NCBI GenBank assembly: GCA_020073215.1 | Contig: JAIQFO010000004.1 | Coordinates: 62,001 to 126,000, forward strand | From: Terriglobia bacterium | GTDB taxonomy: Bacteria; Acidobacteriota; Terriglobia; Terriglobales; Acidobacteriaceae | Direction: 5' to 3' | DNA: 64,000 nt | In this document: positions 1 to 64,000 of the stretch, piece by piece | Numbering within the stretch: position 1 is the first letter of the stretch | Layout: the number at the start of each line of letters is the position of its first letter | Translations under genes and position numbers: made by a program | Notes under the pieces: generated by a model | Databases searched by the model: none | What the model saw: the letters and a program-made list of their open reading frames with translations, nothing else | Told to the model about the DNA's origin: nothing

Positions 1-2
1 AG

Positions 3-719
3 AAGGAAAAGGCTGCTGCGGAAGACAAGGCAGCTGCCGCGGACAAGACCGCTTCCAGCGATACGACTACTACGAAGAAGTCGCGAAAGAGCAAGAAGGC
101 AGCCACGGATGAGAGCGCCTCCAAGACGGCTGCTACCGACAAGTCCCCTGCCACCGATACGACGGCCGCGACTCCTACGAAGAAGGCGCGAAAGAGCAAG
201 AAGGCAGCCGCGGATGAGAGCGCCTCCAAGACGGCTGCTGCCGACAAGTCCCCTGCCGATACGACGGCCGCGACTCCTACGAAGAAGTCGCGAAAGAGCA
301 AGAAGACAGCCGCGGACGAGAGCACCTCGAAGACGGCAGCTGCCAGCACGGCTGCGCCCGCCGAAACGACGGCCAAGAAGAGCCCCAAGAAATCTAAGGC
401 AGCGGATGCCAGTGCCGCACCTGCCAGCAGTGCGGCCGCTCCAGCTGCTCCTGCCAGTTCCAGCGCCGCGCCGGCGGCTCCAGCCGCCTCGGCTTCGTCC
501 GGCAACATGGCTGCACCCAAGAAGACGACAGCCAAGGCAGCGTCTGGAACGGCCTCCAGTCCTGAGATTGCCGCCGCGCAGGCCAGCGGCAAGGTCTGGG
601 TCAACACCGACAGTGGCGTCTACCACAAAGGTGGCCGTTGGTATGGCAAGACCAAAACTGGAAAGTTCATGACCGAAGCCGAAGCTAAGGCTGCCGGCTA
701 CAAAGAAGCTCAGAAGTAA
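3..719 (+). CDS. Histone H1-like Lys/Ala-rich protein (5' end missing)
   Basis: Open from the left edge to the TAA at 717-719, so the start lies outside the window. The N-terminal part is low-complexity and strongly basic, rich in K, A, S, T and P, with S-R-K-S-K-K blocks like the tails of bacterial H1/AlgP-type nucleoid proteins. It is followed by an Ala/Pro/Ser linker and a compact C-terminal piece of about 45 residues (starting V-W-V-N-T-D-S-G-V-Y-H, with G-R-W-Y-G-K) that looks folded. DNA or RNA binding in the nucleoid is inferred from composition only. The next gene begins 16 bases downstream behind its own Shine-Dalgarno, so the two are probably co-transcribed. Another reading frame over the same bases gives an Arg-rich product, rejected as a shadow. 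Confidence 0.7.
   Translation, partial: KEKAAAEDKAAAADKTASSDTTTTKKSRKSKKAATDESASKTAATDKSPATDTTAATPTKKARKSKKAAADESASKTAAADKSPADTTAATPTKKSRKSKKTAADESTSKTAAASTAAPAETTAKKSPKKSKAADASAAPASSAAAPAAPASSSAAPAAPAASASSGNMAAPKKTTAKAASGTASSPEIAAAQASGKVWVNTDSGVYHKGGRWYGKTKTGKFMTEAEAKAAGYKEAQK
81..389 (+). repeat. Three tandem ~105-bp coding repeats
   Basis: Units begin at 81, 186 and 288. Spacing is 105 and then 102 bases, so the second unit has lost one codon. Each encodes about 35 residues starting [S/A]-R-K-S-K-K-[A/T]-A. The repeats are in frame within the H1-like gene and keep the basic period intact. Confidence 0.85.
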
Positions 720-735
720 TTAAGGAGAAATGACT

Positions 736-1050
736 ATGACCAGGAAGTTCATGACCAGAATTCTCGTCGCGCTTCTCGCACTTAGCCTGATCAGCGGAAT
801 GGCTGTGGCGCAAGCCGCTAAGACCTCGGCCAAAGCGGCTACCGCCACCGCTGCCAATGCCGATCTCCTCGACATCAACTCGGCGACCAAAGAACAGCTG
901 GATGCCCTGCCGGGGATCGGAGCCGCTTACTCCCAGAAGATCATCGACGGGCGACCCTATGCGAAGAAGACCGACCTGACCAGAAAGAAGATTATTCCCG
1001 CAGCCACCTACGCGAAGATCAAAGACAAGATCATCGCAAAACAGAAGTAA
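736..1050 (+). CDS. Secreted helix-hairpin-helix (ComEA-like) protein
   Basis: About 104 residues. An N-terminal signal peptide (basic start, then a Leu/Ala-rich core ending near A-V-A-Q-A) is followed by an Ala/Thr linker and a single helix-hairpin-helix segment: [17 protein letters not shown], then K-I-I-D-G-R-P-Y, the hallmark of the ComEA/T2SK HhH motif. ComEA-type proteins bind DNA at the cell surface during uptake, but isolated HhH proteins like this one are often of unknown role. Two in-frame ATGs exist at 730 and 736. The AAGGAG at 722-727 is 2 bases from the first and 8 from the second, so 736 is preferred. It lies just downstream of the H1-like gene. Confidence 0.8.
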
Positions 1051-1055
1051 ATTAA

Positions 1056-1143
1056 CCGCGGAGATCGCAGAGTGCCCAGAGAAGAAGAAGAAGAAGAAGA
1101 AGAAGAGTTTCAAAAACCTCCGCGAACTCGGCGTTCTCCGCGG
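1056..1143. repeat. Intergenic inverted repeat enclosing a GAA microsatellite
   Basis: CCGCGGAGA at 1056-1064 is repeated as its exact reverse complement TCTCCGCGG at 1135-1143. Between them is a run of eight GAA triplets (1081-1104). The arms resemble other long inverted repeats here at 39474-39575 and 45513-45575. It may act as a transcription end between the HhH gene and the acetyltransferase gene. Confidence 0.7.
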
Positions 1144-1183
1144 TAAACGCTTTTGGTGGCGATTCACAGAGGACCCTCCTGAA

Positions 1184-1708
1184 TTGGATGGGGCGCACGA
1201 CCACTTGAACCCTGACGATCACAGTCAAGCCGGCCGGAGCCGGATCGATTTGATTCCGGCCACACTGCCCGAACACATCGAACAAGTTCGCGCCCTCTTT
1301 CTCGAGTATGGAGAGTCTCTCGGCTTCAGCTTGTGTTTCCAGAGTTTCGACGAGGAGTTAAAGAACCTTCCGGGCGCGTACGCCCCGCCCAGCGGCAGAT
1401 TACTGCTTGCCCGATCCGCAGACCACGCCGCAGGATGCATTGCATTGCGCAAACTTGATACCGGGATCTGCGAGATGAAGAGGCTTTATGTACGGCCTGA
1501 CTATCGCGGCTTGGGTCTGGGCCGGATGCTGGTGGAACGCCTGATCGCCGAAGCGCGGGCCATTGGCTATGAGCGCATGCGTCTGGATACGATCGCATCG
1601 GCAATGAAGGATGCGATCGCGCTCTATCGCAGGATGGGATTCCAGGAAATCGCGCCGTACTCTAACATTCCCATCGAAAGCGCCCTCTGGATGGAATTAC
1701 TGTTGTAG
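1184..1708 (+). CDS. GNAT-family N-acetyltransferase
   Basis: About 174 residues with the GNAT fold order: an N-terminal helix pair, a central beta hairpin (L-L-L-A-R ... A-G-C-I-A-L-R), then motif A with Y-V-R-P-D-Y-R-G-L-G-L-G-R-M-L, the acetyl-CoA pyrophosphate loop, and a C-terminal A-L-Y-R-R-M-G-F-Q-E block typical of the family. Substrate cannot be read from sequence. No ATG is suitable: the start taken is a TTG at 1184 with a GAGGA about 9-10 bases upstream; a TTG at 1205 is an alternative. The 3' end overlaps the convergent motB gene by 12 bases. Confidence 0.8.
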   Translation: MDGAHDHLNPDDHSQAGRSRIDLIPATLPEHIEQVRALFLEYGESLGFSLCFQSFDEELKNLPGAYAPPSGRLLLARSADHAAGCIALRKLDTGICEMKRLYVRPDYRGLGLGRMLVERLIAEARAIGYERMRLDTIASAMKDAIALYRRMGFQEIAPYSNIPIESALWMELLL

Positions 1709-2626
1709 GCGACGGTCCACGGCTCTCACCACCGCGGGCTTGGGGGCGGCAGCAACGGAGGGTCGCGCCGTGTTGTCCGTGGGTCGGGCCGCGGCGGGAG
1801 GCTGCGATTGGGTTCCGGCTTGGGTTAGGGGACCCGGCGTCAGGGAATGGCCGAGAACGACGATATCCACGCGGCGGTTCATGCCGCGGCCTTCCGCGGT
1901 GGAATTGGTTGCGACCGGGTGATACTCGGCGAATCCAGCAGCGCTTAGACCATCGGGGCTGAAGCCGTCGCGGACAATGAGCAGCCGCACGATTTCGGTT
2001 GCGCGTGCGGTAGAGAGCTCCCAGTTTGAGGCGAACTGGGCGTTGTGTATGGGGGCATTATCCGTGTGGCCCTCGATGCGCAAGCGATAGTCGCGCTGCC
2101 GGAGCATGCTGGCAATGCGGTCAAAGGCGGCCTGGGAACTGGACTTCATCTGGGCGGAACCGCTCTCGAAAAATCCCACCTCGCGCAAACTGATCACCAG
2201 CCCGTCGGGCTCACGGCGCATGGCGATTTCCTTACGCTTAATTTCCGAGGCGAGCGCCGTTTCCAGCTCAGTCTGCAGATCGGCCAGATCGCCGTTTTCT
2301 ACGCCCGTGCCAAGCGCGCCCTCGGGGTGAGACATGATCCGGCCCAGGCTCGCCGTGCGCTCCGTGTTTTCGATGGCCTGCACGGTGCTGAAGGGCATGG
2401 GCTCCGCGACATCGATCGGCACTTCTGTGGTGGAAGCCTGAAAGACGCCCATCTCCTGAAAGGCCACTTGAATGGCGAGAGCCAGCTTTCCGACTTTTCT
2501 TTTGTCCACTTGCGACGAGGCGTAGAGCACCACGAAGAAGGCAAACAACAGGGTGATGAAGTCGGCATACGAAACCAACCAGCGATCGCGATTGGCGCGA
2601 CTCTTGGTCCGCTTGCGCCGGCTCAT
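1697..2626 (-). CDS. motB: Flagellar motor stator protein MotB
   Basis: About 309 residues. One N-terminal membrane segment carries W-L-V-S-Y-A-D-F-I-T-L-L-F-A-F-F, where Asp22 is the proton-binding residue of the stator. After a periplasmic linker comes an OmpA-like peptidoglycan-binding domain (I-E-G-H-T-D-N-A-P, then S-N-W-E-L-S-T-A-R-A, and N-R-R-V-D-I-V-V). The tail is Pro/Ala-rich. MotB anchors the MotA/B channel to the cell wall and couples ion flow to rotation. Its start overlaps the motA stop by four bases, indicating translational coupling. Confidence 0.95.
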   Translation of the reverse strand: MSRRKRTKSRANRDRWLVSYADFITLLFAFFVVLYASSQVDKRKVGKLALAIQVAFQEMGVFQASTTEVPIDVAEPMPFSTVQAIENTERTASLGRIMSHPEGALGTGVENGDLADLQTELETALASEIKRKEIAMRREPDGLVISLREVGFFESGSAQMKSSSQAAFDRIASMLRQRDYRLRIEGHTDNAPIHNAQFASNWELSTARATEIVRLLIVRDGFSPDGLSAAGFAEYHPVATNSTAEGRGMNRRVDIVVLGHSLTPGPLTQAGTQSQPPAAARPTDNTARPSVAAAPKPAVVRAVDRRLQQ

Positions 2627-3405
2627 ACGTTGGACGCCTCAACCGCCTCGGCAGGTTCGTGGGCTGCCGTGAGGAACCCCAGCAGCTTCTCTTCCAGCAT
2701 GTGAGGGTTCATGCCTTCGAGGATGGAAACGACCCCCTCCAGCGTCATTTCGCGGATGATCTGCTCATCGCGAATGCGAATTTTCAGTTTTCCAGCCGCT
2801 GGCAGCAAAAGGAGATTGGCGGCGCCCACTCCGTAAAGGGTGGCTACAAAAGCCACGGCAATCCCTTTTCCAACTTCGTCGATTTTGTCGAGGTGCTGCA
2901 TGACCTGGATCAACCCAAGCACGGCTCCGATGATGCCGATGGTGGGAGAAAAACCGCCGGCCGATTCGAAGAGCTGGGGAATTTTCTCTTCCTGCTCCTC
3001 CTTGTTATCCAATTCGAGCTCCATGATCTGGCGGAGCTCCTGCGAATCGGTACCGTCCACCGCCAACATCAGGGCGCGCCGCAGAAAGGGCTCGCGAATG
3101 CTGGCGAGTTCCTTGTCGAGCGAGATGATGCCGTCCCGCCGCGCCTGATTGGCGTACTTGACCAGAAGTTCGATCGTTGATTGCGCATCCTGTGCGGGCT
3201 CTACGAACACCTGCGCCAACCGCCGGAACGCACTCGTCGCCACGGGCAAGGGATACTGGATGAGGATCGCGCCCAACGTGCCCCCTATCACGATCAAGGC
3301 GGCGGTCGGCTGAAGCACCTGGCCGATATTTCCCCCCTCCAACATCAAGCCGAGGAAAATGCCGCCGATCGCCAGCACCAGGCCGCCAAGGGTTGCCTTA
3401 TCCAC
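2623..3405 (-). CDS. motA: Flagellar motor stator protein MotA
   Basis: About 260 residues with four predicted membrane helices (two N-terminal around residues 5-50, two around 145-200) and a cytoplasmic loop between. The block G-F-S-P-T-I-G-I-I-G-A-V-L-G-L-I contains the conserved proline of the MotA/PomA third helix. It begins M-D-K-A-T-L-G-G like PomA/MotA of many non-enteric bacteria. With MotB it forms the torque-generating stator, and it lies directly upstream of motB in the same transcript. The flbD gene ends nine bases upstream. Confidence 0.95.
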   Translation of the reverse strand: MDKATLGGLVLAIGGIFLGLMLEGGNIGQVLQPTAALIVIGGTLGAILIQYPLPVATSAFRRLAQVFVEPAQDAQSTIELLVKYANQARRDGIISLDKELASIREPFLRRALMLAVDGTDSQELRQIMELELDNKEEQEEKIPQLFESAGGFSPTIGIIGAVLGLIQVMQHLDKIDEVGKGIAVAFVATLYGVGAANLLLLPAAGKLKIRIRDEQIIREMTLEGVVSILEGMNPHMLEEKLLGFLTAAHEPAEAVEASNV

Positions 3406-3413
3406 GAGGATTC

Positions 3414-3698
3414 CTATTTCTCGCCAGCCGGTTGTCCATTGCCCTCGGCACCGCCATGGGCATTGCCATTAACGAGGGGCGGAAGCGCGGAGCGGTTGTC
3501 CCACCACAGCATGATCCCTTGCAACACCGAGCGGCGGAACTGCACCACCCGCTCGAGGACATCCTGGGCGCTTTCGCGAACCACAATTTTTTCGCCGTTC
3601 ACCAGGGTAATGACGGTGTCGGGGGCCTGCTCAACGAATTTGATCAGGTCGGAATTAACAGCCAAAGGGTGATTGTTGAGGCGGGTGAGTTGGATCAT
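3414..3698 (-). CDS. flbD: FlbD-family flagellar protein
   Basis: About 94 residues. The N-terminal 65 match the small FlbD family found beside motA: M-I-Q-L-T-R-L-N-N-H-P-L at the start, then I-K-F-V-E-Q-A-P-D-T-V-I-T-L-V-N-G, and V-V-R-E-S. The C-terminal tail (Gly/Asn/Ala-rich) is extra. The family is unrelated to the Caulobacter regulator of the same name; its molecular role is not settled. It is the first gene of flbD-motA-motB. Confidence 0.85.
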   Translation of the reverse strand: MIQLTRLNNHPLAVNSDLIKFVEQAPDTVITLVNGEKIVVRESAQDVLERVVQFRRSVLQGIMLWWDNRSALPPLVNGNAHGGAEGNGQPAGEK

Positions 3699-3837
3699 CG
3701 ATGGCTCCTGGACGGTCGAAGGCCCGCCACTTGTAAGGCTCCGTCAATAAGGATCGGCAAAAAGGACAAGCGTGCGCACAGAGAGCCGGAAAAGAGGCGG
3801 GTTACCTAAGATCTATGCCGAGGGGTACCAGTGGAAA

Positions 3838-3864
3838 TAAAGCCCGCCCACGCCACGCCGATGA
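3838..3864 (+). promoter_or_regulatory. Sigma-28 (FliA) promoter for the flagellin-like gene
   Basis: TAAAGCCC (3838-3845), 11 bases, then GCCGATGA (3857-3864). This fits the flagellar sigma-28 pattern TAAAGTTT-N11-GCCGATAA, with seven of eight bases matching in the -10 part. It lies 98 bases before the ATG at 3963. The rest of 3699-3962 shows no gene. Confidence 0.8.
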
Positions 3865-3962
3865 TGCTGATTGAAAGCAATTGGGTTCCGCAGGACAAAC
3901 GGAACGAGCTCCGGGAAGGTTTCGGGGACGGCCCATAATCGGAACCAATAAGGAGCAATACA

Positions 3963-4901
3963 ATGGCACTTAGCGTTCTCAACAACATCGCGTCATTGGC
4001 TGCGCAGAACCAATTGACGATCACGAACGGCAACCTGCAGAAAGCCCTGTTCCAACTGTCATCCGGGTCGCGCATCAATACCGGCGCCGATGACGCCGCC
4101 GGTCTGGCAATTGCCGACGGGTTGCAGGCCAACATTACCGCTCTCACCCAGTCCGCACGTAACGCCAACGACGGCGTTGGCGAATTGCAGGTGGCCGATG
4201 GCTCGCTGGCGCAGATCACCACCCTGCTCAATCGCGCCGTCACGCTGGCCACCGAATCTTCAACTGGTACTGTGTCCAACTCGAACAACGCGGTGGTCGG
4301 CAATCTCAACACCCAGTTCACGGTGGATCCGATTACCAACTCCGAAGGCCCGCTCGGCGCCGACAGCGCTCTGCGCTCGTTGCAGTCCAGTTTGCTCAAC
4401 GATGTCACCTATTCGACCACCGGAAACAGCGGACTGGCCAGCCTGGCATCGCTGGGCATCGACATGAACAACGACGGTACTCTGACCATCAACCAGGTCG
4501 CGACCGATGTCCACCCCTCACTGGCGAATGTGCTCGCAACCAACCCCAGCGCCGTGCAATCCTTCTTTCAAAATAGTCCTGGCACTGGTTTTGCTAACAA
4601 TTTCAACAATGACCTGGTGAACCTCACCGATTCAACCGACGGCATCGTGAATGTCGAAATTGCCGGCAACTCGACCCAAGCCCACTCCCTAAGTACCCGG
4701 ATCACCAGTCTGCAAGACCGCCTGGCCGCGCAGCAGAAGACACTGACCCTGCAATTCGAACAGGTCAATGCGAATCTCGAAGCCTACCCGTCTCTTCTGT
4801 ACGAAGTGACGGCTGAGATTGGCATCCTTAGCGGCAACTACTCCATCACTCCCCACTCCTCCACCAACACGACGCCGTCGACCGGCTCGTCCACAGGATA
4901 G
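3963..4901 (+). CDS. Chimera: flagellin N-terminus fused to FliD C-terminus
   Basis: 312 residues. Residues 1 to about 104 are the flagellin D0/D1 N-terminal domain: M-A-L-S-V-L-N-N-I, Q-L-S-S-G-S-R-I-N-T-G-A-D-D-A-A-G-L-A-I-A, and N-D-G-V-G-E-L-Q-V-A-D-G. From about residue 106 the sequence is the C-terminal half of the filament cap protein FliD: N-L-N-T-Q-F-T-V-D, E-G-P-L-G-A-D-S-A-L-R-S-L-Q-S, L-A-S-L-G-I-D-M-N-N-D-G-T-L, and a final coiled coil R-L-A-A-Q-Q-K-T-L. The flagellin C-terminal D1/D0 segment and the FliD N-terminus are both absent. No separate fliD is seen. AAGGAG at 3950-3955 precedes the ATG by seven bases, a sigma-28 promoter lies upstream and fliS follows, the usual place of fliC-fliD-fliS. 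An in-frame deletion joining fliC to fliD is the simplest explanation. An assembly collapse cannot be excluded. Confidence 0.85.
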   Translation: MALSVLNNIASLAAQNQLTITNGNLQKALFQLSSGSRINTGADDAAGLAIADGLQANITALTQSARNANDGVGELQVADGSLAQITTLLNRAVTLATESSTGTVSNSNNAVVGNLNTQFTVDPITNSEGPLGADSALRSLQSSLLNDVTYSTTGNSGLASLASLGIDMNNDGTLTINQVATDVHPSLANVLATNPSAVQSFFQNSPGTGFANNFNNDLVNLTDSTDGIVNVEIAGNSTQAHSLSTRITSLQDRLAAQQKTLTLQFEQVNANLEAYPSLLYEVTAEIGILSGNYSITPHSSTNTTPSTGSSTG

Positions 4902-4918
4902 TCAACCGGATCTTAACT

Positions 4919-5374
4919 ATGACCAGTGCGCGCACCGCCTATCGCGAAAACGACGTACGCGGCGCCTCGCCCGTGCGCCTTGTCGTCCTGCTCTACGACC
5001 AGATGATTCACGACCTAACTCAGGCCGCCGAGGCCATCGAGCAGAATGACATCCCGTTGCGGACCCGCTCCATCAACCACGCGATTCTGGTGATCGGGCA
5101 TCTGCAGTCGCCGCTGGACTTTGCCAACGGAGGCAAGGTCGCCCACGATCTCGACAATTTCTATAACGTTCTGCGCAAGAACCTGGTGCAGGTGCAATTC
5201 TTCCCTTCGAAAACAGGGATAAAGCAGCTGATCACGGACGTGCTGGCGGTGCGGGAAGCGTGGATCGAGGTTCGACGGGATGAACAACCGTCGGTTACAA
5301 CTGCGGCCCCAATGGCTCCCGCCGGCGCCGCCAGCCCCGAGTCCGAACCCGTGCGCCGGGATTGGAAGGGATAA
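4919..5374 (+). CDS. fliS: Flagellar secretion chaperone FliS
   Basis: About 151 residues. The N-terminal 115 are all-helical with FliS hallmarks: an A-Y-R-E-N start, V-R-L-V-V-L-L-Y-D-Q-M-I-H-D-L, then I-N-H-A-I-L-V-I-G-H-L and L-D-N-F-Y-N-V-L. FliS caps the C-terminal helix of flagellin in the cytoplasm before export. Residues after about 118 form an Ala/Pro-rich tail not typical of the family. It follows the chimeric flagellin gene by 17 bases. Its usual ligand, the flagellin C-terminus, is not encoded by that neighbour. Confidence 0.9.
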   Translation: MTSARTAYRENDVRGASPVRLVVLLYDQMIHDLTQAAEAIEQNDIPLRTRSINHAILVIGHLQSPLDFANGGKVAHDLDNFYNVLRKNLVQVQFFPSKTGIKQLITDVLAVREAWIEVRRDEQPSVTTAAPMAPAGAASPESEPVRRDWKG

Positions 5375-5742
5375 TGCCGCCGGACCCGCTCGAAACCTTG
5401 CGGCAGGTAAATGAATATCTGCGTTCCGCGCTGCTTCGTCTCCACCCAGAACGCAAGCATTGCTCGGGCATCCGGCCGCAGGACTTCTCCGACATACTGA
5501 CCCAGCTTCTGCGGGCGGCCGAATGCCTACGTGGCCGGGTGGCCTCGTCCGAAGCCAACGCCGGGCTCGAACGAGAGTCGCTCGAATATCGCGCCAATCT
5601 GGAAAAGCTGAAGCAATTCCTGCCCGATCTTCATGGCCGCCTGTTGGCCGAGAAGGCGCGTTTGGAAACCGCGCGAACCCACGTGGCCGCCGCCGCCGCA
5701 TGGGCACAGGCCAGCAAAAAGACTCTACAAAGCACTGAGTAA
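5374..5742 (+). CDS. Small helical flagellar-operon protein, FlgN/FliT-like position
   Basis: About 122 residues, predicted largely alpha-helical (long Leu/Glu/Arg/Ala stretches), with no motif that I recognise. The ATG at 5374 overlaps the fliS stop as TAATG and is preceded by GGAAGGG; a TTG twelve bases earlier is in frame but inside fliS. In many genomes the slot after fliS holds a FliT-like or other secretion chaperone, and the length and helical character would allow that. This is inference from position. Confidence 0.6.
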   Translation: MPPDPLETLRQVNEYLRSALLRLHPERKHCSGIRPQDFSDILTQLLRAAECLRGRVASSEANAGLERESLEYRANLEKLKQFLPDLHGRLLAEKARLETARTHVAAAAAWAQASKKTLQSTE

Positions 5743-5811
5743 TTGCGTGATTAAGCTACTGATTGAGTTCAACCTCACAACCGGGTCAATGAGCGCCATC
5801 TCCTGATTATG

Positions 5812-6411
5812 TTAACTACCGGGATGCGGCGACGGGCCGGTCGCGTTGGTGCACGCGGCCTTGAAGTCTGAGAAGCTGCCCCAGCCAAGAGTGATCGAGG
5901 CGTGTTCGATCTTCAGGCCGGAGCGGAATTTGCCGCTGGCTCGGTCGTGATCGTCCATCACGAGCTCGGGACCGCGCCATCGGCCGTAGAGATCGAAGTA
6001 ACCCTGCTGCTGGCCGACGTTGAAGACTCGGATTTCCAAGAGGCGGAACTGCATCAGGGCGCCGTTGGTGCTGCTCCAGCCGCCGTAGATCGTGCCGCTG
6101 AGCTTCAGCGCTTCGACGACACCTGGGGATGTACACAGCGAGCCGGTGCCCTGCAGGCCGCCCGTGGGACGGAGGCCGTCGAGGTGGAGCTTGGAGAAAT
6201 GAGCCGAGGGGTAGAACGCAACGTAGAGAGGATATGTTCCGGTCTTGGTGACGAGCTTACCGTATCCGGACCAGTAGAGCAGGGGCGTCCAGCGTCCACC
6301 GATGCGAAAGGCCCAGGGGTTCGTCACCCCGACCGCGCCATAGAAGACAATCACACACAGTACGAGGAGTTTGAAGAGGTCTGCGAGACATCCGTGGCGG
6401 CGAGTTGACAT
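5812..6411 (-). CDS. Membrane-anchored protein of unknown function
   Basis: About 199 residues. A hydrophobic segment at residues 12-32 (L-F-K-L-L-V-L-C-V-I-V-F-Y-G-A-V) follows a basic start, indicating a signal anchor or uncleaved signal peptide. The remaining 165 residues look like a soluble beta-rich domain rich in G, W and Y and would face the periplasm. No family is recognised. The gene is monocistronic between a plus-strand flagellar gene and another small minus-strand gene. Confidence 0.6.
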   Translation of the reverse strand: MSTRRHGCLADLFKLLVLCVIVFYGAVGVTNPWAFRIGGRWTPLLYWSGYGKLVTKTGTYPLYVAFYPSAHFSKLHLDGLRPTGGLQGTGSLCTSPGVVEALKLSGTIYGGWSSTNGALMQFRLLEIRVFNVGQQQGYFDLYGRWRGPELVMDDHDRASGKFRSGLKIEHASITLGWGSFSDFKAACTNATGPSPHPGS

Positions 6412-6467
6412 GCGCGGGAGTATATCCCGGACCGGGGGGGGTAAGCGCTATCACCTGCTAACCGCAA

Positions 6468-6848
6468 CTATCGAATATCACTGTCGGGCTTGCGGAATTG
6501 ACGCTCCAAGTCCTGCCAACTGCCAACGCCGCCGATGATCGTGAATCCGACTGAGAAAATGACCGCGAACAATATCCCCAAAGCTAGGTCGCTGCCGTTC
6601 CACTGCTTAGTCCTAGCCAGGTGCGCGGCGGAAACGCTTACGGTGCCTGCCAAACAGACCAAGAAAGTGCGCACGAAAAAGCCCGCAAGAAACTTGGTTT
6701 TGCCAACTTTGCACATCGCGTCCCACTGCTGTTTTTCGTCCTTGGCGACCACAGCATCTCCTTCATTCATGCAGACGACGAAAGTGTACCGCTCGCCCTC
6801 ATGCGGCACAAGCCAAGGCGCATCAGCGTTATGGCAAAGAACGAGCAC
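6468..6848 (-). CDS. Small two-helix membrane protein, unknown function
   Basis: Up to 126 residues with two hydrophobic helices near residues 52-74 and 88-112, and charged termini. No family is recognised. The start is unclear: the reading frame opens with a GTG at 6848, but an ATG at 6770 (M-N-E-G-D-A-V) would give about 100 residues. Neither has a convincing ribosome-binding site. Confidence 0.45.
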   Translation of the reverse strand: MLVLCHNADAPWLVPHEGERYTFVVCMNEGDAVVAKDEKQQWDAMCKVGKTKFLAGFFVRTFLVCLAGTVSVSAAHLARTKQWNGSDLALGILFAVIFSVGFTIIGGVGSWQDLERQFRKPDSDIR

Positions 6849-6883
6849 ATAACTGTCGTAACATCCCGTTTACACTCACTGAC

Positions 6884-7057
6884 ATGACCGAAAAGATGCC
6901 AGTACGAACCAAAGCTGTGCTGATCAATGTTTGTATTCTGGGCACCTTAGTTTGGTGCTACTACAGCGGGTATCCTTTAATCGCAATTGTCATCTCTGGT
7001 TTCGTCCTCCTGACGATCGCGAACGTTCTGATGTACTTTAAGCACCGAAGGCGCTAA
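6884..7057 (+). CDS. 57-residue small membrane protein
   Basis: ATG at 6884, TAA at 7055-7057. The product starts M-T-E-K-M-P-V-R-T-K, then has two closely spaced hydrophobic stretches (A-V-L-I-N-V-C-I-L-G-T-L-V-W and L-I-A-I-V-I-S-G-F-V-L-L-T-I) and ends H-R-R-R, so it probably forms a two-helix hairpin with a positive C-terminus. It lies divergently next to the 6468-6848 gene. No family is recognised, and there is no strong Shine-Dalgarno. Confidence 0.45.
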   Translation: MTEKMPVRTKAVLINVCILGTLVWCYYSGYPLIAIVISGFVLLTIANVLMYFKHRRR

Positions 7058-7121
7058 TCGCGGGAACTGTGCCATCGAGATCCGCCTTCACTCAATCCCT
7101 CATTGGTCCAATGCTCTCTCC

Positions 7122-8009
7122 CTACTTGATGTAATCGAACAGATTGTTTTGCGAGAGCTTGCTGATGACGGCCAGCGTCGCCTGGGTGTCGATCTGGGTC
7201 TGGGTGAGAGTGCTCGCGGCGATCGCGAGGTCAGCGGCCCCCAGCGTGTTCTGCTGCTGGGCGATCTGTTGCTTCGCGGCCGAAAGGTAGTTGGTCTGCG
7301 ATTGTGCCTGGTTCATGGCGTTGCCATAGAACACGCGCTGCGCCGACAGATAACTGGAGGCGGCGCCTACCGCGGTGACTGCGGTATCAATGCCACTATT
7401 CGATTGCAGGGACTGGATCAGGTTGTTGATGGCGAGAAAGACGTCGCCGCCGGCCGCGGAAAACAGTTGCGATCCCGGCTGGTTGACAGCGATCTTGTAC
7501 CCACTGCCGATCGATACGTCATTGACGCCGCCGTTGCCCACGTAGCTGACGCCCGAAGGTGAGTTGCCGTCCACCACGTACGGCGCCGTATTCGTATTGG
7601 TCCCGGCAAATACGTAGCGCCCCTCATACGAAGTGTTCGCTAGAGAGACCAGCTGGCTCTGAATGCCTTGCAGTTCCTCGGCGATGGCCGCCCGGTCGCC
7701 ATCCGAGAGTGTGCCATTGGCACCCTCGATGCCGAGAGTAGTGGCTCGCTGCAGCGCGGTTACGACCGAAGCCAGCGTAGAATCGGCAGTCGAGAGTTGG
7801 CCCTCGACCGCGGACACACTCTGCAGATATCCTGCGTTGAAAGTAGCCTGATCGTTGTTCTCGACCAGCAGCGCGGCAGCTGTCGGATTGTCGGAGGGCA
7901 CGTTCACGCTTCGCCCGGACGAAATCTCCAGCTCCGCCTGCTGCGTTTGCAGTTGCGACTGGTTGAGCGCCGCCAGCAGATCGGGCATGGTATTCGGATT
8001 GACGCGCAT
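7122..8009 (-). CDS. flgL: Flagellar hook-filament junction protein FlgL
   Basis: About 295 residues with both terminal D0/D1-like helices: M-R-V-N-P-N-T-M-P-D-L-L at the start, S-S-G-R-S-V-N-V-P-S-D-N-P-T-A-A near residue 40, and a C-terminal helix ending A-T-L-A-V-I-S-K-L-S-Q. FlgL (HAP3) joins the hook to the filament after export through the flagellar type III system. GAGG precedes the ATG. It is the last gene of flgM-flgN-flgK-flgL. Confidence 0.92.
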   Translation of the reverse strand: MRVNPNTMPDLLAALNQSQLQTQQAELEISSGRSVNVPSDNPTAAALLVENNDQATFNAGYLQSVSAVEGQLSTADSTLASVVTALQRATTLGIEGANGTLSDGDRAAIAEELQGIQSQLVSLANTSYEGRYVFAGTNTNTAPYVVDGNSPSGVSYVGNGGVNDVSIGSGYKIAVNQPGSQLFSAAGGDVFLAINNLIQSLQSNSGIDTAVTAVGAASSYLSAQRVFYGNAMNQAQSQTNYLSAAKQQIAQQQNTLGAADLAIAASTLTQTQIDTQATLAVISKLSQNNLFDYIK

Positions 8010-8030
8010 GGATGTTTACCTCGCCAGTTC

Positions 8031-9413
8031 TTACTGCAATGTCCCGCCCAGCCCAAGGTTCACCGCATCGGAAAGCAGGCTGTTGACAACGGAGACGACC
8101 CGGGCCGCGGCCTGATACGCGGTCTGGTACTGGATCAGGTTGGCCGCCTCTTCATCGAGCGAAACGCCGGAGACGCTCCCACGCTGGTCCTGCAGCTTTT
8201 GCAGAATCAGGCTGGAGGCGTCCGCATCGGCCGACGTGTTCGACGTGATGCTTCCCACTTGAAATACGATGTTGGAGTAGTAATCGATCGGCGTCTGCCC
8301 ATTGGCCACCGCCTGACTGGCAACGGCAGCAAGATTGGCGAGATTTCCGTTGCTGCCGGTAGTGCCGTCGGAACTGGCGGCAATCAGCGACGGATCAGTG
8401 ATATTCACCTTCAACGCCGCCGCCGCGCCCACCCCGCCCGCCGGCGGGGCTACGAAGAGGTCTCCTCCCTGGTTGCCATACAGGTCCGTGCCCTGGGCAT
8501 TGGCGGCGTTGAGACTGGTGGCCAGACCCGCTGCCAATTGATCGAGACTGCTTCCAATGCCGGGAATCTCCTGATCGCGAATCTGGATCATGCCGGCCAG
8601 GCTCCCACCCTTCAGCGAGCCGGTGATGTCCAGCACCCCTGCCATGATGTGCTGTACACCGTCGCCGCCCGGTTGGGTGGAGAGCGCGAAACTTTGCGAT
8701 CCCGATACCAGCGTCGTCCCATTCGAGGTCGCCAGCGTGATCCCCTCATCGGTCGGGATTACCTGCACGTCGATCAGTCCCGAAAGCTGCCGAATGAGGT
8801 TGTTCCGCGTGTCCACCAGCGTGCCCGCGCTCTGGCCCGCGTTCTCGAGGGCGCTGATCTGGTGGTCGACGCTGGCAATCTGCTGCGTCAACCGATTCAC
8901 GCCGCCGACCGCCTGCTCGACTTCCAGGTCGAGATTGCCACGCTGGGTGCGGAGATTGTTCGCGACGGCGTTAAAGTCAGTGGCCAGGTTGCCCGCCGCC
9001 GTCAGCACGCTCTGCCGCAAGGCCAAATTCGAGGGGTCGGGAGAAAGTTGCTGCAAACTGTTGAAGAAATTGCTGATGTCGGCACCTATGCCCGAACTGG
9101 CGCTCCCGAACTGAGTTTGGATCTGCTGTAGTTCGGTCAGCGAGGCGTCGAGCTTCGACTGCTGCTGCGTTTCCTGATTCAGCTGGATTTCGAGGATCGG
9201 GTTCCGCAGGCTCTCGATCTTTTCCAGTACCACCCCGGTGCCATAGCTGAGCGATCCCATAACTACCGGCTCGCCTGCCGCCAGAATGGCGCGCTGGCGC
9301 GAGTATCCGGGAGTATTTGCGTTGGCCACGTTGTTGGAGGTGGTCGCCATCGCCTGCTGGCTGGCCGCCAGCGCGCTTAAGGCAATCGAAAGAGACTCGC
9401 TCAAACCTGACAT
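8031..9413 (-). CDS. flgK: Flagellar hook-associated protein FlgK
   Basis: 460 residues from the ATG at 9413; a longer in-frame stretch upstream crosses the flgN gene and is not coding. The N-terminus (M-S-G-L-S-E-S-L-S-I-A-L-S-A-L, then S-N-N-V-A-N-A-N-T-P-G-Y-S-R-Q) is the classic flagellar rod/hook signature. The C-terminal block E-E-A-A-N-L-I-Q-Y-Q-T-A-Y-Q-A-A-A-R-V closes the axial-protein fold. FlgK (HAP1) sits between hook and FlgL. Its start is two bases after the flgN stop. Confidence 0.95.
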   Translation of the reverse strand: MSGLSESLSIALSALAASQQAMATTSNNVANANTPGYSRQRAILAAGEPVVMGSLSYGTGVVLEKIESLRNPILEIQLNQETQQQSKLDASLTELQQIQTQFGSASSGIGADISNFFNSLQQLSPDPSNLALRQSVLTAAGNLATDFNAVANNLRTQRGNLDLEVEQAVGGVNRLTQQIASVDHQISALENAGQSAGTLVDTRNNLIRQLSGLIDVQVIPTDEGITLATSNGTTLVSGSQSFALSTQPGGDGVQHIMAGVLDITGSLKGGSLAGMIQIRDQEIPGIGSSLDQLAAGLATSLNAANAQGTDLYGNQGGDLFVAPPAGGVGAAAALKVNITDPSLIAASSDGTTGSNGNLANLAAVASQAVANGQTPIDYYSNIVFQVGSITSNTSADADASSLILQKLQDQRGSVSGVSLDEEAANLIQYQTAYQAAARVVSVVNSLLSDAVNLGLGGTLQ

Positions 9414-9415
9414 AA

Positions 9416-9877
9416 CTATTCTCCAGCCCGAAGTCGGACTTCTGTCCCGAGCCAGCCGGGGTCGGGCGTGTAGGTGGGCGCGCAACTGCCCACCACGCGA
9501 CTCAACACCGCCAGGCTGCGCTCCAGGTGCCGCAGCAGCGACCAGTGCACCCGCGTGAGATAACGGATGCGGGACCCGAGCGTCTCCCACTCGGCTTCGA
9601 GCCGCGCGGTGCGCTCGGTTTGCGGGGTTTGGCTGGATGGGTCCGGCGCGGGTGACGGCAAACGCCGGCTTGCTTCGCGACGAAGCTCGTCTTCGAGACC
9701 GCTCCATTGCCGGCAAAGCTCGGCCTGGTGCGCCGCGCCGCGCGCAATCGCTTCCGCATCGTTTCGCGCCAGCGCCAGCGTGCTCGACTCCAGACTCTCC
9801 GCCAGGCTGCGCAACAGCGTCAGCCGCTGCTCGATCAGTTGGCTGAGTTTCGGTAGCGAGGTTTCGATATCGTCCAT
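9416..9877 (-). CDS. flgN: FlgN-type flagellar export chaperone
   Basis: About 153 residues, almost entirely helical with heptad-like Leu spacing (L-S-Q-L-I-E-Q-R-L-T-L-L-R-S-L-A) and a Pro-rich interruption in the middle. Sequence motifs are weak, but position directly upstream of flgK and downstream of flgM is the standard place of flgN, the chaperone for FlgK and FlgL. The ATG at 9877 was chosen over an in-frame TTG at 9898; neither has a clear Shine-Dalgarno. Confidence 0.7.
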   Translation of the reverse strand: MDDIETSLPKLSQLIEQRLTLLRSLAESLESSTLALARNDAEAIARGAAHQAELCRQWSGLEDELRREASRRLPSPAPDPSSQTPQTERTARLEAEWETLGSRIRYLTRVHWSLLRHLERSLAVLSRVVGSCAPTYTPDPGWLGTEVRLRAGE

Positions 9878-9932
9878 AGTGAGCAGTTCATTCGTCAAAT
9901 CAATGCTTGGCCGGGCTCAGCCTTCCTCGCGG

Positions 9933-10127
9933 TCATGCCAGATCGTCCACTACGTGCTTCGGAGTGTCGGGATCGGGCTCTGGTTGATTCTCTTCCACCC
10001 CTTCTTCAACCGTCTTTCGAGGCCCCAGCGGACGCTTGCGGCGGGGTGCTGCCTCGCGCGCATCGCCCCGCTTCTCCAGCACGCGCAGCAGCGCCGGATC
10101 GATCCCGTTCGTGATCAACGGATCCAT
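9933..10127 (-). CDS. Small acidic/basic flagellar-operon protein
   Basis: 64 residues between flgM and flgN. It starts M-D-P-L-I-T-N-G-I-D-P-A-L-L-R-V-L and is rich in R, K, P and E afterwards, so likely disordered. No family is recognised. Same orientation and close spacing put it in the flgM-flgL transcript. Confidence 0.45.
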   Translation of the reverse strand: MDPLITNGIDPALLRVLEKRGDAREAAPRRKRPLGPRKTVEEGVEENQPEPDPDTPKHVVDDLA

Positions 10128-10162
10128 AGGTCTCGTTGCGGCTCCCTTTTGAGCTCACTCTT

Positions 10163-10480
10163 CTAGCCACGCCTTCCGGCTGCTTCCCGAATCAGCGCCT
10201 CGGCAATCCGACTGGCAGGAAGCGAATATGCGCCCTCGCGGATCGCCTGCTGCAGCGGTTCGACCTTGGCCGCGCGAATCTCAGGCTGCGCCAGCACCTG
10301 GGCCTCCAGCGATTGCATCCGCACCTGATCGAACGAGAATCGGGTTTGATCGTGTCCCGAAATACTTCCCGAGGTGCTGCTGGCCGCGCTCGTCGAACCG
10401 GACACCCCGGTCTGTCCGGCGCGGCTCGCCTTGCCGCTGTCGGGCGGCTCCATCGCGAACGTTGTGAGATCGACTCTCAT
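10163..10480 (-). CDS. flgM: Anti-sigma-28 factor FlgM
   Basis: About 105 residues: a Ser/Gly-rich, probably unfolded N-terminal half, then the FlgM C-terminal helices (V-E-P-L-Q-Q-A-I-R-E-G-A-Y-S-L-P-A-S-R-I-A-E-A-L-I). FlgM binds and holds sigma-28 in the cytoplasm until the hook is finished and FlgM is exported. The ATG has a strong GGGAGG upstream. Two sigma-28-like promoters precede it, consistent with FlgM limiting its own synthesis. Confidence 0.85.
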   Translation of the reverse strand: MRVDLTTFAMEPPDSGKASRAGQTGVSGSTSAASSTSGSISGHDQTRFSFDQVRMQSLEAQVLAQPEIRAAKVEPLQQAIREGAYSLPASRIAEALIREAAGRRG

Positions 10481-10508
10481 AAATTCCTCCCATCCCCTCC
10501 TGCATTTT

Positions 10509-10535
10509 CTATCGGCAGATTCTTAACCAACCTTA
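10509..10535 (-). promoter_or_regulatory. Sigma-28 promoter, proximal to flgM
   Basis: On the minus strand TAAGGTTG, 11 bases, GCCGATAG. The -10 block (10509-10516) matches GCCGATAA in seven of eight positions. It ends about 29 bases before the flgM ATG. Confidence 0.7.
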
Positions 10536-10600
10536 ATGTCCGGACAGCGGCCCGGTAGGGGCGGCGCCTACTTTGCTGGATGCATAAAGCCTTAATTCCA

Positions 10601-10627
10601 ACATCGGCAAAGTCCGGGAAAACTTTA
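10601..10627 (-). promoter_or_regulatory. Sigma-28 promoter, distal to flgM
   Basis: On the minus strand TAAAGTTT, 11 bases, GCCGATGT. The -35 block is a perfect match to the consensus and the -10 block matches in six of eight bases. It lies in the flgJ-flgM gap, starting ten bases after flgJ. Confidence 0.8.
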
Positions 10628-10637
10628 GCCTCCAATG

Positions 10638-10970
10638 TCAAACTCCCGTACCACCTCCACCCGGTACCTTTGGTGGCTGCAGATGGTCGAGGACGAGCTG
10701 CGCGATGCCAATCCCGCCCCGGGCCGCGATCGACTGCGCCAGCGCCCCGCTCGCCATCAGCCGATAATCGCTTGCCCCCGGCGTCTTCGCGTCTTCCGCG
10801 CTGCCGGCAAACGTCTTCTGCAACGAGTCGAGCAGCGGAGTCAGCAGCATGGCCTCAAAGTCCCGTGCCGCCTTTTCATTCTTCAAGGCGTTCTTGGTCA
10901 AGACCGGTTTTGCGGCCGGAGGATTCGCGGCCGCCGGTGGGATGAAAGTCGAAGCGAGCGAAATGTTCAT
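10638..10970 (-). CDS. flgJ: FlgJ rod-binding protein (no muramidase domain)
   Basis: 110 residues from the ATG at 10970, which has GGGAGA upstream. It contains the rod-binding FlgJ core: A-A-R-D-F-E-A-M-L-L-T-P-L-L-D-S-L, then M-A-S-G-A-L-A-Q-S-I-A-A-R-G-G-I-G-I-A. The C-terminal glucosaminidase domain of enteric FlgJ is absent, as in many non-enteric bacteria, so another enzyme must open the wall. A longer in-frame reading upstream runs through a palindromic element and is unlikely to be translated. Confidence 0.88.
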   Translation of the reverse strand: MNISLASTFIPPAAANPPAAKPVLTKNALKNEKAARDFEAMLLTPLLDSLQKTFAGSAEDAKTPGASDYRLMASGALAQSIAARGGIGIAQLVLDHLQPPKVPGGGGTGV

Positions 10971-11003
10971 GAGACTGTCTCCCGTGGTCGTTCGCCGTGG
11001 ATT

Positions 11004-11058
11004 GTGTGGTGGCGGGCTTTGCCCCGCCGGGACGGGGCGGAGCCCAGTCACCACACGA
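11004..11058. repeat. Palindromic element between flgI and flgJ
   Basis: GTGTGGT at 11004 and ACCACAC at 11050-11056 form outer arms around GCCCCGCC / GGGACGGGGC inner arms. On the minus strand it reads as a diverged member of the GTGTGGGGACGGGC family found elsewhere in the window. Confidence 0.65.
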
Positions 11059-11077
11059 GCACGACCCACGACCAAGT

Positions 11078-12199
11078 TCAGATCACCTCCAGGTCGGCAT
11101 CGAGCGCTCCCGCCGCCTTGATGGCCTGCAAAATCGAAATCACGTCGCGCGCCGTCGCGCCCATGCTCTGCAGTCCCGAGACCAGTTGGTCGATGCTGGC
11201 GCCTTCGCCGATTTCCAGACGCCGCGCCGGGCTGTCCTTGGCCTGCACCTCGGTCTGCCCGACGACCTCGGTTTTCCCCGTCGAGAGCGGCGCGGGTTGC
11301 GACACGGAGTACTCGGTCGAAATCTGAACCGAGAATCCGCCATGCAGAATCGATACCGCTCCAAGACGCACATCTTTCCCCATGACGACGGTTCCGGTGC
11401 GTTCGTTGACCACGATCCGGGCGCGCCGATGCACGGCAACGGCCAGGTTCTCGATTCTCCCCAGGACTGCCGTCAGGTTCGCCACGCCGGTTGCCGTCGG
11501 ATCGATTTCCACCCGCCCCCCGTCACGCGCGCTCGCCACCGCGTGTCCGAATTCCCGGTTGATGGCGTCAGAAATTTCCCCCGCGGTTGAAAAATCCGGT
11601 TCGTGCAAAAGCAGCGACACCGGCGCCAGACGGTTGAAATCGAACGCCAGGCTGCGTTCCACCTTGCCTCCCGCCGGAATTCTTCCGATCGTCGGGTGGT
11701 TCATCTGTTTCGAAGCACCCGCGCCTCCCGCGGCAAAGCCCCCCACCGCGACCGGACCCTGGGCCGCGGCATAGACCTGCCCGTCCGCGCCATAGAGCGG
11801 AGTCAGCAAAAGCAGTCCGCCTTCCAGGCTCTTGGCATCGCCGATCGAAGATACGGTTACGTCGAGCGCCGCGCCCGGCCGCGCGAACGCTGGCAGGTTG
11901 GCGGTCACAAACACCGACGCCACATTGTTCACGCGCGCCGTCTTGGCCGGAATTTGCGCGCCCAGGCGCTGCATGATGTTGGCCAGAGTTTGCGTGGTGA
12001 ATACGGTCTGCTGGCTGTCCCCGGTGCGCGTCAGCCCCACCACCATGCCGTAACCGATCAGCGGATTCTCCCGCACCCCTTCCACACTGGTCAGATCGCG
12101 GATCTTGACCACGACCGGTTCGTTGGCAACTACCTCTCCTGCCGAGCGAGCTCCGGAAAGCGCGACCAGCAGGAAACCGGCGAGAAAAGCGGATCTCAT
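11078..12199 (-). CDS. flgI: Flagellar P-ring protein FlgI
   Basis: About 373 residues with an N-terminal signal peptide (F-L-L-V-A-L-S-G-A-R-S-A). Family blocks: V-K-I-R-D-L-T-S-V-E-G-V-R-E-N-P-L-I-G-Y-G, V-F-V-T-A-N-L-P-A-F-A-R-P-G, V-V-N-E-R-T-G-T-V-V-M-G, and the C-terminal D-V-I-S-I-L-Q-A-I-K-A-A-G-A-L-D-A. FlgI forms the periplasmic P ring around the rod in the peptidoglycan. Start eight bases after the flgH stop; flgJ follows. Confidence 0.97.
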   Translation of the reverse strand: MRSAFLAGFLLVALSGARSAGEVVANEPVVVKIRDLTSVEGVRENPLIGYGMVVGLTRTGDSQQTVFTTQTLANIMQRLGAQIPAKTARVNNVASVFVTANLPAFARPGAALDVTVSSIGDAKSLEGGLLLLTPLYGADGQVYAAAQGPVAVGGFAAGGAGASKQMNHPTIGRIPAGGKVERSLAFDFNRLAPVSLLLHEPDFSTAGEISDAINREFGHAVASARDGGRVEIDPTATGVANLTAVLGRIENLAVAVHRRARIVVNERTGTVVMGKDVRLGAVSILHGGFSVQISTEYSVSQPAPLSTGKTEVVGQTEVQAKDSPARRLEIGEGASIDQLVSGLQSMGATARDVISILQAIKAAGALDADLEVI

Positions 12200-12206
12200 A
12201 AGTCTC

Positions 12207-12887
12207 CTAGAAATTCAGAATTCGCAGAATGGCGCGCAGCAGCGGATGCGGCGGCCGCACCCCGTCCGAGATCACGCCTTTGCCTTTGATCTCCAGTTCC
12301 AGATCGCTGATGGTGTTGGAGGCGACCGTGTTGTCCGGCCCGATGTCGCCCCGGCGCACCACCCCGCGCAACACGATGGTCTGCTTTTCGTGGTTCATGT
12401 TGATGACGCGCTCGGCCTCGACGACCAGGTTCCCGCTCCCGAGAACCGCAACCACTCGGCCCGCCAGCGTCGTGGTCACGCTCGCGGTCGAAGACGCCTG
12501 ACCCTTGCCCGACAAGGTTTCCGCCGAGTGCAGCCCCAACAGGTTCGCCGCTCCTCCCACCTTGAGCTTGCCAGGCAGTGAATCCACCCCCGAACTGGCG
12601 CTGAAGGTGCGCGCCGTACTCACGGCGCCGGCATTCGACGAGGTCACGTCCTGCACGACGAGGATGGTGATCACATCCCCGGCCATCATGGCTTTGTAAT
12701 CGGCGCTGAGCGAAGCCATCCGCCCCCAATCCACCCAAATGCTTCCCGGGGAGAGGGCGGGCGCGGCCGGTTGCGCCATCTGGACACGAGCCAGATATTT
12801 TGCCAGGTTTGCGGCCTCGGAATCCCGCTTCGAGGCGTTCAGCCAGCCGGTCGTCAGCACGAGCAGGCAACACAGAGCCGTTTTCAT
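12207..12887 (-). CDS. flgH: Flagellar L-ring protein FlgH
   Basis: About 226 residues with an N-terminal signal segment. The family core is clear: G-S-I-W-V-D near residue 50, A-G-D-V-I-T-I-L-V-V-Q-D, G-N-L-V-V-E-A-E-R-V-I-N-M-N-H-E-K-Q, and the end R-G-D-I-G-P-D-N-T-V. FlgH forms the outer-membrane L ring. Enteric FlgH is a lipoprotein, but here no cysteine follows the signal segment (L-T-T-G-W-L-N-A-S), so the usual lipid anchor seems to be missing. Confidence 0.95.
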   Translation of the reverse strand: MKTALCCLLVLTTGWLNASKRDSEAANLAKYLARVQMAQPAAPALSPGSIWVDWGRMASLSADYKAMMAGDVITILVVQDVTSSNAGAVSTARTFSASSGVDSLPGKLKVGGAANLLGLHSAETLSGKGQASSTASVTTTLAGRVVAVLGSGNLVVEAERVINMNHEKQTIVLRGVVRRGDIGPDNTVASNTISDLELEIKGKGVISDGVRPPHPLLRAILRILNF

Positions 12888-12971
12888 GTGCGCACTCCCA
12901 ATTCACTTACCCACCAGAACTCTCATCGGTAGAGACGCGGCTTGCCGCGTGTCTCCCCACATGTCTATCGC

Positions 12972-13613
12972 CTACTGCGGCAAAGCTTCGAGACGAGCGG
13001 GACCGGAGACCCGCGCCCGGAAAATTCGCCCATCCTGCGCACGCACGCGAATGACGTCGCCTTCGCGGCCACGCTCCAGACAAGTCACACTCGCGGCCAT
13101 GCGCAATCCTTCGGCAGCAAATACAGCCAAGGCCCGGTCTCCGGCCCGCATCACGGGTTTGCGCGAGGCCGCCGCCGGATGCGGCGACAACGACCGCGGC
13201 CTGCACGAACCCGCCCGCCAGCTCGCGGCCATGGTTTTATCGTCGCGGCGAGAATCATGGAGATACACCAGGAACGGCAGACACTCGCCGGGTTCGCCGC
13301 ATTCCAGGCGGAATTGAGTCCGTTGAGGGCCTTCGTCCCAGCAGCTGGACACAACTCGCAACCGCCGTCCGGCCAGCGCCGGGAGAGCTCCCGGCAAGTC
13401 GAGGTCCTCGATCCGCGGCCACTGTGGTTCCATCATGCCCTGTTGGCGGAGTTCGGCCGCCACCGCCTGCCATACTTCCTGCCGCGTGACCGGAGTGAAT
13501 CGCGCGTCCGGCGGGATGCGAGACGGCTCGGCCGCAAGTTCGCCTGAGAGCGACGCGGCCGCGAGGATTCCGCAGACCAACAGAAAGCGGCCGGAAATCA
13601 ATCGGGCTATCAC
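12972..13613 (-). CDS. flgA: FlgA, P-ring assembly chaperone
   Basis: About 213 residues from a GTG at 13613, with GAGGGA upstream; the reading frame continues upstream into flgG without plausible starts. It has a signal peptide (F-L-L-V-C-G-I-L-A-A-A), a diverged N-terminal domain and a C-terminal SAF/ChapFlgA domain with V-M-R-A-G-D-R-A-L-A-V and G-D-V-I-R-V-R-A-Q-D-G-R-I-F-R-A-R-V. FlgA works in the periplasm to assist FlgI polymerisation. It is placed between flgG and flgH, as in many non-enteric operons. Confidence 0.85.
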   Translation of the reverse strand: MIARLISGRFLLVCGILAAASLSGELAAEPSRIPPDARFTPVTRQEVWQAVAAELRQQGMMEPQWPRIEDLDLPGALPALAGRRLRVVSSCWDEGPQRTQFRLECGEPGECLPFLVYLHDSRRDDKTMAASWRAGSCRPRSLSPHPAAASRKPVMRAGDRALAVFAAEGLRMAASVTCLERGREGDVIRVRAQDGRIFRARVSGPARLEALPQ

Positions 13614-13623
13614 TCCATTCCCT

Positions 13624-14415
13624 CTACTTGCCCAGCTGGTTGACCAGTTGAAACATCTGATCAGCGGCTTGCACCACGCGCGAACTGGCTTCATAAGAAC
13701 GCTGCGCCACGATCATGTTGATGAACTCATCGACCACGCTGACGTTCGACTGCTCCAGATACCCTTGCTCGATCTGACCCAAACCGTCGGTGCCCCCCGG
13801 CGTGCCGATGGCGGGATCGCCCGAAGCGGTGGTCGCGAGAAATAGATTCTTGCCCACACTGTTCAATCCGCCCGGATTCGGAAACTGCGCCAGTTGCAGG
13901 CTGCCCACCTGCTGCGCCGCCGTTTGCCCGGCCAGCGTGACCGATACAGTGCCGTCCGGCGCAATCGTGATCGAGGTCGCGCCCGCTGGGATGGTGATCG
14001 CGGGCTGCAGCGGGTTCCCATCGGAAGTGACCACGTTGCCTTGCGCATCCTGGTGGAAAGCGCCGCTGCGCGTGTAGGCGGTCTCGCCCGTCGGCAACAG
14101 CACCTGGAAAAATCCCTGGCCCTCGATGGCCATATCGAGCGGGCTGCCGGTCGCGCCCAGGTCGCCCTGCAACTGAATGATCTCCGATGCCGACGCGCGT
14201 GTGCCGAGGCCTACTTGCAGGCCCGTCGCTATGGTGGTCTGCTGCGAGGCGGCCGCGCCCGGCATCACCGTGCTCTGGTAGATCAGGTCCTGGAACTGCA
14301 TGCGGCGGCTGCGGAATCCGGCCGTACTCGAGTTCGACAGGTTATTGGCAATGGTATCGAGATTGGTTTGCTGCGCCTGCATGCCGCTGGCTGCGGTGTA
14401 GAGTGCTCGGAACAT
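13624..14415 (-). CDS. flgG: Flagellar distal rod protein FlgG
   Basis: 263 residues, normal for the family. N-terminal rod signature: M-F-R-A-L-Y-T-A-A-S-G-M, N-L-D-T-I-A-N-N-L-S-N; middle G-S-P-L-D-M-A-I-E-G-Q-G-F-F; C-terminal block L-E-Q-S-N-V-S-V-V-D-E-F-I-N-M-I-V-A-Q-R-S-Y-E. FlgG forms the distal rod through the P and L rings. It lies nine bases after flgF and overlaps flgA signals. Confidence 0.97.
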   Translation of the reverse strand: MFRALYTAASGMQAQQTNLDTIANNLSNSSTAGFRSRRMQFQDLIYQSTVMPGAAASQQTTIATGLQVGLGTRASASEIIQLQGDLGATGSPLDMAIEGQGFFQVLLPTGETAYTRSGAFHQDAQGNVVTSDGNPLQPAITIPAGATSITIAPDGTVSVTLAGQTAAQQVGSLQLAQFPNPGGLNSVGKNLFLATTASGDPAIGTPGGTDGLGQIEQGYLEQSNVSVVDEFINMIVAQRSYEASSRVVQAADQMFQLVNQLGK

Positions 14416-14424
14416 CGCTTCCTC

Positions 14425-15192
14425 CTAAACCTTTGCCAGATCGACGCTGGCAATACGGTTGAATTCGCTGTCAAACATCGACATCGCACGCTGCAGCATT
14501 TCGGCCTGCCGCTCGACTCCGATCAGCGTCACCACCGAAGCAATGGAATTCACGTTCGAAGATTCCAGCGCGCCCTGCTTGAGCGCCGGCTGCGGCACCG
14601 GTTTTGCGCTGCCTGCGGGGGCATCGAGCAAACTTCCGCCCTCGGAGATGAGCTCCGTCCCGGGAGCGAATTCCACCACCCGGATGCGCCCCGCCACCGC
14701 GCCGTTCACCGAAAGCGTTCCATCCGCAGCGATCGAAACGGCTCCCACTGGAACGTTGATTAGAGCTTTCGGTCCGAGCGCAGGGTCGCCGAGCACAGGA
14801 TCGCCCGCCGCCGTCACCAGAATCCCGCTGCTGGACACCTGAAAGCTTCCGCTGCGCGTGTAGCGCGTGCCGCGCGCCGTCTGGATCGCGAAGAACCCGC
14901 CGCCTTCGATCCCCACGTCCAGCGGGTTCCCCGTCTCCACCAGATTGCCCGCTGTCATATCCAGGCGCGTCCCTTCGAGCACCCCGAAATTGTTGGTCGC
15001 CCGGTTCAGTACATTTATATTGCTGAGCACATTCGGCACCGTCGGACGCGGCACCGCCAGCAGCGACTGGAACGTCGTCTGCAGACCCCGAAACCCGGTG
15101 GTGTTCAGGTTGGCAAGATTGTGAGCCGAAACTTCCAGCGCCTGGCTCTCAGCCCGTAACCCCGCGCACGCTGCATAGAATCCGCTGTCCAC
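14425..15192 (-). CDS. flgF: Flagellar proximal rod protein FlgF
   Basis: 255 residues, starting at a GTG (15192) with AAGGAG six bases upstream. It has the rod signature A-H-N-L-A-N-L-N-T-T-G-F-R, G-N-P-L-D-V-G-I-E-G-G-G-F-F, and the C-terminal L-E-S-S-N-V-N-S-I-A-S-V-V-T-L-I. Order flgF-flgG identifies it as FlgF. It is the first gene of the flgF-G-A-H-I-J block, behind a sigma-54-like promoter. Confidence 0.92.
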   Translation of the reverse strand: MDSGFYAACAGLRAESQALEVSAHNLANLNTTGFRGLQTTFQSLLAVPRPTVPNVLSNINVLNRATNNFGVLEGTRLDMTAGNLVETGNPLDVGIEGGGFFAIQTARGTRYTRSGSFQVSSSGILVTAAGDPVLGDPALGPKALINVPVGAVSIAADGTLSVNGAVAGRIRVVEFAPGTELISEGGSLLDAPAGSAKPVPQPALKQGALESSNVNSIASVVTLIGVERQAEMLQRAMSMFDSEFNRIASVDLAKV

Positions 15193-15217
15193 ATCGGCTC
15201 CTTGTCGTTAGACAGGA

Positions 15218-15233
15218 AGCAAGCCAATCGCCA
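15218..15233 (-). promoter_or_regulatory. Sigma-54-like promoter for flgF operon
   Basis: The minus strand reads TGGCGAT, four bases, TTGCT, matching the -24/-12 pattern TGGCACG-N4-TTGCW with invariant GG and GC correctly spaced. It is about 26 bases from the flgF GTG. The remaining gap to cheX (15234-15450) shows a short CCGGG...CCCGG inverted repeat and no gene. Confidence 0.65.
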
Positions 15234-15450
15234 TGACGCGGAGGTTAAGGTTGTCTCAGAGAAGCTTGTTCTGAACCGCTTAGGAGCGTTCGCCGGAGGA
15301 GACACCATTGCAGGCGTCTTAGAATTCGCGGGCCGGGAAAACTCTGCCCGGCATAATCCGGGAAACCCGGCAAGATTTTCTTGGGAAAGCCGAGGGTCTT
15401 AGATCTCAGGAGGCGCCCAAGATTTTCCTGACACCTGAGACCTGTCCCTC

Positions 15451-15933
15451 TCAGCCTTGGAGTTGGAGACGAACGGCAACCGGTGCGCCCTCGAACAGCA
15501 GAACCGTGTCCACCGCACTACCATCAGCCATCGCCCGGAAGCTGTATTCTCCGCCGCTGATGACGGTCGGTACGCTCAACAGGCAGCGTTCATCCGCGCC
15601 CGCAAGCTTGTTCTTGAAGTTTCCCGTGATCATGTTACAGATCTCTCCCAGCGCGTCCGCGACCTGTTGTTCGGAGTCGGCCGTGTCCCCCAACATGGAC
15701 TTGGCAATCTGGCGAGCGGCTTCCGCGTCGCAGCGTACCGTCAGAACTCCGCACAGCGACCCGGCCAAACCGACCATGGCCGTGAATTCCCCGTTCGGTC
15801 TAGCCCCGGACGGCCCCGCCGGCTTCACTCTGCTGCCCACCATGATCTCGAAAACTTCCTCGACGGCCAGTTCGAGAATCGGCAGCCAGTTCTCCTCGTG
15901 CGACCGCGCGGCCAGCGAGATATCGGTACTCAC
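15451..15933 (-). CDS. cheX: CheX-type chemotaxis phosphatase-like protein
   Basis: About 160 residues from a GTG at 15933 that overlaps the cheY stop as GTGA. The sequence has the CheC/CheX fold markers: an N-terminal helix, G-L-A-G-S-L-C-G-V-L-T-V-R, and D-A-L-G-E-I-C-N-M-I-T-G-N-F-K-N-K-L, the E-x-x-N catalytic helix of CheX. CheX removes phosphate from CheY-P. Coupling to the response regulator just upstream fits this. Longer readings upstream lie inside cheY. Confidence 0.85.
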   Translation of the reverse strand: MSTDISLAARSHEENWLPILELAVEEVFEIMVGSRVKPAGPSGARPNGEFTAMVGLAGSLCGVLTVRCDAEAARQIAKSMLGDTADSEQQVADALGEICNMITGNFKNKLAGADERCLLSVPTVISGGEYSFRAMADGSAVDTVLLFEGAPVAVRLQLQG

Positions 15934-16316
15934 GGTTTCTTCCTCAGCGTCGGCAGAACATGTTCCTTGACCTGATCGGGAGTGAAGGGTTTGCGGATGT
16001 ATCCGCGAGCGCCCGCCGAAAGCGCCGCCACCACGTGCGATTCGCTGCCTTCGGTGGTGATCATCACGATCGGAACCCCTTTGGCGCTTTTCACCGTCGC
16101 CACCTGGCGCACGAACTCCAGCCCGTCCATCACCGGCATGTTGATATCGCACAGGATCAGGTCGACCACGTTGTCCTGCAACGCGGCCAGCGCTTCGGCC
16201 CCGTTCGCGGCTTCCACTACCTTTTCCAGTTCAATGCCCGCCTGACGCAGCGAACGCTCAACGATTTTGCGCATCACCGAGGAGTCATCGATGATGAGCG
16301 CTCGGACTTTATCCAT
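15930..16316 (-). CDS. cheY: CheY-like response regulator
   Basis: About 128 residues, one receiver domain only. It starts M-D-K-V-R-A-L-I-I-D-D-S-S-V-M-R (acidic pocket), has the phospho-acceptor Asp57 in C-D-I-N-M-P, T-T in the switch position and the conserved Lys in R-K-P-F. A GTG at 16328 could add four residues. It is coupled to cheX and lies next to flagellar genes, so a motor-switch or chemotaxis role is likely. Confidence 0.9.
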   Translation of the reverse strand: MDKVRALIIDDSSVMRKIVERSLRQAGIELEKVVEAANGAEALAALQDNVVDLILCDINMPVMDGLEFVRQVATVKSAKGVPIVMITTEGSESHVVAALSAGARGYIRKPFTPDQVKEHVLPTLRKKP

Positions 16317-16645
16317 GGTTCCCACCACTGTGCGGTTTTCACGGTCAGGCCAAGAAATCGCGCGCCGCCGTTTCCGACTGACGTGGTGTACATCGGCAGT
16401 TCGACCCGGCGCTTTAGGGAAGCGAGGACACGAGGTCAGCCCAGAACCTGCGAGGGACCATGCGCGGGCGAGAGCCGCGACTTCCGTAAACGCCGAGCAC
16501 GCTAGGTAGGGTGGGAACCCGCTTCCACGCCTTGGCTTCGCTGGGCCCGCGGACGCCTTGACTGCTTGGAAACAAGTCCGCGGCCAATGATTTAGCGCCT
16601 CATTGACTCAATTCCGTCCTTATCCGTTATGCTTAGTGGAAAGCT
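16317..16645. other. Gene-free stretch with two inverted repeats
   Basis: No gene is supported. It holds an inverted repeat CCGCGGAC (16548-16555) / GTCCGCGG (16576-16583) and a smaller GTGG...CCAC hairpin near 16511-16528. Confidence 0.5.
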
Positions 16646-17092
16646 ATGACCCTGCTCGACGCCCAGCCCTATGACTCGGCCAAAGCGCGGCGGCGGAAGA
16701 TCCGCATCGCGGCCAGCATCGTGGTCGTGGTCGTCCTCGCCACGCTCGCCTGGATGTACCGCAACTGGCCGGAAGAGCGCTGCGTCAACAAATTCTTCGC
16801 CGCGCTCGAGCATCAAAATTACGAAGCCGCCTACGGCATCTACTTCAACGATCCCACCTGGCTTCAACACCGCCAGAAATATTCCCAATACACGTATGCG
16901 GATTTCTATCGCGACTGGGGGCCGGGCGGGGAGTGGGGACTCATCAAGTCCTACCGGATTTACGGATCTGCCAATACAAAAGGTTTTGGCCGCGGCGGTG
17001 TCGTAGTCGAGGTCGTCGTCAACGAACGCTCAGAACATGCCCGGATGTTCGTACAGAAGTCGGACAAGACCCTGACTGTGTATCCGTTCTAG
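16646..17092 (+). CDS. Membrane-anchored protein, unknown function
   Basis: About 148 residues. A basic N-terminus (A-R-R-R-K-I-R) leads into one membrane helix (I-A-A-S-I-V-V-V-V-V-L-A-T-L-A-W-M-Y), then about 105 residues outside. This part resembles small NTF2-like or DUF4878-like periplasmic folds in pattern (C-V-N-K-F-F-A-A-L-E-H-Q-N-Y-E-A-A-Y, then V-V-V-E-V-V-V-N), but that is only a guess. It stands alone between cheY and fabD. Confidence 0.65.
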   Translation: MTLLDAQPYDSAKARRRKIRIAASIVVVVVLATLAWMYRNWPEERCVNKFFAALEHQNYEAAYGIYFNDPTWLQHRQKYSQYTYADFYRDWGPGGEWGLIKSYRIYGSANTKGFGRGGVVVEVVVNERSEHARMFVQKSDKTLTVYPF

Positions 17093-17125
17093 CTCGTGTG
17101 GGGACTGGTTTGTGTTGGGACCAGC

Positions 17126-17178
17126 ATGTGTGGGGATGGGCGCCCTCGCCCGTCGAAGCCGAGCGTAGCTCGGCAGCG
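17126..17178. repeat. Palindromic element, double-hairpin type
   Basis: GGGATGGGCG / CGCCCGTC and GCCGAGC-GTA-GCTCGGC form two adjacent hairpins, following GTGTG. It lies between the convergent ends of the 16646-17092 gene and fabD, where it could end transcription both ways. A related partial copy (GTGTAGG...CCTAC) continues to about 17228. Confidence 0.8.
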
Positions 17179-17227
17179 CCAGCAGCTACAGCAACTCGTG
17201 TAGGTCCCGCCATGGCCCGGCCTACGC

Positions 17228-18196
17228 CTACGCCGCCGTTGCCGCAATCTGCGCCAGCGTCTTCTGCAACGACGCCTCATCCCCCACCGTCGCGCAGGTC
17301 TTTGAGCGATCGATTTGCCGCATCAGTCCCCACAGAACTTTTCCCGGACCGACTTCAATAAACCGGCTGACCCCCTTCGCGATCAGCAACCGCACCGACG
17401 GTTCCCACCTCACCGCGCCCGTCACCTGGCGAATCAGAGCTTCGCGTGAAGCCTCCGCCGAAACCACAACGGCCGCATCCACGTTGCAGACGACCGGGCA
17501 CGACGGATTCTGAAAACTCAGAGCGCCCAAATCTCGCGCCAGCCGATCCTGCGCCGGTTGCATCAGCGCACAATGGAAAGGCGCGCTCACCGGCAAGCTC
17601 ACCGCCTTCTTCGCTCCGCGTTCGTTGGCCAGTTTGATCGCCCGTTCGACTGCGCCCGCGTGTCCCGAGATCACGATCTGCTCGGGTGAATTGATGTTGG
17701 CCGCCTGGCAAACTTCTCCCTGTGTCGCGGAATTCGCAGCTTCGGACGCAATCTCGCCGACCTGGTCGAGCGTCATCCCAAGAATGGCCGCCATCGCCCC
17801 CACGCCCACCGGCACCGCTTCCTGCATGTACCGGCCGCGATTGCGAACCGTCCGCACCGCATCGGCAAACGTCAGCGTGCCCGCCGCCACGTGCGCCGAA
17901 TATTCGCCCAGGCTGTGCCCGGCAACATACTGTGGCCTCAACCCTTTTCCTTGCAGCACGCGCCACGCCGCGACGGACGCCGTCAGAATCGCCGGTTGCG
18001 TGATCTCGGTCAGCTTCAACTTTTCTTCCGGACCATCAAAGCAAAGCTGGGAAAGTTTGTAGCCCAGCGCCTCGTCCGCTTCTTCAAAGGTTAGACGCGC
18101 CACCGCGTGGTTGCCGGCCAGTTCCTTACCCATGCCAACGGTTTGCGAACCCTGGCCAGGAAAGAGAAAAGCAATAGGAGTGTTTGAAATTGTCAT
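17228..18196 (-). CDS. fabD: Malonyl-CoA:ACP transacylase FabD
   Basis: About 322 residues. F-L-F-P-G-Q-G-S-Q near the N-terminus, the nucleophile motif G-H-S-L-G-E-Y-S (Ser in G-x-S-x-G), Q-x-x-N-x-P-x-Q-x-V-I-S-G as N-I-N-S-P-E-Q-I-V-I-S-G, and the catalytic His in S-A-P-F-H-C-A-L-M are all present. It moves malonyl from CoA to acyl carrier protein in the cytoplasm. The ATG at 18196 is used; a longer frame has no better start. It is the last of DUF177-rpmF-plsX-fabD. Confidence 0.95.
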   Translation of the reverse strand: MTISNTPIAFLFPGQGSQTVGMGKELAGNHAVARLTFEEADEALGYKLSQLCFDGPEEKLKLTEITQPAILTASVAAWRVLQGKGLRPQYVAGHSLGEYSAHVAAGTLTFADAVRTVRNRGRYMQEAVPVGVGAMAAILGMTLDQVGEIASEAANSATQGEVCQAANINSPEQIVISGHAGAVERAIKLANERGAKKAVSLPVSAPFHCALMQPAQDRLARDLGALSFQNPSCPVVCNVDAAVVVSAEASREALIRQVTGAVRWEPSVRLLIAKGVSRFIEVGPGKVLWGLMRQIDRSKTCATVGDEASLQKTLAQIAATAA

Positions 18197-18250
18197 GGAG
18201 ATATTTGGGGTATCTAGCAGTTTAGCCAACACTCCCAATGTAGAAGAGAA

Positions 18251-18281
18251 GCTAAGTGCTAATTGCTAAGTGCTAACTGCT
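18251..18281. repeat. Heptamer tandem repeat at fabD-plsX boundary
   Basis: Four 7-bp units GCTAAGT, GCTAATT, GCTAAGT, GCTAACT run from 18251 to 18278. The plsX stop codon lies inside the repeat, which therefore encodes its last residues (A-L-S-N). Confidence 0.8.
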
Positions 18282-19278
18282 GGAGTTGCGCTAATTCGCG
18301 CTCAATCGCTTCGTTGACTTTGCCCTCGGCGAACTCCGCCGCCACTCGCACTGCATTCTTGATGGCATTCGCATTCGACGATCCGTGCGTGATGATGCAC
18401 ACACCTTTGACACCCAGCAGCGGCGCGCCGCCATACTCGGTGTGATCCAGCCGCTTCTTGAAATCGGAAAAAGCGTTGCGCGAGAGCAGCGCGCCCACCT
18501 GCCGCGTAATCGTCGCCTTCAAGGTTTCTTTCAGCACGGTCCGCACCATCCGCGCCAGGCCTTCGGAAATCTTCAATGCAACATTGCCGACAAATCCGTC
18601 GGCCACGATTACGTCCACATGGCCGTTATACAAATCGCGCCCTTCCACATTACCGATAAAGTTGATCGGCAGCCGCTTGAGCAGCGGCAACGCCGCGCGC
18701 GTCAGGTCGTTGCCTTTGCCTTCTTCTTCTCCGATCGAAAGCAGCCCGACCCGCGGATGCTCCATGCCGAAAATCGAGCGGCAGTAAATATCGCCCATCA
18801 CCGCAAACTGCTCGAGATTGTTGGCCGTGCAATCCACGTTCGCGCCGACGTCGAGCAGAACCGCCGCCGTCGTATTGACCGTGGGAAACGCCGCCGCCAG
18901 CGCCGGACGGTCCACCCCCGGCAGCGCCCCCAAAACCACCTTGGCCGTGGCCATGGCAGCGCCCGTGTTGCCCGCCGTTACAAAGCCCGCGGCGCGCCCT
19001 TCGCGCACCAGCCGCAATCCCACCCGGATCGACGAATCGCGCTTGGCGCGAATCGCCTCCACCTTGTCGTCCATGGTGATCACTTCGCTGGCGTGCACCA
19101 CGTCCACGGGCAGCCGCCGCGCGCCAGGATAGCGCGCCAACTCGCCCCGCAGCTGCGGTTCCGGTCCCACCAGAAGCACGCGGATGCCGTGATGGCGCGC
19201 CGCCTGCAACGCGCCTTCAATCTCCGGCTTCGGCGCCTTGTCGGACCCCATCGCGTCCAGTGCGATTACGCTAGGCAT
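18259..19278 (-). CDS. plsX: Phosphate acyltransferase PlsX
   Basis: About 339 residues. Family blocks: [35 protein letters not shown], and [20 protein letters not shown]. PlsX converts acyl-ACP to acyl-phosphate for phospholipid synthesis at the inner membrane. It follows rpmF and precedes fabD in the common rpmF-plsX-fab order. Its C-terminus ends in a heptamer repeat. Confidence 0.96.
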
Positions 19279-19299
19279 GAAAGATGAGGGAAGAGGGAA

Positions 19300-19485
19300 C
19301 TAGGACTTCTCTGCAACCTCTAGCACTTCGCGGCCCTTGTACGTTCCGCACTTCGGGCAAGCGCGATGAGGCATTTTTTGCTCGTGGCAGTTAGGACACT
19401 CCGACAGCGAGTGCTTGGAAAGCGAATCATGCGCCCGCCGAGTAGCGGTGCGCTGTTGTGAATGTCTGCGTTTCGGATTCGGCAT
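19300..19485 (-). CDS. rpmF: Ribosomal protein L32
   Basis: 61 residues: M-P-N-P-K-R-R-H-S at the start and a four-cysteine zinc ribbon C-P-N-C ... C-P-K-C-G, as in zinc-binding L32. It sits between DUF177 and plsX, the conserved arrangement linking ribosome and lipid synthesis genes. Confidence 0.96.
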   Translation of the reverse strand: MPNPKRRHSQQRTATRRAHDSLSKHSLSECPNCHEQKMPHRACPKCGTYKGREVLEVAEKS

Positions 19486-19502
19486 GATATTCCTTTTCCT
19501 GC

Positions 19503-19576
19503 TCTCAGTTCTCAGTTTTCAGTTCTCAGTCAACCCGCTTCTACTGAGAAACTGAGAACTGACGACTGAGAACTGA
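19503..19576. repeat. Heptamer repeats arranged as an inverted repeat
   Basis: Left arm CAGTTCT-CAGTTTT-CAGTTCT-CAGT and right arm ACTGAGA-AACTGAG-AACTGAC-GACTGAG-AACTGA are 7-bp tandem units and reverse complements of each other. It occupies the whole rpmF-DUF177 gap and could form a long hairpin in the transcript. Confidence 0.85.
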
Positions 19577-19584
19577 CAAACTTT

Positions 19585-20136
19585 CTACTGATTCAACTTG
19601 TCTCGTATTTCTTTCAGTGCCGACCATCGCGGATCCTCAACCTCGTCCACGCACGAGCACTGAATTTCATTCAAGTTCTTGCCGCAGTGCGGACACAAAC
19701 CTTTGCAGTCTTCGCGGCAAACCGTCTTCAACGGCAAAGCCAGCAACACCTGCTCGCGCAGAGTGTCTTCCAGCAACAACCCTGCGCCCACGTAATACCC
19801 GATCTCGGCCTCGGCATCGGTGATCGAAAGTTCTTCGTGCCCCGAGTCGGTTCCGAGCGGCCGGTACAGGAGATCGAAACTACGCTCCACCTGGTGCACA
19901 ACCGGATCCAGACAGCGCGCGCAAGCCACTTCCAGGCTCGTCTCCAGCTTGCCTTTCACCCGGATGTCCTGCACCACTTTGTGCTTGCCGTGATGCTCTT
20001 CAACCAGGTCCGCCCGGCCCTGGCTGCGCAGCGGTGACCGCTGCAGGACCTCCGTGCCCAGGTCGATCGCACCCGGGCTGAACTCCTCCCGGAAATCGAC
20101 CGGGTGAATCTCCAGTTCCTCAAGTTCGATGAGCAT
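19585..20136 (-). CDS. yceD: DUF177 / YceD family, large-subunit rRNA accumulation protein
   Basis: About 183 residues, starting at the ATG at 20136 (M-L-I-E-L-E-E-L) behind GGAGG. The DUF177 signature is present: two C-x-x-C pairs near the C-terminus (C-R-E-D-C-K-G-L-C-P-H-C-G-K-N-L-N) and a central C-A-R-C-L motif. Family members are linked to 23S rRNA accumulation and always lie upstream of rpmF, as here. An in-frame extension to 20217 has no ribosome-binding site. Confidence 0.88.
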   Translation of the reverse strand: MLIELEELEIHPVDFREEFSPGAIDLGTEVLQRSPLRSQGRADLVEEHHGKHKVVQDIRVKGKLETSLEVACARCLDPVVHQVERSFDLLYRPLGTDSGHEELSITDAEAEIGYYVGAGLLLEDTLREQVLLALPLKTVCREDCKGLCPHCGKNLNEIQCSCVDEVEDPRWSALKEIRDKLNQ

Positions 20137-20299
20137 TGGAACCTCCGCCGCCCCCACTCCAATTACCGCAAAGGCCTGCGGAAGTGCGCACAGAGACGAA
20201 AGTCTCTCAGGGAGCAATGTCTAAGAATAAAGGCCCAAAAACAGGGTGTCAAGGATCGGTACTTAAAAGGAAAATAGGTTCCCGCGTTATACTGATGTC

Positions 20300-20365
20300 T
20301 TGGCGATGGAGTTCGCCGTTAACCGCCTTCCCGGCTAATGACTCCTACAGAACTTTTGCAGGAGG
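20300..20365 (+). promoter_or_regulatory. Fluoride riboswitch (crcB motif)
   Basis: GGCGATGGAGTTCGCC (20302-20317), then GTTAACCGCC, a short hairpin CCTTCCCGG, TAATGACTCCTAC. These are the conserved features of the crcB RNA aptamer: first stem-loop, pseudoknot strand and CTCCTAC end. The CTCCT at 20342-20346 can pair with AGGAG of the Shine-Dalgarno at 20360-20365, so control of translation start is likely. The gene behind it is crcB. Confidence 0.92.
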
Positions 20366-20375
20366 ACTCCCTCGC

Positions 20376-20747
20376 TTGACCTATCTCTGGATCGCGCTCG
20401 GCGCCGTCGTCGGAGCCAGCGCCCGTTACTTCCTCAGTACGCTCATGGCCCGCGGTTTCGTATCCGCCTTCCCCTACGGAACACTGCTGATCAACATCAC
20501 CGGCAGTCTGATCCTCGGATTCTTTCTCGTCTTCTCGACCGAACGTGTGCTGCTCGATCCGCGCTGGCGTCTGCTGGTTGCCATCGGCTTCTGCGGCTCC
20601 TACACCACTTTCTCCAGCTACGCCTTCGAAAGCTTCGCGCTCATGGAGCAGGGCCAGTGGCTTCTGACCGGCATCAACATCGTCGCCAGCAACGCGCTCT
20701 GCCTCGCCGCCGTCCTCGCCGGCGCGGCTTTGGCGAGGGGGTTGTAG
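20376..20747 (+). CDS. crcB: Fluoride exporter CrcB/FluC
   Basis: About 123 residues from a TTG at 20376, ten bases after AGGAGG; a longer frame upstream runs through the riboswitch. Four membrane helices are visible. Family motifs: G-A-S-A-R-Y near the start, G-T-L-L-I-N-I-T-G-S (pore Asn) and G-F-C-G-S-Y-T-T-F-S-S-Y (Phe-box region). FluC dimers pass fluoride out of the cell. It is controlled by the riboswitch directly upstream and followed by DUF190. Confidence 0.95.
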   Translation: MTYLWIALGAVVGASARYFLSTLMARGFVSAFPYGTLLINITGSLILGFFLVFSTERVLLDPRWRLLVAIGFCGSYTTFSSYAFESFALMEQGQWLLTGINIVASNALCLAAVLAGAALARGL

Positions 20748-20748
20748 A

Positions 20749-21078
20749 ATGGCAGCCGTTATGGCCGTTCAAGTCACTATCTACCTCACTGAGGGCGATT
20801 CCTGGCACCATCGCCCCCTGCATCTCGAAATCCTGAAATATCTGCGCGAAGAAAATTCCTTCGGCGCCGTGGCCTACCACGCCGTAGCCGGCTTCCTGGG
20901 AAGAGGCAAAGTCCACACTGCGCACCTCGTAGAAGCCGGAGGCGAGTTACCAGTCGTGATCTCGTTCGTCGACACCGACGAGCACGTCAGCCGCGTTCTG
21001 CCTAAGCTGCGCGAGATGGCCGCGCACCGGCTCATCGTGCGCGAGAACGTCGTCCTCGAGCAGGGCAGTTTGGACTGA
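20749..21078 (+). CDS. DUF190 protein, CrcB partner
   Basis: About 109 residues, PII-like DUF190 fold: V-Q-V-T-I-Y-L-T-E-G-D, F-L-G-R-G-K-V-H-T-A and I-S-F-V-D-T-D-E-H-V-S-R-V-L-P-K-L. DUF190 genes commonly follow crcB and are thought to serve fluoride or ion homeostasis. An alternative ATG is at 20761. The last 90 bases reappear in decayed form at 24119-24214. Confidence 0.9.
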   Translation: MAAVMAVQVTIYLTEGDSWHHRPLHLEILKYLREENSFGAVAYHAVAGFLGRGKVHTAHLVEAGGELPVVISFVDTDEHVSRVLPKLREMAAHRLIVRENVVLEQGSLD

Positions 21079-21125
21079 AGGAGACTAGGCCGCGGAGTCA
21101 AGAGGGAGTTGTTTCGGTCACAGCC

Positions 21126-22943
21126 ATGAGTTCAGATCGCCGGACAAAAGATGCGCTGCCCCTGGCCGTATCTGACGAGCCGCAAGTCTCTGTTCCTCGG
21201 CCCGATTTGGGTTCAAGCACCGTCGTCGGCGTAGAAGCGGACAAGCTGCTTCGCATTGCCTGCCTGGCCGAGCAGTTCAATGACGACCAAATCGCCGAGG
21301 ATGCCCGTTCCGCCGCCGAGCGCATTGCGGAGGGACGTTTCTACGTGGCCTGCGTAGGCCAGTTCAAACGCGGCAAGTCTACATTGTTGAATGCCTTGAT
21401 CGGTGAGCCCATCCTGCCCAGCGGAGTGGTCCCAGTCACGGCTGTCCCCACAATCTTGAGATTCGGAGAGACTCTCGCGGCACGGGTTCGCCTGAGAAGC
21501 GGCGAATGGACGGAGATTGCCGTCGCCGAGATTGAGGAGTACGTGTCCGAAGCGCGGAACCCGGAGAACAGCAAGGGAGTCGCCGGGTTGGAAGTGTTTG
21601 TGCCCAGCCCGCTGCTTGCAGAGGGCATGTGTTTCGTCGACACCCCCGGGCTAGGGTCCGTGTTCGCCGGGAACACCGCTGCGACGCACGCATTCCTTCC
21701 GCACATCGACGCCGCCATCGTCGTGATCGGCGCCGATCCTCCCATAGCCGGAGATGAATTGGCACTGGTTGAGAGCGTTGCCAAAGAGATTCCCGACATC
21801 CTCTTCGTCTTGAACAAGGCAGATCGCGTCAGCGAGTCCGAGCGGGATGCGGCCGTTTCCTTTACCAGACAAGTGCTTGCAAAACGTCTCCAGCGTCCCG
21901 TCCAGTCAATATTTGAAATCAGTGCCCTCGAACAACTCGACCGCGGCGGTTCTCAAAGAGACTGGGCTCAGTTGGTGGATGCGCTGGAGCAGTTGGTGCA
22001 GCAATCAAGCCGGCAACTGATCCACGATGCCGAGGATCGTTCGGTGCGACGCTTGTCTGGCCAACTCCTGGTTGTGGTAAGGGAGGAGCGAGACGCGCTG
22101 ACTCGGCCCTTTGATGAGTCTGAGAGGAGAATCGGCCAACTGCGCGAGATCGTGTCGCAGGCCGAGCAGTCCCTGAATGATCTCGGATACCTGTTCTCAG
22201 GAGAACAGCAGCGCCTGTCAAAGACCGTCGGCGATCGTCGAGATGCCTTTCTCAAGTCTGTGCGAGAGGTGGCACACCACGAACTAAGCTCGGCCCTCAA
22301 ATCGCTGCCGCGAAAGAACGGGCCCCGGTATCGGCGATCTGCCATGCGGGCGGCTCAAGATATCGCTCGGAATCACACCATGCCATGGTTGGAAACCGAG
22401 AAGATAAAAGGAGAGGAAGCGTACCGCAAGATTGCGAAGAGATTCACCGATTTGACAACTGATTTCCTCTTGAAGACGCGTGGCATCCGAAGCTCCGGGC
22501 TGGAGTATCTGCCAGAAGAGTTGCGTGCCGAACAGGATTTCCGCACTCGCTCTGAGTTTCAGTTCTACGAGTACATTGTTCTGGCCATCCCGGCTTCCCC
22601 TCTACGCTACGTTGCTGACTTTACGCTCGGTGCCATCCGGGCTCACTCGGTGATTAACGCCGCCGCCCACGAGTTTCTCGACCTCCTCCTGGAGACCAAC
22701 AGCGAGCGCGTGCGCAACGATCTTGAGGAGCGCGTAACCTACAGCCGCCGCCGTCTCGAAGCCGAGATTCGCAGCGTGCTGCGTGAACTGAGCGCCGTCG
22801 CAGAGCGAGCGCTGGCTCGCGCGCGCACCGCCCACGCGGCGGGTGCCTCTTCGGTTGAATCGTCGTTGAAGAAACTGGCGGGCATCGAGGCTGAACTCGC
22901 TCGCCTGAGCGGAGCCGAAGTTTCTCATCCGGAGCATTCATGA
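21126..22943 (+). CDS. Dynamin-like GTPase
   Basis: 605 residues. G1 P-loop G-Q-F-K-R-G-K-S-T (about 78-86), G2 threonine in P-V-T-A-V-P-T, G3 D-T-P-G (172-175), G4 N-K-A-D (230-233). After the GTPase domain come long helices with heptads and a hydrophobic patch near residues 468-500 (Y-I-V-L-A-I-P-A-S-P-L-R-Y-V), in the place of the membrane paddle of bacterial dynamin-like proteins. Such proteins bend or repair membranes, and some act in stress or phage defence. The ATG is taken at 21126 with only a weak GGAG 16 bases upstream. The ATGA overlap with the next gene shows coupling. Confidence 0.88.
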   Translation: MSSDRRTKDALPLAVSDEPQVSVPRPDLGSSTVVGVEADKLLRIACLAEQFNDDQIAEDARSAAERIAEGRFYVACVGQFKRGKSTLLNALIGEPILPSGVVPVTAVPTILRFGETLAARVRLRSGEWTEIAVAEIEEYVSEARNPENSKGVAGLEVFVPSPLLAEGMCFVDTPGLGSVFAGNTAATHAFLPHIDAAIVVIGADPPIAGDELALVESVAKEIPDILFVLNKADRVSESERDAAVSFTRQVLAKRLQRPVQSIFEISALEQLDRGGSQRDWAQLVDALEQLVQQSSRQLIHDAEDRSVRRLSGQLLVVVREERDALTRPFDESERRIGQLREIVSQAEQSLNDLGYLFSGEQQRLSKTVGDRRDAFLKSVREVAHHELSSALKSLPRKNGPRYRRSAMRAAQDIARNHTMPWLETEKIKGEEAYRKIAKRFTDLTTDFLLKTRGIRSSGLEYLPEELRAEQDFRTRSEFQFYEYIVLAIPASPLRYVADFTLGAIRAHSVINAAAHEFLDLLLETNSERVRNDLEERVTYSRRRLEAEIRSVLRELSAVAERALARARTAHAAGASSVESSLKKLAGIEAELARLSGAEVSHPEHS

Positions 22944-23686
22944 GCCCGGCCGCCATCTACGGAAGAGATGCTGAACTTGAACAGCTCCGGCAGTTGGTGT
23001 CGCTGCGTCATTCCTTCCTGCTGCACGGTCCCGCCGGCGTGGGCAAAACACTGCTCCTCAAACAACTGGCAGTCGAAGTGCCCGAGATGTTGTATTGCGA
23101 CGAATCTTCCAGCAGTCAACTTGTTTTTCGCAGGCTCGCGGCCCGACTCTTCGCGACGAAGAATCGCCACGTCCTCCAAGCCTGCGGGACGAGCGGTCTG
23201 AATGCCATCAAGCAAAAGTCCGCCGTGTCGATCCGCGGCATCGTCACAGAGGCTCTGCGTGAAGCCAACCATTGGATTGTGCTCGACCACCTGAAATCTC
23301 CATCGCAGTCGTTTGCCGCCGCGCTGAAGGATGTGTGCAGTTGGACAACAACCCCGCTCATTGCGGTCGCCCGCTCCGCGCACATGGAAGACGTCGGATT
23401 CTTGCTGCCAATGTTCCCGGATCGCTCCGACAAATATGCCCTGCGTAATTTCGATTCAGATACAGCCAGAGAGTTTGCTGCACGAACCGCACAGGAGGTG
23501 CACCTAAGCGCCGCAAACCGGGACGAAGCCATTCAGAAGATCGTCCACTACAGTAAGGGGAATCCGGGCGCGATTGTCGCCATGCTTCACATGGCAGCCA
23601 GCCCGAAGTACGTTACCGGGCAGCACGTCAAACTTTCGCCCCTGTACATAGACTTCAGGCTGAGCTGGGGTGCTACTCATGCATGA
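22940..23686 (+). CDS. P-loop ATPase (AAA/STAND-like)
   Basis: 248 residues. The N-terminus (I-Y-G-R-D-A-E-L-E-Q-L) resembles the start of AAA-16/STAND NTPase domains. Walker A is G-P-A-G-V-G-K-T (30-37); the Walker B-like strand is W-I-V-L-D-H-L near residue 110. A winged-helix-like lid may follow (S-K-G-N-P-G-A-I, the GxP motif of STAND ATPases). There are no added sensor repeats, so the protein is close to a bare ATPase module. It overlaps the GTPase stop by four bases and the next start by eight. Confidence 0.8.
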   Translation: MSPAAIYGRDAELEQLRQLVSLRHSFLLHGPAGVGKTLLLKQLAVEVPEMLYCDESSSSQLVFRRLAARLFATKNRHVLQACGTSGLNAIKQKSAVSIRGIVTEALREANHWIVLDHLKSPSQSFAAALKDVCSWTTTPLIAVARSAHMEDVGFLLPMFPDRSDKYALRNFDSDTAREFAARTAQEVHLSAANRDEAIQKIVHYSKGNPGAIVAMLHMAASPKYVTGQHVKLSPLYIDFRLSWGATHA

Positions 23687-24098
23687 TGGACTCAGTGACA
23701 ACCATCGTAGAGTCATAGCCAGTGGCATGCTGATCGTCGATGCTGCCGCCGTTCGTATGCTCGATCTCCTGGAAGACCGGAATTCGCCGGCCGCCATGAA
23801 GACCGTCGAAGGCTCCGTTACCGAAGGCGAAAGAGAACACGTCAAGGCGAGTCTGCTTCAACTTCAGGCGCTCATCGCTTCGTTTGTGCGCAAGTATGAT
23901 CTTCAGCCCTCAAAGAAAAACCTCCGCCGCATTCTAGCGGCTGACGTTTCCCAGATTTGGGTAGCTTTAGAGGACAGCCGGCCTGCCCGAATCCGGGGGT
24001 ACGGGGCGTTGCCGGTCTCCAGTGCCGAATTACTGGAAGCCGACTTACAGGAGTTGTTGCTGGTTGCCCACAGACTCAGGGCGCTTCTGAATTCCTGA
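23679..24098 (+). CDS. Small helical protein of the GTPase module
   Basis: About 139 residues from the ATG at 23679, overlapping the ATPase stop by eight bases; a GTG at 23670 is the alternative. The predicted structure is all-helical with a repeated Leu/Ala pattern (L-I-V-D-A-A-A-V-R-M-L-D-L-L and A-D-L-Q-E-L-L-L-V-A-H-R-L-R-A-L-L). It has no membrane segment or known motif. Coupling to the ATPase and GTPase genes suggests a regulator or adaptor in the same complex. Confidence 0.65.
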   Translation: MHDGLSDNHRRVIASGMLIVDAAAVRMLDLLEDRNSPAAMKTVEGSVTEGEREHVKASLLQLQALIASFVRKYDLQPSKKNLRRILAADVSQIWVALEDSRPARIRGYGALPVSSAELLEADLQELLLVAHRLRALLNS

Positions 24099-24118
24099 TC
24101 CCATCTGACTCGCAGCGC

Positions 24119-24214
24119 CCCGCGAGCCGCGTTCTGCCCAAGCTGCGAGAGATAGCCGCCCACCACTCATCGTCCGCGAAAATGTGGGGATCGAGCAGGG
24201 CAGTTCGGATTAAG
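24119..24214 (+). pseudogene. Decayed duplicate of the DUF190 3' end
   Basis: About 76 of 92 aligned positions match 20989-21080, the last third of the DUF190 gene, by hand alignment. The start still reads S-R-V-L-P-K-L-R-E-I-A-A-H, then single-base losses break the frame. It lies directly after the three-gene GTPase module, which is thus flanked by the intact and the decayed copy. The rest of 24099-24378 shows no gene. Confidence 0.85.
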
Positions 24215-24378
24215 TCCACGACCCAACTGGCCAGTCGCACCAGCAGAAACCGATCCAAAGTACACCCCGGTTCCGCCAAACGGTCAGTCTGGCGCTTGCC
24301 CGCTTGAACACCAACAAAGCACACTCCTGAGACAGGTATCGTCCGCCGCCTCGCAGTACTTTAATACAGAGGATCATC

Positions 24379-25821
24379 ATGTCCCCTTCCAACGGTCACA
24401 CCCTGCGGCGCAGTTCGAGAGTCCCGGTCAAAGTTCCCATCCGCGTCACCAGCATGGAGCCCAATGCCCAGTTCTCCGAGATCTGCGAAACGCTGGTGGT
24501 CAGCGCCCACGGTTGTGCCCTCCGCTTTCCGTTGAAGCTCGACGCCGGAAGCGCCCTGCGCCTCGACAGCCGGGGAGGCCGTCAGGCCACCGCCTACGTG
24601 GTTTTCTGCCAGCCCATGGGGTCCGACGGGCAAGGCTTCCGGCTGGGTGCGCGGCTCGACCGCCCGGAAAACTTCTGGGGACTGGAATCCTATCCCGACG
24701 ATTGGCGAGTCCTCGAGATGCCCACACCCGCCATTCACCAACCCCTCCACAAACCGCCGGAAAAACCCGTTGTGGTGCACAAACCCCAAGTTCCTTCCCA
24801 AGCTTCGCGAACCGTGCTCGACAAGATCGAGGAGCAACTCTCGGAAGACCGTTTGCGCGGTATCCTCGCCAGGCTCGTTCAGCCCTTGCAGGCGGAAGTC
24901 ACCGAGATCCGCGAGAAGCTGGCCGGGAATGCCAGGCGCAACCGCTTTGAGGTGTCCCTTGGGCATATACCGCCGGAATTGGAGGAGAAGCTATGGGAGC
25001 GCCTGCGGTCGGACGTTGGAACACGCGTCCTGGAGCAGACGCGGGAACAGTCAGCAGAAATGCTCGGAGCGGCGAAAACGGTGATCGAGCAAAAGACGAG
25101 TGCGGCCCTGACCGAGTTCCGGCACCGTCTTGCCGGTGAACTGCATGCTGTCGAACAACGGGCGCAGGTGTTGTCCAAGGAGCTCACCACAACGGCGCAA
25201 CACCATGTCCGCGCCGGAATTGAGAAACTGCAGCGGCACGCCGTGGAGACGGGAGCCCATCTCAACGCCCAGGGTGATGAGCTCGTCTCCTCTTTGCAGG
25301 GACAACTGGCGGATTCGCATGCTGTTCACCGCCGGAAGATGGAACAGATCCAGACCGATACCGCCGCGAAAGCCTCCCAACTTCAGTCGGAAGTGACGGA
25401 CCTCGGGCGGAGGATTGCGGCACTGAACGAGGCCGTGCGCCGCCTGGAGTCGGATCTCGACGCCCACCTGGAGCGCATCGCCGGCGAAATTGTCACGGAA
25501 GCCCGAACCCGACTCGAGAACGCTGTCGCTCTGACCCTCAAGGACCTGCAAGCACGCAGCTCGAATGAAGTCGAGGCCAGCGTCAACCAGATGTGCGGAT
25601 ACCTGAGAACCATTCAGAATCGGATTGAAGACTCCTTTTCTGGTTCTCTGGAAGCCCAAGGTGAGGAAGCTGTGCAGTCGATCGCGCAACAATTCGAGGA
25701 CCTCGCGCAGCAATCGGTGGAAAAGTGGCGGATCGGACTCGCCAAGGATTTGAATGCGGCAGCGAATACTCTAGGCCAGCGACTCCGTCAGGAACTCGAA
25801 CCCGAGGCCGGAAAAAGCTAG
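24379..25821 (+). CDS. PilZ-type domain fused to a long coiled coil
   Basis: 480 residues. Residues about 10-100 look like a PilZ domain (R-R-S-S-R-V-P-V-K-V-P-I-R-V at the start, the R-x-x-x-R c-di-GMP-type motif, and later G-F-R-L-G-A-R-L). After a Pro-rich linker, residues 140-475 are a nearly continuous amphipathic helix with many Gln, Glu and Ala, like apolipoprotein or chemoreceptor coiled coils. A c-di-GMP-responsive scaffold is an inference. It follows the GTPase module in the same direction after a 280-base gap. Confidence 0.75.
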   Translation: MSPSNGHTLRRSSRVPVKVPIRVTSMEPNAQFSEICETLVVSAHGCALRFPLKLDAGSALRLDSRGGRQATAYVVFCQPMGSDGQGFRLGARLDRPENFWGLESYPDDWRVLEMPTPAIHQPLHKPPEKPVVVHKPQVPSQASRTVLDKIEEQLSEDRLRGILARLVQPLQAEVTEIREKLAGNARRNRFEVSLGHIPPELEEKLWERLRSDVGTRVLEQTREQSAEMLGAAKTVIEQKTSAALTEFRHRLAGELHAVEQRAQVLSKELTTTAQHHVRAGIEKLQRHAVETGAHLNAQGDELVSSLQGQLADSHAVHRRKMEQIQTDTAAKASQLQSEVTDLGRRIAALNEAVRRLESDLDAHLERIAGEIVTEARTRLENAVALTLKDLQARSSNEVEASVNQMCGYLRTIQNRIEDSFSGSLEAQGEEAVQSIAQQFEDLAQQSVEKWRIGLAKDLNAAANTLGQRLRQELEPEAGKS

Positions 25822-25869
25822 ACGCGGCCCCACGAGTAGATCGGCAATCGCTGCTCGATTGATACACTG

Positions 25870-27033
25870 ATGGCCATAGGCTCGCCTATGCTTCCCTGCC
25901 AGCGCCATCTCTTCGATATTCCCGACAACGTCGCTTACCTGAACTGCGCCTACATGTCACCGCTGATGAAGCCCGTGCTCGAGGCTGCAGCCGGGGGCCT
26001 TGCCCGCAAAGCGCACCCGTGGGACATCACTCCCGACAAATTCTTTACCGGCGCAGACGAGTTCCGCGCCACCGCCGCGCAGATCGTCAACAGCTCCGGG
26101 GACGACATCGCCATCGTTTCCTCGGCCAGCTACGGCGTCGCCACCGCCGCGCGCAATCTGCCCGTCCAGAAAGGCCAGAGCATTCTCGTACTCGCCGAAC
26201 AGTTCCCTTCCAATTACTACCCGTGGCAGCGGCGTGCGGAAGAAACCGGCGCATCCCTAAAGGTCGTCGCCTGGCCTGCTGATAAAAACCCCGACTGGAC
26301 CGCAGCCGTCTTGAGTTCCCTGACCGCCGACGTAGCCATCGCCGCCCTGCCCCACGTGCACTGGACAAGCGGCGGAAAACTTGACCTCGTCCGCATCGGC
26401 GAAGCTTGCCGCAAAGTGGGTGCCGCGCTCGCTCTCGATCTCACCCAGTCGCTCGGTGCGCTGTCCTTTAGCATTCGCGACGTGCAGCCGGATTTCGCCG
26501 TCGCTGCCAGCTACAAATGGCTGCTCGGACCTTATTCCATCGGCCTTCTCTATGTCGCTCCGAAATGGCAGCAGGGAATGCCCCTGGAAGAGAATTGGAT
26601 TCAGCGCTCGAACGCTCGTGATTTCTCGAGCCTGATCCTCTATGCGGAAGACTACGACGCCGGCGCGCGGCGTTTCGACATGGGCGAGCGCTCGAACTTC
26701 GCGCTGCTGCCCGCTGCCGTACGCGCCATGAAGCAGTTGCTGGAGTGGAACGTCGCGCAGGTTTCCGACACGGCCGGCGCGCTCAATCGCCAACTGGCGA
26801 GCGCCGCGGCTGACCTGGGTTTCTCCGCACCCGCCGAACCGTGGCGCGCGCCTCACTACCTCTGCTTGCGGAGGAAGGCTGCGATTCCGAAGGAGCTCCC
26901 CGAAATCCTCGCGAGAGAAAAAGTATTCGTCAGCGTCCGTGGCAGTTCGATTCGAGTGACGCCGCACGTTTACAACACGGTCGAGGATTGCGACCGGCTC
27001 ATCCAATGCCTGCGTCGTATCGCCGTGGTTTAG
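25870..27033 (+). CDS. Class V PLP-dependent aminotransferase/lyase
   Basis: About 387 residues with the fold-type I pattern of the kynureninase/cysteine-desulfurase group: Y-L-N-C-A-Y-M-S-P, A-I-V-S-S-A-S-Y-G-V-A-T-A, L-D-L-T-Q-S-L-G-A with the cofactor-ring Asp, and the PLP-binding Lys in A-S-Y-K-W-L-L-G-P. The end R-V-T-P-H-V-Y-N-T is typical of the family. No conserved cysteine loop of a desulfurase is seen, so substrate remains open. No obvious operon partners. Confidence 0.85.
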   Translation: MAIGSPMLPCQRHLFDIPDNVAYLNCAYMSPLMKPVLEAAAGGLARKAHPWDITPDKFFTGADEFRATAAQIVNSSGDDIAIVSSASYGVATAARNLPVQKGQSILVLAEQFPSNYYPWQRRAEETGASLKVVAWPADKNPDWTAAVLSSLTADVAIAALPHVHWTSGGKLDLVRIGEACRKVGAALALDLTQSLGALSFSIRDVQPDFAVAASYKWLLGPYSIGLLYVAPKWQQGMPLEENWIQRSNARDFSSLILYAEDYDAGARRFDMGERSNFALLPAAVRAMKQLLEWNVAQVSDTAGALNRQLASAAADLGFSAPAEPWRAPHYLCLRRKAAIPKELPEILAREKVFVSVRGSSIRVTPHVYNTVEDCDRLIQCLRRIAVV

Positions 27034-27048
27034 GAAACGACTCCAACA

Positions 27049-27777
27049 TTACTGCTTAAGCGCCGTAGCGCGCCGCTGCGCGACCGAAGCCGCCTCGGTG
27101 GCCGGATTTTCTTTCTGCACCTGGTCGTAAATCCTCTTCGCCTCGTCCGGCTTCTTCTGCGCCTCGTAAAACGAGGCAAGTTCGAGCTGCGCCGTCGCCT
27201 TGCTGACCACGATCGTGGGCTTGTCGATCAACTGCTTATAAAGGTCGACTGCCTGCGCGTCCTTGTTCTCCGCGCGATAAACCGAAGCCAGCGCGAACTT
27301 GCCGAGGGCCGCGAGGTCGGCGTTCGAAGAACCAGCCGCCTCTTGCAAACTGCGCTCCGCTGCCGCGTTGTCGTTAAGCTGTGCGGAGGCCAACCCGACA
27401 AAATAGCGCGCCATATCGGCAGTGTGCGTGTGCGGATACTTATCGACAATCGCCTGGAACTGCTTGCGCGCCGCCGTGGCTCGCTCCTGCGGTGATGCAA
27501 AGCTATCGTACCCTGGTTGCGCTGGGACGCCCGCCGGACGCACCGGCGTTTCAAAAGTGCGCACCGCCGTCGAAAGCTCGGCGCTGGCTTTTTCGTCCTG
27601 CGTGTTGACGTAGTACCAGCCACCGAACGCGACCGCTGCAATCACGACCACCGCAACCGCGGCGGCAATGAGTTTCGACCGGTGTTCCACCGTCCAGTGG
27701 GCGGCGTTCTCTGCTGCCTCGAGCGTAACCTTGCTGAAGCGGTCTTGTTTCAGTTGATGCCGGGTTTCTGCGCGCAC
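27049..27777 (-). CDS. TPR membrane protein, YfgM/TPR_21-like
   Basis: About 242 residues. The N-terminal cytoplasmic part (L-K-Q-D-R-F and W-T-V-E-H-R) is followed by one membrane helix (L-I-A-A-A-V-A-V-V-V-I-A-A-V-A-F-G-G-W-Y-Y) and a periplasmic block of TPR-like repeats. This is the layout of YfgM, a Sec-translocon associated protein. It starts at a GTG (27777). The next minus-strand gene is a DksA-like regulator. Confidence 0.75.
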   Translation of the reverse strand: MRAETRHQLKQDRFSKVTLEAAENAAHWTVEHRSKLIAAAVAVVVIAAVAFGGWYYVNTQDEKASAELSTAVRTFETPVRPAGVPAQPGYDSFASPQERATAARKQFQAIVDKYPHTHTADMARYFVGLASAQLNDNAAAERSLQEAAGSSNADLAALGKFALASVYRAENKDAQAVDLYKQLIDKPTIVVSKATAQLELASFYEAQKKPDEAKRIYDQVQKENPATEAASVAQRRATALKQ

Positions 27778-27899
27778 GGGCTTCCTTCTTCGCTTAAAGG
27801 TAGGATGGCAATTATTCAGTCTAGCAGGCCGATTTCCAGAGCGTCAAAGAACACCGCATCCAAGAACAGACGGGTGCGCTCAACGGAAATCGATGGCAA

Positions 27900-28265
27900 T
27901 TACTGAGCGGCTTCCAGCAGACCTTTTTCCGCTTTTTCCTGGCAATCGATGCAATGACGCGTCCAAGGCACAGCTTCCAGACGCTTGGCATTGATCTCTT
28001 TACCGCAGGAAACGCATTCTCCGAAGCTGCCTTCGCGGATGCGGGCCAAAGCGCTATCGACCATGTTGAGCAACTGCCGGTCGTTGTTGCTCTGGCTGAA
28101 CAGGAATTCTTTGTTGTAAGAGCTGGCGGCGCGATCGGCGACATCCTGCGTGGCCTCATCGTCGGCGGTCCGGCCGTCCTGCTGGTTGCGGACCACCATG
28201 TGGCGCAGTTCCTGCTGCCGGGTTTCCAGTCTCTTTCTGAACGCTTCTAGTTTCTTCTTATCCAT
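27900..28265 (-). CDS. DksA/TraR-family zinc-finger protein
   Basis: About 121 residues: N-terminal coiled coil (K-L-E-A-F-R-K-R-L-E-T-R-Q-Q-E-L), A-D-R-A-A-S-S-Y-N-K-E at the coiled-coil tip, then the zinc finger C-V-S-C-G-K-E-I ... H-C-I-D-C-Q. Such proteins enter the RNA polymerase secondary channel and alter initiation with ppGpp. The tip residues differ from canonical D-x-x-D-x-A, so full DksA activity is not assured. Confidence 0.88.
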   Translation of the reverse strand: MDKKKLEAFRKRLETRQQELRHMVVRNQQDGRTADDEATQDVADRAASSYNKEFLFSQSNNDRQLLNMVDSALARIREGSFGECVSCGKEINAKRLEAVPWTRHCIDCQEKAEKGLLEAAQ

Positions 28266-28489
28266 GATTGCTGCCTGCGATGAAGTGGAAGCCCCCGCCT
28301 ACAAGGGACCCCATTCCCCGCTTGAAGTCAAACGAATATCCTAAGCGCGGCAGAGATCGGGCGTCAACTGGAGGGATGCTGGAAATCCACTCGGGGCGGC
28401 GACCGGGAAAGGATTGGCACCTGGGCACCACTTCAGCGATGCCGCACCTTCCCCGCGATAGAAACATCTCTTGAGAGGGCGAGCAACCG

Positions 28490-28906
28490 CTACGCCGCCT
28501 TCCCCATCACCGGCTCCGTGCAATGACTGCACCGCCGGGCATCAATCGGAATCTCGCTCAGGCATTCCGGACATTTCTTAGTGGTCGGATCCGCCGGCGC
28601 TGGAGCCTTCCGCATCCGCGCCACCAGAGCATTGATCGGAGTCACTACGAAGAAATAAATGGCTGCGGCAACCAGCAAAAACGAAACCACGGCATTGATG
28701 AAAAGGCCCACCGGAAACGGCGTCCCGTTAATCGTGAAATGGATGGCGGAAAAATCCGGTTTGCCCACGATCGCGGCGATGAACGGCATCAACAAATCGT
28801 CCGTCAGCGCCTTGACCACACTGCCAAAAGCCGCGCCAATCACCACGCCCACAGCCATATCCACTACATTGCCACGCAGTATGAACTGCTTGAATCCAGA
28901 GAGCAT
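28490..28906 (-). CDS. mscL: Large-conductance mechanosensitive channel MscL with zinc ribbon
   Basis: About 138 residues. M-L-S-G-F-K-Q-F-I-L-R-G-N-V-V-D-M-A-V-G-V-V-I-G-A-A-F-G is the classical MscL N-terminus and first helix; the second helix is V-S-F-L-L-V-A-A-A-I-Y-F-F-V-V. After the normal C-terminal helix comes a zinc ribbon C-P-E-C ... C-S-H-C, which is not part of the E. coli protein. MscL opens under strong membrane tension to release solutes. Confidence 0.93.
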   Translation of the reverse strand: MLSGFKQFILRGNVVDMAVGVVIGAAFGSVVKALTDDLLMPFIAAIVGKPDFSAIHFTINGTPFPVGLFINAVVSFLLVAAAIYFFVVTPINALVARMRKAPAPADPTTKKCPECLSEIPIDARRCSHCTEPVMGKAA

Positions 28907-28993
28907 TGGGCTGACCTCCTAGAACTGTGATGGCCGACAAATGTAAATGGGGAGCGGTCGCTGGTCAAGCCGTTTAGAGGGCCTACCGTCTTA

Positions 28994-30037
28994 TCACCTT
29001 GCGCGAATCTCGACTTCCCCGTTTAATCCGTCGTACGTCAGAACCCAGTTGCGCAGTATATCGCGACCGATAAGGCAAGAAAAGAAAGGCTGACCGATGA
29101 TCGGGCACGCAACGACGCGAACCACGTCGAGACGACTCAGGTTGCTTCGAGGGAAAGAAATTGAGGCGGCGTATTCCGGGTATTCCACAACTTGTCCCCC
29201 AACAGCGATGATCATCACCTGTCCGGTCTGCTTGAGTTTGCACGTGGTGGCAATTTGCGGGTTAATCACGGTGAGAGAAGCACCCGTGTCGATTAGAGCT
29301 CTCACTGGCAATTCAGGAAATTCGAGCCCCACTGCTCTAGCTTCCTTTGCCTCCCAGTTGGTGGCGCTTATTAGTATCTCGATGTGCGGACCCTGTTTCA
29401 GGAGCGTAGTTGAGTCGGGTCTCCACTTCGTGCGACGTGCCATGGCGGCGGGCCTGGGTTTATTCGCCCTCCCCTCTGCTCCGTCGGGGCCGGGTACGGG
29501 TGAGTCCGCGCTGCATGGTTTTGAGACATTCGCCGTGCGCTGCTCCTCGGCCGCTTGCCTAACGCCGATTGCGATACATTTAAATGCCTCGTCACGACTT
29601 GCCCAACTGGTAACCGGCTTCATGTCTCTGGGGAGGCCCTGCAACTTACCGAAGGGGGCACCCTGCCAGTCGCAGGGTTTCAGAATCACCGGAACCACCC
29701 GCGCCTCCCCGCGTTCATGTCGCTCCATTGCCCGAGTCATCTCCTTGTCGTAGCAGTAATCTGAAGCAATGAAATCGGCACTTACAAGAAGGAGGATTAT
29801 GCCCGCCCTGTTTAGGTGTTCATCGATTTCCCCGGTCCACCCCATGCCGACGGGAATCCTACGATCGTGCCAACCCGAGATGACTCCGTTCCTCTTTAAG
29901 ATGCTAAGGTGCGTCTCTAACTTGTCGCGGAGGCGTTCGTCCTTATGGGAGTACGCGTAGAAAACCTCAATGGGCTGCGCTGCGGACGAACTAGGCTGGG
30001 AATGCGACATACTTTGAGAGTCTGCGGGGCAAGGCAT
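28994..30037 (-). CDS. TIR domain fused to retropepsin-like aspartic protease
   Basis: About 347 residues. Residues 22-160 are a TIR domain: E-V-F-Y-A-Y-S-H-K-D-E at the start (BB-loop region G-W-H-D-R-R-I-P), S-A-D-F-I-A-S-D-Y-C-Y-D-K-E-M with Glu99 in the position of the NAD-hydrolysing glutamate, and V-V-P-V-I-L-K-P-C-D-W. After a Pro-rich linker, residues 215-345 are a retropepsin-like protease: A-L-I-D-T-G-A-S with Asp250 catalytic, and C-L-I-G-R-D-I-L, the hydrophobic-hydrophobic-Gly flap motif. The start may be an internal ATG at 30010. The small gene at 30042 precedes it in the same operon. Confidence 0.88.
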   Translation of the reverse strand: MPCPADSQSMSHSQPSSSAAQPIEVFYAYSHKDERLRDKLETHLSILKRNGVISGWHDRRIPVGMGWTGEIDEHLNRAGIILLLVSADFIASDYCYDKEMTRAMERHERGEARVVPVILKPCDWQGAPFGKLQGLPRDMKPVTSWASRDEAFKCIAIGVRQAAEEQRTANVSKPCSADSPVPGPDGAEGRANKPRPAAMARRTKWRPDSTTLLKQGPHIEILISATNWEAKEARAVGLEFPELPVRALIDTGASLTVINPQIATTCKLKQTGQVMIIAVGGQVVEYPEYAASISFPRSNLSRLDVVRVVACPIIGQPFFSCLIGRDILRNWVLTYDGLNGEVEIRAR

Positions 30038-30041
30038 CCAC

Positions 30042-30356
30042 TCACGGACAGACCAAAAGAAAGATAGAATACACAGGATCTTCGGCCCAAACCTGCTTTA
30101 ATAAGAAGTTCCTGCCTAATCCTGCCGCCGAAAGACCCGCCTTGAATCCAGACGTAAAATCCGGATAGAAACCGATCACCTTTGTGCCGACAATCGCGAC
30201 GAAGTCGCCCCGATGCGAGGGTAGCCATGTGGCCCTGTGCTCCTCAAAAACCCGAAGCTCTTCGCGTAAATTATTTTCTTCCGTCACCAACCATCCTTGC
30301 CTGAGTTGGGAAATCCATTGCAGCTGACAAAACGTTGCCGCCGCATATGGGCGCAA
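30042..30356 (-). CDS. Small DUF5678-like partner of the retropepsin
   Basis: Up to 104 residues. The core (L-R-E-E-L-R-V-F-E-E-H-R, then H-R-G-D-F-V-A-I-V-G-T-K-V-I-G-F-Y and F-L-L-K-Q-V) resembles the small DUF5678-type proteins that often lie next to clan AA retropepsin genes. Here it is upstream of the TIR-retropepsin gene by a few bases. The first 20 residues may not be translated. It could be an inhibitor, substrate or targeting partner; this is inference. Confidence 0.6.
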   Translation of the reverse strand: MRPYAAATFCQLQWISQLRQGWLVTEENNLREELRVFEEHRATWLPSHRGDFVAIVGTKVIGFYPDFTSGFKAGLSAAGLGRNFLLKQVWAEDPVYSIFLLVCP

Positions 30357-30359
30357 GCT

Positions 30360-31511
30360 TCAGATCCGCATCGGCATCACAATATACCGGTACTTGTACT
30401 CCTCGCCTTCCGCGGGACGCAGTTGCCCCGCCGACTGCGCATCCTTCAACTCCAGCTTCACCTCGCAAGACCCGGTCGCCTTGATAAAGTCCATCAGATA
30501 TTGCGCGTTGAATCCGATCGCCATCGGCTCGCCGTCATAAGCGACTTCAATCGAATCCTCCGACTCGCCCGTCTCGGTCGACGAAGCGGAAATCTTCAAC
30601 TCGCCCTTCTCCAGCCGCAGCCGGACGGCACGTGACCGTTCATCGGCAAACTGCGCCACGCGCGCAATCGCCGCCCCCAGTTCATCGCCCTGCAACGCAA
30701 TCGACTTCGAGATGTCTTTCGGCAGCACCGCCTCGTAGTTGGGAAACTGCCCCGTAAGCTGCCGCGACGTCAGCAAACGCGGCCCCACACGGAAGAACAG
30801 CGTGGACTCGTCCTTGGCGAAGTCAATACTCTCGACATCGGAATCCAGCAGCGATTTCAACTCGTCCATTGCCTTCTTCGGAATCAGCGTCTTCATCTCG
30901 CCCGAGACGCCTTCAAACTTCTCCCCCGCGCGTTCCACATGCGCCAGGCGGTGCCCATCGGTCGCAACCATGGTGATCGACTCTGGCTTCAACACCATCA
31001 ACGCCCCATTCAGCGTGTAGCGGGACTCCTCGTTAGCAATCGCGAATCCCGTCTTTCCAATCATCGACCGCAGCACCGCCGCCGGAATCTTGATCGCTCC
31101 TGCCGCCGGAAATACCGGCAGCCCCGGGAAATTTGACTTCGCCATCCCCACCATCTTCGTATTCGACCGGCCGCAGCGAATACTTACCCAGTGGTTTTCA
31201 AGCAATTTGATGGTGATATCGGCGTCGGGCAGCAACTTTACGTAGTCGTGCAGTTTGCGCGCCGGAATTGTGCACGCGCCTTCTTTTTTCACCTTGGCGT
31301 TGCACGATGTCCGGAGGCTCAAGTCAAGGTCTGTCGCGGTCAGTGATAAACGATCCCCCGCGGCCTCGAAAAGATAATTGGACAGGATCGGAATCGTGGT
31401 CTTCCTCTCCACGACACCCTGAGTAGCTGTCAGTTCGCGAAGGAGTTCAATTTTGCTGACCGTAATTTCCATGGTCGTTGTGGCTGCGGCAGGGGCGGCT
31501 TCCACCGGCAT
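30360..31511 (-). CDS. dnaN: DNA polymerase III beta clamp DnaN
   Basis: About 383 residues from the ATG at 31511 behind GGGAGA; an ATG at 31472 (M-E-I-T-V-S) matches the usual family start and would give 370. The three-domain clamp fold is clear: L-L-R-E-L-T-A-T-Q-G-V-V-E-R-K-T-T-I-P-I-L, L-T-A-T-D-L-D-L-S-L, M-V-A-T-D-G-H-R-L-A, and the C-terminal Y-I-V-M-P-M-R-I. DnaN holds the replicative polymerase on DNA. It follows dnaA after about 420 bases. Confidence 0.96.
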   Translation of the reverse strand: MPVEAAPAAATTTMEITVSKIELLRELTATQGVVERKTTIPILSNYLFEAAGDRLSLTATDLDLSLRTSCNAKVKKEGACTIPARKLHDYVKLLPDADITIKLLENHWVSIRCGRSNTKMVGMAKSNFPGLPVFPAAGAIKIPAAVLRSMIGKTGFAIANEESRYTLNGALMVLKPESITMVATDGHRLAHVERAGEKFEGVSGEMKTLIPKKAMDELKSLLDSDVESIDFAKDESTLFFRVGPRLLTSRQLTGQFPNYEAVLPKDISKSIALQGDELGAAIARVAQFADERSRAVRLRLEKGELKISASSTETGESEDSIEVAYDGEPMAIGFNAQYLMDFIKATGSCEVKLELKDAQSAGQLRPAEGEEYKYRYIVMPMRI

Positions 31512-31930
31512 ATTGGGTCTCCCAACTCTAGAACTGGTTTGAACCATATGGCCTTGGGTAGGGCACGGCTTCAGCCCTACAACCAAGTCCCGCCCGAAAG
31601 AGGGCTTTAGCCCCTGAGGTTTCAAACTCTCAAAAGCTGTCAAACCAGCTCTACTTCTGTTCTCTTCTTATATCAAATGCAAAAGCAATAAAACCAGTAG
31701 TAACCGTAGGCGTTTCGGAGAAGTGGAAAACCGGTCCAGGTCCCTCCGGCTCAGTCGCTTCCCCATCAACTGTTTATGTGGAGAATCGCTCCCCACCTCG
31801 GTGGAGTCCAACGCAACCCGCGGACCCTTCTCGGGTTTCTATCCCGTCTCTCACAGGTTCCACAAATACTTCACAGTCAGAAGGCAGGAAGAACAGCCTG
31901 AAGAGTGGAAAATGTGGTCGAAACCGTCCC
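31512..31930. other. dnaA-dnaN intergenic region, possible origin elements
   Basis: 419 bases without a gene. It contains DnaA-box-like words TGTGGAGAA (31777-31785), AGTGGAAAA (31722 and 31904) and TTCCACAAA (31858-31866), and an AT-rich tract near 31660-31695. A hairpin CTTGG.TAGGGC / GCCCTA.CCAAG lies at 31553-31587 in the dnaN leader, with a further AGGGCT / AGCCCC pair behind it. Candidate origin or regulatory region; not proven. Confidence 0.4.
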
Positions 31931-33334
31931 TTACGCGCCCAATTGCTCGGTCAGTTTATTGAGCAGCCTGTTCAAATCCTTGTCGTTCTTACGAACCTCT
32001 TCGATCTTGACCACCGAATGCAACACGGTTGTGTGATGCTTGCCGCCGAACTGGCGTCCAATTTCAGGCAGGGAAGCTTCCGTGAGGTGTTTGGCCAGGT
32101 ACATCGCAATCTGCCGCGGATAGACGATGGAGCGCGAATTATTTTTCGCCTTGATCTCCACCAGGCGCAGGCCGAATTGTTCGGCCACCGCCTTTTGAAT
32201 GGATTCAATCGTCACCTTGCGCGCCTGCGAATCGATGAAATTCTTCAATACCTGCTGCGTGTAGGGAAGCGTAATCTCCGCCCCGATCAGCGAAGAATGC
32301 GCCACCAACCGGATCAGCGCGCCTTCCAACTCACGCACATTGGACCGGATGTTCGACGCAATAAATAGCGCCACATCCGTTGGCAGCGTGACCCGTTCCT
32401 GTTCCGCCTTCTTTTGCAGGATAGCGACTTTCGTCTCCAGGTCCGGCGGCTGAATGTCGGCAATCAGTCCCCACTCGAACCGGCTCCGCAAGCGGTCCTC
32501 GAATTCCGCCAACTCTTTCGGCGGACGGTCGCTGGCGATCACAATCTGCTTCATCGACTCGTGCAGTGCGTTGAAGGTGTGGAAAAACTCTTCCTGCGTC
32601 CGCTCTTTCTGCGCCAGGAACTGGATGTCGTCAATGAGCAATACGTCCATCGTCCGGAATTTATCCCGGAAGCTGATCATTTTGTCGTAGCGCAGCGAGT
32701 TGATCATCTCGTTGGTGAACTTCTCGCTCGACACGTAGCAGATCGCCGCTTGCGGCGTCCGCCGCTTGATCTCGTGCCCGATGGCCTGCATCAGGTGCGT
32801 CTTCCCCATGCCGACGCCCCCGTACAGAAACAGCGGGTTGTAGGCCTTCGAAGGCCGCTCCGCGACCGCCTGGCAGGCCGCGTGCGCGAACTGGTTCCCG
32901 CTGCCGATTACGAACGCGTCAAACGTGTAGCGCGGATTCAGTTGCGCGGCGCTGTCCCAGTCGAACCGCCCCTGCGACGGGTGCAATCCCGATATCGCTT
33001 GCGGACCCGCGCCCGCATTCGGACTATGAGCCGACAGCCCGCCGTCATGCCGGATCGGGGTGTTAGAAGGATCGTCCTCGGCGGTAACGAATTTCACATC
33101 CTCGTACCCCAGCCCGAGATTGTCGACCGCTTCCTCAATCAGATCTCCGTATTTGTCGCCGACGTGGCGGAACTCGGCGGTGGGAATGCGCACGAACAGA
33201 ACCCCATTGCTGGTATGGCTATAGCGCGTCGGCTTCAGCCAGGTATCGTAGGAGTGCCGGTTCACTTTCTTTTCCAGGGCGTCCAGGATGCGCGCCCAGG
33301 GGTTCGGGATGATGGCGGAACTGGTAAGAGACAT
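31931..33334 (-). CDS. dnaA: Chromosomal replication initiator DnaA
   Basis: About 467 residues. Domain I starts W-A-R-I-L-D-A-L-E-K-K-V; domain II is a variable linker (residues 85-130); domain III is AAA+ with Walker A G-G-V-G-M-G-K-T-H-L and Walker B V-L-L-I-D-D-I-Q-F-L-A; domain IV ends with the DnaA signature H-H-T-T-V-L-H-S-V. DnaA opens the replication origin. The ATG at 33334 was preferred over one at 33358. dnaN follows and jag precedes in the same direction. Confidence 0.97.
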   Translation of the reverse strand: MSLTSSAIIPNPWARILDALEKKVNRHSYDTWLKPTRYSHTSNGVLFVRIPTAEFRHVGDKYGDLIEEAVDNLGLGYEDVKFVTAEDDPSNTPIRHDGGLSAHSPNAGAGPQAISGLHPSQGRFDWDSAAQLNPRYTFDAFVIGSGNQFAHAACQAVAERPSKAYNPLFLYGGVGMGKTHLMQAIGHEIKRRTPQAAICYVSSEKFTNEMINSLRYDKMISFRDKFRTMDVLLIDDIQFLAQKERTQEEFFHTFNALHESMKQIVIASDRPPKELAEFEDRLRSRFEWGLIADIQPPDLETKVAILQKKAEQERVTLPTDVALFIASNIRSNVRELEGALIRLVAHSSLIGAEITLPYTQQVLKNFIDSQARKVTIESIQKAVAEQFGLRLVEIKAKNNSRSIVYPRQIAMYLAKHLTEASLPEIGRQFGGKHHTTVLHSVVKIEEVRKNDKDLNRLLNKLTEQLGA

Positions 33335-33609
33335 TATTTGTCCGAAAATCGAATGCACCGGGCGTATAAGCGTCCGGGAAAAATCCAGTCGTGAAATTAT
33401 GTGTTCTTCGTTTTACTGCAGACAGCTTCTGTTTTGCAGCACGGGTTGTCGGTGAAATGGATTGCCAGACGAACGGCATACTAGCACAAAAAAATTCGCC
33501 GCGTCCGTGTCTTTGCAACAAAAATCTTCCGCGGAGCGCTTTATACAACCGCGATTTCCCAGCGCTGTCAAGTGTCGAGAAACTAACTGCCGCGCAAACT
33601 GTGCAACTC

Positions 33610-33687
33610 AGTGTGGGGACGGGCGACCCTTCGGCAAGCTCAGGGCAGGCTCTCGCCTGTCCAGCGGAGCGCAGCTCCGCCCCTACG
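33610..33687. repeat. Palindromic element with nested insert, at the jag 3' end
   Basis: GTGTGGGGACGGGCGA, then an inserted CCCTTCGGCAAGCTCAGGG, then CAGGCTCTCGCCTGTCC, and GCGGAGCGCAGCTCCGC. The insert is a word seen widely as a dispersed repeat in bacterial genomes. The jag stop codon (33683-33685) is supplied by the edge of the element. The rest of 33335-33609 shows no gene. Confidence 0.75.
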
Positions 33688-34225
33688 AAATCGTCCGCCG
33701 TTCTCTCTTCGCCGGCGCCGCCGTCTTGTAGTTCCCCGGATACACCACCACCGACCGTCGTCCCCCCTCGCCGTCACTCTCCGTGCGCAAATCTTTTTCC
33801 TCGCGCAGCGCCAGATGCACAATCCGCCGTTCCCGCGACGACATCGGCCCGAATCGGTAGGGCTCGCCCGTCCGCCGCACGTGTTCCGCTGCCACCCGCG
33901 CCGCCATCTGCAACTCGTCGATTCGCAACGCCCGGAAATTCTTGCAGTCGAACCAGATCTTCTCGTGCTCGTTGCCCTGCAAGTGCAGAATCTCCGACGC
34001 CAGCAGCTCAAACGAACGCAGCAACTCCCCACCCCGCTCCAGCAACAGTCCCGAATCCGGCCCCGCAAACTCCACCAGAATTTCCGGGTGTTCCCACTCG
34101 CGCTGCTGCGCCATCGGCGGATCCACCGTGATCCGGTACTTCAGCTTGAAGCCACCATGCGAAATGACAGCCTGCAGAAATTCCCCAATCTGTTTCGCAG
34201 CAGCAACCTTGTCAGTGATCGGCAT
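33683..34225 (-). CDS. jag: Jag/KhpB-like RNA-binding protein
   Basis: About 180 residues. A KH-like part (L-K-Y-R-I-T-V-D-P-P ... I-L-V-E-F-A-G-P-D-S-G-L-L-L-E-R-G-G) is followed by an R3H-type part (A-R-V-A-A-E-H-V-R-R-T-G, M-S-S-R-E-R-R-I-V-H-L-A-L-R-E-E). The order yidC-jag is conserved. KhpB proteins bind RNA and affect cell division and membrane-protein expression. The end is shaped by a palindromic element. Confidence 0.85.
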   Translation of the reverse strand: MPITDKVAAAKQIGEFLQAVISHGGFKLKYRITVDPPMAQQREWEHPEILVEFAGPDSGLLLERGGELLRSFELLASEILHLQGNEHEKIWFDCKNFRALRIDELQMAARVAAEHVRRTGEPYRFGPMSSRERRIVHLALREEKDLRTESDGEGGRRSVVVYPGNYKTAAPAKRERRTIS

Positions 34226-34230
34226 AAATT

Positions 34231-34396
34231 AGTTCTCAGCTGTCAGCTCTCAGCCCTCAGTAAATGCGAAGAGTGTCGCGAGCGACGAAAGATTCGCATC
34301 AGGGTATCTCTCTAGCGATACCGAAAGTCTTGAAAATCAGTAGCCCCTTGAGGGGCCGCTTTTACTGACGGCTGGTGCTGATAGCCGACAGCTACT
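34231..34396. repeat. Long inverted repeat of heptamers with a nested element
   Basis: The left arm is heptamers TTCTCAG-CTGTCAG-CTCTCAG-CCCTCAG (34233-34260) and the right arm is the matching complement ending at the yidC stop. Between lies CATCAGGGTATC...AGCGATACC (34297-34322), a family with a second copy near 44850, and a GCCCCTTGAGGGGC hairpin. It separates yidC from jag. Confidence 0.75.
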
Positions 34397-36188
34397 TCTC
34401 TTTCTTCCGCGCCCGCTTCGCCATCATCTCCCGCATCTCACGGCCCAACGACGACCGGTTGAGCGCCGCCTGCTGCACGATCCCGATCAGCTGGCCCATG
34501 GCCCAGTACAGGCTCAAACCGGCCGGCAGGGTAAAGCTGATGTAGCCCATAAATGCAGGCATCATAAAGTTCATCATTTTCTGCTGCATGGGATCCATGC
34601 CTGCTTGGGGTGTCATCCGCTGCATGAAAAACATTGTGACAACGATCGCAATCGGCAGGATGTAATGCGGATCGGGCGCTGAAAGATCGTGCACCCACAG
34701 CCAGGGCGCGTGCCGCAGATCCATCGCCACGTTGAGCATCCGGTAGTACGCAAACAGAAACGGCATCTGGATCACCAGCGGCAAACATCCACCCGCCGGA
34801 TTCACGCCTTCTCTCTTGTACAGCTCCGAAATCTCAGTGTTCATTTCGGCTTTCTTCGGATCACGCAAACTGTATTTCTTGTACTTCTCCTGGATCGATT
34901 TGATCTGCGGCGCCACGCGCTGCATCTTCAGCATCGACTTCATCTGCGACAGCCGCAGCGGCAGCAGCGCCACGTTGATCACCAGCGTCTGCAGCAGGAT
35001 CGCCCAACCCCAGTTGGCGACGATGTGGCTGTACATCCACTTCAACCACAAAAACAGCGGACGCGCGATGATTCCCAGCCAGCCGAAGTCGATGATCGCC
35101 CGCAAATCCGGCTCCGCGCCGGCGATCCCGGGGACGTTTACCGCTTGCAGGTCCGCCAGCGCTTTCGGCCCCACGTACATCCGTGCTTCGGTCGCGCCCT
35201 TCAGGCTGCCCACCGCCGCCCCCAGCACGTCCACCTTGTCCATCTGCTTGTTATTCGGATCGGATGAGTTGTGCGGAATCTCAATCGCGTTGCGCAGCGT
35301 CACCATCGCCGCGTTCTTCGGATCCTGCGGCAGAAAGACCGCTGCGAAATACTGGTCCGAAACTCCCGCCCAGTGGAACGGTCCCCCGAGCGTCCCGCCC
35401 CCGTTGATCTTCTTGATCGCCAGCCGTTCGACCTTGTCGTCGTACTGGTACAAGATCTGTCCGGTTGCATACTGCGAACCGGTCAGGTCTGCGCCAAACC
35501 CCGCCGGCCACATCGGAAACGCCGTGACCTGCGCCCCCTTCTCATAAACCGCCGTCTTTATCCCGACCACATAGGTGCTGCGATCAAACGTGAACGTCTT
35601 CTCGACCGAGACTTCGCCATCGGAAAAGACAAACCGAATTTCGACGGGAGCCATCGCGGGCGCCACATCCGGTACCGTCGACGTCACATACAACGCCGAA
35701 TTCACCTTGTTTCGCAGCCCCTCGTCGTACGTCCACAACGTCAGTGGATACCCATACTTGTCCGAAGCCGTCGCATTCACCAGTTCGAGCTGACCACCTT
35801 TATCGTCGGTGTATTTCTTCAGCACCCAAGACTTTACCCGCCCACCGCGATTGGTAAACACGATCCGGTAGACGTCGTTTTCAATCACCGTCTCCGACTC
35901 GCTCGTAGCCACTAGCGGAGCCGATGCTCGTGTGGTGACGGGGCTCTGCCCCTTCTGTCCAGCCATGCGCAGCGAGGCGTCGTTCTCCGCAGCCTGCGTA
36001 GGGACAGCCGCCCCCGGCTGTTCAGCCGGACGCAGTCCGGCAGCCTTCTCCGGCTGAGCCGGCGCCTGCGGCCCATACTTCTTCAGCAGCGGCTGGAACA
36101 GCATGATGATCAGGAACGTCAGCGCAAACACCAGCAGCAGCCTGCGCTCCATCCCCGGTTCTTGTTGCGGATTATTGAATTCAGCCAA
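34392..36188 (-). CDS. yidC: Membrane protein insertase YidC
   Basis: About 598 residues from a TTG at 36188. The first helix (L-L-L-V-F-A-L-T-F-L-I-I-M-L-F) is followed by a large periplasmic P1 domain and the five-helix insertase core (W-G-W-A-I-L-L-Q-T-L-V-I-N, M-K-M-Q-R-V-A-P-Q, P-A-G-G-C-L-P-L-V-I-Q-M-P, basic C-terminus). YidC folds and inserts membrane proteins with or without Sec. Residues about 48-88, between helix one and P1, are encoded by two palindromic elements, a length-tolerant linker. It is in the rpmH-rnpA-yidD-yidC-jag operon. Confidence 0.96.
   Translation of the reverse strand: MAEFNNPQQEPGMERRLLLVFALTFLIIMLFQPLLKKYGPQAPAQPEKAAGLRPAEQPGAAVPTQAAENDASLRMAGQKGQSPVTTRASAPLVATSESETVIENDVYRIVFTNRGGRVKSWVLKKYTDDKGGQLELVNATASDKYGYPLTLWTYDEGLRNKVNSALYVTSTVPDVAPAMAPVEIRFVFSDGEVSVEKTFTFDRSTYVVGIKTAVYEKGAQVTAFPMWPAGFGADLTGSQYATGQILYQYDDKVERLAIKKINGGGTLGGPFHWAGVSDQYFAAVFLPQDPKNAAMVTLRNAIEIPHNSSDPNNKQMDKVDVLGAAVGSLKGATEARMYVGPKALADLQAVNVPGIAGAEPDLRAIIDFGWLGIIARPLFLWLKWMYSHIVANWGWAILLQTLVINVALLPLRLSQMKSMLKMQRVAPQIKSIQEKYKKYSLRDPKKAEMNTEISELYKREGVNPAGGCLPLVIQMPFLFAYYRMLNVAMDLRHAPWLWVHDLSAPDPHYILPIAIVVTMFFMQRMTPQAGMDPMQQKMMNFMMPAFMGYISFTLPAGLSLYWAMGQLIGIVQQAALNRSSLGREMREMMAKRARKKEK
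35926..35981. repeat. Palindromic element inside yidC (copy 1)
   Basis: CTCGTGTGGTGACGGGGC, TCT, GCCCC, then TGTCCAGCCATGCGCAGCG. It is in frame in yidC and codes for residues of about 70-88. The second arm is partly decayed. Confidence 0.7.
35996..36046. repeat. Palindromic element inside yidC (copy 2)
   Basis: GCGTAGGGACAGCCG, CCCC, CGGCTGTTCAGCC and GGACGCAGTCC. It is in frame in yidC (residues about 48-65, [11 protein letters not shown]). Same layout as the first mnmE copy on the opposite strand. Confidence 0.8.
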
Positions 36189-36200
36189 ATCAGTCGCTCA

Positions 36201-36608
36201 CTACTGGGTCGTGTGGGGACGGGCGTCCTCGCCCGTCCAGCCGAGCGAAGCTCGGCAGTTGTCGGTTAGGTGTATGCTCCACTCATCGCGCACTTTGCGA
36301 CCAGCAAGCGGTTTCACGACCGGGTCGTATCCGCCCTTCGCCAGCGGATGACACCGCAACAGGCGCCAACCCGCCATCAGTCCGCCACGCACCACCCCAT
36401 GCCGCTCCACCGCTTCCATCGCGTATTCCGAACAAGTAGGCACGTAGCGGCACGACGGAGGAAACGCCGGCGATATCCACCGTTTGTAAAGCCGCAATAG
36501 ACCAAGCGTCAGTCGGATAGCGGGTGCGCACGTCGCTGCCCCACCCTTCCGCGCACTTCGCGGAAGGCTGGGATTTTCCGAAACATCCACCGCGCCCGGG
36601 CCAGTCAT
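36201..36608 (-). CDS. yidD: Membrane protein insertion efficiency factor YidD
   Basis: About 135 residues, against the usual 70-90. The core is intact: [23 protein letters not shown], and [12 protein letters not shown]. Extra residues 12-24 and the last 18 residues are encoded by two different palindromic elements. The ATG overlaps the rnpA stop as ATGA. YidD is a small membrane-associated protein that helps YidC. Confidence 0.92.
36209..36259. repeat. Palindromic element at the yidD 3' end
   Basis: TCGTGTGGGGACGGGCG, TCCT, CGCCCGTCC and GCCGAGC-GAA-GCTCGGC. It provides the C-terminal residues of YidD and the stop falls just beyond it. One of the best preserved copies. Confidence 0.85.
36537..36575. 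repeat. Second-family palindrome inside yidD
   Basis: CCCACCCTTCCGCG (36540-36552 and flank), loop CACTT, CGCGGAAGGCTGGG. It codes for [13 protein letters not shown] in yidD. A second copy lies in parB at 54147-54182 in the same reading frame. Confidence 0.8.
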
Positions 36609-37045
36609 TTCTCCACCAGATTCCTTGCGATCGCCTCCAGCGCTCGTCCCACTTCTTCGAGCACCACCGCAAACTCCACTTTCAGCACCGACTTCTTCGG
36701 ATTGATCACCACATCCACCGCGCCCGCACCCTCAAGCGCCGAACGCCGCAGCCGCACCGCTTCGCGCAGCCGCCGCTTCATCCGGTTCCGCTCCACTGCG
36801 CCGCCCAGCACCCGGCCCACCGTAAACCCGACGCGCGAGCTTCTCTCCGGTCGAGCGCTCTCTGCCTGTCGTCGCAGATAGAACACGGTCATGTGCGGAG
36901 AAAACTGCCGCCGTCCCTGCTTGTACACGCGATCGAAGTCGGAGTGCTTTAGCAACCGCCCCGAACGCGAAAAACCGAGCGGTAACGTCCCGCCCGCCTT
37001 CGCGCTAGGCCGTTCCACGCGCGGTTTCGGACCGTCGCCGCTCAC
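36605..37045 (-). CDS. rnpA: Ribonuclease P protein component RnpA
   Basis: About 146 residues from a GTG at 37045 with GGATGG upstream; the frame is open to a TTG at 37123, but that part is a heptamer repeat. The family core is clear: [38 protein letters not shown] (the RNR motif), V-V-I-N-P-K-K-S. With RNase P RNA it trims tRNA 5' ends. It lies between rpmH and yidD as usual. Confidence 0.94.
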
Positions 37046-37104
37046 CCGCTCACCATCCTGAAGAGCCCAGTTGTCGGCGACTCGCAGCCAGTCCCGCTCT
37101 TTCT

Positions 37105-37132
37105 GGCAACTCGCAACTGGCAACCGGCAACT
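37105..37132. repeat. Heptamer tandem repeat between rpmH and rnpA
   Basis: Units GGCAACT, CGCAACT, GGCAACC, GGCAACT. Four 7-bp units occupy the rpmH-rnpA gap. Confidence 0.8.
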
Positions 37133-37148
37133 GTTTTACGGAGGAAGA

Positions 37149-37304
37149 CTACTCGCGGAAACCCGGCTTCACCGAGACGCGCTTGCGCCCCTTGGCCCGG
37201 CGGCGCGACAGCACTGCGGCCCCGCTTTTCGTCTTCATGCGAGTCCGGAACCCGTGCTTCTTCGAGCGCTTGCGCCGGTTGGGTTGAAATGTACGTTTCG
37301 GCAT
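37149..37304 (-). CDS. rpmH: Ribosomal protein L34
   Basis: 51 residues: [23 protein letters not shown], then [12 protein letters not shown]. This is L34 of the large ribosomal subunit, a little longer than the usual 44 because of its C-terminal tail. It is the first gene of the rpmH-rnpA-yidD-yidC-jag operon. Confidence 0.96.
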
Positions 37305-37452
37305 CGAAAATCCCTGCTCCTGATTGCATCAGATGGCTTAAGGCAAACCGTAAGTATAAATGACGCCCGCCAGATGCGGCAAACGGTCCATCTCGGACTT
37401 CATCGCCGCACCGCCTATCCCGCCCCTGCGGACTTGTGGCTATACTCGTCCC

Positions 37453-37782
37453 ATGAAGATGACGGGGTTCCCTTTCTCCACCACGGATTGGGCTCAGGTG
37501 GTTCCTTCCCAGCATCCCGGCGAGGCCGGCGTGGCCCTCTGGCGCACACGAAACTTCGGCGAGATTCGCGTTCGGATCGTAGAATACTCGCCCGGCTATT
37601 CGGCGGATCATTGGTGTTCCAAAGGACACGTCCTCCTCTGCCTCGAAGGCGAACTTGTAACCACTCTCTCCGACGGCCAGAGTTTTACTCTGACTCCGGG
37701 CAAGAGTTATCAGGTTGCCGACGGCGAATCCTCCCATCGATCTTCAACCAGGACAGGAGCCAAACTTTTCATAGTTGACTAA
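37453..37782 (+). CDS. DHCW-motif cupin-fold protein
   Basis: 109 residues from the ATG at 37453. It begins [13 protein letters not shown] and carries the metal-site-like segment A-D-H-W-C-S-K-G-H with G-E-L at the end of the next strand, fitting the small DHCW cupin family. Function is unknown. It overlaps no neighbour and lies upstream of mnmE. Confidence 0.82.
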
Positions 37783-37828
37783 CTGCAATGACGGATTCCT
37801 ATCCACGAACTGCGGTCCACTGCCCATC

Positions 37829-39409
37829 ATGAACCTCGACGACACCATAGTCGCCATCGCCACTCCGCCCGGTCGCGGCGGCATCGGTGTAGTTCGTCTG
37901 GCCGGTCCCGAAGCGCGCGCCATAGCCATGCCCCTGCTCCGCCTGAGTCGTGAACTGGAGCCGAACCGGGCCCTCCGCTGCGATCTGATAGAACCCACCG
38001 ATACCGCCAATACTCACGTAGGGACAGCCGCCCCCGGCTGTCCAGCCGAGCAAAGCCAGTCAGAAGGCTGTGTGGGGACGGGCGCCTCGCCCGTCCAGGC
38101 CGAGCAAACCGGGGCCCCCGTCGAGCCCGGTTTTGGCTTGACGGGGTGGAGAAGCTCGGCAACATCCGGCCCCGCCACAACTCCCACCCGCATCGACGAG
38201 GTCGTAGTCACCTACTTCGCCAAGCCCCACTCCTACACCACCGACGACATCATAGAAATCTCCGCCCACGGCTCCCCCGTAGTCCTGCGCCACATCGTAG
38301 AGCTGGCCTTAGCCCAAGGCGCCCGCCTGGCCGAGCCCGGAGAATTCACCATGCGCGCCTTCCTCAACGGACGCCTCGACCTGACCCAGGCCGAAGCTGT
38401 CCGCGATCTGATCGACGCGCAAACTCTGTTCCAAGCCAGGGTAGCCGCCCAGCAACTCGATGGCGCTCTCTCCCATCGCCTCCGACCCATCAAGCAGAAG
38501 TTAATCGACCTGATCGCCCTGCTCGAAGCCGGCATCGACTTTGCCGAAGACGACGTCTCCATCGCCTCCGACGCCACCATCCGAGATCGCATCGCCGAAG
38601 TAGAAAGCCCGCTCCGCCAACTAGCCGCCACGTTTGCCTACGGAAACATTGTTCACCAGGGACTAACCCTGGCCATAGTAGGTCGTCCGAACGTAGGCAA
38701 GTCGAGCGTCTTTAATCGCCTCGTCGAACGCGAGCGCGCCATCGTCACCGCCCAGCCCGGCACCACCCGAGACCTGGTCACCGAAACCGTAGCCATCGGT
38801 GGAATTCCTGTGCAACTTGTGGACACCGCCGGCATCCGCCAGGCCCCAGACGATGCCGAAGCCGAAACCCTCGGCATCAAAAAATCCATCGAAGCCCTGG
38901 CCGACGCCGACTTAGTCCTGGTAGTAATCGACAAAAGCCAGCCCCGAAACGACCAAGACGAGGAATTACTCCGCCAGATAGAAAACCGCCCCGCGATAGT
39001 AGTAGAAAATAAATCCGACCTGCTCGGTTCGTGTAGGGACAGCTCGTGTGGGGACGGGCGCCTCGCCCGTCCAGCCGAGCGCAGCTCGGCAGCGCCCATT
39101 ATTCAAACCTCCGCCCTGACCGGCGAGGGCATCCCCGCCCTGCGCGAAGCCATCCTCTGCCACGTTGCGGGAGACCGAACCACCCAGCAAGAATCCGGCT
39201 TCTTGACCAACGTTCGCCATCAAAAACTAGTCAACGACGCCCTTGCCGCTCTCGACGCCGCCTCCAGCGCCGTGGCCACCCGCGTCCCCCACGAGATGCT
39301 TCTGCTCGACCTCTACCGAGCCCTCCGCCCCCTCGACGAAATCACCGGCGCTACCACCACCGACGACATCCTCAACCTGATCTTCAGTACCTTTTGCATC
39401 GGAAAGTAA
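37829..39409 (+). CDS. mnmE: tRNA modification GTPase MnmE
   Basis: 526 residues from the ATG at 37829, against about 450 for the family. N-terminal folate-binding domain ([17 protein letters not shown]), central helices, G domain with [12 protein letters not shown] and N-K-S-D, and the terminal F-C-I-G-K, the catalytic C-terminus. MnmE with MnmG modifies the wobble uridine of tRNA. Two extra segments (residues about 60-120 and 401-423) are encoded by palindromic elements. The first is in the linker before R-I-D-E-V; the second follows G4. All key motifs are kept. Confidence 0.96.
38014..38057. repeat. Palindromic element inside mnmE (copy 1)
   Basis: CACGTAGGGACAGCCG, CCC, CCGGCTGTCC, GCCGAGCAAAGCC. 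In frame in mnmE, read as [12 protein letters not shown]. It pairs GGACAGCCG with CGGCTGTCC. Confidence 0.85.
38068..38160. repeat. Palindromic element inside mnmE (copy 2) with nested insert
   Basis: GTGTGGGGACGGGCG, CCT, CGCCCGTCC, then GCCGAGC ... GCTCGGC as in other copies. The loop of the second hairpin is interrupted by about 45 bases that contain AAACCGGG / CCCGGTTT and GCCCCCGTCGAGCC / GGCTTGACGGGG, a second palindrome inside the first. Confidence 0.85.
39029..39095. repeat. Palindromic element inside mnmE (copy 3)
   Basis: TCGTGTAGGGACAGC is a truncated copy, joined to TCGTGTGGGGACGGGCG, CCT, CGCCCGTCC, GCCGAGCGCAGCTCGGC, a full copy. It is in frame after the G4 motif of MnmE. Confidence 0.85.
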
Positions 39410-39473
39410 AGTGGTGAGGTTATCGGGACGGTCATGAGCCAAACGGCCCACAGTTTCCTGTAATTGGTGCTGT

Positions 39474-39575
39474 CCTAAATTCAGTATTTCACCACCGAGT
39501 CGCGGAAAAACATGGTTTTTACAGGTTCAAGGTTTTCTCCGTGTCTCCGTGACTCCGTGGTGAAAATGGCAATTT
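39474..39575. repeat. Long inverted repeat between mnmE and tldD
   Basis: CTAAATT...TTTCACCACCGAGTC (39474-39501) on the left faces GACTCCGTGGTGAAA and AATTTAG on the right (39551-39577). It would form a long imperfect hairpin. The rest of 39410-39657 shows no gene. Confidence 0.75.
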
Positions 39576-39657
39576 AGAACGCCGTCATGTAATCCAAAGT
39601 GCTTCTCTTGGGCTCTGCAAACCATTACACTATCTAGCTTACGCAAAAGAGGTCTCT

Positions 39658-41358
39658 GTGAATAACTGGCGGATACTTTGGTTTCTAACTCTTCTTTCCT
39701 TTTTCCCACTCGGATTGTGCGCCCAACAACCAGGTCCTGATTCCGTGCTCACAACCATGCAGCAGGAGTTGGACCGCTCGCTGCAAAATCTCAAGAAGAC
39801 GCCGACTCCGCCCTATTTTTTGTCCTATCAGCTGACCGATAACCGCGCCATCGAGGTTTCTGCCTCCTTCGGTGCGCTCACCGGCAGCTCGGATCGGACC
39901 ACTCGTTATCTTGATCTCGATCTCCGTGTCGGCGACTACGCGCTCGACAATACCCACCCTCTCCGCGAGTCGGGCAGCTTCGGAGACATGAGCGCGCAGT
40001 TCGAACGTCAGAGTATCCCGCTCGACGACAATCCCGATGCCCTGCGGGTAGCGCTCTGGCATGAAACCGAGCGCAAGTACGGCAGCGCGACCCAGCGGCT
40101 ACAGCAGGTCAAGGGCAACGTGGAGGTGAAAGTCGCTGCCGAAGATCGCTCCGGCGACTTTTCCCGCGAGAACGCCGAAACGTATTCCGAAGCCATCGCT
40201 CCATTCTCCTTCGACTCTTCGGCGTGGGAGCAGAGGATGCGCAAGGTAACTGCGCCCTTCGCCGAGCACAAGGAGATCATCGAGAACAACGCCGAAGTCA
40301 TTGCCGAGATCGAAACCCGCCGCTACGTGAACAGCGATGGCAGCCGCATTCGCATTTCCTCTCCCTTCTACCGCATCATCATTTCTGCAACCGCCAAGGC
40401 TGACGACGGGATGGAGCTCCCGCTGCACCAGACTTATATGTCGTTCCGTCCCCAAGGCCTCCCCAGCGACGAAGCGATTCTCAAGGATGTGAACCACATG
40501 GTCGAGGTTCTGCTGGCCCTGGCGAAAGCCCCGCTCGCGGAGCCTTACACCGGACCCGCCATTCTCTCCGGCCGCGCCAGTGCCGTTTTCTTCCATGAAA
40601 TTTTCGGCCATCGGATCGAAGGGCAGCGCCAGAAGAACGAAGACGAGGCCCAAACCTTCAAGAAGAAAGTCAATCAGCCCGTCTTACCGGAGTTTCTCAG
40701 CGTCTATTCCGATCCCAGCCTCAAGACTTACGCGGGAACGGAACTCGTCGGCTACTATGCCTACGATGACGAGGGCGTGAAGGCGCGCCGCGTGACCGTC
40801 GTTGACAAAGGCATTCTCAAGAACTTCCTCATGTCGCGCGCTCCCATCGAGGGTTTCGCCCACTCGAACGGCCACGGACGCCGCCAGCAGGGCTACAAGG
40901 TTGTGGCCCGGCAGTCGAACCTGGTCGTCGAGTCCTCCCAACAGGTTTCGCGTGCCCAACTGAAGAAGCTCCTCATCGAGCAAATCAAAGCGGCCAACAA
41001 GCCCTATGGACTCTTCTTCGACGATATCGAGGGAGGTTTCACGTTCACGCAGCGCATCATACCCAACGCTTTCAACGTCCGGCCCACCGTGGTATATCGC
41101 ATCTATCCCGATGGCAAAGAAGAACTGGTGCGCGGCGTGGACCTGATCGGTACTCCCCTCATCGCCTTCAGCAAAATCAACGCGGCCGACGATCAAATCG
41201 CTGTCTTCAACGGCGTCTGCGGCGCCGAGTCCGGGTGGGTTCCGGTTTCCGCAGCCTCTCCCGGCTTGCTGGTTTCACAAATCGAAGTACAACGCAAGGA
41301 AAAGTCGCAGGAGCGCGCCCCGATTCTGCCCCCTCCTCCGGCGATTGGATCGAAATGA
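39658..41358 (+). CDS. TldD-type metalloprotease with signal peptide
   Basis: 566 residues from a GTG with AGAGG upstream. A signal peptide (I-L-W-F-L-T-L-L-S-F-F-P-L-G-L-C-A-Q) precedes a TldD/PmbA fold. The metal-binding motif H-E-I-F-G-H-R-I-E-G is at about residue 313, as in TldD, with G-E-L... and the C-terminal V-Y-R-I-Y-P-D-G-K-E-E-L. Normal TldD is cytosolic and works with TldE on peptides. Here export is likely. The partner gene is directly downstream. Confidence 0.9.
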   Translation: MNNWRILWFLTLLSFFPLGLCAQQPGPDSVLTTMQQELDRSLQNLKKTPTPPYFLSYQLTDNRAIEVSASFGALTGSSDRTTRYLDLDLRVGDYALDNTHPLRESGSFGDMSAQFERQSIPLDDNPDALRVALWHETERKYGSATQRLQQVKGNVEVKVAAEDRSGDFSRENAETYSEAIAPFSFDSSAWEQRMRKVTAPFAEHKEIIENNAEVIAEIETRRYVNSDGSRIRISSPFYRIIISATAKADDGMELPLHQTYMSFRPQGLPSDEAILKDVNHMVEVLLALAKAPLAEPYTGPAILSGRASAVFFHEIFGHRIEGQRQKNEDEAQTFKKKVNQPVLPEFLSVYSDPSLKTYAGTELVGYYAYDDEGVKARRVTVVDKGILKNFLMSRAPIEGFAHSNGHGRRQQGYKVVARQSNLVVESSQQVSRAQLKKLLIEQIKAANKPYGLFFDDIEGGFTFTQRIIPNAFNVRPTVVYRIYPDGKEELVRGVDLIGTPLIAFSKINAADDQIAVFNGVCGAESGWVPVSAASPGLLVSQIEVQRKEKSQERAPILPPPPAIGSK

Positions 41359-41432
41359 TGCGGCAGGGCAGGGGGAAAGAGGAGTCCCGGCAAGGAGCGC
41401 AAGAATTGTCAGGGCACAGACTCGCAACCAAT

Positions 41433-43220
41433 ATGAGGAAATCCATGCGGCCTTCAAAAGCACTCGCGTTATCGCTATTGGTCCTGCTGGGAGTACTCGC
41501 CCACGCTCAGGACGACATTCCCATGCGCGCCATGAAAGACGAACTCTCGCGTTCCATTACTGAACTGCAGCTTCAGAAAATGGAGAAGCCGTATTTTCTC
41601 GCTTACCGCATGGACGAAACCAATCAGAGCACGGTCTCCGCCATGCTCGGCAGCATTACCCAGGCGCAGCCGTCGCGCATACGCCTGATCGGCGTCGAAG
41701 TCCGGGTCGGCGACTACGCGCTCGACAATAGCAATTACGTCTCTCTGCCCAGTCTTGGCGCTGGGGGAGCTGGGCTATTGAGCGCTGTTTCCCAAGGTCC
41801 CCTCGATAACGACTACCGGCAGATCCGCCGTGATTTCTGGCTCGCCACCGACCGCCAGTACAAGAAAGCCCTGGAGGACCTTTCGGCCAAGCGCGCCGCC
41901 CTGGAAAGGCGCAAGCGCACAGACGATGTTCCGGACTTTAGCAAGGAGCCTTCCCTGGCCGAGACCGAGCCGCCGGAAAAAAGTCAGCTTGGCTTCGACG
42001 AACAAAAAGCTATCGCCCGCGATATCTCTGCCGTCTTCCTGAGCACGCCGGAGATTAACAACTCTTCCGTCGAGTTTGACTACCGCAATGCCTACACTCG
42101 CTACGTCAACAGCGAGGGCTCGGCCTTCACTCGCTCGCACTCGGTTTTCAAGTTACAGATCAGCGTTCAAACCCAGGTGGCAGACGGCCTGCCCATTTCC
42201 GATTCGCTCGAGTTCTTCGGCTCCGTCATGAGCGACCTTCCCCCCAAAGATGTGCTGATTGCTCGAACCCGTGCCATGGTCGAACGCATTTTGAAGCTCC
42301 GCTCCGCCGCCTCCCTCGAACGTTACAACGGCCCTGTGTTGTTCGAGGGCGATGCCGCCGGCGAGGTGTTTTCGCAGCAGTTTGCCAACGGCCTGATGGC
42401 CGTTCGCACTCCTCTGAGCGACGACCCGCGCTTCGAGATGTTCTTCAATCAAATGATGACTCAGTTGGGCGGTGGCTCATCCTTCGCCGACAAGATCGGT
42501 GGCCGCGTTCTGCCGGAGTTTCTCAGCCTCTCCGACAATCCACTGTCCTCCGACTACAAGGGCGTGAGGCTGTTGGGAACGAGCAAGATTGACGACGATG
42601 CTGTCCAGACCCGCGAAACCAAACTGATCGAACACGGCGTTTTGAAAACTCTTTTGGCTACCCGCGTTCCCGTGCGCGCCGTCCCTCACAGCACCGGCAG
42701 CCGGCGCGGCTGGGGACCGGCGCCCAGCAACCTTTTCCTGACTTCGGACAAGTCCATGAGCGCCGCCGAACTCCACCAGGAACTCATTCGTCGTGCCAAA
42801 GATCGCGGCCTCGACTACGCCATCGTCGTGCGGCGCATCGGCGGAGGCGCCGCTGCCTCTTTCATGAAGATGGCCATGCGCATGGCCCAGCAGGGTGGAC
42901 AGGGGGGAAGTTCCCTGGCCGAGGTTTATAAACTCTACCCCGACGGTCGTGAAGAGCTGGCGCAGGGGGTTGAGATTGCCGAGATGACCCCTGCCGCGTT
43001 CAAAGACATCGTCGCCGTTGGCGACACGCCCGTAGTCTTCACCGACGAGTTCCTCCCTCGCCTGGGCGCTCTGTTTTCGTTGGGCCTTAACCCCTCGTCG
43101 GAAATGCCCGTCGTTTCCTACGTCGTTCCCGCTCTCCTCTTCGATGATATTTCGCTCGTCAGAAGCCAGGGACCTTTCCCCAACCCGCCGATTTCTCCCT
43201 CGCCGCTGGCAAGACAATGA
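41433..43220 (+). CDS. TldE-type partner with signal peptide
   Basis: About 595 residues from the ATG at 41433 (M-R-K-S-M-R-P); a second ATG is at 41445. Signal peptide (A-L-A-L-S-L-L-V-L-L-G-V-L-A-H-A-Q) and TldD-like fold, but the metal motif H-E-x-x-x-H is replaced (G-E-V-F-S-Q-Q at the same place), as in TldE subunits that lack metal. Repeated domain signs (R-V-G-D-Y-A-L-D-N, V-N-S-E-G) match the preceding gene closely, so the two arose by duplication. They probably form a TldD/TldE heterodimer outside the cytoplasm. Confidence 0.88.
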   Translation: MRKSMRPSKALALSLLVLLGVLAHAQDDIPMRAMKDELSRSITELQLQKMEKPYFLAYRMDETNQSTVSAMLGSITQAQPSRIRLIGVEVRVGDYALDNSNYVSLPSLGAGGAGLLSAVSQGPLDNDYRQIRRDFWLATDRQYKKALEDLSAKRAALERRKRTDDVPDFSKEPSLAETEPPEKSQLGFDEQKAIARDISAVFLSTPEINNSSVEFDYRNAYTRYVNSEGSAFTRSHSVFKLQISVQTQVADGLPISDSLEFFGSVMSDLPPKDVLIARTRAMVERILKLRSAASLERYNGPVLFEGDAAGEVFSQQFANGLMAVRTPLSDDPRFEMFFNQMMTQLGGGSSFADKIGGRVLPEFLSLSDNPLSSDYKGVRLLGTSKIDDDAVQTRETKLIEHGVLKTLLATRVPVRAVPHSTGSRRGWGPAPSNLFLTSDKSMSAAELHQELIRRAKDRGLDYAIVVRRIGGGAAASFMKMAMRMAQQGGQGGSSLAEVYKLYPDGREELAQGVEIAEMTPAAFKDIVAVGDTPVVFTDEFLPRLGALFSLGLNPSSEMPVVSYVVPALLFDDISLVRSQGPFPNPPISPSPLARQ

Positions 43221-43572
43221 ATGGGCGATTTTGCGTACTGAGTCGAACCGCGGATTCGAAGTTCCTCGTCGCGCTGCCTGAGGAGCAAGATGTACGTAGC
43301 TTCGCCCTGAGACTCACTGTCGCAGATCGATTTTGGAACACCCTCGTGGTTAGAGATGTCAAGCCCCTGTTCTACCAATTTTCTCGATAACCCAATGTAT
43401 TGGCAGGGAAAAATAAAGTCGAAAAAGATGTCCGGAGAGCCAGTTCTCCCTAAACCAATGATTCTAAAAGATCGTGGTTTAAAAAAGAATGGGCACCAAT
43501 CGACACCTTTCCCGTACACTTCCAATGCTCGTGCTTGCTAGCGGCACGCAATTGCCATACTTAAGGAGAACC
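43221..43572. other. Gene-free stretch upstream of the transporter
   Basis: No supported gene. AT-richer than the surroundings. A longer reading frame on the plus strand is the upstream extension of the transporter gene. No repeat was recognised. Confidence 0.5.
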
Positions 43573-44793
43573 TTGGTCGCACCGCAGCCAACGCCACCGG
43601 CCGCCCCCCTGCCAGAACAAGGCCACGGTCCCGCCCTATTCGCCGGCTTTCTCGGCTGGACCCTCGACGCCTTCGATTTCTTCCTCGTCGTCTTCTCGCT
43701 CACCGCCATCGCCAAGGAGTTTCACCGCTCCGACGCCGAGATCGCTCTCTCCATCACCCTGACCCTCATGTTCCGTCCCCTCGGAGCCTTCATCTTCGGA
43801 CTCATGGCGGATCGCTACGGACGCCGCCTCCCCTTGATGATCGACCTGGTCTTCTACTCGGCAATCGAAGTGCTCACCGGTTTCGCTCACAGTTTCACCA
43901 CCTTCCTCGTGCTGCGGGCGTTGTTCGGCATCGGTATGGGCGGAGAGTGGGGGGTGGGCGCCTCTCTCGCCATGGAAAAGGTTCCACCCCGCCTGCGCGG
44001 CTTTCTTTCCGGCTTGCTTCAGGAGGGATACGCTCTCGGCTACCTTCTGGCCGCGGTCTGTTTTTACTTCGTCTTCCCGCGCTGGGGATGGCGGCCCATG
44101 TTCTTTATCGGAGGACTCCCCGCCCTCCTCGGCTTCTTCGTCCGCTTCAAAGTGAAAGAGTCCGAAGTCTGGGAGAAAACTCACCATCCGAACTGGAGCA
44201 ATCTAGGCCGCGAAATCTGTTCCCACTGGAAACTGTTTCTCTATCTAACGCTACTGATGATGATGATGAACTTTACCTCCCACGGCACCCAGGATATGTA
44301 CCCAACCTTCCTCCAGCGCCAGTGGGGCATGGGCCCGGGCAAGCGCGCCGTCATCACCGCCATCTCCATGGTGGGAGCCATCTTCGGAGGCCTGCTCGGG
44401 GGCTTGTTGTCCGACCGCATCGGACGCCGCCGCGCCATGGTCGCCGCGCTCGTCAGTGCGGCCGCGCTGGTCCCTCTCTGGGCCTACGCTCCCTCCCTGA
44501 CGTTGCTCGTCATCGGCGCTTTCCTCATCCAGTTCATGGTGCAAGGAGCCTGGGGCAGTGTTCCCGCGCACCTCTCCGAATTGTCGCCCGACTCGGTCCG
44601 CGGATTCCTTCCCGGCTTCGCGTACCAGTGCGGAGTGCTTCTGGCCGGCTCGGTCGCCTACGTCGAAGCGATTCTCGCCCAGCATACCCGCTACGCGAAC
44701 GCCATGGCTCTGACCGCGTTTACTGTGTTCACGCTCGCCGCCGTGGTCGTCGCTCTAGGCCGCGAGCATAAGGCCATTCAATTCGGTGTGTAG
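43573..44793 (+). CDS. MFS transporter, sialate/lactate:H+ type
   Basis: About 406 residues from a TTG at 43573, four bases after AAGGAG (43563-43568), which is short; an earlier ATG at 43525 is possible. Twelve membrane helices in MFS pattern. Signature loops: D-R-Y-G-R-R between helices two and three, G-G-E-W-G-V-G in helix four, D-R-I-G-R-R after helix eight. The W-T-L-D-A-F-D-F-F in helix one and G-E-W-G-V fit the SHS/JEN group of monocarboxylate symporters. Substrate is not proven. Confidence 0.85.
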   Translation: MVAPQPTPPAAPLPEQGHGPALFAGFLGWTLDAFDFFLVVFSLTAIAKEFHRSDAEIALSITLTLMFRPLGAFIFGLMADRYGRRLPLMIDLVFYSAIEVLTGFAHSFTTFLVLRALFGIGMGGEWGVGASLAMEKVPPRLRGFLSGLLQEGYALGYLLAAVCFYFVFPRWGWRPMFFIGGLPALLGFFVRFKVKESEVWEKTHHPNWSNLGREICSHWKLFLYLTLLMMMMNFTSHGTQDMYPTFLQRQWGMGPGKRAVITAISMVGAIFGGLLGGLLSDRIGRRRAMVAALVSAAALVPLWAYAPSLTLLVIGAFLIQFMVQGAWGSVPAHLSELSPDSVRGFLPGFAYQCGVLLAGSVAYVEAILAQHTRYANAMALTAFTVFTLAAVVVALGREHKAIQFGV

Positions 44794-44849
44794 CAGGTCT
44801 TGGCCTCGTTTTGAAAGGGCACGGTTTTACAGCCTGCCGAAAAACTCAA

Positions 44850-44890
44850 GTTTCGTATCAGGGTATCGCTTCAGCGATACCGCGAGTCGT
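44850..44890. repeat. Dispersed hairpin, GGTATC/GATACC family
   Basis: TATCAGGGTATCGCTTCAGC, GATACCGCGAGTC. The second copy is at about 34290-34330 with the same arms. The gap 44794-45075 also carries GCTGAAAAACTC-like and GCCGCCGAGGGCG words of other dispersed repeats but no gene. Confidence 0.75.
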
Positions 44891-45075
44891 TCGAAATCAA
44901 ACATCGTTTTTGATTTGGGGGGCCCAGCTTCAGCGCTGCAGTGACTGCTTGTTTTGAATGCGACTCTCGCCGCCGAGGGCGAGCCGCATTGCTAATCGAT
45001 AGAACCGTTTTTCCCGCATGTCTCCCCCGTAGAAACATGCGATGATGTTCCGACTTTCCAACAAGGAGCTTCCCC

Positions 45076-45513
45076 ATGGCCGACCGATCTCCCCAGAATT
45101 TTTCCAATCACACGCGTTTCGATCCGCCCTTCCACTTCTTCATCCTGCCCGTGTTTGCCATCTCGCTGATCGTGACCATAGTCCACCTGATCCGCAGGCC
45201 AGGACTGCATTCTGCCTGGCTGGTCGTGTTCATGATCGCGGCCATCACCGCCATCTTCAAAATCCGCCTCTACGCCCTCAAAGTGCAGGACCGCGTCATC
45301 CGGCTCGAAGAAAGATTGCGCCTAGCAACTTTACTCGACCCATCCCTTCGCCCGCGCATCCCGGAATTTACGGAATCGCAGTTAATCGGCCTGCGCTTCG
45401 CCTCCGACGCCGAACTCCCCGCCCTCGCCGCCAGAACCCTCAACGAAAAACTAGCCCGCGACGATATAAAGAAATCAATCCAGCACTGGCGCCCCGACGA
45501 CTGGAGAGTGTGA
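45076..45513 (+). CDS. DUF6526 membrane protein
   Basis: About 145 residues. Two membrane helices (F-F-I-L-P-V-F-A-I-S-L-I-V-T-I-V and W-L-V-V-F-M-I-A-A-I-T-A-I) and a C-terminal soluble part (Q-D-R-V-I-R-L-E-E-R-L-R). It matches the short DUF6526 family, found often in Acidobacteriota and Bacteroidota, whose function is unknown. AAGGAG is placed well before the ATG. Confidence 0.85.
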   Translation: MADRSPQNFSNHTRFDPPFHFFILPVFAISLIVTIVHLIRRPGLHSAWLVVFMIAAITAIFKIRLYALKVQDRVIRLEERLRLATLLDPSLRPRIPEFTESQLIGLRFASDAELPALAARTLNEKLARDDIKKSIQHWRPDDWRV

Positions 45514-45575
45514 ACCAAGAGGCGAACAGGAAACCCGAAGACTCGAAACCTTCGTGACCCTTCGTGTCCTTGGTG
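45513..45575. repeat. Inverted repeat after DUF6526
   Basis: GAACCA...CTTCGTGACCCTTCGTGTCC-TTGGTGGTTC, a member of the AACCACCAAGGACACGAAGG class seen widely in intergenic DNA. It could end transcription before the kinase gene. Confidence 0.6.
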
Positions 45576-45668
45576 GTTCCGGTTTTCTTTCTTCGACCGC
45601 AAGAATGGCCGTCGGTTGACTTGCCTAACAGCCAACCGTAAGATTTCACCCCAGCGTGGAGTGAACCA

Positions 45669-48617
45669 ATGGTGGGCGAGGTTGTCTCGCATTACCGCAT
45701 TCTCGAAAAACTGGGCGGCGGCGGTATGGGTGTCGTCTACAAAGCCGAAGACACGCGCCTCGACCGCTTCGTCGCCCTCAAATTCCTTCCCGAGAATGTC
45801 GCCCAGGACCGCCAGTCGCTCGAGCGCTTCCGCCGCGAGGCCCGGGCCGCATCGGCGCTCAACCATCCGAATATCTGCACCATCCACGACATTGGCGAGC
45901 ACAACGGCAAGGCCTTCATCGTCATGGAGTACCTCGACGGCTCGACCCTGAAACACATCATCGGCAACCGTCCCATGGAGCTGGACATACTGCTTTCGCT
46001 GGGCATCGAAATCGCCGATGCCCTCGACGCCGCCCATGCCCAGGGAATCGTCCATCGCGACATTAAGCCGGCGAATATTTTTGTGACCAAGCGCGAGCAC
46101 GCGAAGATTCTCGATTTCGGCTTGGCCAAGGTCTCACAACCCGTGACCCGCCCATCGGAACCCTCTGGAGTGACGATAGAGACCTCCGTGGCCGAGGAAC
46201 ACCTGACCAGCCCCGGTTCCGCAGTAGGGACGGTGGCCTACATGTCGCCCGAGCAGGCCAAGGGAAAGGAACTCGATTCCCGCACTGACCTGTTTTCCTT
46301 CGGCGCCGTGCTCTATGAAATGGCCACCGGCATGGTCCCGTTTCGCGGAGACACCTCGGCCCTGATTTTTCAGGCCATCCTCGATCGCGCCCCGGTTTCG
46401 CCGATCCGCCTGAATCCCGATCTGCCTCCGAAGCTCGAAGACATCATCAACAAGGCGCTCGAGAAAGACCGCAATCTCCGCTACCAGCACGCCGCCGACA
46501 TCCGCGCCGATCTGCAGCGCCTGAAGCGTGACACCGACACCGGACGCGCCGTCGCCGCAAGTTCGGGCTCGGTGGCGGCGGCGCACGACTCCGGATCGCG
46601 GCCGGTGTCACCGGCCGTCGCGCCAAGCTCTGGTGCGGCGGCAGCCATTTCGTCGGGCGCGGTGATGCCCGCCAGCGGCGTCGCTCCCGCGGCGCAGAAG
46701 AAATCGTGGAAGATTCCCGCCGTCGTCGTCGCCACTCTACTGATCGCGGTGTTGATCGCGGGCGCCTTATTCTTCCGCTCCCGCAGCGCCAGCGCCCTCA
46801 CCGCTAAAGACACCGTGGTGCTCGCCGACTTCGTCAACACGACCGGAGACGCCGTCTTCGACGGAACTCTGAAGCAGGCGTTGGCCGTGCAACTGGAGCA
46901 GTCACCCTACCTGAACCTGCTACCGGAATCCCGAGTCCGCGAGGCTCTGCGCTTCATGGGCCGCCAGCCCGACGAACGGATCAGCAACGACGTGGCCCGC
47001 GAGATCTGCATGCGCGAAGGCGCCAAAGCTATGCTGACCGGCTCCATCGCCAGCCTCGGCACGCACTACGTCATCACCGTTTCCGCGCTCAACGCCCAAA
47101 ACGGCGACGTGCTGGCCCGCGAAGAGACCGAAGCCGAGAGCAAGGAGCAGGTCCTCAAATCGCTCGACCGGGCCGCTTCCAGCTTGCGCGGCAAGCTCGG
47201 AGAATCCATCGGCTCGGTGCAGAAGTTCGCCACCCCGCTCGAACAGGCCACCACCTCGTCGCTCGAAGCCTTGCAAGCCTTCAGCCTCGGCCAAGCCGAG
47301 CACCTGAGACTTAACGATGCCAAGGCCATCCCCTATCTCAAACGGGCCGTCGAACTCGATCCCAACTTCGCCATGGCGAATGCCACTCTGGGCGTCGCCT
47401 ATAGCAATGTCACGCAGCAAGGGCTGGCCGACAGTTTCATCACCAAGGCCTTTGACCTGAAGGAGAGAGCCAGCGAACGTGAACGGCTCTATATCTCGTC
47501 GCACTACTATGACATTGTCACCGGGGATCTGGACAAAGCCATCGAGACCTACGAACAGTGGGTGCAAACCTACCCACGCGACGTTGCGCCCCGCGACAAC
47601 CTCGCCTTGCGCTACAACGCCATCGGGCAGCCGGAAAAAGCCCTGGCCAGTTCCAGCGAGGCCATGAGGATCGATCCGAAAGATAGTTACGCCTACCAGA
47701 ACGTAGCCGATACCTATGAACGCCTCAATCGCTTCGACGAGGCCCGGGCCGTGGCCGAGAAAGGGGTCGCCGAGAACATGGGCCGGTCGCTGCATTTCAC
47801 CCTCTTCGACCTCGCCTTCATTCGCGGCGATGAAGCCGCCGAGGCCCACGAAGTGGAATGGGCCGCCGGGAAACCGGACGAACCCATCATGCTAATGTTC
47901 CGTGCCCAGGCCGAGTGCTCACGAGGAAGGCTGCAGCCCGCCCGCGCCGCTTATGCCCAAAGTGAAAGTGCCGCCCAGCGCATCGGATACAAGGAGTTCA
48001 GCGGCATAGTTCTTGCACTGCAAGCCGGATGCGAGGTAGAACTGGGCAACTTCACGGAAGCGCGCCAGAAAATTTCCGATGCTCTTGCCCGCTCCGAAGA
48101 CCGCGATACCCGGAGGATTGCCATGGTGGCGTTAGCCCAGACCGGCGACGCCGCGCGTAGCCAGAAAATCGCAGGCGATCTGGCCCGCCAATATCCCACC
48201 GACACCCTGCTCAACAAGGTCTGGGTTCCCGTCGTCCAAGCCTTGACCGATCTGCAGCATAATCAGCCCGCACAGGCAGTGGCGCGCCTCGAAGTCGCCA
48301 CGCCCTACGAACTTGGCAGCGAGCCCGGCGCTGCGCATTACTTGGTCAATAGCGTGCGCGGCCAAGCCTTCCTCCACCTCAAACAAGGCGCCAAGGCCGC
48401 CGCCGAGTGCCAGAAAATTCTCGACCACCGCGGCATCGACCCGCTTGACGTCACCTACAATCTTTCGCATCTTGCCTTGGCTCGCGCCCAAGCCCTGCAA
48501 GGCAACACCGCCGCCGCCAAGTCCGCCTACCAGGACTTCTTCGCCGCCTGGAAAGACGCCGATCCCGATCCCCCCGTCCTGAAACAGGCCAAGGCCGAAT
48601 ACGACAAATTGAAATAG
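45669..48617 (+). CDS. TPR-fused Ser/Thr protein kinase
   Basis: 982 residues. PknB-like kinase domain (residues 8-285): G-G-G-G-M-G-V-V loop, Lys38 in V-A-L-K-F, catalytic H-R-D-I-K-P-A-N (Asp131), D-F-G-L-A-K. Then a Ser/Ala-rich linker, one membrane helix (about 345-370), an FlgO-like/CsgG-like part ([23 protein letters not shown]), and at least ten TPR-like repeats. This layout is common in Acidobacteriota and places the kinase in the cytoplasm and the TPRs outside. Activity regulates unknown targets. Confidence 0.93.
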
Positions 48618-48619
48618 AT

Positions 48620-48671
48620 CGCGTAGGGACGGCCGCCCTCGGCCGTCCAAGCTGAGCAAAGCTCGGCAGCT
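48620..48671. repeat. Palindromic element after the kinase gene
   Basis: GCGTAGGGACGGCCG, CCCT, CGGCCGTCC, AAGCTGAGCAAAGCTCGG. It begins two bases after the TAG stop, a position suited to ending transcription. The first stem differs in sequence from other copies but stays fully paired. Confidence 0.85.
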
Positions 48672-48745
48672 GCCGGTCGTCACAGCAATGCTCGACCGTC
48701 ATAAGGCCCCGTCAGTTGTCCGCCCCGTCCAACCGCCAACTCCTG

Positions 48746-48870
48746 CCCACTTGTTACTCCCTGGATTCCTCTCTGTTCCCCTGTATCCCCGCCAGTAAAC
48801 AATCCCAAGTCGAAGCATGAAATCCGCAAGTTGCAGCCGTTTTCTCGAAGGAACGAGCACCGCACGCGCC
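48746..48870. repeat. ~110-bp dispersed repeat, copy 1
   Basis: Shares CCCACTTGTTACTCCCTGG, GTAAACAATCCCAAG, TCCGCAAGT and AGCCGTTTTCTC, in the same order, with 50825-50930. Confidence 0.75.
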
Positions 48871-49162
48871 AATCCGCCCGTCCAACGCCATCCGTGTACC
48901 ACTATTACTCCTCTGATTCCGCTGGAGAACGCATTCCCAGAGGGGCTAGCTTAGCCAGCGCTCGCCGCTGGAAAAAGTGGAAAAAACGACTCAAGTCCCG
49001 GAGGGACCGATTGTCCTAGCTCGATGGTCATTCGAAAAGTGGATCAGCGATGCTGAATAAAGCCGCGAAGCGGCGCAAGAATGCAGCCCACGGCGCAAGC
49101 CGTGGGTGCAAAGCGGGAATTGAGGAAAGCCCCGAAGGGGCGAAAAAAGAGGGGCTCCTGGT

Positions 49163-49678
49163 TCAAGCTCCGGGCGGAAGCAGACTCAGACCGAACGGCC
49201 GCGCCAGTTCGATCAGCTGTGCGGGAGAAGGAGGCGGAGAACATCTCGCCACAGCTAAGAAGTACTCCTCGAATCCGCCGGGAGTGATGACGCACAGCAA
49301 ACGGCTGTGCGTCGACGCCACATTACGAAAGCCATGTGGAATGCCTCGGGGCAATACCGCAGAGGCGCCAGCGGAAACCGTCCGCCGCTCGCGGCCGACA
49401 TGCAACTCGTAGCTACCCTCAAGAATGTAAAAAATCTCGTCTTCGCGCGAGTGGATGTGACGCGGCGGCCCCCAACCGGGCGGCGTAACCTGTTCGAGCA
49501 CCGTATATCGTCCTCCAGTGCTGGCGGCCGTTGCTAGGAAACGCATTGACGTTCCAAGCATCGTGAATGTGTGCCCACCGCCGGCATCCATTAAGATCGG
49601 CTCAAACTGCGCTGCTGCAAAACCGTCGGCCTGCGCTGCCGTCGCTTCCACCACTGCAATACCTGTTCTGTCACTCAT
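49163..49678 (-). CDS. Cupin-domain protein
   Basis: About 171 residues from the ATG at 49678 behind GGGAG. A single cupin 2 barrel with P-P-R-H-I-H-S-R-E-D-E-I-F-Y-I-L-E-G and P-R-G-I-P-H-G-F-R-N, so the metal set H, H, E, H is complete. It could be a small dioxygenase or a sugar/quercetinase-type enzyme. The second cupin gene is just upstream in the same direction. Confidence 0.85.
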   Translation of the reverse strand: MSDRTGIAVVEATAAQADGFAAAQFEPILMDAGGGHTFTMLGTSMRFLATAASTGGRYTVLEQVTPPGWGPPRHIHSREDEIFYILEGSYELHVGRERRTVSAGASAVLPRGIPHGFRNVASTHSRLLCVITPGGFEEYFLAVARCSPPPSPAQLIELARPFGLSLLPPGA

Positions 49679-49746
49679 TGTGAGCTCCCTTTTCGCGCCT
49701 CTCGGCAATTGCCTTAGCTTCCCCAGTGTGGCGACAACAGCAGCGT

Positions 49747-50217
49747 TTACGCCTGAGCTGGCGTGAGGCCGTGTCGGCGCATAATCTCCGCCATCTTTAC
49801 GCGGTCCGGAGGTCCGCCTGAAGCCTCGTTAATCACTTCGGCGGCCTCGCGGAAATATTGCGGACCGATCGCCGCTGGCGTGATCACGCAGAGGGCCTTT
49901 ACATCCTGTGTCCCGTTGTTATCGAACCGGTGAATGGCGCCACGCGGAATGCAGAGCGCTTGCCCCGGCCCAACGTCGATTTGTTTTCCGTCGACAGTCC
50001 ACGTCAACACTCCCTCAATGCCGTAGATCGTCTCTTCGTAATGATCGTGGCTATGGGCGGGAGCCGCCAGGCGCTGCCCTCCCGGGACCACGACCTCAAA
50101 GGCCGCCAGGGTGCCATTCGAGTTCTCTCCCGTAATCAGAAAACGAACCATGAGCGGTCCCAACCGGATGGCCTCCTCAGAAGGATTGATGTCGAGATCG
50201 ATGGTTTGCTGTGCCAT
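49747..50217 (-). CDS. Cupin-domain protein
   Basis: About 156 residues from the ATG at 50217 behind GGGG. The cupin motifs are A-H-S-H-D-H-Y-E-E-T-I-Y-G-I-E-G and P-R-G-A-I-H-R-F-D-N. It resembles the downstream cupin (I-T-P-A-A-I-G-P-Q-Y-F-R-E against I-T-P-G-G-F-E-E-Y-F). Divergent to a MarR gene across a 73-base region with an operator-like palindrome, so the cupin pair is likely MarR-controlled. Confidence 0.85.
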   Translation of the reverse strand: MAQQTIDLDINPSEEAIRLGPLMVRFLITGENSNGTLAAFEVVVPGGQRLAAPAHSHDHYEETIYGIEGVLTWTVDGKQIDVGPGQALCIPRGAIHRFDNNGTQDVKALCVITPAAIGPQYFREAAEVINEASGGPPDRVKMAEIMRRHGLTPAQA

Positions 50218-50229
50218 GTACCCCCCACT

Positions 50230-50271
50230 AGTAAATGCCATTTACTGTGCTACAATGTAAACTCCATTTAC
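50230..50271. promoter_or_regulatory. Putative MarR operator
   Basis: AGTAAATG-C-CATTTACT (50230-50246) is a perfect 8-bp inverted repeat, followed by GTAAACTCCATTTAC (50257-50271), a weaker copy of the same palindrome. Both lie in the divergent promoter region of the cupin and MarR genes. Confidence 0.75.
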
Positions 50272-50290
50272 CAAGGATGTCAAGCGAAAA

Positions 50291-50743
50291 ATGTCGAGCT
50301 CAATCAAAACTAAAACTGAGGATATGCTCATCGGGGCCCTGCTGCGTGTCCCGGCACAGGCGATCCAACGTCGGATCATCCACGAGCTCAATGCGGCCGG
50401 TTTTGAAGAACTGCGGGTACCGCATATGGCGGTGCTCCAGTTTCCCGGTCCGGATGGAGTTCGCCCAGGCACTGTCGCCGAGCGCGCCGGTATGAGCAAA
50501 CAGGCTATCAACCAGCTTCTCCGGAGCCTCGAAGGGTTTGGTTATATCATCCGCTCCGACGCGGCCGATGGGGGCCGCGCACGGATTGTCCACCTCACCA
50601 AGCGGGGCCGCGCCGCGTACTCAAAAATCCACGACATACTTCGTGACATCGAGCGGGAATGGAGCTCTGAGCTTGGACCCAAGCCTTTCGCTCAGCTCAA
50701 AGAACTGCTATTCCGTGTCTGGGAGAGCCCCTTGGCACGGTAG
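50291..50743 (+). CDS. MarR-family transcription regulator
   Basis: About 150 residues. Winged-helix MarR domain: R-P-G-T-V-A-E-R-A-G-M-S-K-Q-A-I-N-Q-L-L-R-S-L-E-G-F-G-Y-I (recognition helix), then D-G-G-R-A-R-I-V-H-L-T wing and a dimer helix at the end. MarR proteins repress and respond to small aromatic ligands. It is divergent from two cupin genes with a palindrome in between, so autoregulation and cupin control are likely. Confidence 0.9.
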   Translation: MSSSIKTKTEDMLIGALLRVPAQAIQRRIIHELNAAGFEELRVPHMAVLQFPGPDGVRPGTVAERAGMSKQAINQLLRSLEGFGYIIRSDAADGGRARIVHLTKRGRAAYSKIHDILRDIEREWSSELGPKPFAQLKELLFRVWESPLAR

Positions 50744-50824
50744 CAGCCGGGCCTCTCCTTTCCGGTGAGCCAGAGCATGGCCAACTCGTAGTTGCTGTAA
50801 CAGCCCGGTCGAAGCGAGGAACTT

Positions 50825-50930
50825 CCCACTTGTTACTCCCTGGATTCCTCCAGATCCCCGATGGTAAACAATCCCAAGCGAAACGCGGAATCCGCAAGTC
50901 GAAGCCGTTTTTCTCATGGGGACGAAGACC
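50825..50930. repeat. ~110-bp dispersed repeat, copy 2
   Basis: Same blocks as 48746-48870 in the same order. Copies differ by small indels, so they are old. Confidence 0.75.
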
Positions 50931-51040
50931 GCGCGCAGCGCTCCGGCCGTCTAATGCCAGTCTCTTCCCACTTGTTACTTCCCAGAGTCCCCCGTGCCGG
51001 CTGTGGTAAGGGAGTCCACAGCCGGGCGCAAAGCCTCAAA

Positions 51041-51071
51041 AAGAACAAAGCCCTCGCCGCAGCGAGGGCTT
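51041..51071 (-). terminator. Rho-independent terminator for the 51092-52687 gene
   Basis: On the minus strand AAGCCCTCGC, loop TGCG, GCGAGGGCTT, followed by TTGTTCTTTTT. Ten-base stem and T-rich tail directly after the stop codon. Confidence 0.9.
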
Positions 51072-51091
51072 GTAGTGGCAGTTCAACGTCT

Positions 51092-52687
51092 CTAAATGCA
51101 GCTGGGAAACTTGAACGAAGCGATCCGGGTGCTCCAATTAAACGACCCGTTGCTCTTCAAATATTCCTGCGTATACCAGAAGGTGCAATCGTCCGCCGGG
51201 TCCACGCTCAAGCTGCTGTAGTCTCCCCAGCGATGCAGCGTGCCCGTTTGCGAACCCGAGCCGTTGAACTCGTTAACCTCGGTCTCCAAAGTTCCCGCCG
51301 GATCGGTGGGGACGCGCCCCGTGAACCGAATGGAAGGAATCACCGAGCCACTGGAAACACTGTACCCGACCGCAATGTCTCCAACTTTGTCCATGGCCAT
51401 GCTCCCCATCCAGCGCGAGTTGGTATCCGGCGCGAACGTTCCTTGCTGGCGGATACTCGGAGTCTGGCTGCTGATCCCAATCTCGTACCAGCGCACTCCG
51501 TCTTGCTCCGCTCGCTTGGTTCCTCCGGTCTTAACCGAATGGTTGACGACCAGAGACTCGACCCCGCTGCGGTTGCGATAGGCCAATCGGTACATGACGC
51601 GATCCCCTAGCGAATCCAACTTGTTGTTTGTGCTGGGTTGCGGGACACAGGTGCCACCGCCGCAGGCTTCGGTGAAACTGGCCACGGCCAGCGCGGTAGG
51701 TCCGGTCAGTGTGGTGTTGGCCGGATTCGTGAAATCCACATGGAACTTCCAAACGTTCAGCACGTTGCTCCCAAAGTTAACCATGTAGTTGGGAGAACCG
51801 GCAGGCGGCGCCGTAGATCCATCCAGGTCCGCCGGCAGCACGCCCCCAAAGCTGGTGCTGAGTTGGAAGCACTGCTGCGTAGCCGCCGTACCCGCCAGCA
51901 TGGCCGTACGATCCCAGGCGCAGAGCTTCGCGCCCGCAAACGTAGTGCCATTATTGAAGATGTTGTAAGTCGTGTAGTAAGCGTCCGGCCAAACACCCAG
52001 CTTGGGATAATCGTTGAATCCGGTTCCAAAGCTGAAGGAATACCGGTTGTAAGAGCCGGTCGCGTCCGAGGTGGTGGAGACCGCCACGCACTGCAGATAC
52101 GGAGTGGTGCTCACCGAGAACTGCATGAAGATCCAGCGCTGCGCCGCTTTGTCCCACAGCACAATCGGGTCGCCATCGTTGTTGTTTTGACACCCGCCGC
52201 CAAAACCCGCCCACAGGGTGTTGCCCGCCGTGGGGCCTTTAATCATGCTTCCTGTGGATTTGTCGAACACCGCGAAGGCTTCATTGACCCACTGTACGTA
52301 CTGGGTCGCTCCCACGGAACCGTTCGTATCGGGAGGAGCCGCATTCACCGCGTAGTTGGGAATTCCGACGCCGTCGAAACTCGCGCCCAGCGTGGCATTG
52401 AAAGCGCCGATGCTGGTGGTCTGGAGCGCCTGGTCCGATGCGCTGGTGACCGGCGTATGAGGCCACCTCTTGACCGGATGTTCATGGGGAACCGCGTCCA
52501 GTTCCGGCATTCGGTTGGGAATGTCGCGCAGCGCCGGCGAAACATCGTGGTGGACGGCGGCCTGAACCTCAACCCGCGGATTCTGCACCCCGGGGTTGTT
52601 CGCAGCCTGGGCGAAGATGCCGAACGTGAGCATCAGGAAGAAGATGAAGCTGTGCACAAGCACAGATGTGGCCTTGGAAGTTCGCAT
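51092..52687 (-). CDS. Large secreted protein, unknown function
   Basis: About 531 residues from the ATG at 52687. A signal peptide (S-F-I-F-F-L-M-L-T-F-G-I-F-A-Q-A) is followed by a beta-rich, Asn/Thr/Gly/Ser-rich body with many short aromatic motifs (W-V-N-E-A-F-A-V-F-D-K, L-W-D-K-A-A-Q-R-W-I-F-M-Q-F, R-W-G-D-Y-S-S-L-S-V-D-P), which suggest a beta-propeller or adhesin-like fold. Similar long secreted proteins are frequent in Acidobacteriota. No enzymatic motif is identified. A strong terminator follows. Confidence 0.75.
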   Translation of the reverse strand: MRTSKATSVLVHSFIFFLMLTFGIFAQAANNPGVQNPRVEVQAAVHHDVSPALRDIPNRMPELDAVPHEHPVKRWPHTPVTSASDQALQTTSIGAFNATLGASFDGVGIPNYAVNAAPPDTNGSVGATQYVQWVNEAFAVFDKSTGSMIKGPTAGNTLWAGFGGGCQNNNDGDPIVLWDKAAQRWIFMQFSVSTTPYLQCVAVSTTSDATGSYNRYSFSFGTGFNDYPKLGVWPDAYYTTYNIFNNGTTFAGAKLCAWDRTAMLAGTAATQQCFQLSTSFGGVLPADLDGSTAPPAGSPNYMVNFGSNVLNVWKFHVDFTNPANTTLTGPTALAVASFTEACGGGTCVPQPSTNNKLDSLGDRVMYRLAYRNRSGVESLVVNHSVKTGGTKRAEQDGVRWYEIGISSQTPSIRQQGTFAPDTNSRWMGSMAMDKVGDIAVGYSVSSGSVIPSIRFTGRVPTDPAGTLETEVNEFNGSGSQTGTLHRWGDYSSLSVDPADDCTFWYTQEYLKSNGSFNWSTRIASFKFPSCI

Positions 52688-52868
52688 TCGACATAGCCTC
52701 ACGAGTGAATTTTGTCTTTTCTTGCTGACCGGGGACGGGAACAGCAGAAGCCGAGTAGGACGTGCTGGAATAGACACATGCCCCGGAGTCACCCCTCACT
52801 AAACTGGAAAGAAGCTACCAGCGCCGCTTTCCGCCTGTCAATGGGAAATTAGTTCTATATAGATCTGT

Positions 52869-52957
52869 GCGTAGGGACAGCCGCCCTCGCCGGGGTCCCC
52901 AGAACGCGCGCTTTTCGCGGGCTGGGAGGGTCAGCTGTCCAGCCGAGCGAAGCTCTG
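52869..52957. repeat. Palindromic element with nested insert
   Basis: GCGTAGGGACAGCCGCCCTCG, then an insert with CCGGGGTCCCC, GCGCGCTTTTCGCGG and GGGAGGG, then AGCTGTCC and GCCGAGCGAAGCTCTGG. The insert is in the loop of the first hairpin. The rest of 52688-53169 has no gene. Confidence 0.75.
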
Positions 52958-53169
52958 GATTCGGTACAACCCGCGTGATTCTTCGCTACCCCCGGGTCCC
53001 TGAGGCCGCCTCTGTCAAGCTTGACATTTCAATCGGGACGAAATGGGGTCCGGTCGAACTCCCATGGGCTAAGTCCTTATTCCAGAATACATTGATATAA
53101 AAGCCCGTCAGGGACCACCCTAACTAGGCTCCAGCCGAGAAAAATATTCTTTAGGGGGCTGGACTCGCC

Positions 53170-54342
53170 CTATTTCCCCTTCAACATCCCTACCACCCTG
53201 TCAAAATCCTCCAGCGTCCCGTACTCAATCGTGATCTTCCCTTTTCCCTTCCGATCCCGGATCCGCACCCTCATCCCCAGCACCATCTCCAGCGACCGCT
53301 GCGCCGCCCGCACATTCGGATCCACCCAGCGCGCGCCGGTTTGCCGCCGTTCTTCCGAGACGCCTGCGGGGACATCGATGTTCATGATCATTTCTGTAAG
53401 CAGCGCCACCGACATCTTCTTTGTGATCGCCACTTTCGCCACTTTCAAAATCTGGCCCTCGTCGCGCAACGAGAGCAGCAGACGCGCATGACTGTATGCC
53501 AGGTCCCCCTTCCGCAGCGCCATTAGAACCGTCGGCGGCAGTTTCAGCAGGCGCAGATAATTTGAGACCTGCTCACGTGACACTCCCACGCGTTTCCCAA
53601 TTTCTTCCTGGGTCATCTGAAATTCCGTGCTCAGGTTGGCGAAGGCCGCAGCCTGTTCCAGGCAGTGCAGATCCTGCCGCTGCAGATTCTCGACCAGCGT
53701 CATCTCCGCCGCCTGCTGCTCCGAGACCCGCTTCACGATCGCCGGGATCGTCGTCTTCCCGGCCATTTTCGACGCGCGGAAACGCCGCTCCCCCAGGATC
53801 AGGATGTAGCGTTGCTTGCTCTCGGGATGTAGCCCTCCGGGGCGCACCGGTCGCGGCCGAACAACAACCGGCTGCAATACGCCCTGTGCCTGGATGGAGC
53901 CGGCCAGGTCCCCGAGGGCTATCGGGTCGAATTCCTGCCGCGTCTGATGCGGATTCCCGTCGATCTTATCGAGGGCTAGCTCAAAAGCGTGTTCACCGTC
54001 GGGCGCGGGCCCAGCAGCCGCGGCCTGCAACTCGTTGACGACTTCAGGTGGAGTGACGGGCGTCCCCGCCGGTCCCCCGTCAGCAACCGAAGAAAGGTCG
54101 GAAGGATAAGATGACGTGGAGGAACTGGGAGAAGATGATTCGGGTGCACCATCCCTCCGCGTACTTTGCGGAAGGGTGGGAGCGGCGGGAGGAAGTGTTG
54201 GCGATGCTCGAACCACCCGCGGTCCCGGCAACAGAGACTCCAGCCCCCGCCCCAGGGCCCGCCGCTTCTCCGCCACTTTCTCGTGAGCTTTCTCGCTTCC
54301 AGGCTTAGGGGTTGTATCCGCCGCCGCATTTGATGTGGTCAT
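53170..54342 (-). CDS. parB: Chromosome partitioning protein ParB
   Basis: About 390 residues from an ATG at 54342 with GGGGAGA upstream; a TTG at 54345 is adjacent. N-terminal R-R-A-L-G-R-G-L-E-S-L-L-P, then a long disordered segment, then the ParB CTPase/DNA-binding core: Q-A-Q-G-V-L-Q-P-V-V-V-R, G-E-R-R-F-R-A-S, the helix-turn-helix E-I-G-K-R-V-G-V-S-R-E-Q-V-S-N-Y-L-R-L-L-K-L-P, and a C-terminal dimer domain. It spreads from parS sites. Residues about 54-66 are encoded by a palindromic element of the CCACCCTTCCGCG family, in the disordered linker. Confidence 0.95.
   Translation of the reverse strand: MTTSNAAADTTPKPGSEKAHEKVAEKRRALGRGLESLLPGPRVVRASPTLPPAAPTLPQSTRRDGAPESSSPSSSTSSYPSDLSSVADGGPAGTPVTPPEVVNELQAAAAGPAPDGEHAFELALDKIDGNPHQTRQEFDPIALGDLAGSIQAQGVLQPVVVRPRPVRPGGLHPESKQRYILILGERRFRASKMAGKTTIPAIVKRVSEQQAAEMTLVENLQRQDLHCLEQAAAFANLSTEFQMTQEEIGKRVGVSREQVSNYLRLLKLPPTVLMALRKGDLAYSHARLLLSLRDEGQILKVAKVAITKKMSVALLTEMIMNIDVPAGVSEERRQTGARWVDPNVRAAQRSLEMVLGMRVRIRDRKGKGKITIEYGTLEDFDRVVGMLKGK
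54147..54182. repeat. Second-family palindrome inside parB
   Basis: CCATCCCTCCGCG, TACTT, TGCGGAAGGGTGGG. It is in frame in parB and read P-T-L-P-Q-S-T-R-R-D-G-A, matching the [13 protein letters not shown] of yidD in frame and strand. Confidence 0.8.
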
Positions 54343-54410
54343 CAAGTAATCTCCCCGGTCTGTCTATACTCGTAATACATCGATTAACATAAATATTTAC
54401 ATCTATAAAT

Positions 54411-55205
54411 CTAAGCTGCTTCCCCCGGCCCGCTCGCCACTTTCGCTTGCCGGTCCAGGATCTCCTTTGCCAGCCGTATGTAACTCTCCGCACCGCGCGA
54501 CCGCACGTCATACACCAGCGCCGGCTGCCCGTGGCTCGGAGCCTCTGCCAGTCGTATGTTCCGCGGAATCGTCGTGGCGCACATCTTCTCGCCAAAATAC
54601 TTCCTTAACTCCTCCGCTACTTGCTGTGCCAGGTTCGTACGCTCGTCGAACATCGTGATCACCACGCCCTCAACCGTTAGCGCCGGATTCAGGTCCACTC
54701 GTATTCGCTCTATGGTATCCAGCAGTTCCGACACACCCTCGAGCGCGAAGTATTCCGCCTGCATCGGGATCAGCACTCCATCCGCGGCGACCAGCGCGTT
54801 CAGCGTGAGCAGATCCAGCGCCGGCGGACAGTCTAGTACGATGAACTGAAAGCGCTCGCGCAAACTCGCGAGTGCATCCCGCAGACGATACTCGCGCCGT
54901 TCCGCAGCCACCAATTCCAAGTTGGCACCGATCAAATTCTTATGCGATGGAATCAACCATAGTTGTTCGAGCGTGGTCAACTGCAATGCCTCCTCGGCTG
55001 CGGCCACGCCTATCATCACGTCGTAGGTGCTGATGCGCTCCGGATCTTTCACCAGGCCAAGACCGCTGGTGGAGTTGGACTGCGGATCGCAGTCCACCAG
55101 CAGGGTGTTAACCTCGGCGGCGGCGAGGGAGGCGGCAAGGTTGATGGCGGTCGTGGTCTTGCCGACGCCACCCTTCTGATTGGCAACCGCGATGACACGT
55201 CCCAT
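54411..55205 (-). CDS. parA: Chromosome partitioning ATPase ParA
   Basis: About 264 residues from the ATG at 55205 (M-G-R-V-I-A-V-A-N-Q-K-G-G-V-G-K-T-T). The deviant Walker A K-G-G-V-G-K-T-T-T is complete, with D-C-D-P-Q-S-N-S-T, V-L-D-C-P-P-A and the Q-A-E-Y-F-A-L-E-G block of Soj-type proteins. ParA dimers bind nucleoid DNA and move ParB-parS complexes. parB follows in the same direction. Longer upstream frames run through parS and are not coding. Confidence 0.95.
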   Translation of the reverse strand: MGRVIAVANQKGGVGKTTTAINLAASLAAAEVNTLLVDCDPQSNSTSGLGLVKDPERISTYDVMIGVAAAEEALQLTTLEQLWLIPSHKNLIGANLELVAAERREYRLRDALASLRERFQFIVLDCPPALDLLTLNALVAADGVLIPMQAEYFALEGVSELLDTIERIRVDLNPALTVEGVVITMFDERTNLAQQVAEELRKYFGEKMCATTIPRNIRLAEAPSHGQPALVYDVRSRGAESYIRLAKEILDRQAKVASGPGEAA

Positions 55206-55290
55206 GATTTTTGTTTTCTGGTGTAGCGCGTCAGAATATGCGAACGCGCCGGCGAAATCAATGCCAGGCTTTTGTGCAAAACGCGCCGAG

Positions 55291-55306
55291 CGTTTCACGT
55301 GAAACC
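55291..55306. promoter_or_regulatory. parS site 1
   Basis: CGTTTCACGTGAAACC: the central 14 bases match the ParB-binding parS palindrome GTTTCACGTGAAAC exactly. Confidence 0.92.
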
Positions 55307-55339
55307 ATTCGGCAAAAGGTTCGCGCCACACGCACCATG

Positions 55340-55355
55340 TGTTTCACATGAAACT
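55340..55355. promoter_or_regulatory. parS site 2
   Basis: TGTTTCACATGAAACT: one central substitution against the parS palindrome. Confidence 0.85.
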
Positions 55356-55416
55356 CACCACGATCCAGTTGATTGTGGCGGTATAGATGATTATCGGACT
55401 TGCAGAATGGAAGAGT

Positions 55417-55432
55417 TGTTTCACGTGAGACA
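55417..55432. promoter_or_regulatory. parS site 3
   Basis: TGTTTCACGTGAGACA: one substitution in the right arm. Confidence 0.85.
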
Positions 55433-55554
55433 CTATTTCCGGTGCAGTACAGTAATCGCTACTTGTTAAGATTATTACCACTTAATAGGCAATTTAGCCG
55501 TTGATATTGGAAATGTTTTCCACTTTTGTCTATTTAGTTAGATTATTTTACCAC
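55433..55554. other. AT-rich segment between parS sites and rsmG, possible origin part
   Basis: Clearly AT-richer than its surroundings, with three related words TTACCACTTAA, TTTTCCACTTTT and TTACCACTTAT. They resemble GTTTTCCACT words in the dnaA-dnaN gap. A replication-origin role next to rsmG-parA is conceivable but not established. Confidence 0.35.
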
Positions 55555-56241
55555 TTATCTTAGTGAACCAATTGACAAGATTCTCCTTTGTGATTGGGGG
55601 ACTGGTATAGGTGGCTGCCAGCTCAAGGCGGTCAACGCCTGGACCTGAGGGACCTGGTCGGACCCTATGAGCAATGCCAGGGTCGCGTTTGGCGCAAGAA
55701 AAGCTAACGCATAGCGGAGGACGGCATCGAACCGTTCCACCGCTCGGAGGGTGACTACTTCGGCTCGGGCGAAGCCGGGGCGGAAAGCCAGGGTCTCGAC
55801 TCGATCGGCAATTACATTGATATCGGTCAATGTAAGTATGCGGGCCACCTCGCGGAGGAAGGCGACCTTCTTGTGATTCGATTCGATCAGCGTCAGGTGG
55901 ATGTGGGGAGCCCAGAGCTTCAGGGGAACAGCGGGGAATCCGGCACCGGAGCCAATGTCGAAGACGTGGGGCGGATTGACGGGAGTCGCTTGAGCGGGGT
56001 CGGAAAGCGCGGGCGTGGGCACCCGCGCCATGCTGGTGGGGAAGAGATGACGCGCCATAAACAACGACTCGCCGAAGTGTCGGGTTACGATTTCTTCTTC
56101 TTGGCGGATGGCGGTCAAGTTGATGCGGGCGTTCCAGCGTTGTATTAGATCGATGTATATCGATATTTGATCGAGCCGGGATGGGGGCAGCGGTTGTTCG
56201 AGGAAAGGTTCGAGAAGGGTGGCGATGCGGGCAATGTCCAT
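55555..56241 (-). CDS. rsmG: 16S rRNA methyltransferase RsmG (GidB)
   Basis: About 228 residues. Family blocks: R-I-N-L-T-A-I-R near residue 40, R-H-F-G-E-S-L, F-D-I-G-S-G-A-G-F-P-A-V-P-L (SAM site), V-A-F-L-R-E-V-A and the C-terminal A-R-A-E-V-V-T-L-R-A. RsmG makes the 7-methylguanosine at 16S position 527. About 25 extra residues before the SAM motif (A-R-V-P-T-P-A-L-S-D) contain a GCGGGTGCCCACGCCCGC hairpin in the DNA and may be a further palindromic insertion. parA-parB follow. Confidence 0.93.
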   Translation of the reverse strand: MDIARIATLLEPFLEQPLPPSRLDQISIYIDLIQRWNARINLTAIRQEEEIVTRHFGESLFMARHLFPTSMARVPTPALSDPAQATPVNPPHVFDIGSGAGFPAVPLKLWAPHIHLTLIESNHKKVAFLREVARILTLTDINVIADRVETLAFRPGFARAEVVTLRAVERFDAVLRYALAFLAPNATLALLIGSDQVPQVQALTALSWQPPIPVPQSQRRILSIGSLR

Positions 56242-56316
56242 ATTGTGCCGTTTCTTACAAGATACCGGTGCCGCGAGAATTGCTCGATTGACTTCACCTT
56301 AACAGGAGAGACTCTC

Positions 56317-56675
56317 ATGTTTAAGACGCGTGTTGCGATTTTCTTGATGATGGCGCTATCCCTTCTGCTGTTGGCAACCGTGGCGGCGCAGGACGCTGGG
56401 CAGTTTGTGATTCTCAACGCGCAATATGGCAACGAGCGCAACCATGTTGACGTAACCAAACGATTGAAAGACCTGGCGCGGCGCGACCGGCCGTTTCGGA
56501 TCAGCGACGGATCGATGGCCGCAGATCCGGATCGCGGGCACGCGATAACAAGGGGGGCATCAGTCTCGGCAGCAAGAGCAACCTGCTCGTTCCCGAACCC
56601 GGCACCTTGGGATTGTTAGGTACGGGCCTGCTCGGCCTGGCTGGAACCATCCGCCGCAAGCTGTTTAGTGCGTAA
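56317..56675 (+). pseudogene. PEP-CTERM small protein, frameshifted at a G6 run
   Basis: The ATG at 56317 follows AGGAGA and starts a product with a signal peptide and F-V-I-L-N-A-Q-Y-G-N-E-R-N-H-V-D-V-T, typical of a small Acidobacteriota PEP-CTERM family. The frame is lost after about 80 codons at six Gs (56552-56557). In the other frame, reached by adding one G, follows V-P-E-P-G-T-L-G-L-L-G-T-G-L-L, a hydrophobic helix and R-R-K, a complete PEP-CTERM sorting tail with stop at 56675. The core between looks shortened. Either a decayed gene, a sequencing error or a variable G tract. No exosortase is in the window. Confidence 0.75.
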
Positions 56676-56868
56676 CTTGATGAAACTCCCTCTCGCTGGG
56701 TGAACCTGGTTTCCTCTCTGGGGACGGGTTCCGATTCTTTGTGGCTAATCTAACTCCGTGCTGAAGGAATTCGGTTTCCCGTCAGAATTTCGCTTTGCAA
56801 AACTGACCCACTACCAAAAATTGAGGGTGCGCCTGTCTAGCGCGGGGTGGCGTGCGATACTGAAATAT

Positions 56869-57258
56869 ATGACATTGCAGGGTTCCACGCCCCGTGCCGG
56901 GAACGACCCCAAGTCGGTGGTGATTCATCTGACGACGGGGACGGGGGTCGAGATTGAGTGGAAGGACGGGCACCGCTCCGTCTATACGTTTGCGTTTTTG
57001 CGGGACGCTTGTCCCTGCGCGCTGTGCGAGGAGGAGCGGACGAAATCGGGACGAAAGGCGGGCGAAGCGGCGAAACTGGCGCCCGGAGCCCTGCCGATGT
57101 TCAAGCCGGCGATGAAAGCCTTGTCGGCGGAGGCGGTGGGCAAGTACGCGCTGAAGTTTTCGTGGAACGACAAACACGATCTGGGAATTTATTCCTGGTT
57201 TTACCTGCGGGAAGTTTGCCCTTGCGGGGAGTGCGCGCGGACCCGTACGCGCGTTTGA
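56869..57258 (+). CDS. DUF971 protein
   Basis: About 129 residues from the ATG at 56869; upstream extension lacks support. DUF971 features: W-K-D-G-H-R-S-V-Y-T-F-A-F-L-R-D-A-C-P-C-A-L-C and Y-S-W-F-Y-L-R-E-V-C-P-C-G-E-C, with two C-P-C-x-x-C clusters that may bind metal. Related to the N-terminal domain of gamma-butyrobetaine hydroxylase. Links to iron-sulfur cluster use have been suggested for the family. A cobalamin riboswitch follows. Confidence 0.85.
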   Translation: MTLQGSTPRAGNDPKSVVIHLTTGTGVEIEWKDGHRSVYTFAFLRDACPCALCEEERTKSGRKAGEAAKLAPGALPMFKPAMKALSAEAVGKYALKFSWNDKHDLGIYSWFYLREVCPCGECARTRTRV

Positions 57259-57319
57259 CATTGCATTGGCGCGCCCGGTAGATTGACTGGGCTGCGGTTT
57301 TTGTTCTTTCTCAAAATTA

Positions 57320-57540
57320 GGTTCGCGCATGATCGTAGGCCAGCAACACGCTGGGCTATGGGAAGCGGGTGCGAATCCCGCGCTGCCGCGCAACTGTAAG
57401 CGAGGAAATCGCGACTGGCCACTGGGGACAACCTTAAAAGGAAAACCTGGGAAGGCCCGTCGTAGCAGTCGGATGTTGGGCTAAAGCTCATTCGAGTGGA
57501 GGGCTCACATCCTGACTCGCAAGCCAGGAGACCGGCGTGA
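57320..57540 (+). promoter_or_regulatory. Cobalamin (B12) riboswitch
   Basis: Contains GGGAAGCGGGTGCGAATCCC, GCGCTGCCGCGCAACTGTAA (57361-57399 region) and the B12 box AAGCCAGGAGACCGGC (57521-57536). These are the invariant parts of the AdoCbl aptamer. It stands immediately before a TonB-dependent receptor with its Shine-Dalgarno at 57571. Confidence 0.95.
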
Positions 57541-57581
57541 ACCATCCCCACCCACCCTTTCGCGTGATAAAGGAGATGTGC

Positions 57582-59816
57582 ATGCGCTGTTCTCGGGTTT
57601 TCGCCAGTATCTTTTTTCTGCTCGCTAGCTTTTCGTCAACCGTCTTTCTGTCAAGCAACGCTTCCGCCGAAATCAAACTCAGAGTTGTCGACCCTCAAGA
57701 CGCAGCGGTCGCCGGCGCGCAAGTGCAACTGTTGCAGTTGGGAAGGCCTGCGCCCGTGGCCCTGCAAAACACGTCCAGCGAAGGATCCGTCACCTTTCGC
57801 GAGACGGCATCAAGCTCCTATCGTGTCCAAGTCCTTGCTCCGGGCTTCGCAGTTGAGATTGTAGACCTGTCACAAGAGGGCCTTTTGCAAGCAAGAGATG
57901 GCACGATCACGATCAGACTCCGCCTGGCCCCTGCAGCGGAAACCGTGGTCGTAACTGCGACCCGCACGCCCCTACCTACGCAGGAAACAGGCGCCAGCAT
58001 TTCGCTTCTAAGCGGAGGTGCGCTCGATACCATGCGGCCGACTTCTGGCGCCGATACTCTGCGCTTCCTGCCGGGAGCGGTTGTGAACACCTCCGGGCAG
58101 CGCGGCGGAATCTCGTCGCTGTTTGTTCGTGGCGGCGACTCCACTTACAACAAAATGATTGTCGATGGAGTGGTCATCAATGAACCCGGCGGCACTTTTG
58201 ACTTTGGCACACTGCCCATGGCGCAAGCGGATCGTCTGGAATTCATGCGGGGTGCACAGAGCACTTTGTATGGCACCGATGCCATGTCGAGCGTGATCCA
58301 GGTGTGGTCGCGTGCGGGCAGCACGCGAGTCCCTGAACTCCGATTTGGCGCCGATGGAGGGAATTTTGGAACAGCCACCGGCTACGCATCCCTGGCGGGC
58401 GCCCACGGACGCTTCGACTACAATTTCTTTGGCAACCAGTTCAATACCAACGGTCAGGGCATCAATAACCATTACTCGGACTCGCTGGCAGGCGCGAACG
58501 TCGGCATGGCAATCAACGACGAAGTTGTGCTGCGAGTGCGAGTGCGCCACTCCAACAGCCACACCGGTCTGCCCGGGGAATGGGACTTTAACGGCGATCC
58601 GCTCGAGCCACCCGATCCCAACGAATGGTCGCAACTAAACAATATTCTGGGGAGCGCAGAACTCAGCATCAACGCGCCTTCCGGGTGGCAACACCGTCTT
58701 ACTGGCTTCGACTACCTTTACCGCTACAACGAACTGAACCTCACTGGAGATCCTGCCCGAATTTTTGACGGTCCGTCGCATGAAGTCGACCGCATTAACC
58801 GCGGGGGATTTGAATACCAGGGCGACTATTCCGAACGAACTTGGACCCACAGCACTTTTGGTTATCGTGTCGAGAATGAAAACGGTTTTGTGGGGGACAT
58901 AAGTTCCAACCCTTTAGGACAAACTCACGGGCAACGCCTGAATCAGGACGTATATGGCCAGCAACTGTTCACCTTCGGGAGATTGTCACTGATCGGTGGC
59001 GCACGCTTGTTGCACAGTAGCGCTTTCGGCAACACCGCCGCGCCGCGCTTCGCAGCTACCTTTTTGGCGTTGCGCGGAGGAGAGATATTCTCGGGAACTC
59101 GCCTGCATTTCTCCTACGCTGGGGGATTCAAAGAGCCGCGCCTGGAAGAAACGTTTGCGGGGCCGCCATTTTCCATGCCCAATCCTGGTTTAAAACCCGA
59201 ACGAGCTCGCTTCTTCGAGACTGGGATCCACCAGAGTCTATGGGGGGGCAAGTACGCCCTCAGCGCCACTTACTTTCACAATCTCTTCTATGACCGCATC
59301 GACTACTCGGTCGATCCCACCACTTTCATCGGGCAGTACGTGAACGTGGATAAGTCCTTTGCTCAAGGCGCCGAGTTTGAGTTCCAGGGAAAAATTAGGT
59401 CGAAGCTGTCTTTGAACGCCGCTTACACCTATACCTCCGCGGAAATATTAGAAGCTCCGTTTTGTACCCCCGCCAACTTCTGCGATCCCGAGTTAGCTGC
59501 GGGACAACCCCTCTTGCGCCGTCCCAAGCATTCGGCGACAGCCCTCTTCACCTATCTCGGAACCCGCTGGGGCGCGAACTTGGGCGGAAGTTTTGTGGGT
59601 AGGCGTTCGGACGACGATTTTCTTGGCTTCGGTATCAACCATGCTGCCGGCTACGCGCGCGTCGACCTGGGTGGCTGGTACGCGATCAATTCGCGGATGA
59701 CGGCATACGCGAATGTCGAGAACGCGCTCAATGACCATTACAACGAAGTGGTGGGATATCCGGCGCTGACGGCCAACTTTCGCGCCGGCCTCAGGTTTCG
59801 TATCGGAGGAGAGTGA
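57582..59816 (+). CDS. TonB-dependent receptor, probable B12 transporter
   Basis: About 744 residues from the ATG at 57582, six bases after AGGAG; an ATG at 57576 is too close. Signal peptide, then a carboxypeptidase-regulatory-like domain (I-K-L-R-V-V-D-P-Q-D-A-A-V-A-G-A), then a TonB plug (V-V-V-T-A-T-R-T-P, F-V-R-G-G-D-S) and a 22-strand barrel ending N-F-R-A-G-L-R-F-R-I-G-G. The TonB-box-like part is before the plug. Regulation by a B12 riboswitch points to cobalamin or cobinamide uptake (BtuB-like role). Confidence 0.93.
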   Translation: MRCSRVFASIFFLLASFSSTVFLSSNASAEIKLRVVDPQDAAVAGAQVQLLQLGRPAPVALQNTSSEGSVTFRETASSSYRVQVLAPGFAVEIVDLSQEGLLQARDGTITIRLRLAPAAETVVVTATRTPLPTQETGASISLLSGGALDTMRPTSGADTLRFLPGAVVNTSGQRGGISSLFVRGGDSTYNKMIVDGVVINEPGGTFDFGTLPMAQADRLEFMRGAQSTLYGTDAMSSVIQVWSRAGSTRVPELRFGADGGNFGTATGYASLAGAHGRFDYNFFGNQFNTNGQGINNHYSDSLAGANVGMAINDEVVLRVRVRHSNSHTGLPGEWDFNGDPLEPPDPNEWSQLNNILGSAELSINAPSGWQHRLTGFDYLYRYNELNLTGDPARIFDGPSHEVDRINRGGFEYQGDYSERTWTHSTFGYRVENENGFVGDISSNPLGQTHGQRLNQDVYGQQLFTFGRLSLIGGARLLHSSAFGNTAAPRFAATFLALRGGEIFSGTRLHFSYAGGFKEPRLEETFAGPPFSMPNPGLKPERARFFETGIHQSLWGGKYALSATYFHNLFYDRIDYSVDPTTFIGQYVNVDKSFAQGAEFEFQGKIRSKLSLNAAYTYTSAEILEAPFCTPANFCDPELAAGQPLLRRPKHSATALFTYLGTRWGANLGGSFVGRRSDDDFLGFGINHAAGYARVDLGGWYAINSRMTAYANVENALNDHYNEVVGYPALTANFRAGLRFRIGGE

Positions 59817-59890
59817 AGGCTCCCCGCTCGTCCTCCACGGTATAACTCACGGTGTGGTCCTCGTGGCAGGTGCCCCGAAGCCGCCCGAGG

Positions 59891-60025
59891 AGGCTGCTGA
59901 AAAAGTCGCATTGCGAGCCGCCGCGACCCTCAGTGGCTAAAGCCGACTAGTTTTGTGATATTTGCGGCTCGGCTGAAGCCGAGCCCTTTCAAAACAAAGT
60001 CAAAATCAGAGTTTTTCCGCAGCCT
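59891..60025. repeat. Nested inverted repeat after the TonB receptor
   Basis: AGGCTGCTGAAAAAGTC (59891-59907) faces GAGTTTTTCCGCAGCCT (60009-60025) as reverse complement with few changes. Inside is GGCTCGGCT-GA-AGCCGAGCC. Related GCTGAAAAACTC-like words occur near 44835. No gene in 59817-60094. Confidence 0.75.
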
Positions 60026-60094
60026 ACTAACGGTTTTCCGCGGCGTGCCGATAGATATTTCCAGAGGGGTGGGCCTCGTCCAGCCCCGTTCCTC

Positions 60095-60475
60095 ATGCCT
60101 AAGATTCTGATCGCCGACGACTCTCGCTTCCAAAGGCAGCTGCTCGCCTCGTTCTTTAGTCCGAGCGACTTTGAGCCAGTCTTTGCCGTCGACGCGCTCC
60201 AGGCGTGGATGGCCGCACTGCGTTCCGCTCCGCAGTTGATTCTGCTCGATATCAACATGCCCGGAGGCACCGGGATCGAGGTGCTGAAGCGCCTGCGGAT
60301 GTCCACCAAAACGCAGCACATTCCTGTGATCGTGGTGAGCAGCGAAGAAGATCCAGCCACCGAATCGATGGCGCGGAGTCTGGGAGCGGTTAGCTTTCTG
60401 CACAAACCGGTGGAACAGGAACAGGTTTGTGCTGCGGTGAATCTCGCCCTCCATCCCGCCCGCCCTACCGGCTAG
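60095..60475 (+). CDS. Single-domain response regulator
   Basis: 126 residues, receiver domain alone. I-L-I-A-D-D-S-R at the start, phospho-acceptor Asp52 in L-L-D-I-N-M-P-G-G, the V-V-S-S switch and Lys in H-K-P-V. No kinase gene is nearby. Its stop TAG shares the palindrome CTAG with the stop of the convergent aldolase gene. Confidence 0.88.
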   Translation: MPKILIADDSRFQRQLLASFFSPSDFEPVFAVDALQAWMAALRSAPQLILLDINMPGGTGIEVLKRLRMSTKTQHIPVIVVSSEEDPATESMARSLGAVSFLHKPVEQEQVCAAVNLALHPARPTG

Positions 60476-61203
60476 CGCCGGCTTCCGGCTGTTTCTCTGG
60501 GGTCGGTTTCCGAGCGAAGGTCGTCGCCCTCAACCGACATTTTGGCCTGCGCCGGTTTGACTCGTCCGTTATAGCGGTTGCGCACCGCTACCAGCTTTTC
60601 CACTTCTTTTTCCCCGAGGGGCTGCTCGTGACCCAGCAGGTGAGTGACCAGCGCGATCTTGGCGAAGTGCTCCACCGTTTCCATTTTCATGTAAGCGTTT
60701 TCGAGCGAAGTGCCAAACGTCACCACCCCGTGATTTGCCATCAGAATTGCGTCATGATGCGGAATCAAAGGCTCGAGAGCGTCGGTCAGTTCGGGAGTGC
60801 CGGGGGTGCCGTAGTGGGCGAGCGGAATCGAGCCCAGGCCAACCACAACTTCGCACACCAGCGGGCGGTTCAGACCATAGCCGGAAGCGGCAAATCCGGT
60901 AGCAGTCGGGGGGTGCGCGTGGACGATCCCCTGGACGTCGGGGCGCAGGCGATAAATCAGCAGGTGCATGCCAATTTCGCTTGAAACTCTGCGCTTGCCG
61001 GCGAGCCGCTTTCCTTCCATGTCCACAATCACCATGTCGGACGTCCGCATCCTGCCCTTGCTGATGCAGGTGGGAGTCACCAACAAGCGCTTTTCGTCCA
61101 GACGCACGGACAAATTCCCATCGGTGGCTGCAACGAAGCCGTTTTCGTGGAGCATGCGGCCGAACTGCACAACCGCGAGTCGATGCTGTCGGTCATTCAC
61201 CAT
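60472..61203 (-). CDS. Class II aldolase/adducin family protein
   Basis: About 243 residues, as for L-fuculose-phosphate/ribulose-phosphate aldolases. T-D-G-N-L-S-V-R near residue 30 (phosphate site), V-S-S-E-I-G-M-H (catalytic Glu), V-H-A-H-P-P-T-A (zinc His pair), A-N-H-G-V-V-T (third His). Substrate is not fixed by sequence. Some extra basic residues at the end. Overlaps the response regulator stop by four bases. Confidence 0.88.
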   Translation of the reverse strand: MVNDRQHRLAVVQFGRMLHENGFVAATDGNLSVRLDEKRLLVTPTCISKGRMRTSDMVIVDMEGKRLAGKRRVSSEIGMHLLIYRLRPDVQGIVHAHPPTATGFAASGYGLNRPLVCEVVVGLGSIPLAHYGTPGTPELTDALEPLIPHHDAILMANHGVVTFGTSLENAYMKMETVEHFAKIALVTHLLGHEQPLGEKEVEKLVAVRNRYNGRVKPAQAKMSVEGDDLRSETDPRETAGSRR

Positions 61204-61353
61204 TGAGAACTATGGAAGCCCGCCGTCATGGTACCGCACGTCTTGGAATCCTTACAACCTTTAGCTGGTCAAAATTATGTAAATCGAAGGCCACCGAATC
61301 CGGCTGGGACGGTGGGGGCTCGCAACCGGGCCTCGAACCCTATAATCTCCTCG

Positions 61354-62541
61354 ATGCTTGTCTCGGATTTCCAATACGATCTGCCGCCCGAACGCGTTGC
61401 CCAGGAGCCGTTACCAGACCGCTCGGCGTCGCGGCTGCTGCACCTCCATCGAAAGCCTGGGAACCGGCAGGGGCAGGGTTGGCAAGACCGGAGCTGGGAA
61501 GACCGGACTTTTCACGAATTCCCCTCGTTGCTGCGGCCCGACGATCTGCTGGTGGTAAACAATACGCGGGTGTTCCCGGCACGGCTCTACGGCCGCCGAA
61601 GCGGACAGCGGGCCCAGCGCCTGAGCCTGCGGAATCCGGCGACGCGAGATTTTCTCAGCGGTCGCATCGAAGTTCTCTTGACCCGCCAGATGGCGGACGA
61701 TCCGAATGACTGGGAGTGCCTGGTAAGGCCTGGGCGGAAGATCGGGATCGGGGAAAAGCTTTACTTTAGCGGTTCTCCCGGCGGTACACCTGAAGAAGAT
61801 CCACCCGAACTGGAGTGCGAAGTCACCCACCGCGGCAGTTTTGGCGAACGCCACATCCGATTCGCCCCGGTTCCCGACTTCTTTGCCCGCGTCGAGCGCA
61901 TTGGACACGTTCCCCTACCCCCTTACATTGACCGCGACGACCGCGCGGCCGACCGCGATCGCTACCAGACCGTATACGCCCAGGCGCCGAGCCCGAGAGC
62001 AGGATCGGTGGCCGCGCCTACTGCGGGCTTGCACTTCACGCCCGAGATCCTGGACGAGATTCGCGCGCGCGGAATTGAAATCGCCGAGATCACCCTGCAT
62101 GTCGGACTGGGTACTTTTCAGCCAGTACGAGTAGAAAAAGTGGAAGACCACAAACTGCATCGGGAGTCGTACGAGATTCCAGCGCAGGCGGCGCAAGCGA
62201 TCAACCGGGCGAAGGCCGAAGGATGCCGCGTGGTGGCCATTGGCACAACCACGGTCCGCACGCTCGAGCACGCCGCCGCGCTTTCGGAGCGGGCCTCCGA
62301 CAAACGATCAGGCGGAGGGCGGGTCGAAGCCGGTCGTGGCGAGGCTGACGTGTTCATCTATCCCGGCTATCGCTTTCGCATCGTAGACGCCCTGCTGACG
62401 AACTTTCATCTTCCGCAATCGACCCTCCTGATGCTGGTGTGCGCGCTCGGCGGGAAGGAGTTGGTGATGGCGGCGTACCGGTACGCGGTCGAAGCCGGGT
62501 ACCGGTTCTACTCCTATGGCGATTGCATGTTTGTCGAGTGA
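61354..62541 (+). CDS. queA: S-adenosylmethionine:tRNA ribosyltransferase-isomerase QueA
   Basis: About 395 residues from the ATG at 61354 ([13 protein letters not shown]). Family blocks [53 protein letters not shown], and [14 protein letters not shown]. QueA makes epoxyqueuosine in the tRNA anticodon. It is longer than the usual 345 because of three variable insertions, of which one is common in related bacteria. Confidence 0.95.
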
Positions 62542-62547
62542 CGGGTA

Positions 62548-63315
62548 ATGGGTATGTGTCTGACGCTGGTAGCATGGATAGGTATGCCTCAGCGGTCAGA
62601 GCAGATTCGGCCCGGCAATGATTTGCTTAAGTGGGGACGGGTGCCTTGGCCCGCCCATGCCGAGCGCAGCTCGGCGGCCGCCCGTGGTCACAGCACCTCA
62701 GGATTTGTTCTGGTTGCCGTTATTGCAGTTGTTGGCTTGGGCCTGGCTTTCGCGGCGCAAGCACAAAGCAAGACTGCATCCGTTGCGAAGCCGCGTGCCA
62801 AGTCCGCCCCGCGAAACGATGACGCCCAGCTTTATCGCAACCCCACATTTGCGTTCCGCTATCAAATCCCCTACGGCTGGGTTGATCGCAGCACCGAGAT
62901 GAAGCAGGGAAATGAGCCCGGCAAAGCCGAAGTTCTGCTGGCGGTTTTCGAGCGCCCTCCGGAGGCCACGGGAGAGACCATCAACTCCGCGGTCGTAATC
63001 GCCTCCGAGAGCGTGGCGTCCTATCCCGGCCTCAAGCGTGCTGAAGACTACCTCGGCCCGCTCAACGATCTCGCGACTTCCAAAGGCTTCAAGGCCGAGG
63101 GCGAACCTTATGCGCTCGACGTTGAGTAGCGGCACCTGCTGCGGGCTGATTTCAGCAAGCCACGCGGCGAGAAAGTCACCCTGCGCCAGTGCACGCTTGT
63201 CCTGCTCGCCAAGGGCCAAATTGTCTCGTTCACTTTCATCGCCGGCAGCGAAGATGAGGTCGACGATTTGATGGACGGCCTCCATTTCAGCGCCGCGAAA
63301 TCGTCCTTACACTAG
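62548..63315 (+). pseudogene. Secreted protein gene interrupted by an amber codon
   Basis: The frame runs from about 62548 with a membrane or signal helix (F-V-L-V-A-V-I-A-V-V-G-L-G-L-A-F-A), continues with Y-R-N-P-T-F-A-F-R-Y-Q-I-P-Y-G-W-V-D-R-S, and meets TAG at 63127-63129. Past it the same frame continues unchanged for 60 codons (H-L-L-R-A-D-F-S-K, then F-T-F-I-A-G-S-E-D-E-V-D-D-L-M-D) to TAG at 63313-63315. This is one gene with one nonsense change. A palindromic element (62629-62683) lies upstream of the signal helix, so the real start may be later. Function unknown. Confidence 0.75.
62629..62683. repeat. Palindromic element in the 5' part of the amber-split gene
   Basis: TAAGTGGGGACGGGTG, CCTT, GGCCCGCCC, GCCGAGCGCAGCTCGGC. 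In frame before the signal-peptide helix, or in the leader if the true start is further down. Confidence 0.8.
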
Positions 63316-63560
63316 CATTAAGGACCGGCGGAGTTTGACCACTCTCCCCGCCGCCAGTTAGGATTCGGTAGTGATCTCCACGCCTATCGGTTTCCAGCGG
63401 ACCATTTTTCCCCCTTTTGTTGCTTTGCATACTTTTCCGATCCCTTTTAAACTACTGAATTCGACTTCATTCAAAAGATGGAGCGGCAGGCAGTCATAAA
63501 TCAACAAACGCCGGCCCGGAACCTGGACCCGCGATTCCCAGATTTAGAAACGAGGAGAAC

Positions 63561-63806
63561 ATGGCAGCCGTTGATGAAAAAGTGAAACAGATTATTGTCG
63601 AGCAGTTAGGTGTGGACGAGGGCGAGGTCACGCCCAGCGCTTCGTTCGTGGATGACCTGGGCGCCGATTCACTCGACACCGTCGAGCTGGTGATGGCCTT
63701 CGAAGAGGCCTTCGATATCGAAATCCCCGATGAGGATGCGGAGAAGATTCGCACCGTGTCGGACGCCGTCGACTACATCGGGAAGCACGCGAAAGCGGGC
63801 AAGTAA
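63561..63806 (+). CDS. acpP: Acyl carrier protein
   Basis: 81 residues with the phosphopantetheine site [11 protein letters not shown] (Ser in D-S-L) and the acidic helix pattern of AcpP. ACP carries growing acyl chains in fatty acid synthesis. GAGGAG precedes the ATG. fabF follows after two bases. The upstream 63316-63560 gap holds a GGCGG...CCGCC hairpin near 63330-63355 and probably the promoter. Confidence 0.96.
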
Positions 63807-63822
63807 TTTGGCAAGTAATTTG
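63799..63822 (+). repeat. 12-bp tandem duplication across acpP stop and fabF start
   Basis: GCAAGTAATTTG occurs twice in a row. The first copy contains the acpP stop TAA. Each copy ends in a TTG that is in frame with fabF. Confidence 0.85.
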
Positions 63823-64000
63823 GAAAGACGGGTTGTGGTAACCGGTATCGGGCTGATCTGCGCCGTGGGCAGTAATACCGATGCGGTGTGGCAGGCACTG
63901 CTCGCGGGCCAAAGCGGCGTCAGCCGCATCACGGGATTCGACGCCTCCGCTTTCGCCTGCCGGATTGCCGCGGAGGTCCGCAACTTCGATCCGCTCAGTT
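63808..64000 (+). CDS. fabF: Beta-ketoacyl-ACP synthase II FabF (3' end missing)
   Basis: At least 64 residues to the right edge. R-R-V-V-V-T-G-I-G-L-I-C-A-V-G and S-G-V-S-R-I-T-G-F-D are the standard start of FabF. The start is one of two TTGs (63808 or 63820) created by the 12-bp duplication; the second gives the shorter and more usual N-terminus. It elongates acyl-ACP by condensation with malonyl-ACP. Order acpP-fabF is conserved. Confidence 0.92.
   Translation, partial: MASNLERRVVVTGIGLICAVGSNTDAVWQALLAGQSGVSRITGFDASAFACRIAAEVRNFDPLS

Follow-up and report, generated by a model that had tools for sequence, protein, structure and literature searches.

The fused open reading frame and its neighbours

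The window analysed here, a stretch of 64,000 nucleotides from a Terriglobia bacterium of the family Acidobacteriaceae, contains an open reading frame (ORF) that begins as flagellin and ends as the filament cap protein. In this chimera, residues 1 to about 105 of FliC are joined in frame with the last 204 residues of FliD, and residues 106-108 can be assigned to neither parent. The features of the locus are collected in Table 1.

Table 1. Features at the fusion locus (positions in the 64,000-nucleotide window).
Feature	Position	Strand	Description or basis
motB, motA, flbD, intact	1697..3698	-	Pfam matches; collinearity with relatives for motA and flbD
Sigma-28-type promoter motif TAAA-N15-GCCGATG of the former fliC	3838..3863	+	Pattern match to the sigma-28 consensus
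Fusion ORF	3963-4901	+	312 residues encoded
5' part of fliC, codons 1-105	3963..4277	+	Flagellin_N match and identity to relatives
Deletion junction	4275..4290	+	blastn collinearity break and base-level alignments
In-frame 3' part of fliD, with 204 C-terminal codons and the stop	4287..4901	+	FliD_C match
fliS, intact	4919..5374	+	Pfam FliS, E 1.8e-26
flgL, intact	7122..8009	-	Pfam; besides the fusion, the sole Flagellin_N protein in the genome
flgK, flgN, flgM, flgJ-like, flgI, flgH, flgA, flgG, flgF, all open	8031..15192	-	
flgJ-like ORF	10638-11075	-	Without a Pfam match; named from position and collinearity
flgA	12975-13694	-	ChapFlgA, 28.2 bits

The two halves of the ORF are recognized by separate Pfam models. 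Flagellin_N (PF00669) matches residues 6-109 with an E value of 1.5e-22 (80.6 bits against a cut-off of 26.6) and spans positions 2-105 of a 139-position profile, while FliD_C (PF07195) matches residues 109-269 with an E value of 7.8e-22 (78.3 bits against a cut-off of 25.4) and spans positions 64-228 of 236. Up to an E value of 1, Pfam returned no match in the fusion for Flagellin_C (PF00700) or FliD_N (PF02465); in the FliD proteins of the relatives G001 and G008, FliD_N and FliD_C are both present. These matches bear out a preliminary description of the locus, which had joined a flagellin N-terminus to a FliD C-terminus near residue 105 and had considered the opposite terminus of each protein to be missing. 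Codons 1-105 encode what we take to be the N-terminal helices of domains D0 and D1. Over 104 codons, the FliC part shares 90-96% amino acid identity with the FliC N-termini of seven of eight genomes of the same genus and 80% with that of the eighth (G021). The FliD part is 67-76% identical to the FliD C-termini of seven of the eight genomes and 58% identical to that of G021.

The consensus sequence recognized by sigma-28 is TAAA-N15-GCCGATAA, and a match to it, TAAAGCCCGCCCACGCCACGCCGATG, begins 125 nt upstream of the fusion ATG. Ten loci from relatives were given for comparison, and the pattern lies at -124 to -132 upstream of fliC in eight of the nine that have a fliC hit; L041 has the hit without the motif and L089 lacks the hit.

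Each of the 15 flagellar ORFs that were read in the window has an open frame, for a total of 3,648 codons. In the block beyond flgL, Pfam matches support flgK, flgN, flgM, flgI, flgH, flgG and flgF, with flgG and flgF distinguished by order alone. Two further stretches lie in the region from fliS to flgL. A 126-aa ORF without a Pfam match comes right after fliS (5362-5742), and in the loci L035 and L040 fliS is likewise followed by ORFs that resemble it at the C-terminal end. From the end of the fliS region to flgL, about 1.3 kb (5777-7109) is not matched by any sequence between these genes in G008, G020 and G001; this stretch contains two minus-strand ORFs (5812-6411 and 6468-6848) with no Pfam family above cut-off.

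Intact loci in relatives and the junction

Where they have named records, the relatives used for comparison are acidobacterial genomes, nearly all of them metagenome assemblies (Acidobacteriaceae, Terriglobia, Candidatus Sulfotelmatobacter, Acidobacteria). Within the genus, the gene order is motA-flbD-fliC-fliD-fliS-flgL, and the window is collinear with it apart from one gap. Where the locus of a relative is long, it has fliC and fliD adjacent to each other, flanked by flbD and fliS; same-genus fliC frames are about 640-675 aa long from the matched start, and most fliD frames are about 475-485 aa. Against five such loci (L035, L036, L037, L038 and L040), the window is missing 2.84-2.97 kb, from fliC codon 105 to where the matching C-terminal segment of fliD begins. 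By blastn, collinearity with L035-L038 stops at 4277-4292 and restarts at 4285-4287, and with L040 it restarts at 4356. In L035, from genome G020, window positions 2400-4292 align and the alignment is then taken up from 4287 onward, leaving positions 2121-5009 of that locus without a counterpart; the other four loci follow the same pattern. Base-level alignments place the end of the fliC match just past codon 105, approximately, and the start of the fliD match at a NAVV motif. When the fliC-side and fliD-side break sequences of relatives are compared by eye, only a few bases are alike. The strain's own parental sequence is gone, so the break is located approximately, at about 4275-4290. Both sides of the join are syntenic with relatives, in which the parental genes are intact and collinear.

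A similar picture could arise if an assembler, faced with a mixture of strains, had skipped the variable middle of fliC-fliD, in which case the genes would be normal and separate. The genome is indeed a draft (5.6 Mb in 111 contigs, 97.98% complete) with an estimated contamination of 5.65%, and flagellin middles are known to differ between strains. Yet there is no N anywhere in the window and the contig passes continuously through the join. With only a few bases alike at the break sites of relatives, there is no long repeat to explain a collapse, bearing in mind that the strain's own parental sites are gone. The preliminary description had recommended looking for another fliC and fliD in the genome, and by Pfam models (PF00669, PF00700, PF07195) there is none: PF00669 matches the fusion and FlgL only, FlgL is the only match to Flagellin_C, and PF07195 matches the fusion only. 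Finally, the core flagellar cluster is independently missing from another contig on which its flanks are joined, as described below. On this evidence, an assembly artefact is unlikely.

Flagellar machinery in the rest of the genome

No match to FlhA (FHIPEP), FliP or FliG (FliG_C) was found in the genome assembly with Pfam models, and no sigma factor reaches the cut-off for FliA. As a guide to these models, PF00669, PF00700, FHIPEP, FliP and FliG_C match the same four of 14 control genomes (E. coli, B. subtilis, Caulobacter and Thermotoga), and FliD_C matches three of those four. The best match to FliA_WhiG scores 116 bits against a cut-off of 189.6, while FliA of the relative G003 scores 243.7; the FliA_WhiG model also matches other sigma factors, with hits in ten of the 14 controls and three above the cut-off.

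In G003, the core cluster lies on contig C45 at about 17-42 kb and includes genes for a rod protein, FliF, FliG, a FliI-type ATPase, FlgE, FliP, FliR, FlhA, FliA, FliM and FliN, with the domains of nine core-cluster proteins examined. Positions 18408-42443 of this contig, about 24 kb, are missing from contig C30 of the window genome (G000), where both flanks of the cluster are present about 320 bp apart. Because both flanks are present on C30, the absence of the core cluster is a deletion and not an assembly gap. Comparison with C45 showed that, within the part of the window contig it covered, the core cluster is not near the fusion locus. The loss of FliF, FliI, FlhB and FliR would follow from the deleted stretch. 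In their identity to relatives, C30 (88-90% to G004 and 84% to G008) and the window locus (82-88% to G004 in pieces of at least 480 bp, 75-97% over all pieces, and 78-85% to G008) are about equally close to the same genomes, which argues against C30 being a contaminant. Judged by these sequences, C30 and the window contig look like parts of one genome.

The missing machinery bears on whether the fusion could be a working chimeric axial protein, in which the N-terminal helices of FliC and the C-terminal D1/D0 segment of FliD would serve as a minimal cap, a junction or a filament subunit. Such a protein would fit an in-frame join at the start of the FliD C-terminal segment, the retention of the promoter motif and of fliS, and the lack of relaxed selection (see below). 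On the other side, no second genome with the fusion was found among 61 genomes (own included). By domain, nine loci with matches across or near the join comprise six flagellins with Flagellin_N and Flagellin_C, two FliD proteins with FliD_N and FliD_C, and one locus (L033) with Flagellin_N and no FliD domain in 303 residues of a 620-residue open frame. The matches listed at E values of 1e-30 or less across 397 genomes of the order (again counting the window genome) include no conspicuous candidate, as judged without a domain check. A functional chimera of this kind is thus extremely unlikely.

The preliminary description had offered two readings, a deletion scar and a novel adaptor-like axial protein. 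The first is strongly supported by the collinear gap and the loss of the core cluster. The second was rejected: FlhA, FliP and FliG were not matched, no sigma factor exceeds the FliA cut-off and the core cluster is deleted, and with no export apparatus found the ORF does not encode a new axial adaptor.

Flagellar loss elsewhere in the genus

FHIPEP is matched in 13 of 24 genomes of the genus and FliG_C in nine of the 24 (own included in both counts), with the FHIPEP matches in G004 and G018 covering about half of the profile. Because several of the genomes without a match are incomplete, absence in these proves little. Collinearity offers a closer view. In the close relative G004, the locus (L091, G004:C51:18000-34000), set against window positions 1-20000, keeps flbD and traces of the rest, and has no counterparts of window positions 808-3391, 3877-10581 and 10818-15412. 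Separate deletions, different from the one in the window, have taken out motAB, fliC-fliD-fliS-flgL-flgK and the majority of the flg genes there, and only pieces of the core cluster are left, with end points unlike those on C30.

Most of the core cluster is also absent at the same place in G006, G015 and G017. The end points in G015 (L119) and G017 (L115) are nearly identical, at about 21770 to 39510 on contig C45 of G003, and this shared absence may reflect one old event, a hot spot or a different ancestral layout; in G015, flhA and fliG are located elsewhere. G006 has no flhA or fliG match and yet retains long open frames for fliC (693 aa) and fliD (529 aa), a pattern that makes it plausible that the window genome lost its core cluster first and its filament genes later. 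Two FlhA and two FliG matches were found in each of two other genomes of the genus, on contigs C29 and C81 of G001 and on C190 and C198 of G012, and these sequence matches suggest two flagellar systems in each.

Selection and age of the deletion

Changes private to the window genome were counted among G000, G008, G020 and G003. The FliC part (104 codons) has 0 non-synonymous to 15 synonymous private changes and the FliD part (203 codons) has 13 to 24, with triplet dN/dS estimates of 0.03-0.04 and 0.13-0.17, respectively. Summed over eight gene segments, of which those of MotB and FlbD cover just 133 and 76 codons, about 64 non-synonymous and 182 synonymous changes are private to the window genome; the ratios of the other three genomes are higher, at 26 to 37, 44 to 83 and 81 to 175. 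Decay in the form of stops or raised dN/dS was not detected, as the 15 ORFs are open and branch dN/dS is low in the eight segments. Since many synonymous distances reach 0.5 or higher and the triplet method gives only rough values for single branches (on the G008 branch, one synonymous and one non-synonymous estimate are negative), the weight rests on the private-change counts and the open frames.

The absence of nonsense changes in the 3,648 codons limits neutral change after the loss to about 0.01 substitutions per site (95%), a bound that presumes neutrality since then and is lower if frameshifts are counted. For comparison, the synonymous distance on the window branch since the split from G008 is about 0.36-0.66. 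Open frames without relaxed selection imply either that the deletion is recent or that the genes are still under selection. Recency is preferred because the export apparatus is gone and because G004 shows a further stage of decay. If the remaining flagellar ORFs are now neutral, the deletion would be recent, and most of the changes in the two halves of the fusion would predate it.

Continued selection could take the form of a non-flagellar role for which the retained genes (motAB, the flg genes and the fusion) have been kept. All of these are open, and constraint along the branch is evident in the eight gene segments for which it was tested. G004, however, has already lost most of them through deletion, and constraint that acted before a recent loss accounts for the same pattern, making such a role very unlikely. 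It is more doubtful still that the fusion and the intact motAB and flg genes form a still-selected remnant, in which the chimera would have gained a new role outside motility after export was lost.

Interpretation and comparison with known systems

The fusion is very probably a scar, left when a lineage without flagella underwent a recent deletion. A deletion of about 2.9 kb would have taken away fliC beyond about codon 105, the spacer between the two genes and the 5' portion of fliD, and the two stubs would have been joined in frame by chance. It would have fallen in a lineage that was shedding its flagellar system through large deletions, plausibly after the core cluster of about 24 kb, which in G003 holds the M-ring, motor-switch, export, hook and fliA genes, had been lost. 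Against a scar stand the open, in-frame fusion, an outcome with a probability of about 1 in 3, and the finding that neither half decays on the window branch; a functional remnant would look identical. With the core cluster missing, FlhA and FliP included, there is no flagellar export route, and no recognizable sigma-28 is present to read the promoter. Most likely, then, the fusion ORF is inert and does nothing.

A chance in-frame fusion is of little weight alone, and what modest value it has lies in the snapshot it gives of flagellar loss in this group of soil acidobacteria. Across several species, the export and basal-body cluster has been excised with differing end points, and filament, hook-junction and motor genes located elsewhere can persist for some time. 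The locus also advises caution, in that fused ORFs in metagenome assemblies should not be taken as new proteins until the rest of the machine has been checked. Among the publications listed in literature searches, none deals with the fusion or with flagellar loss in the genus, judged by titles and the opening lines of abstracts.

Relative to its two parents, the ORF shares with flagellin (FliC) residues 1 to about 105, the promoter motif and the position in the operon, but is without the middle domains and the C-terminal D0/D1 helices. With the filament cap FliD (HAP2) it shares the last 204 residues followed by fliS, but it is without the N-terminal D0/D1 and without D2/D3, as these domains are usually named. 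The closest likeness is to the kind of fusion that deletions make in decaying operons: the locus is collinear but for one internal deletion, and the genome is losing the whole system. It differs from them in that the frame has been kept, and so resembles a designed chimera.
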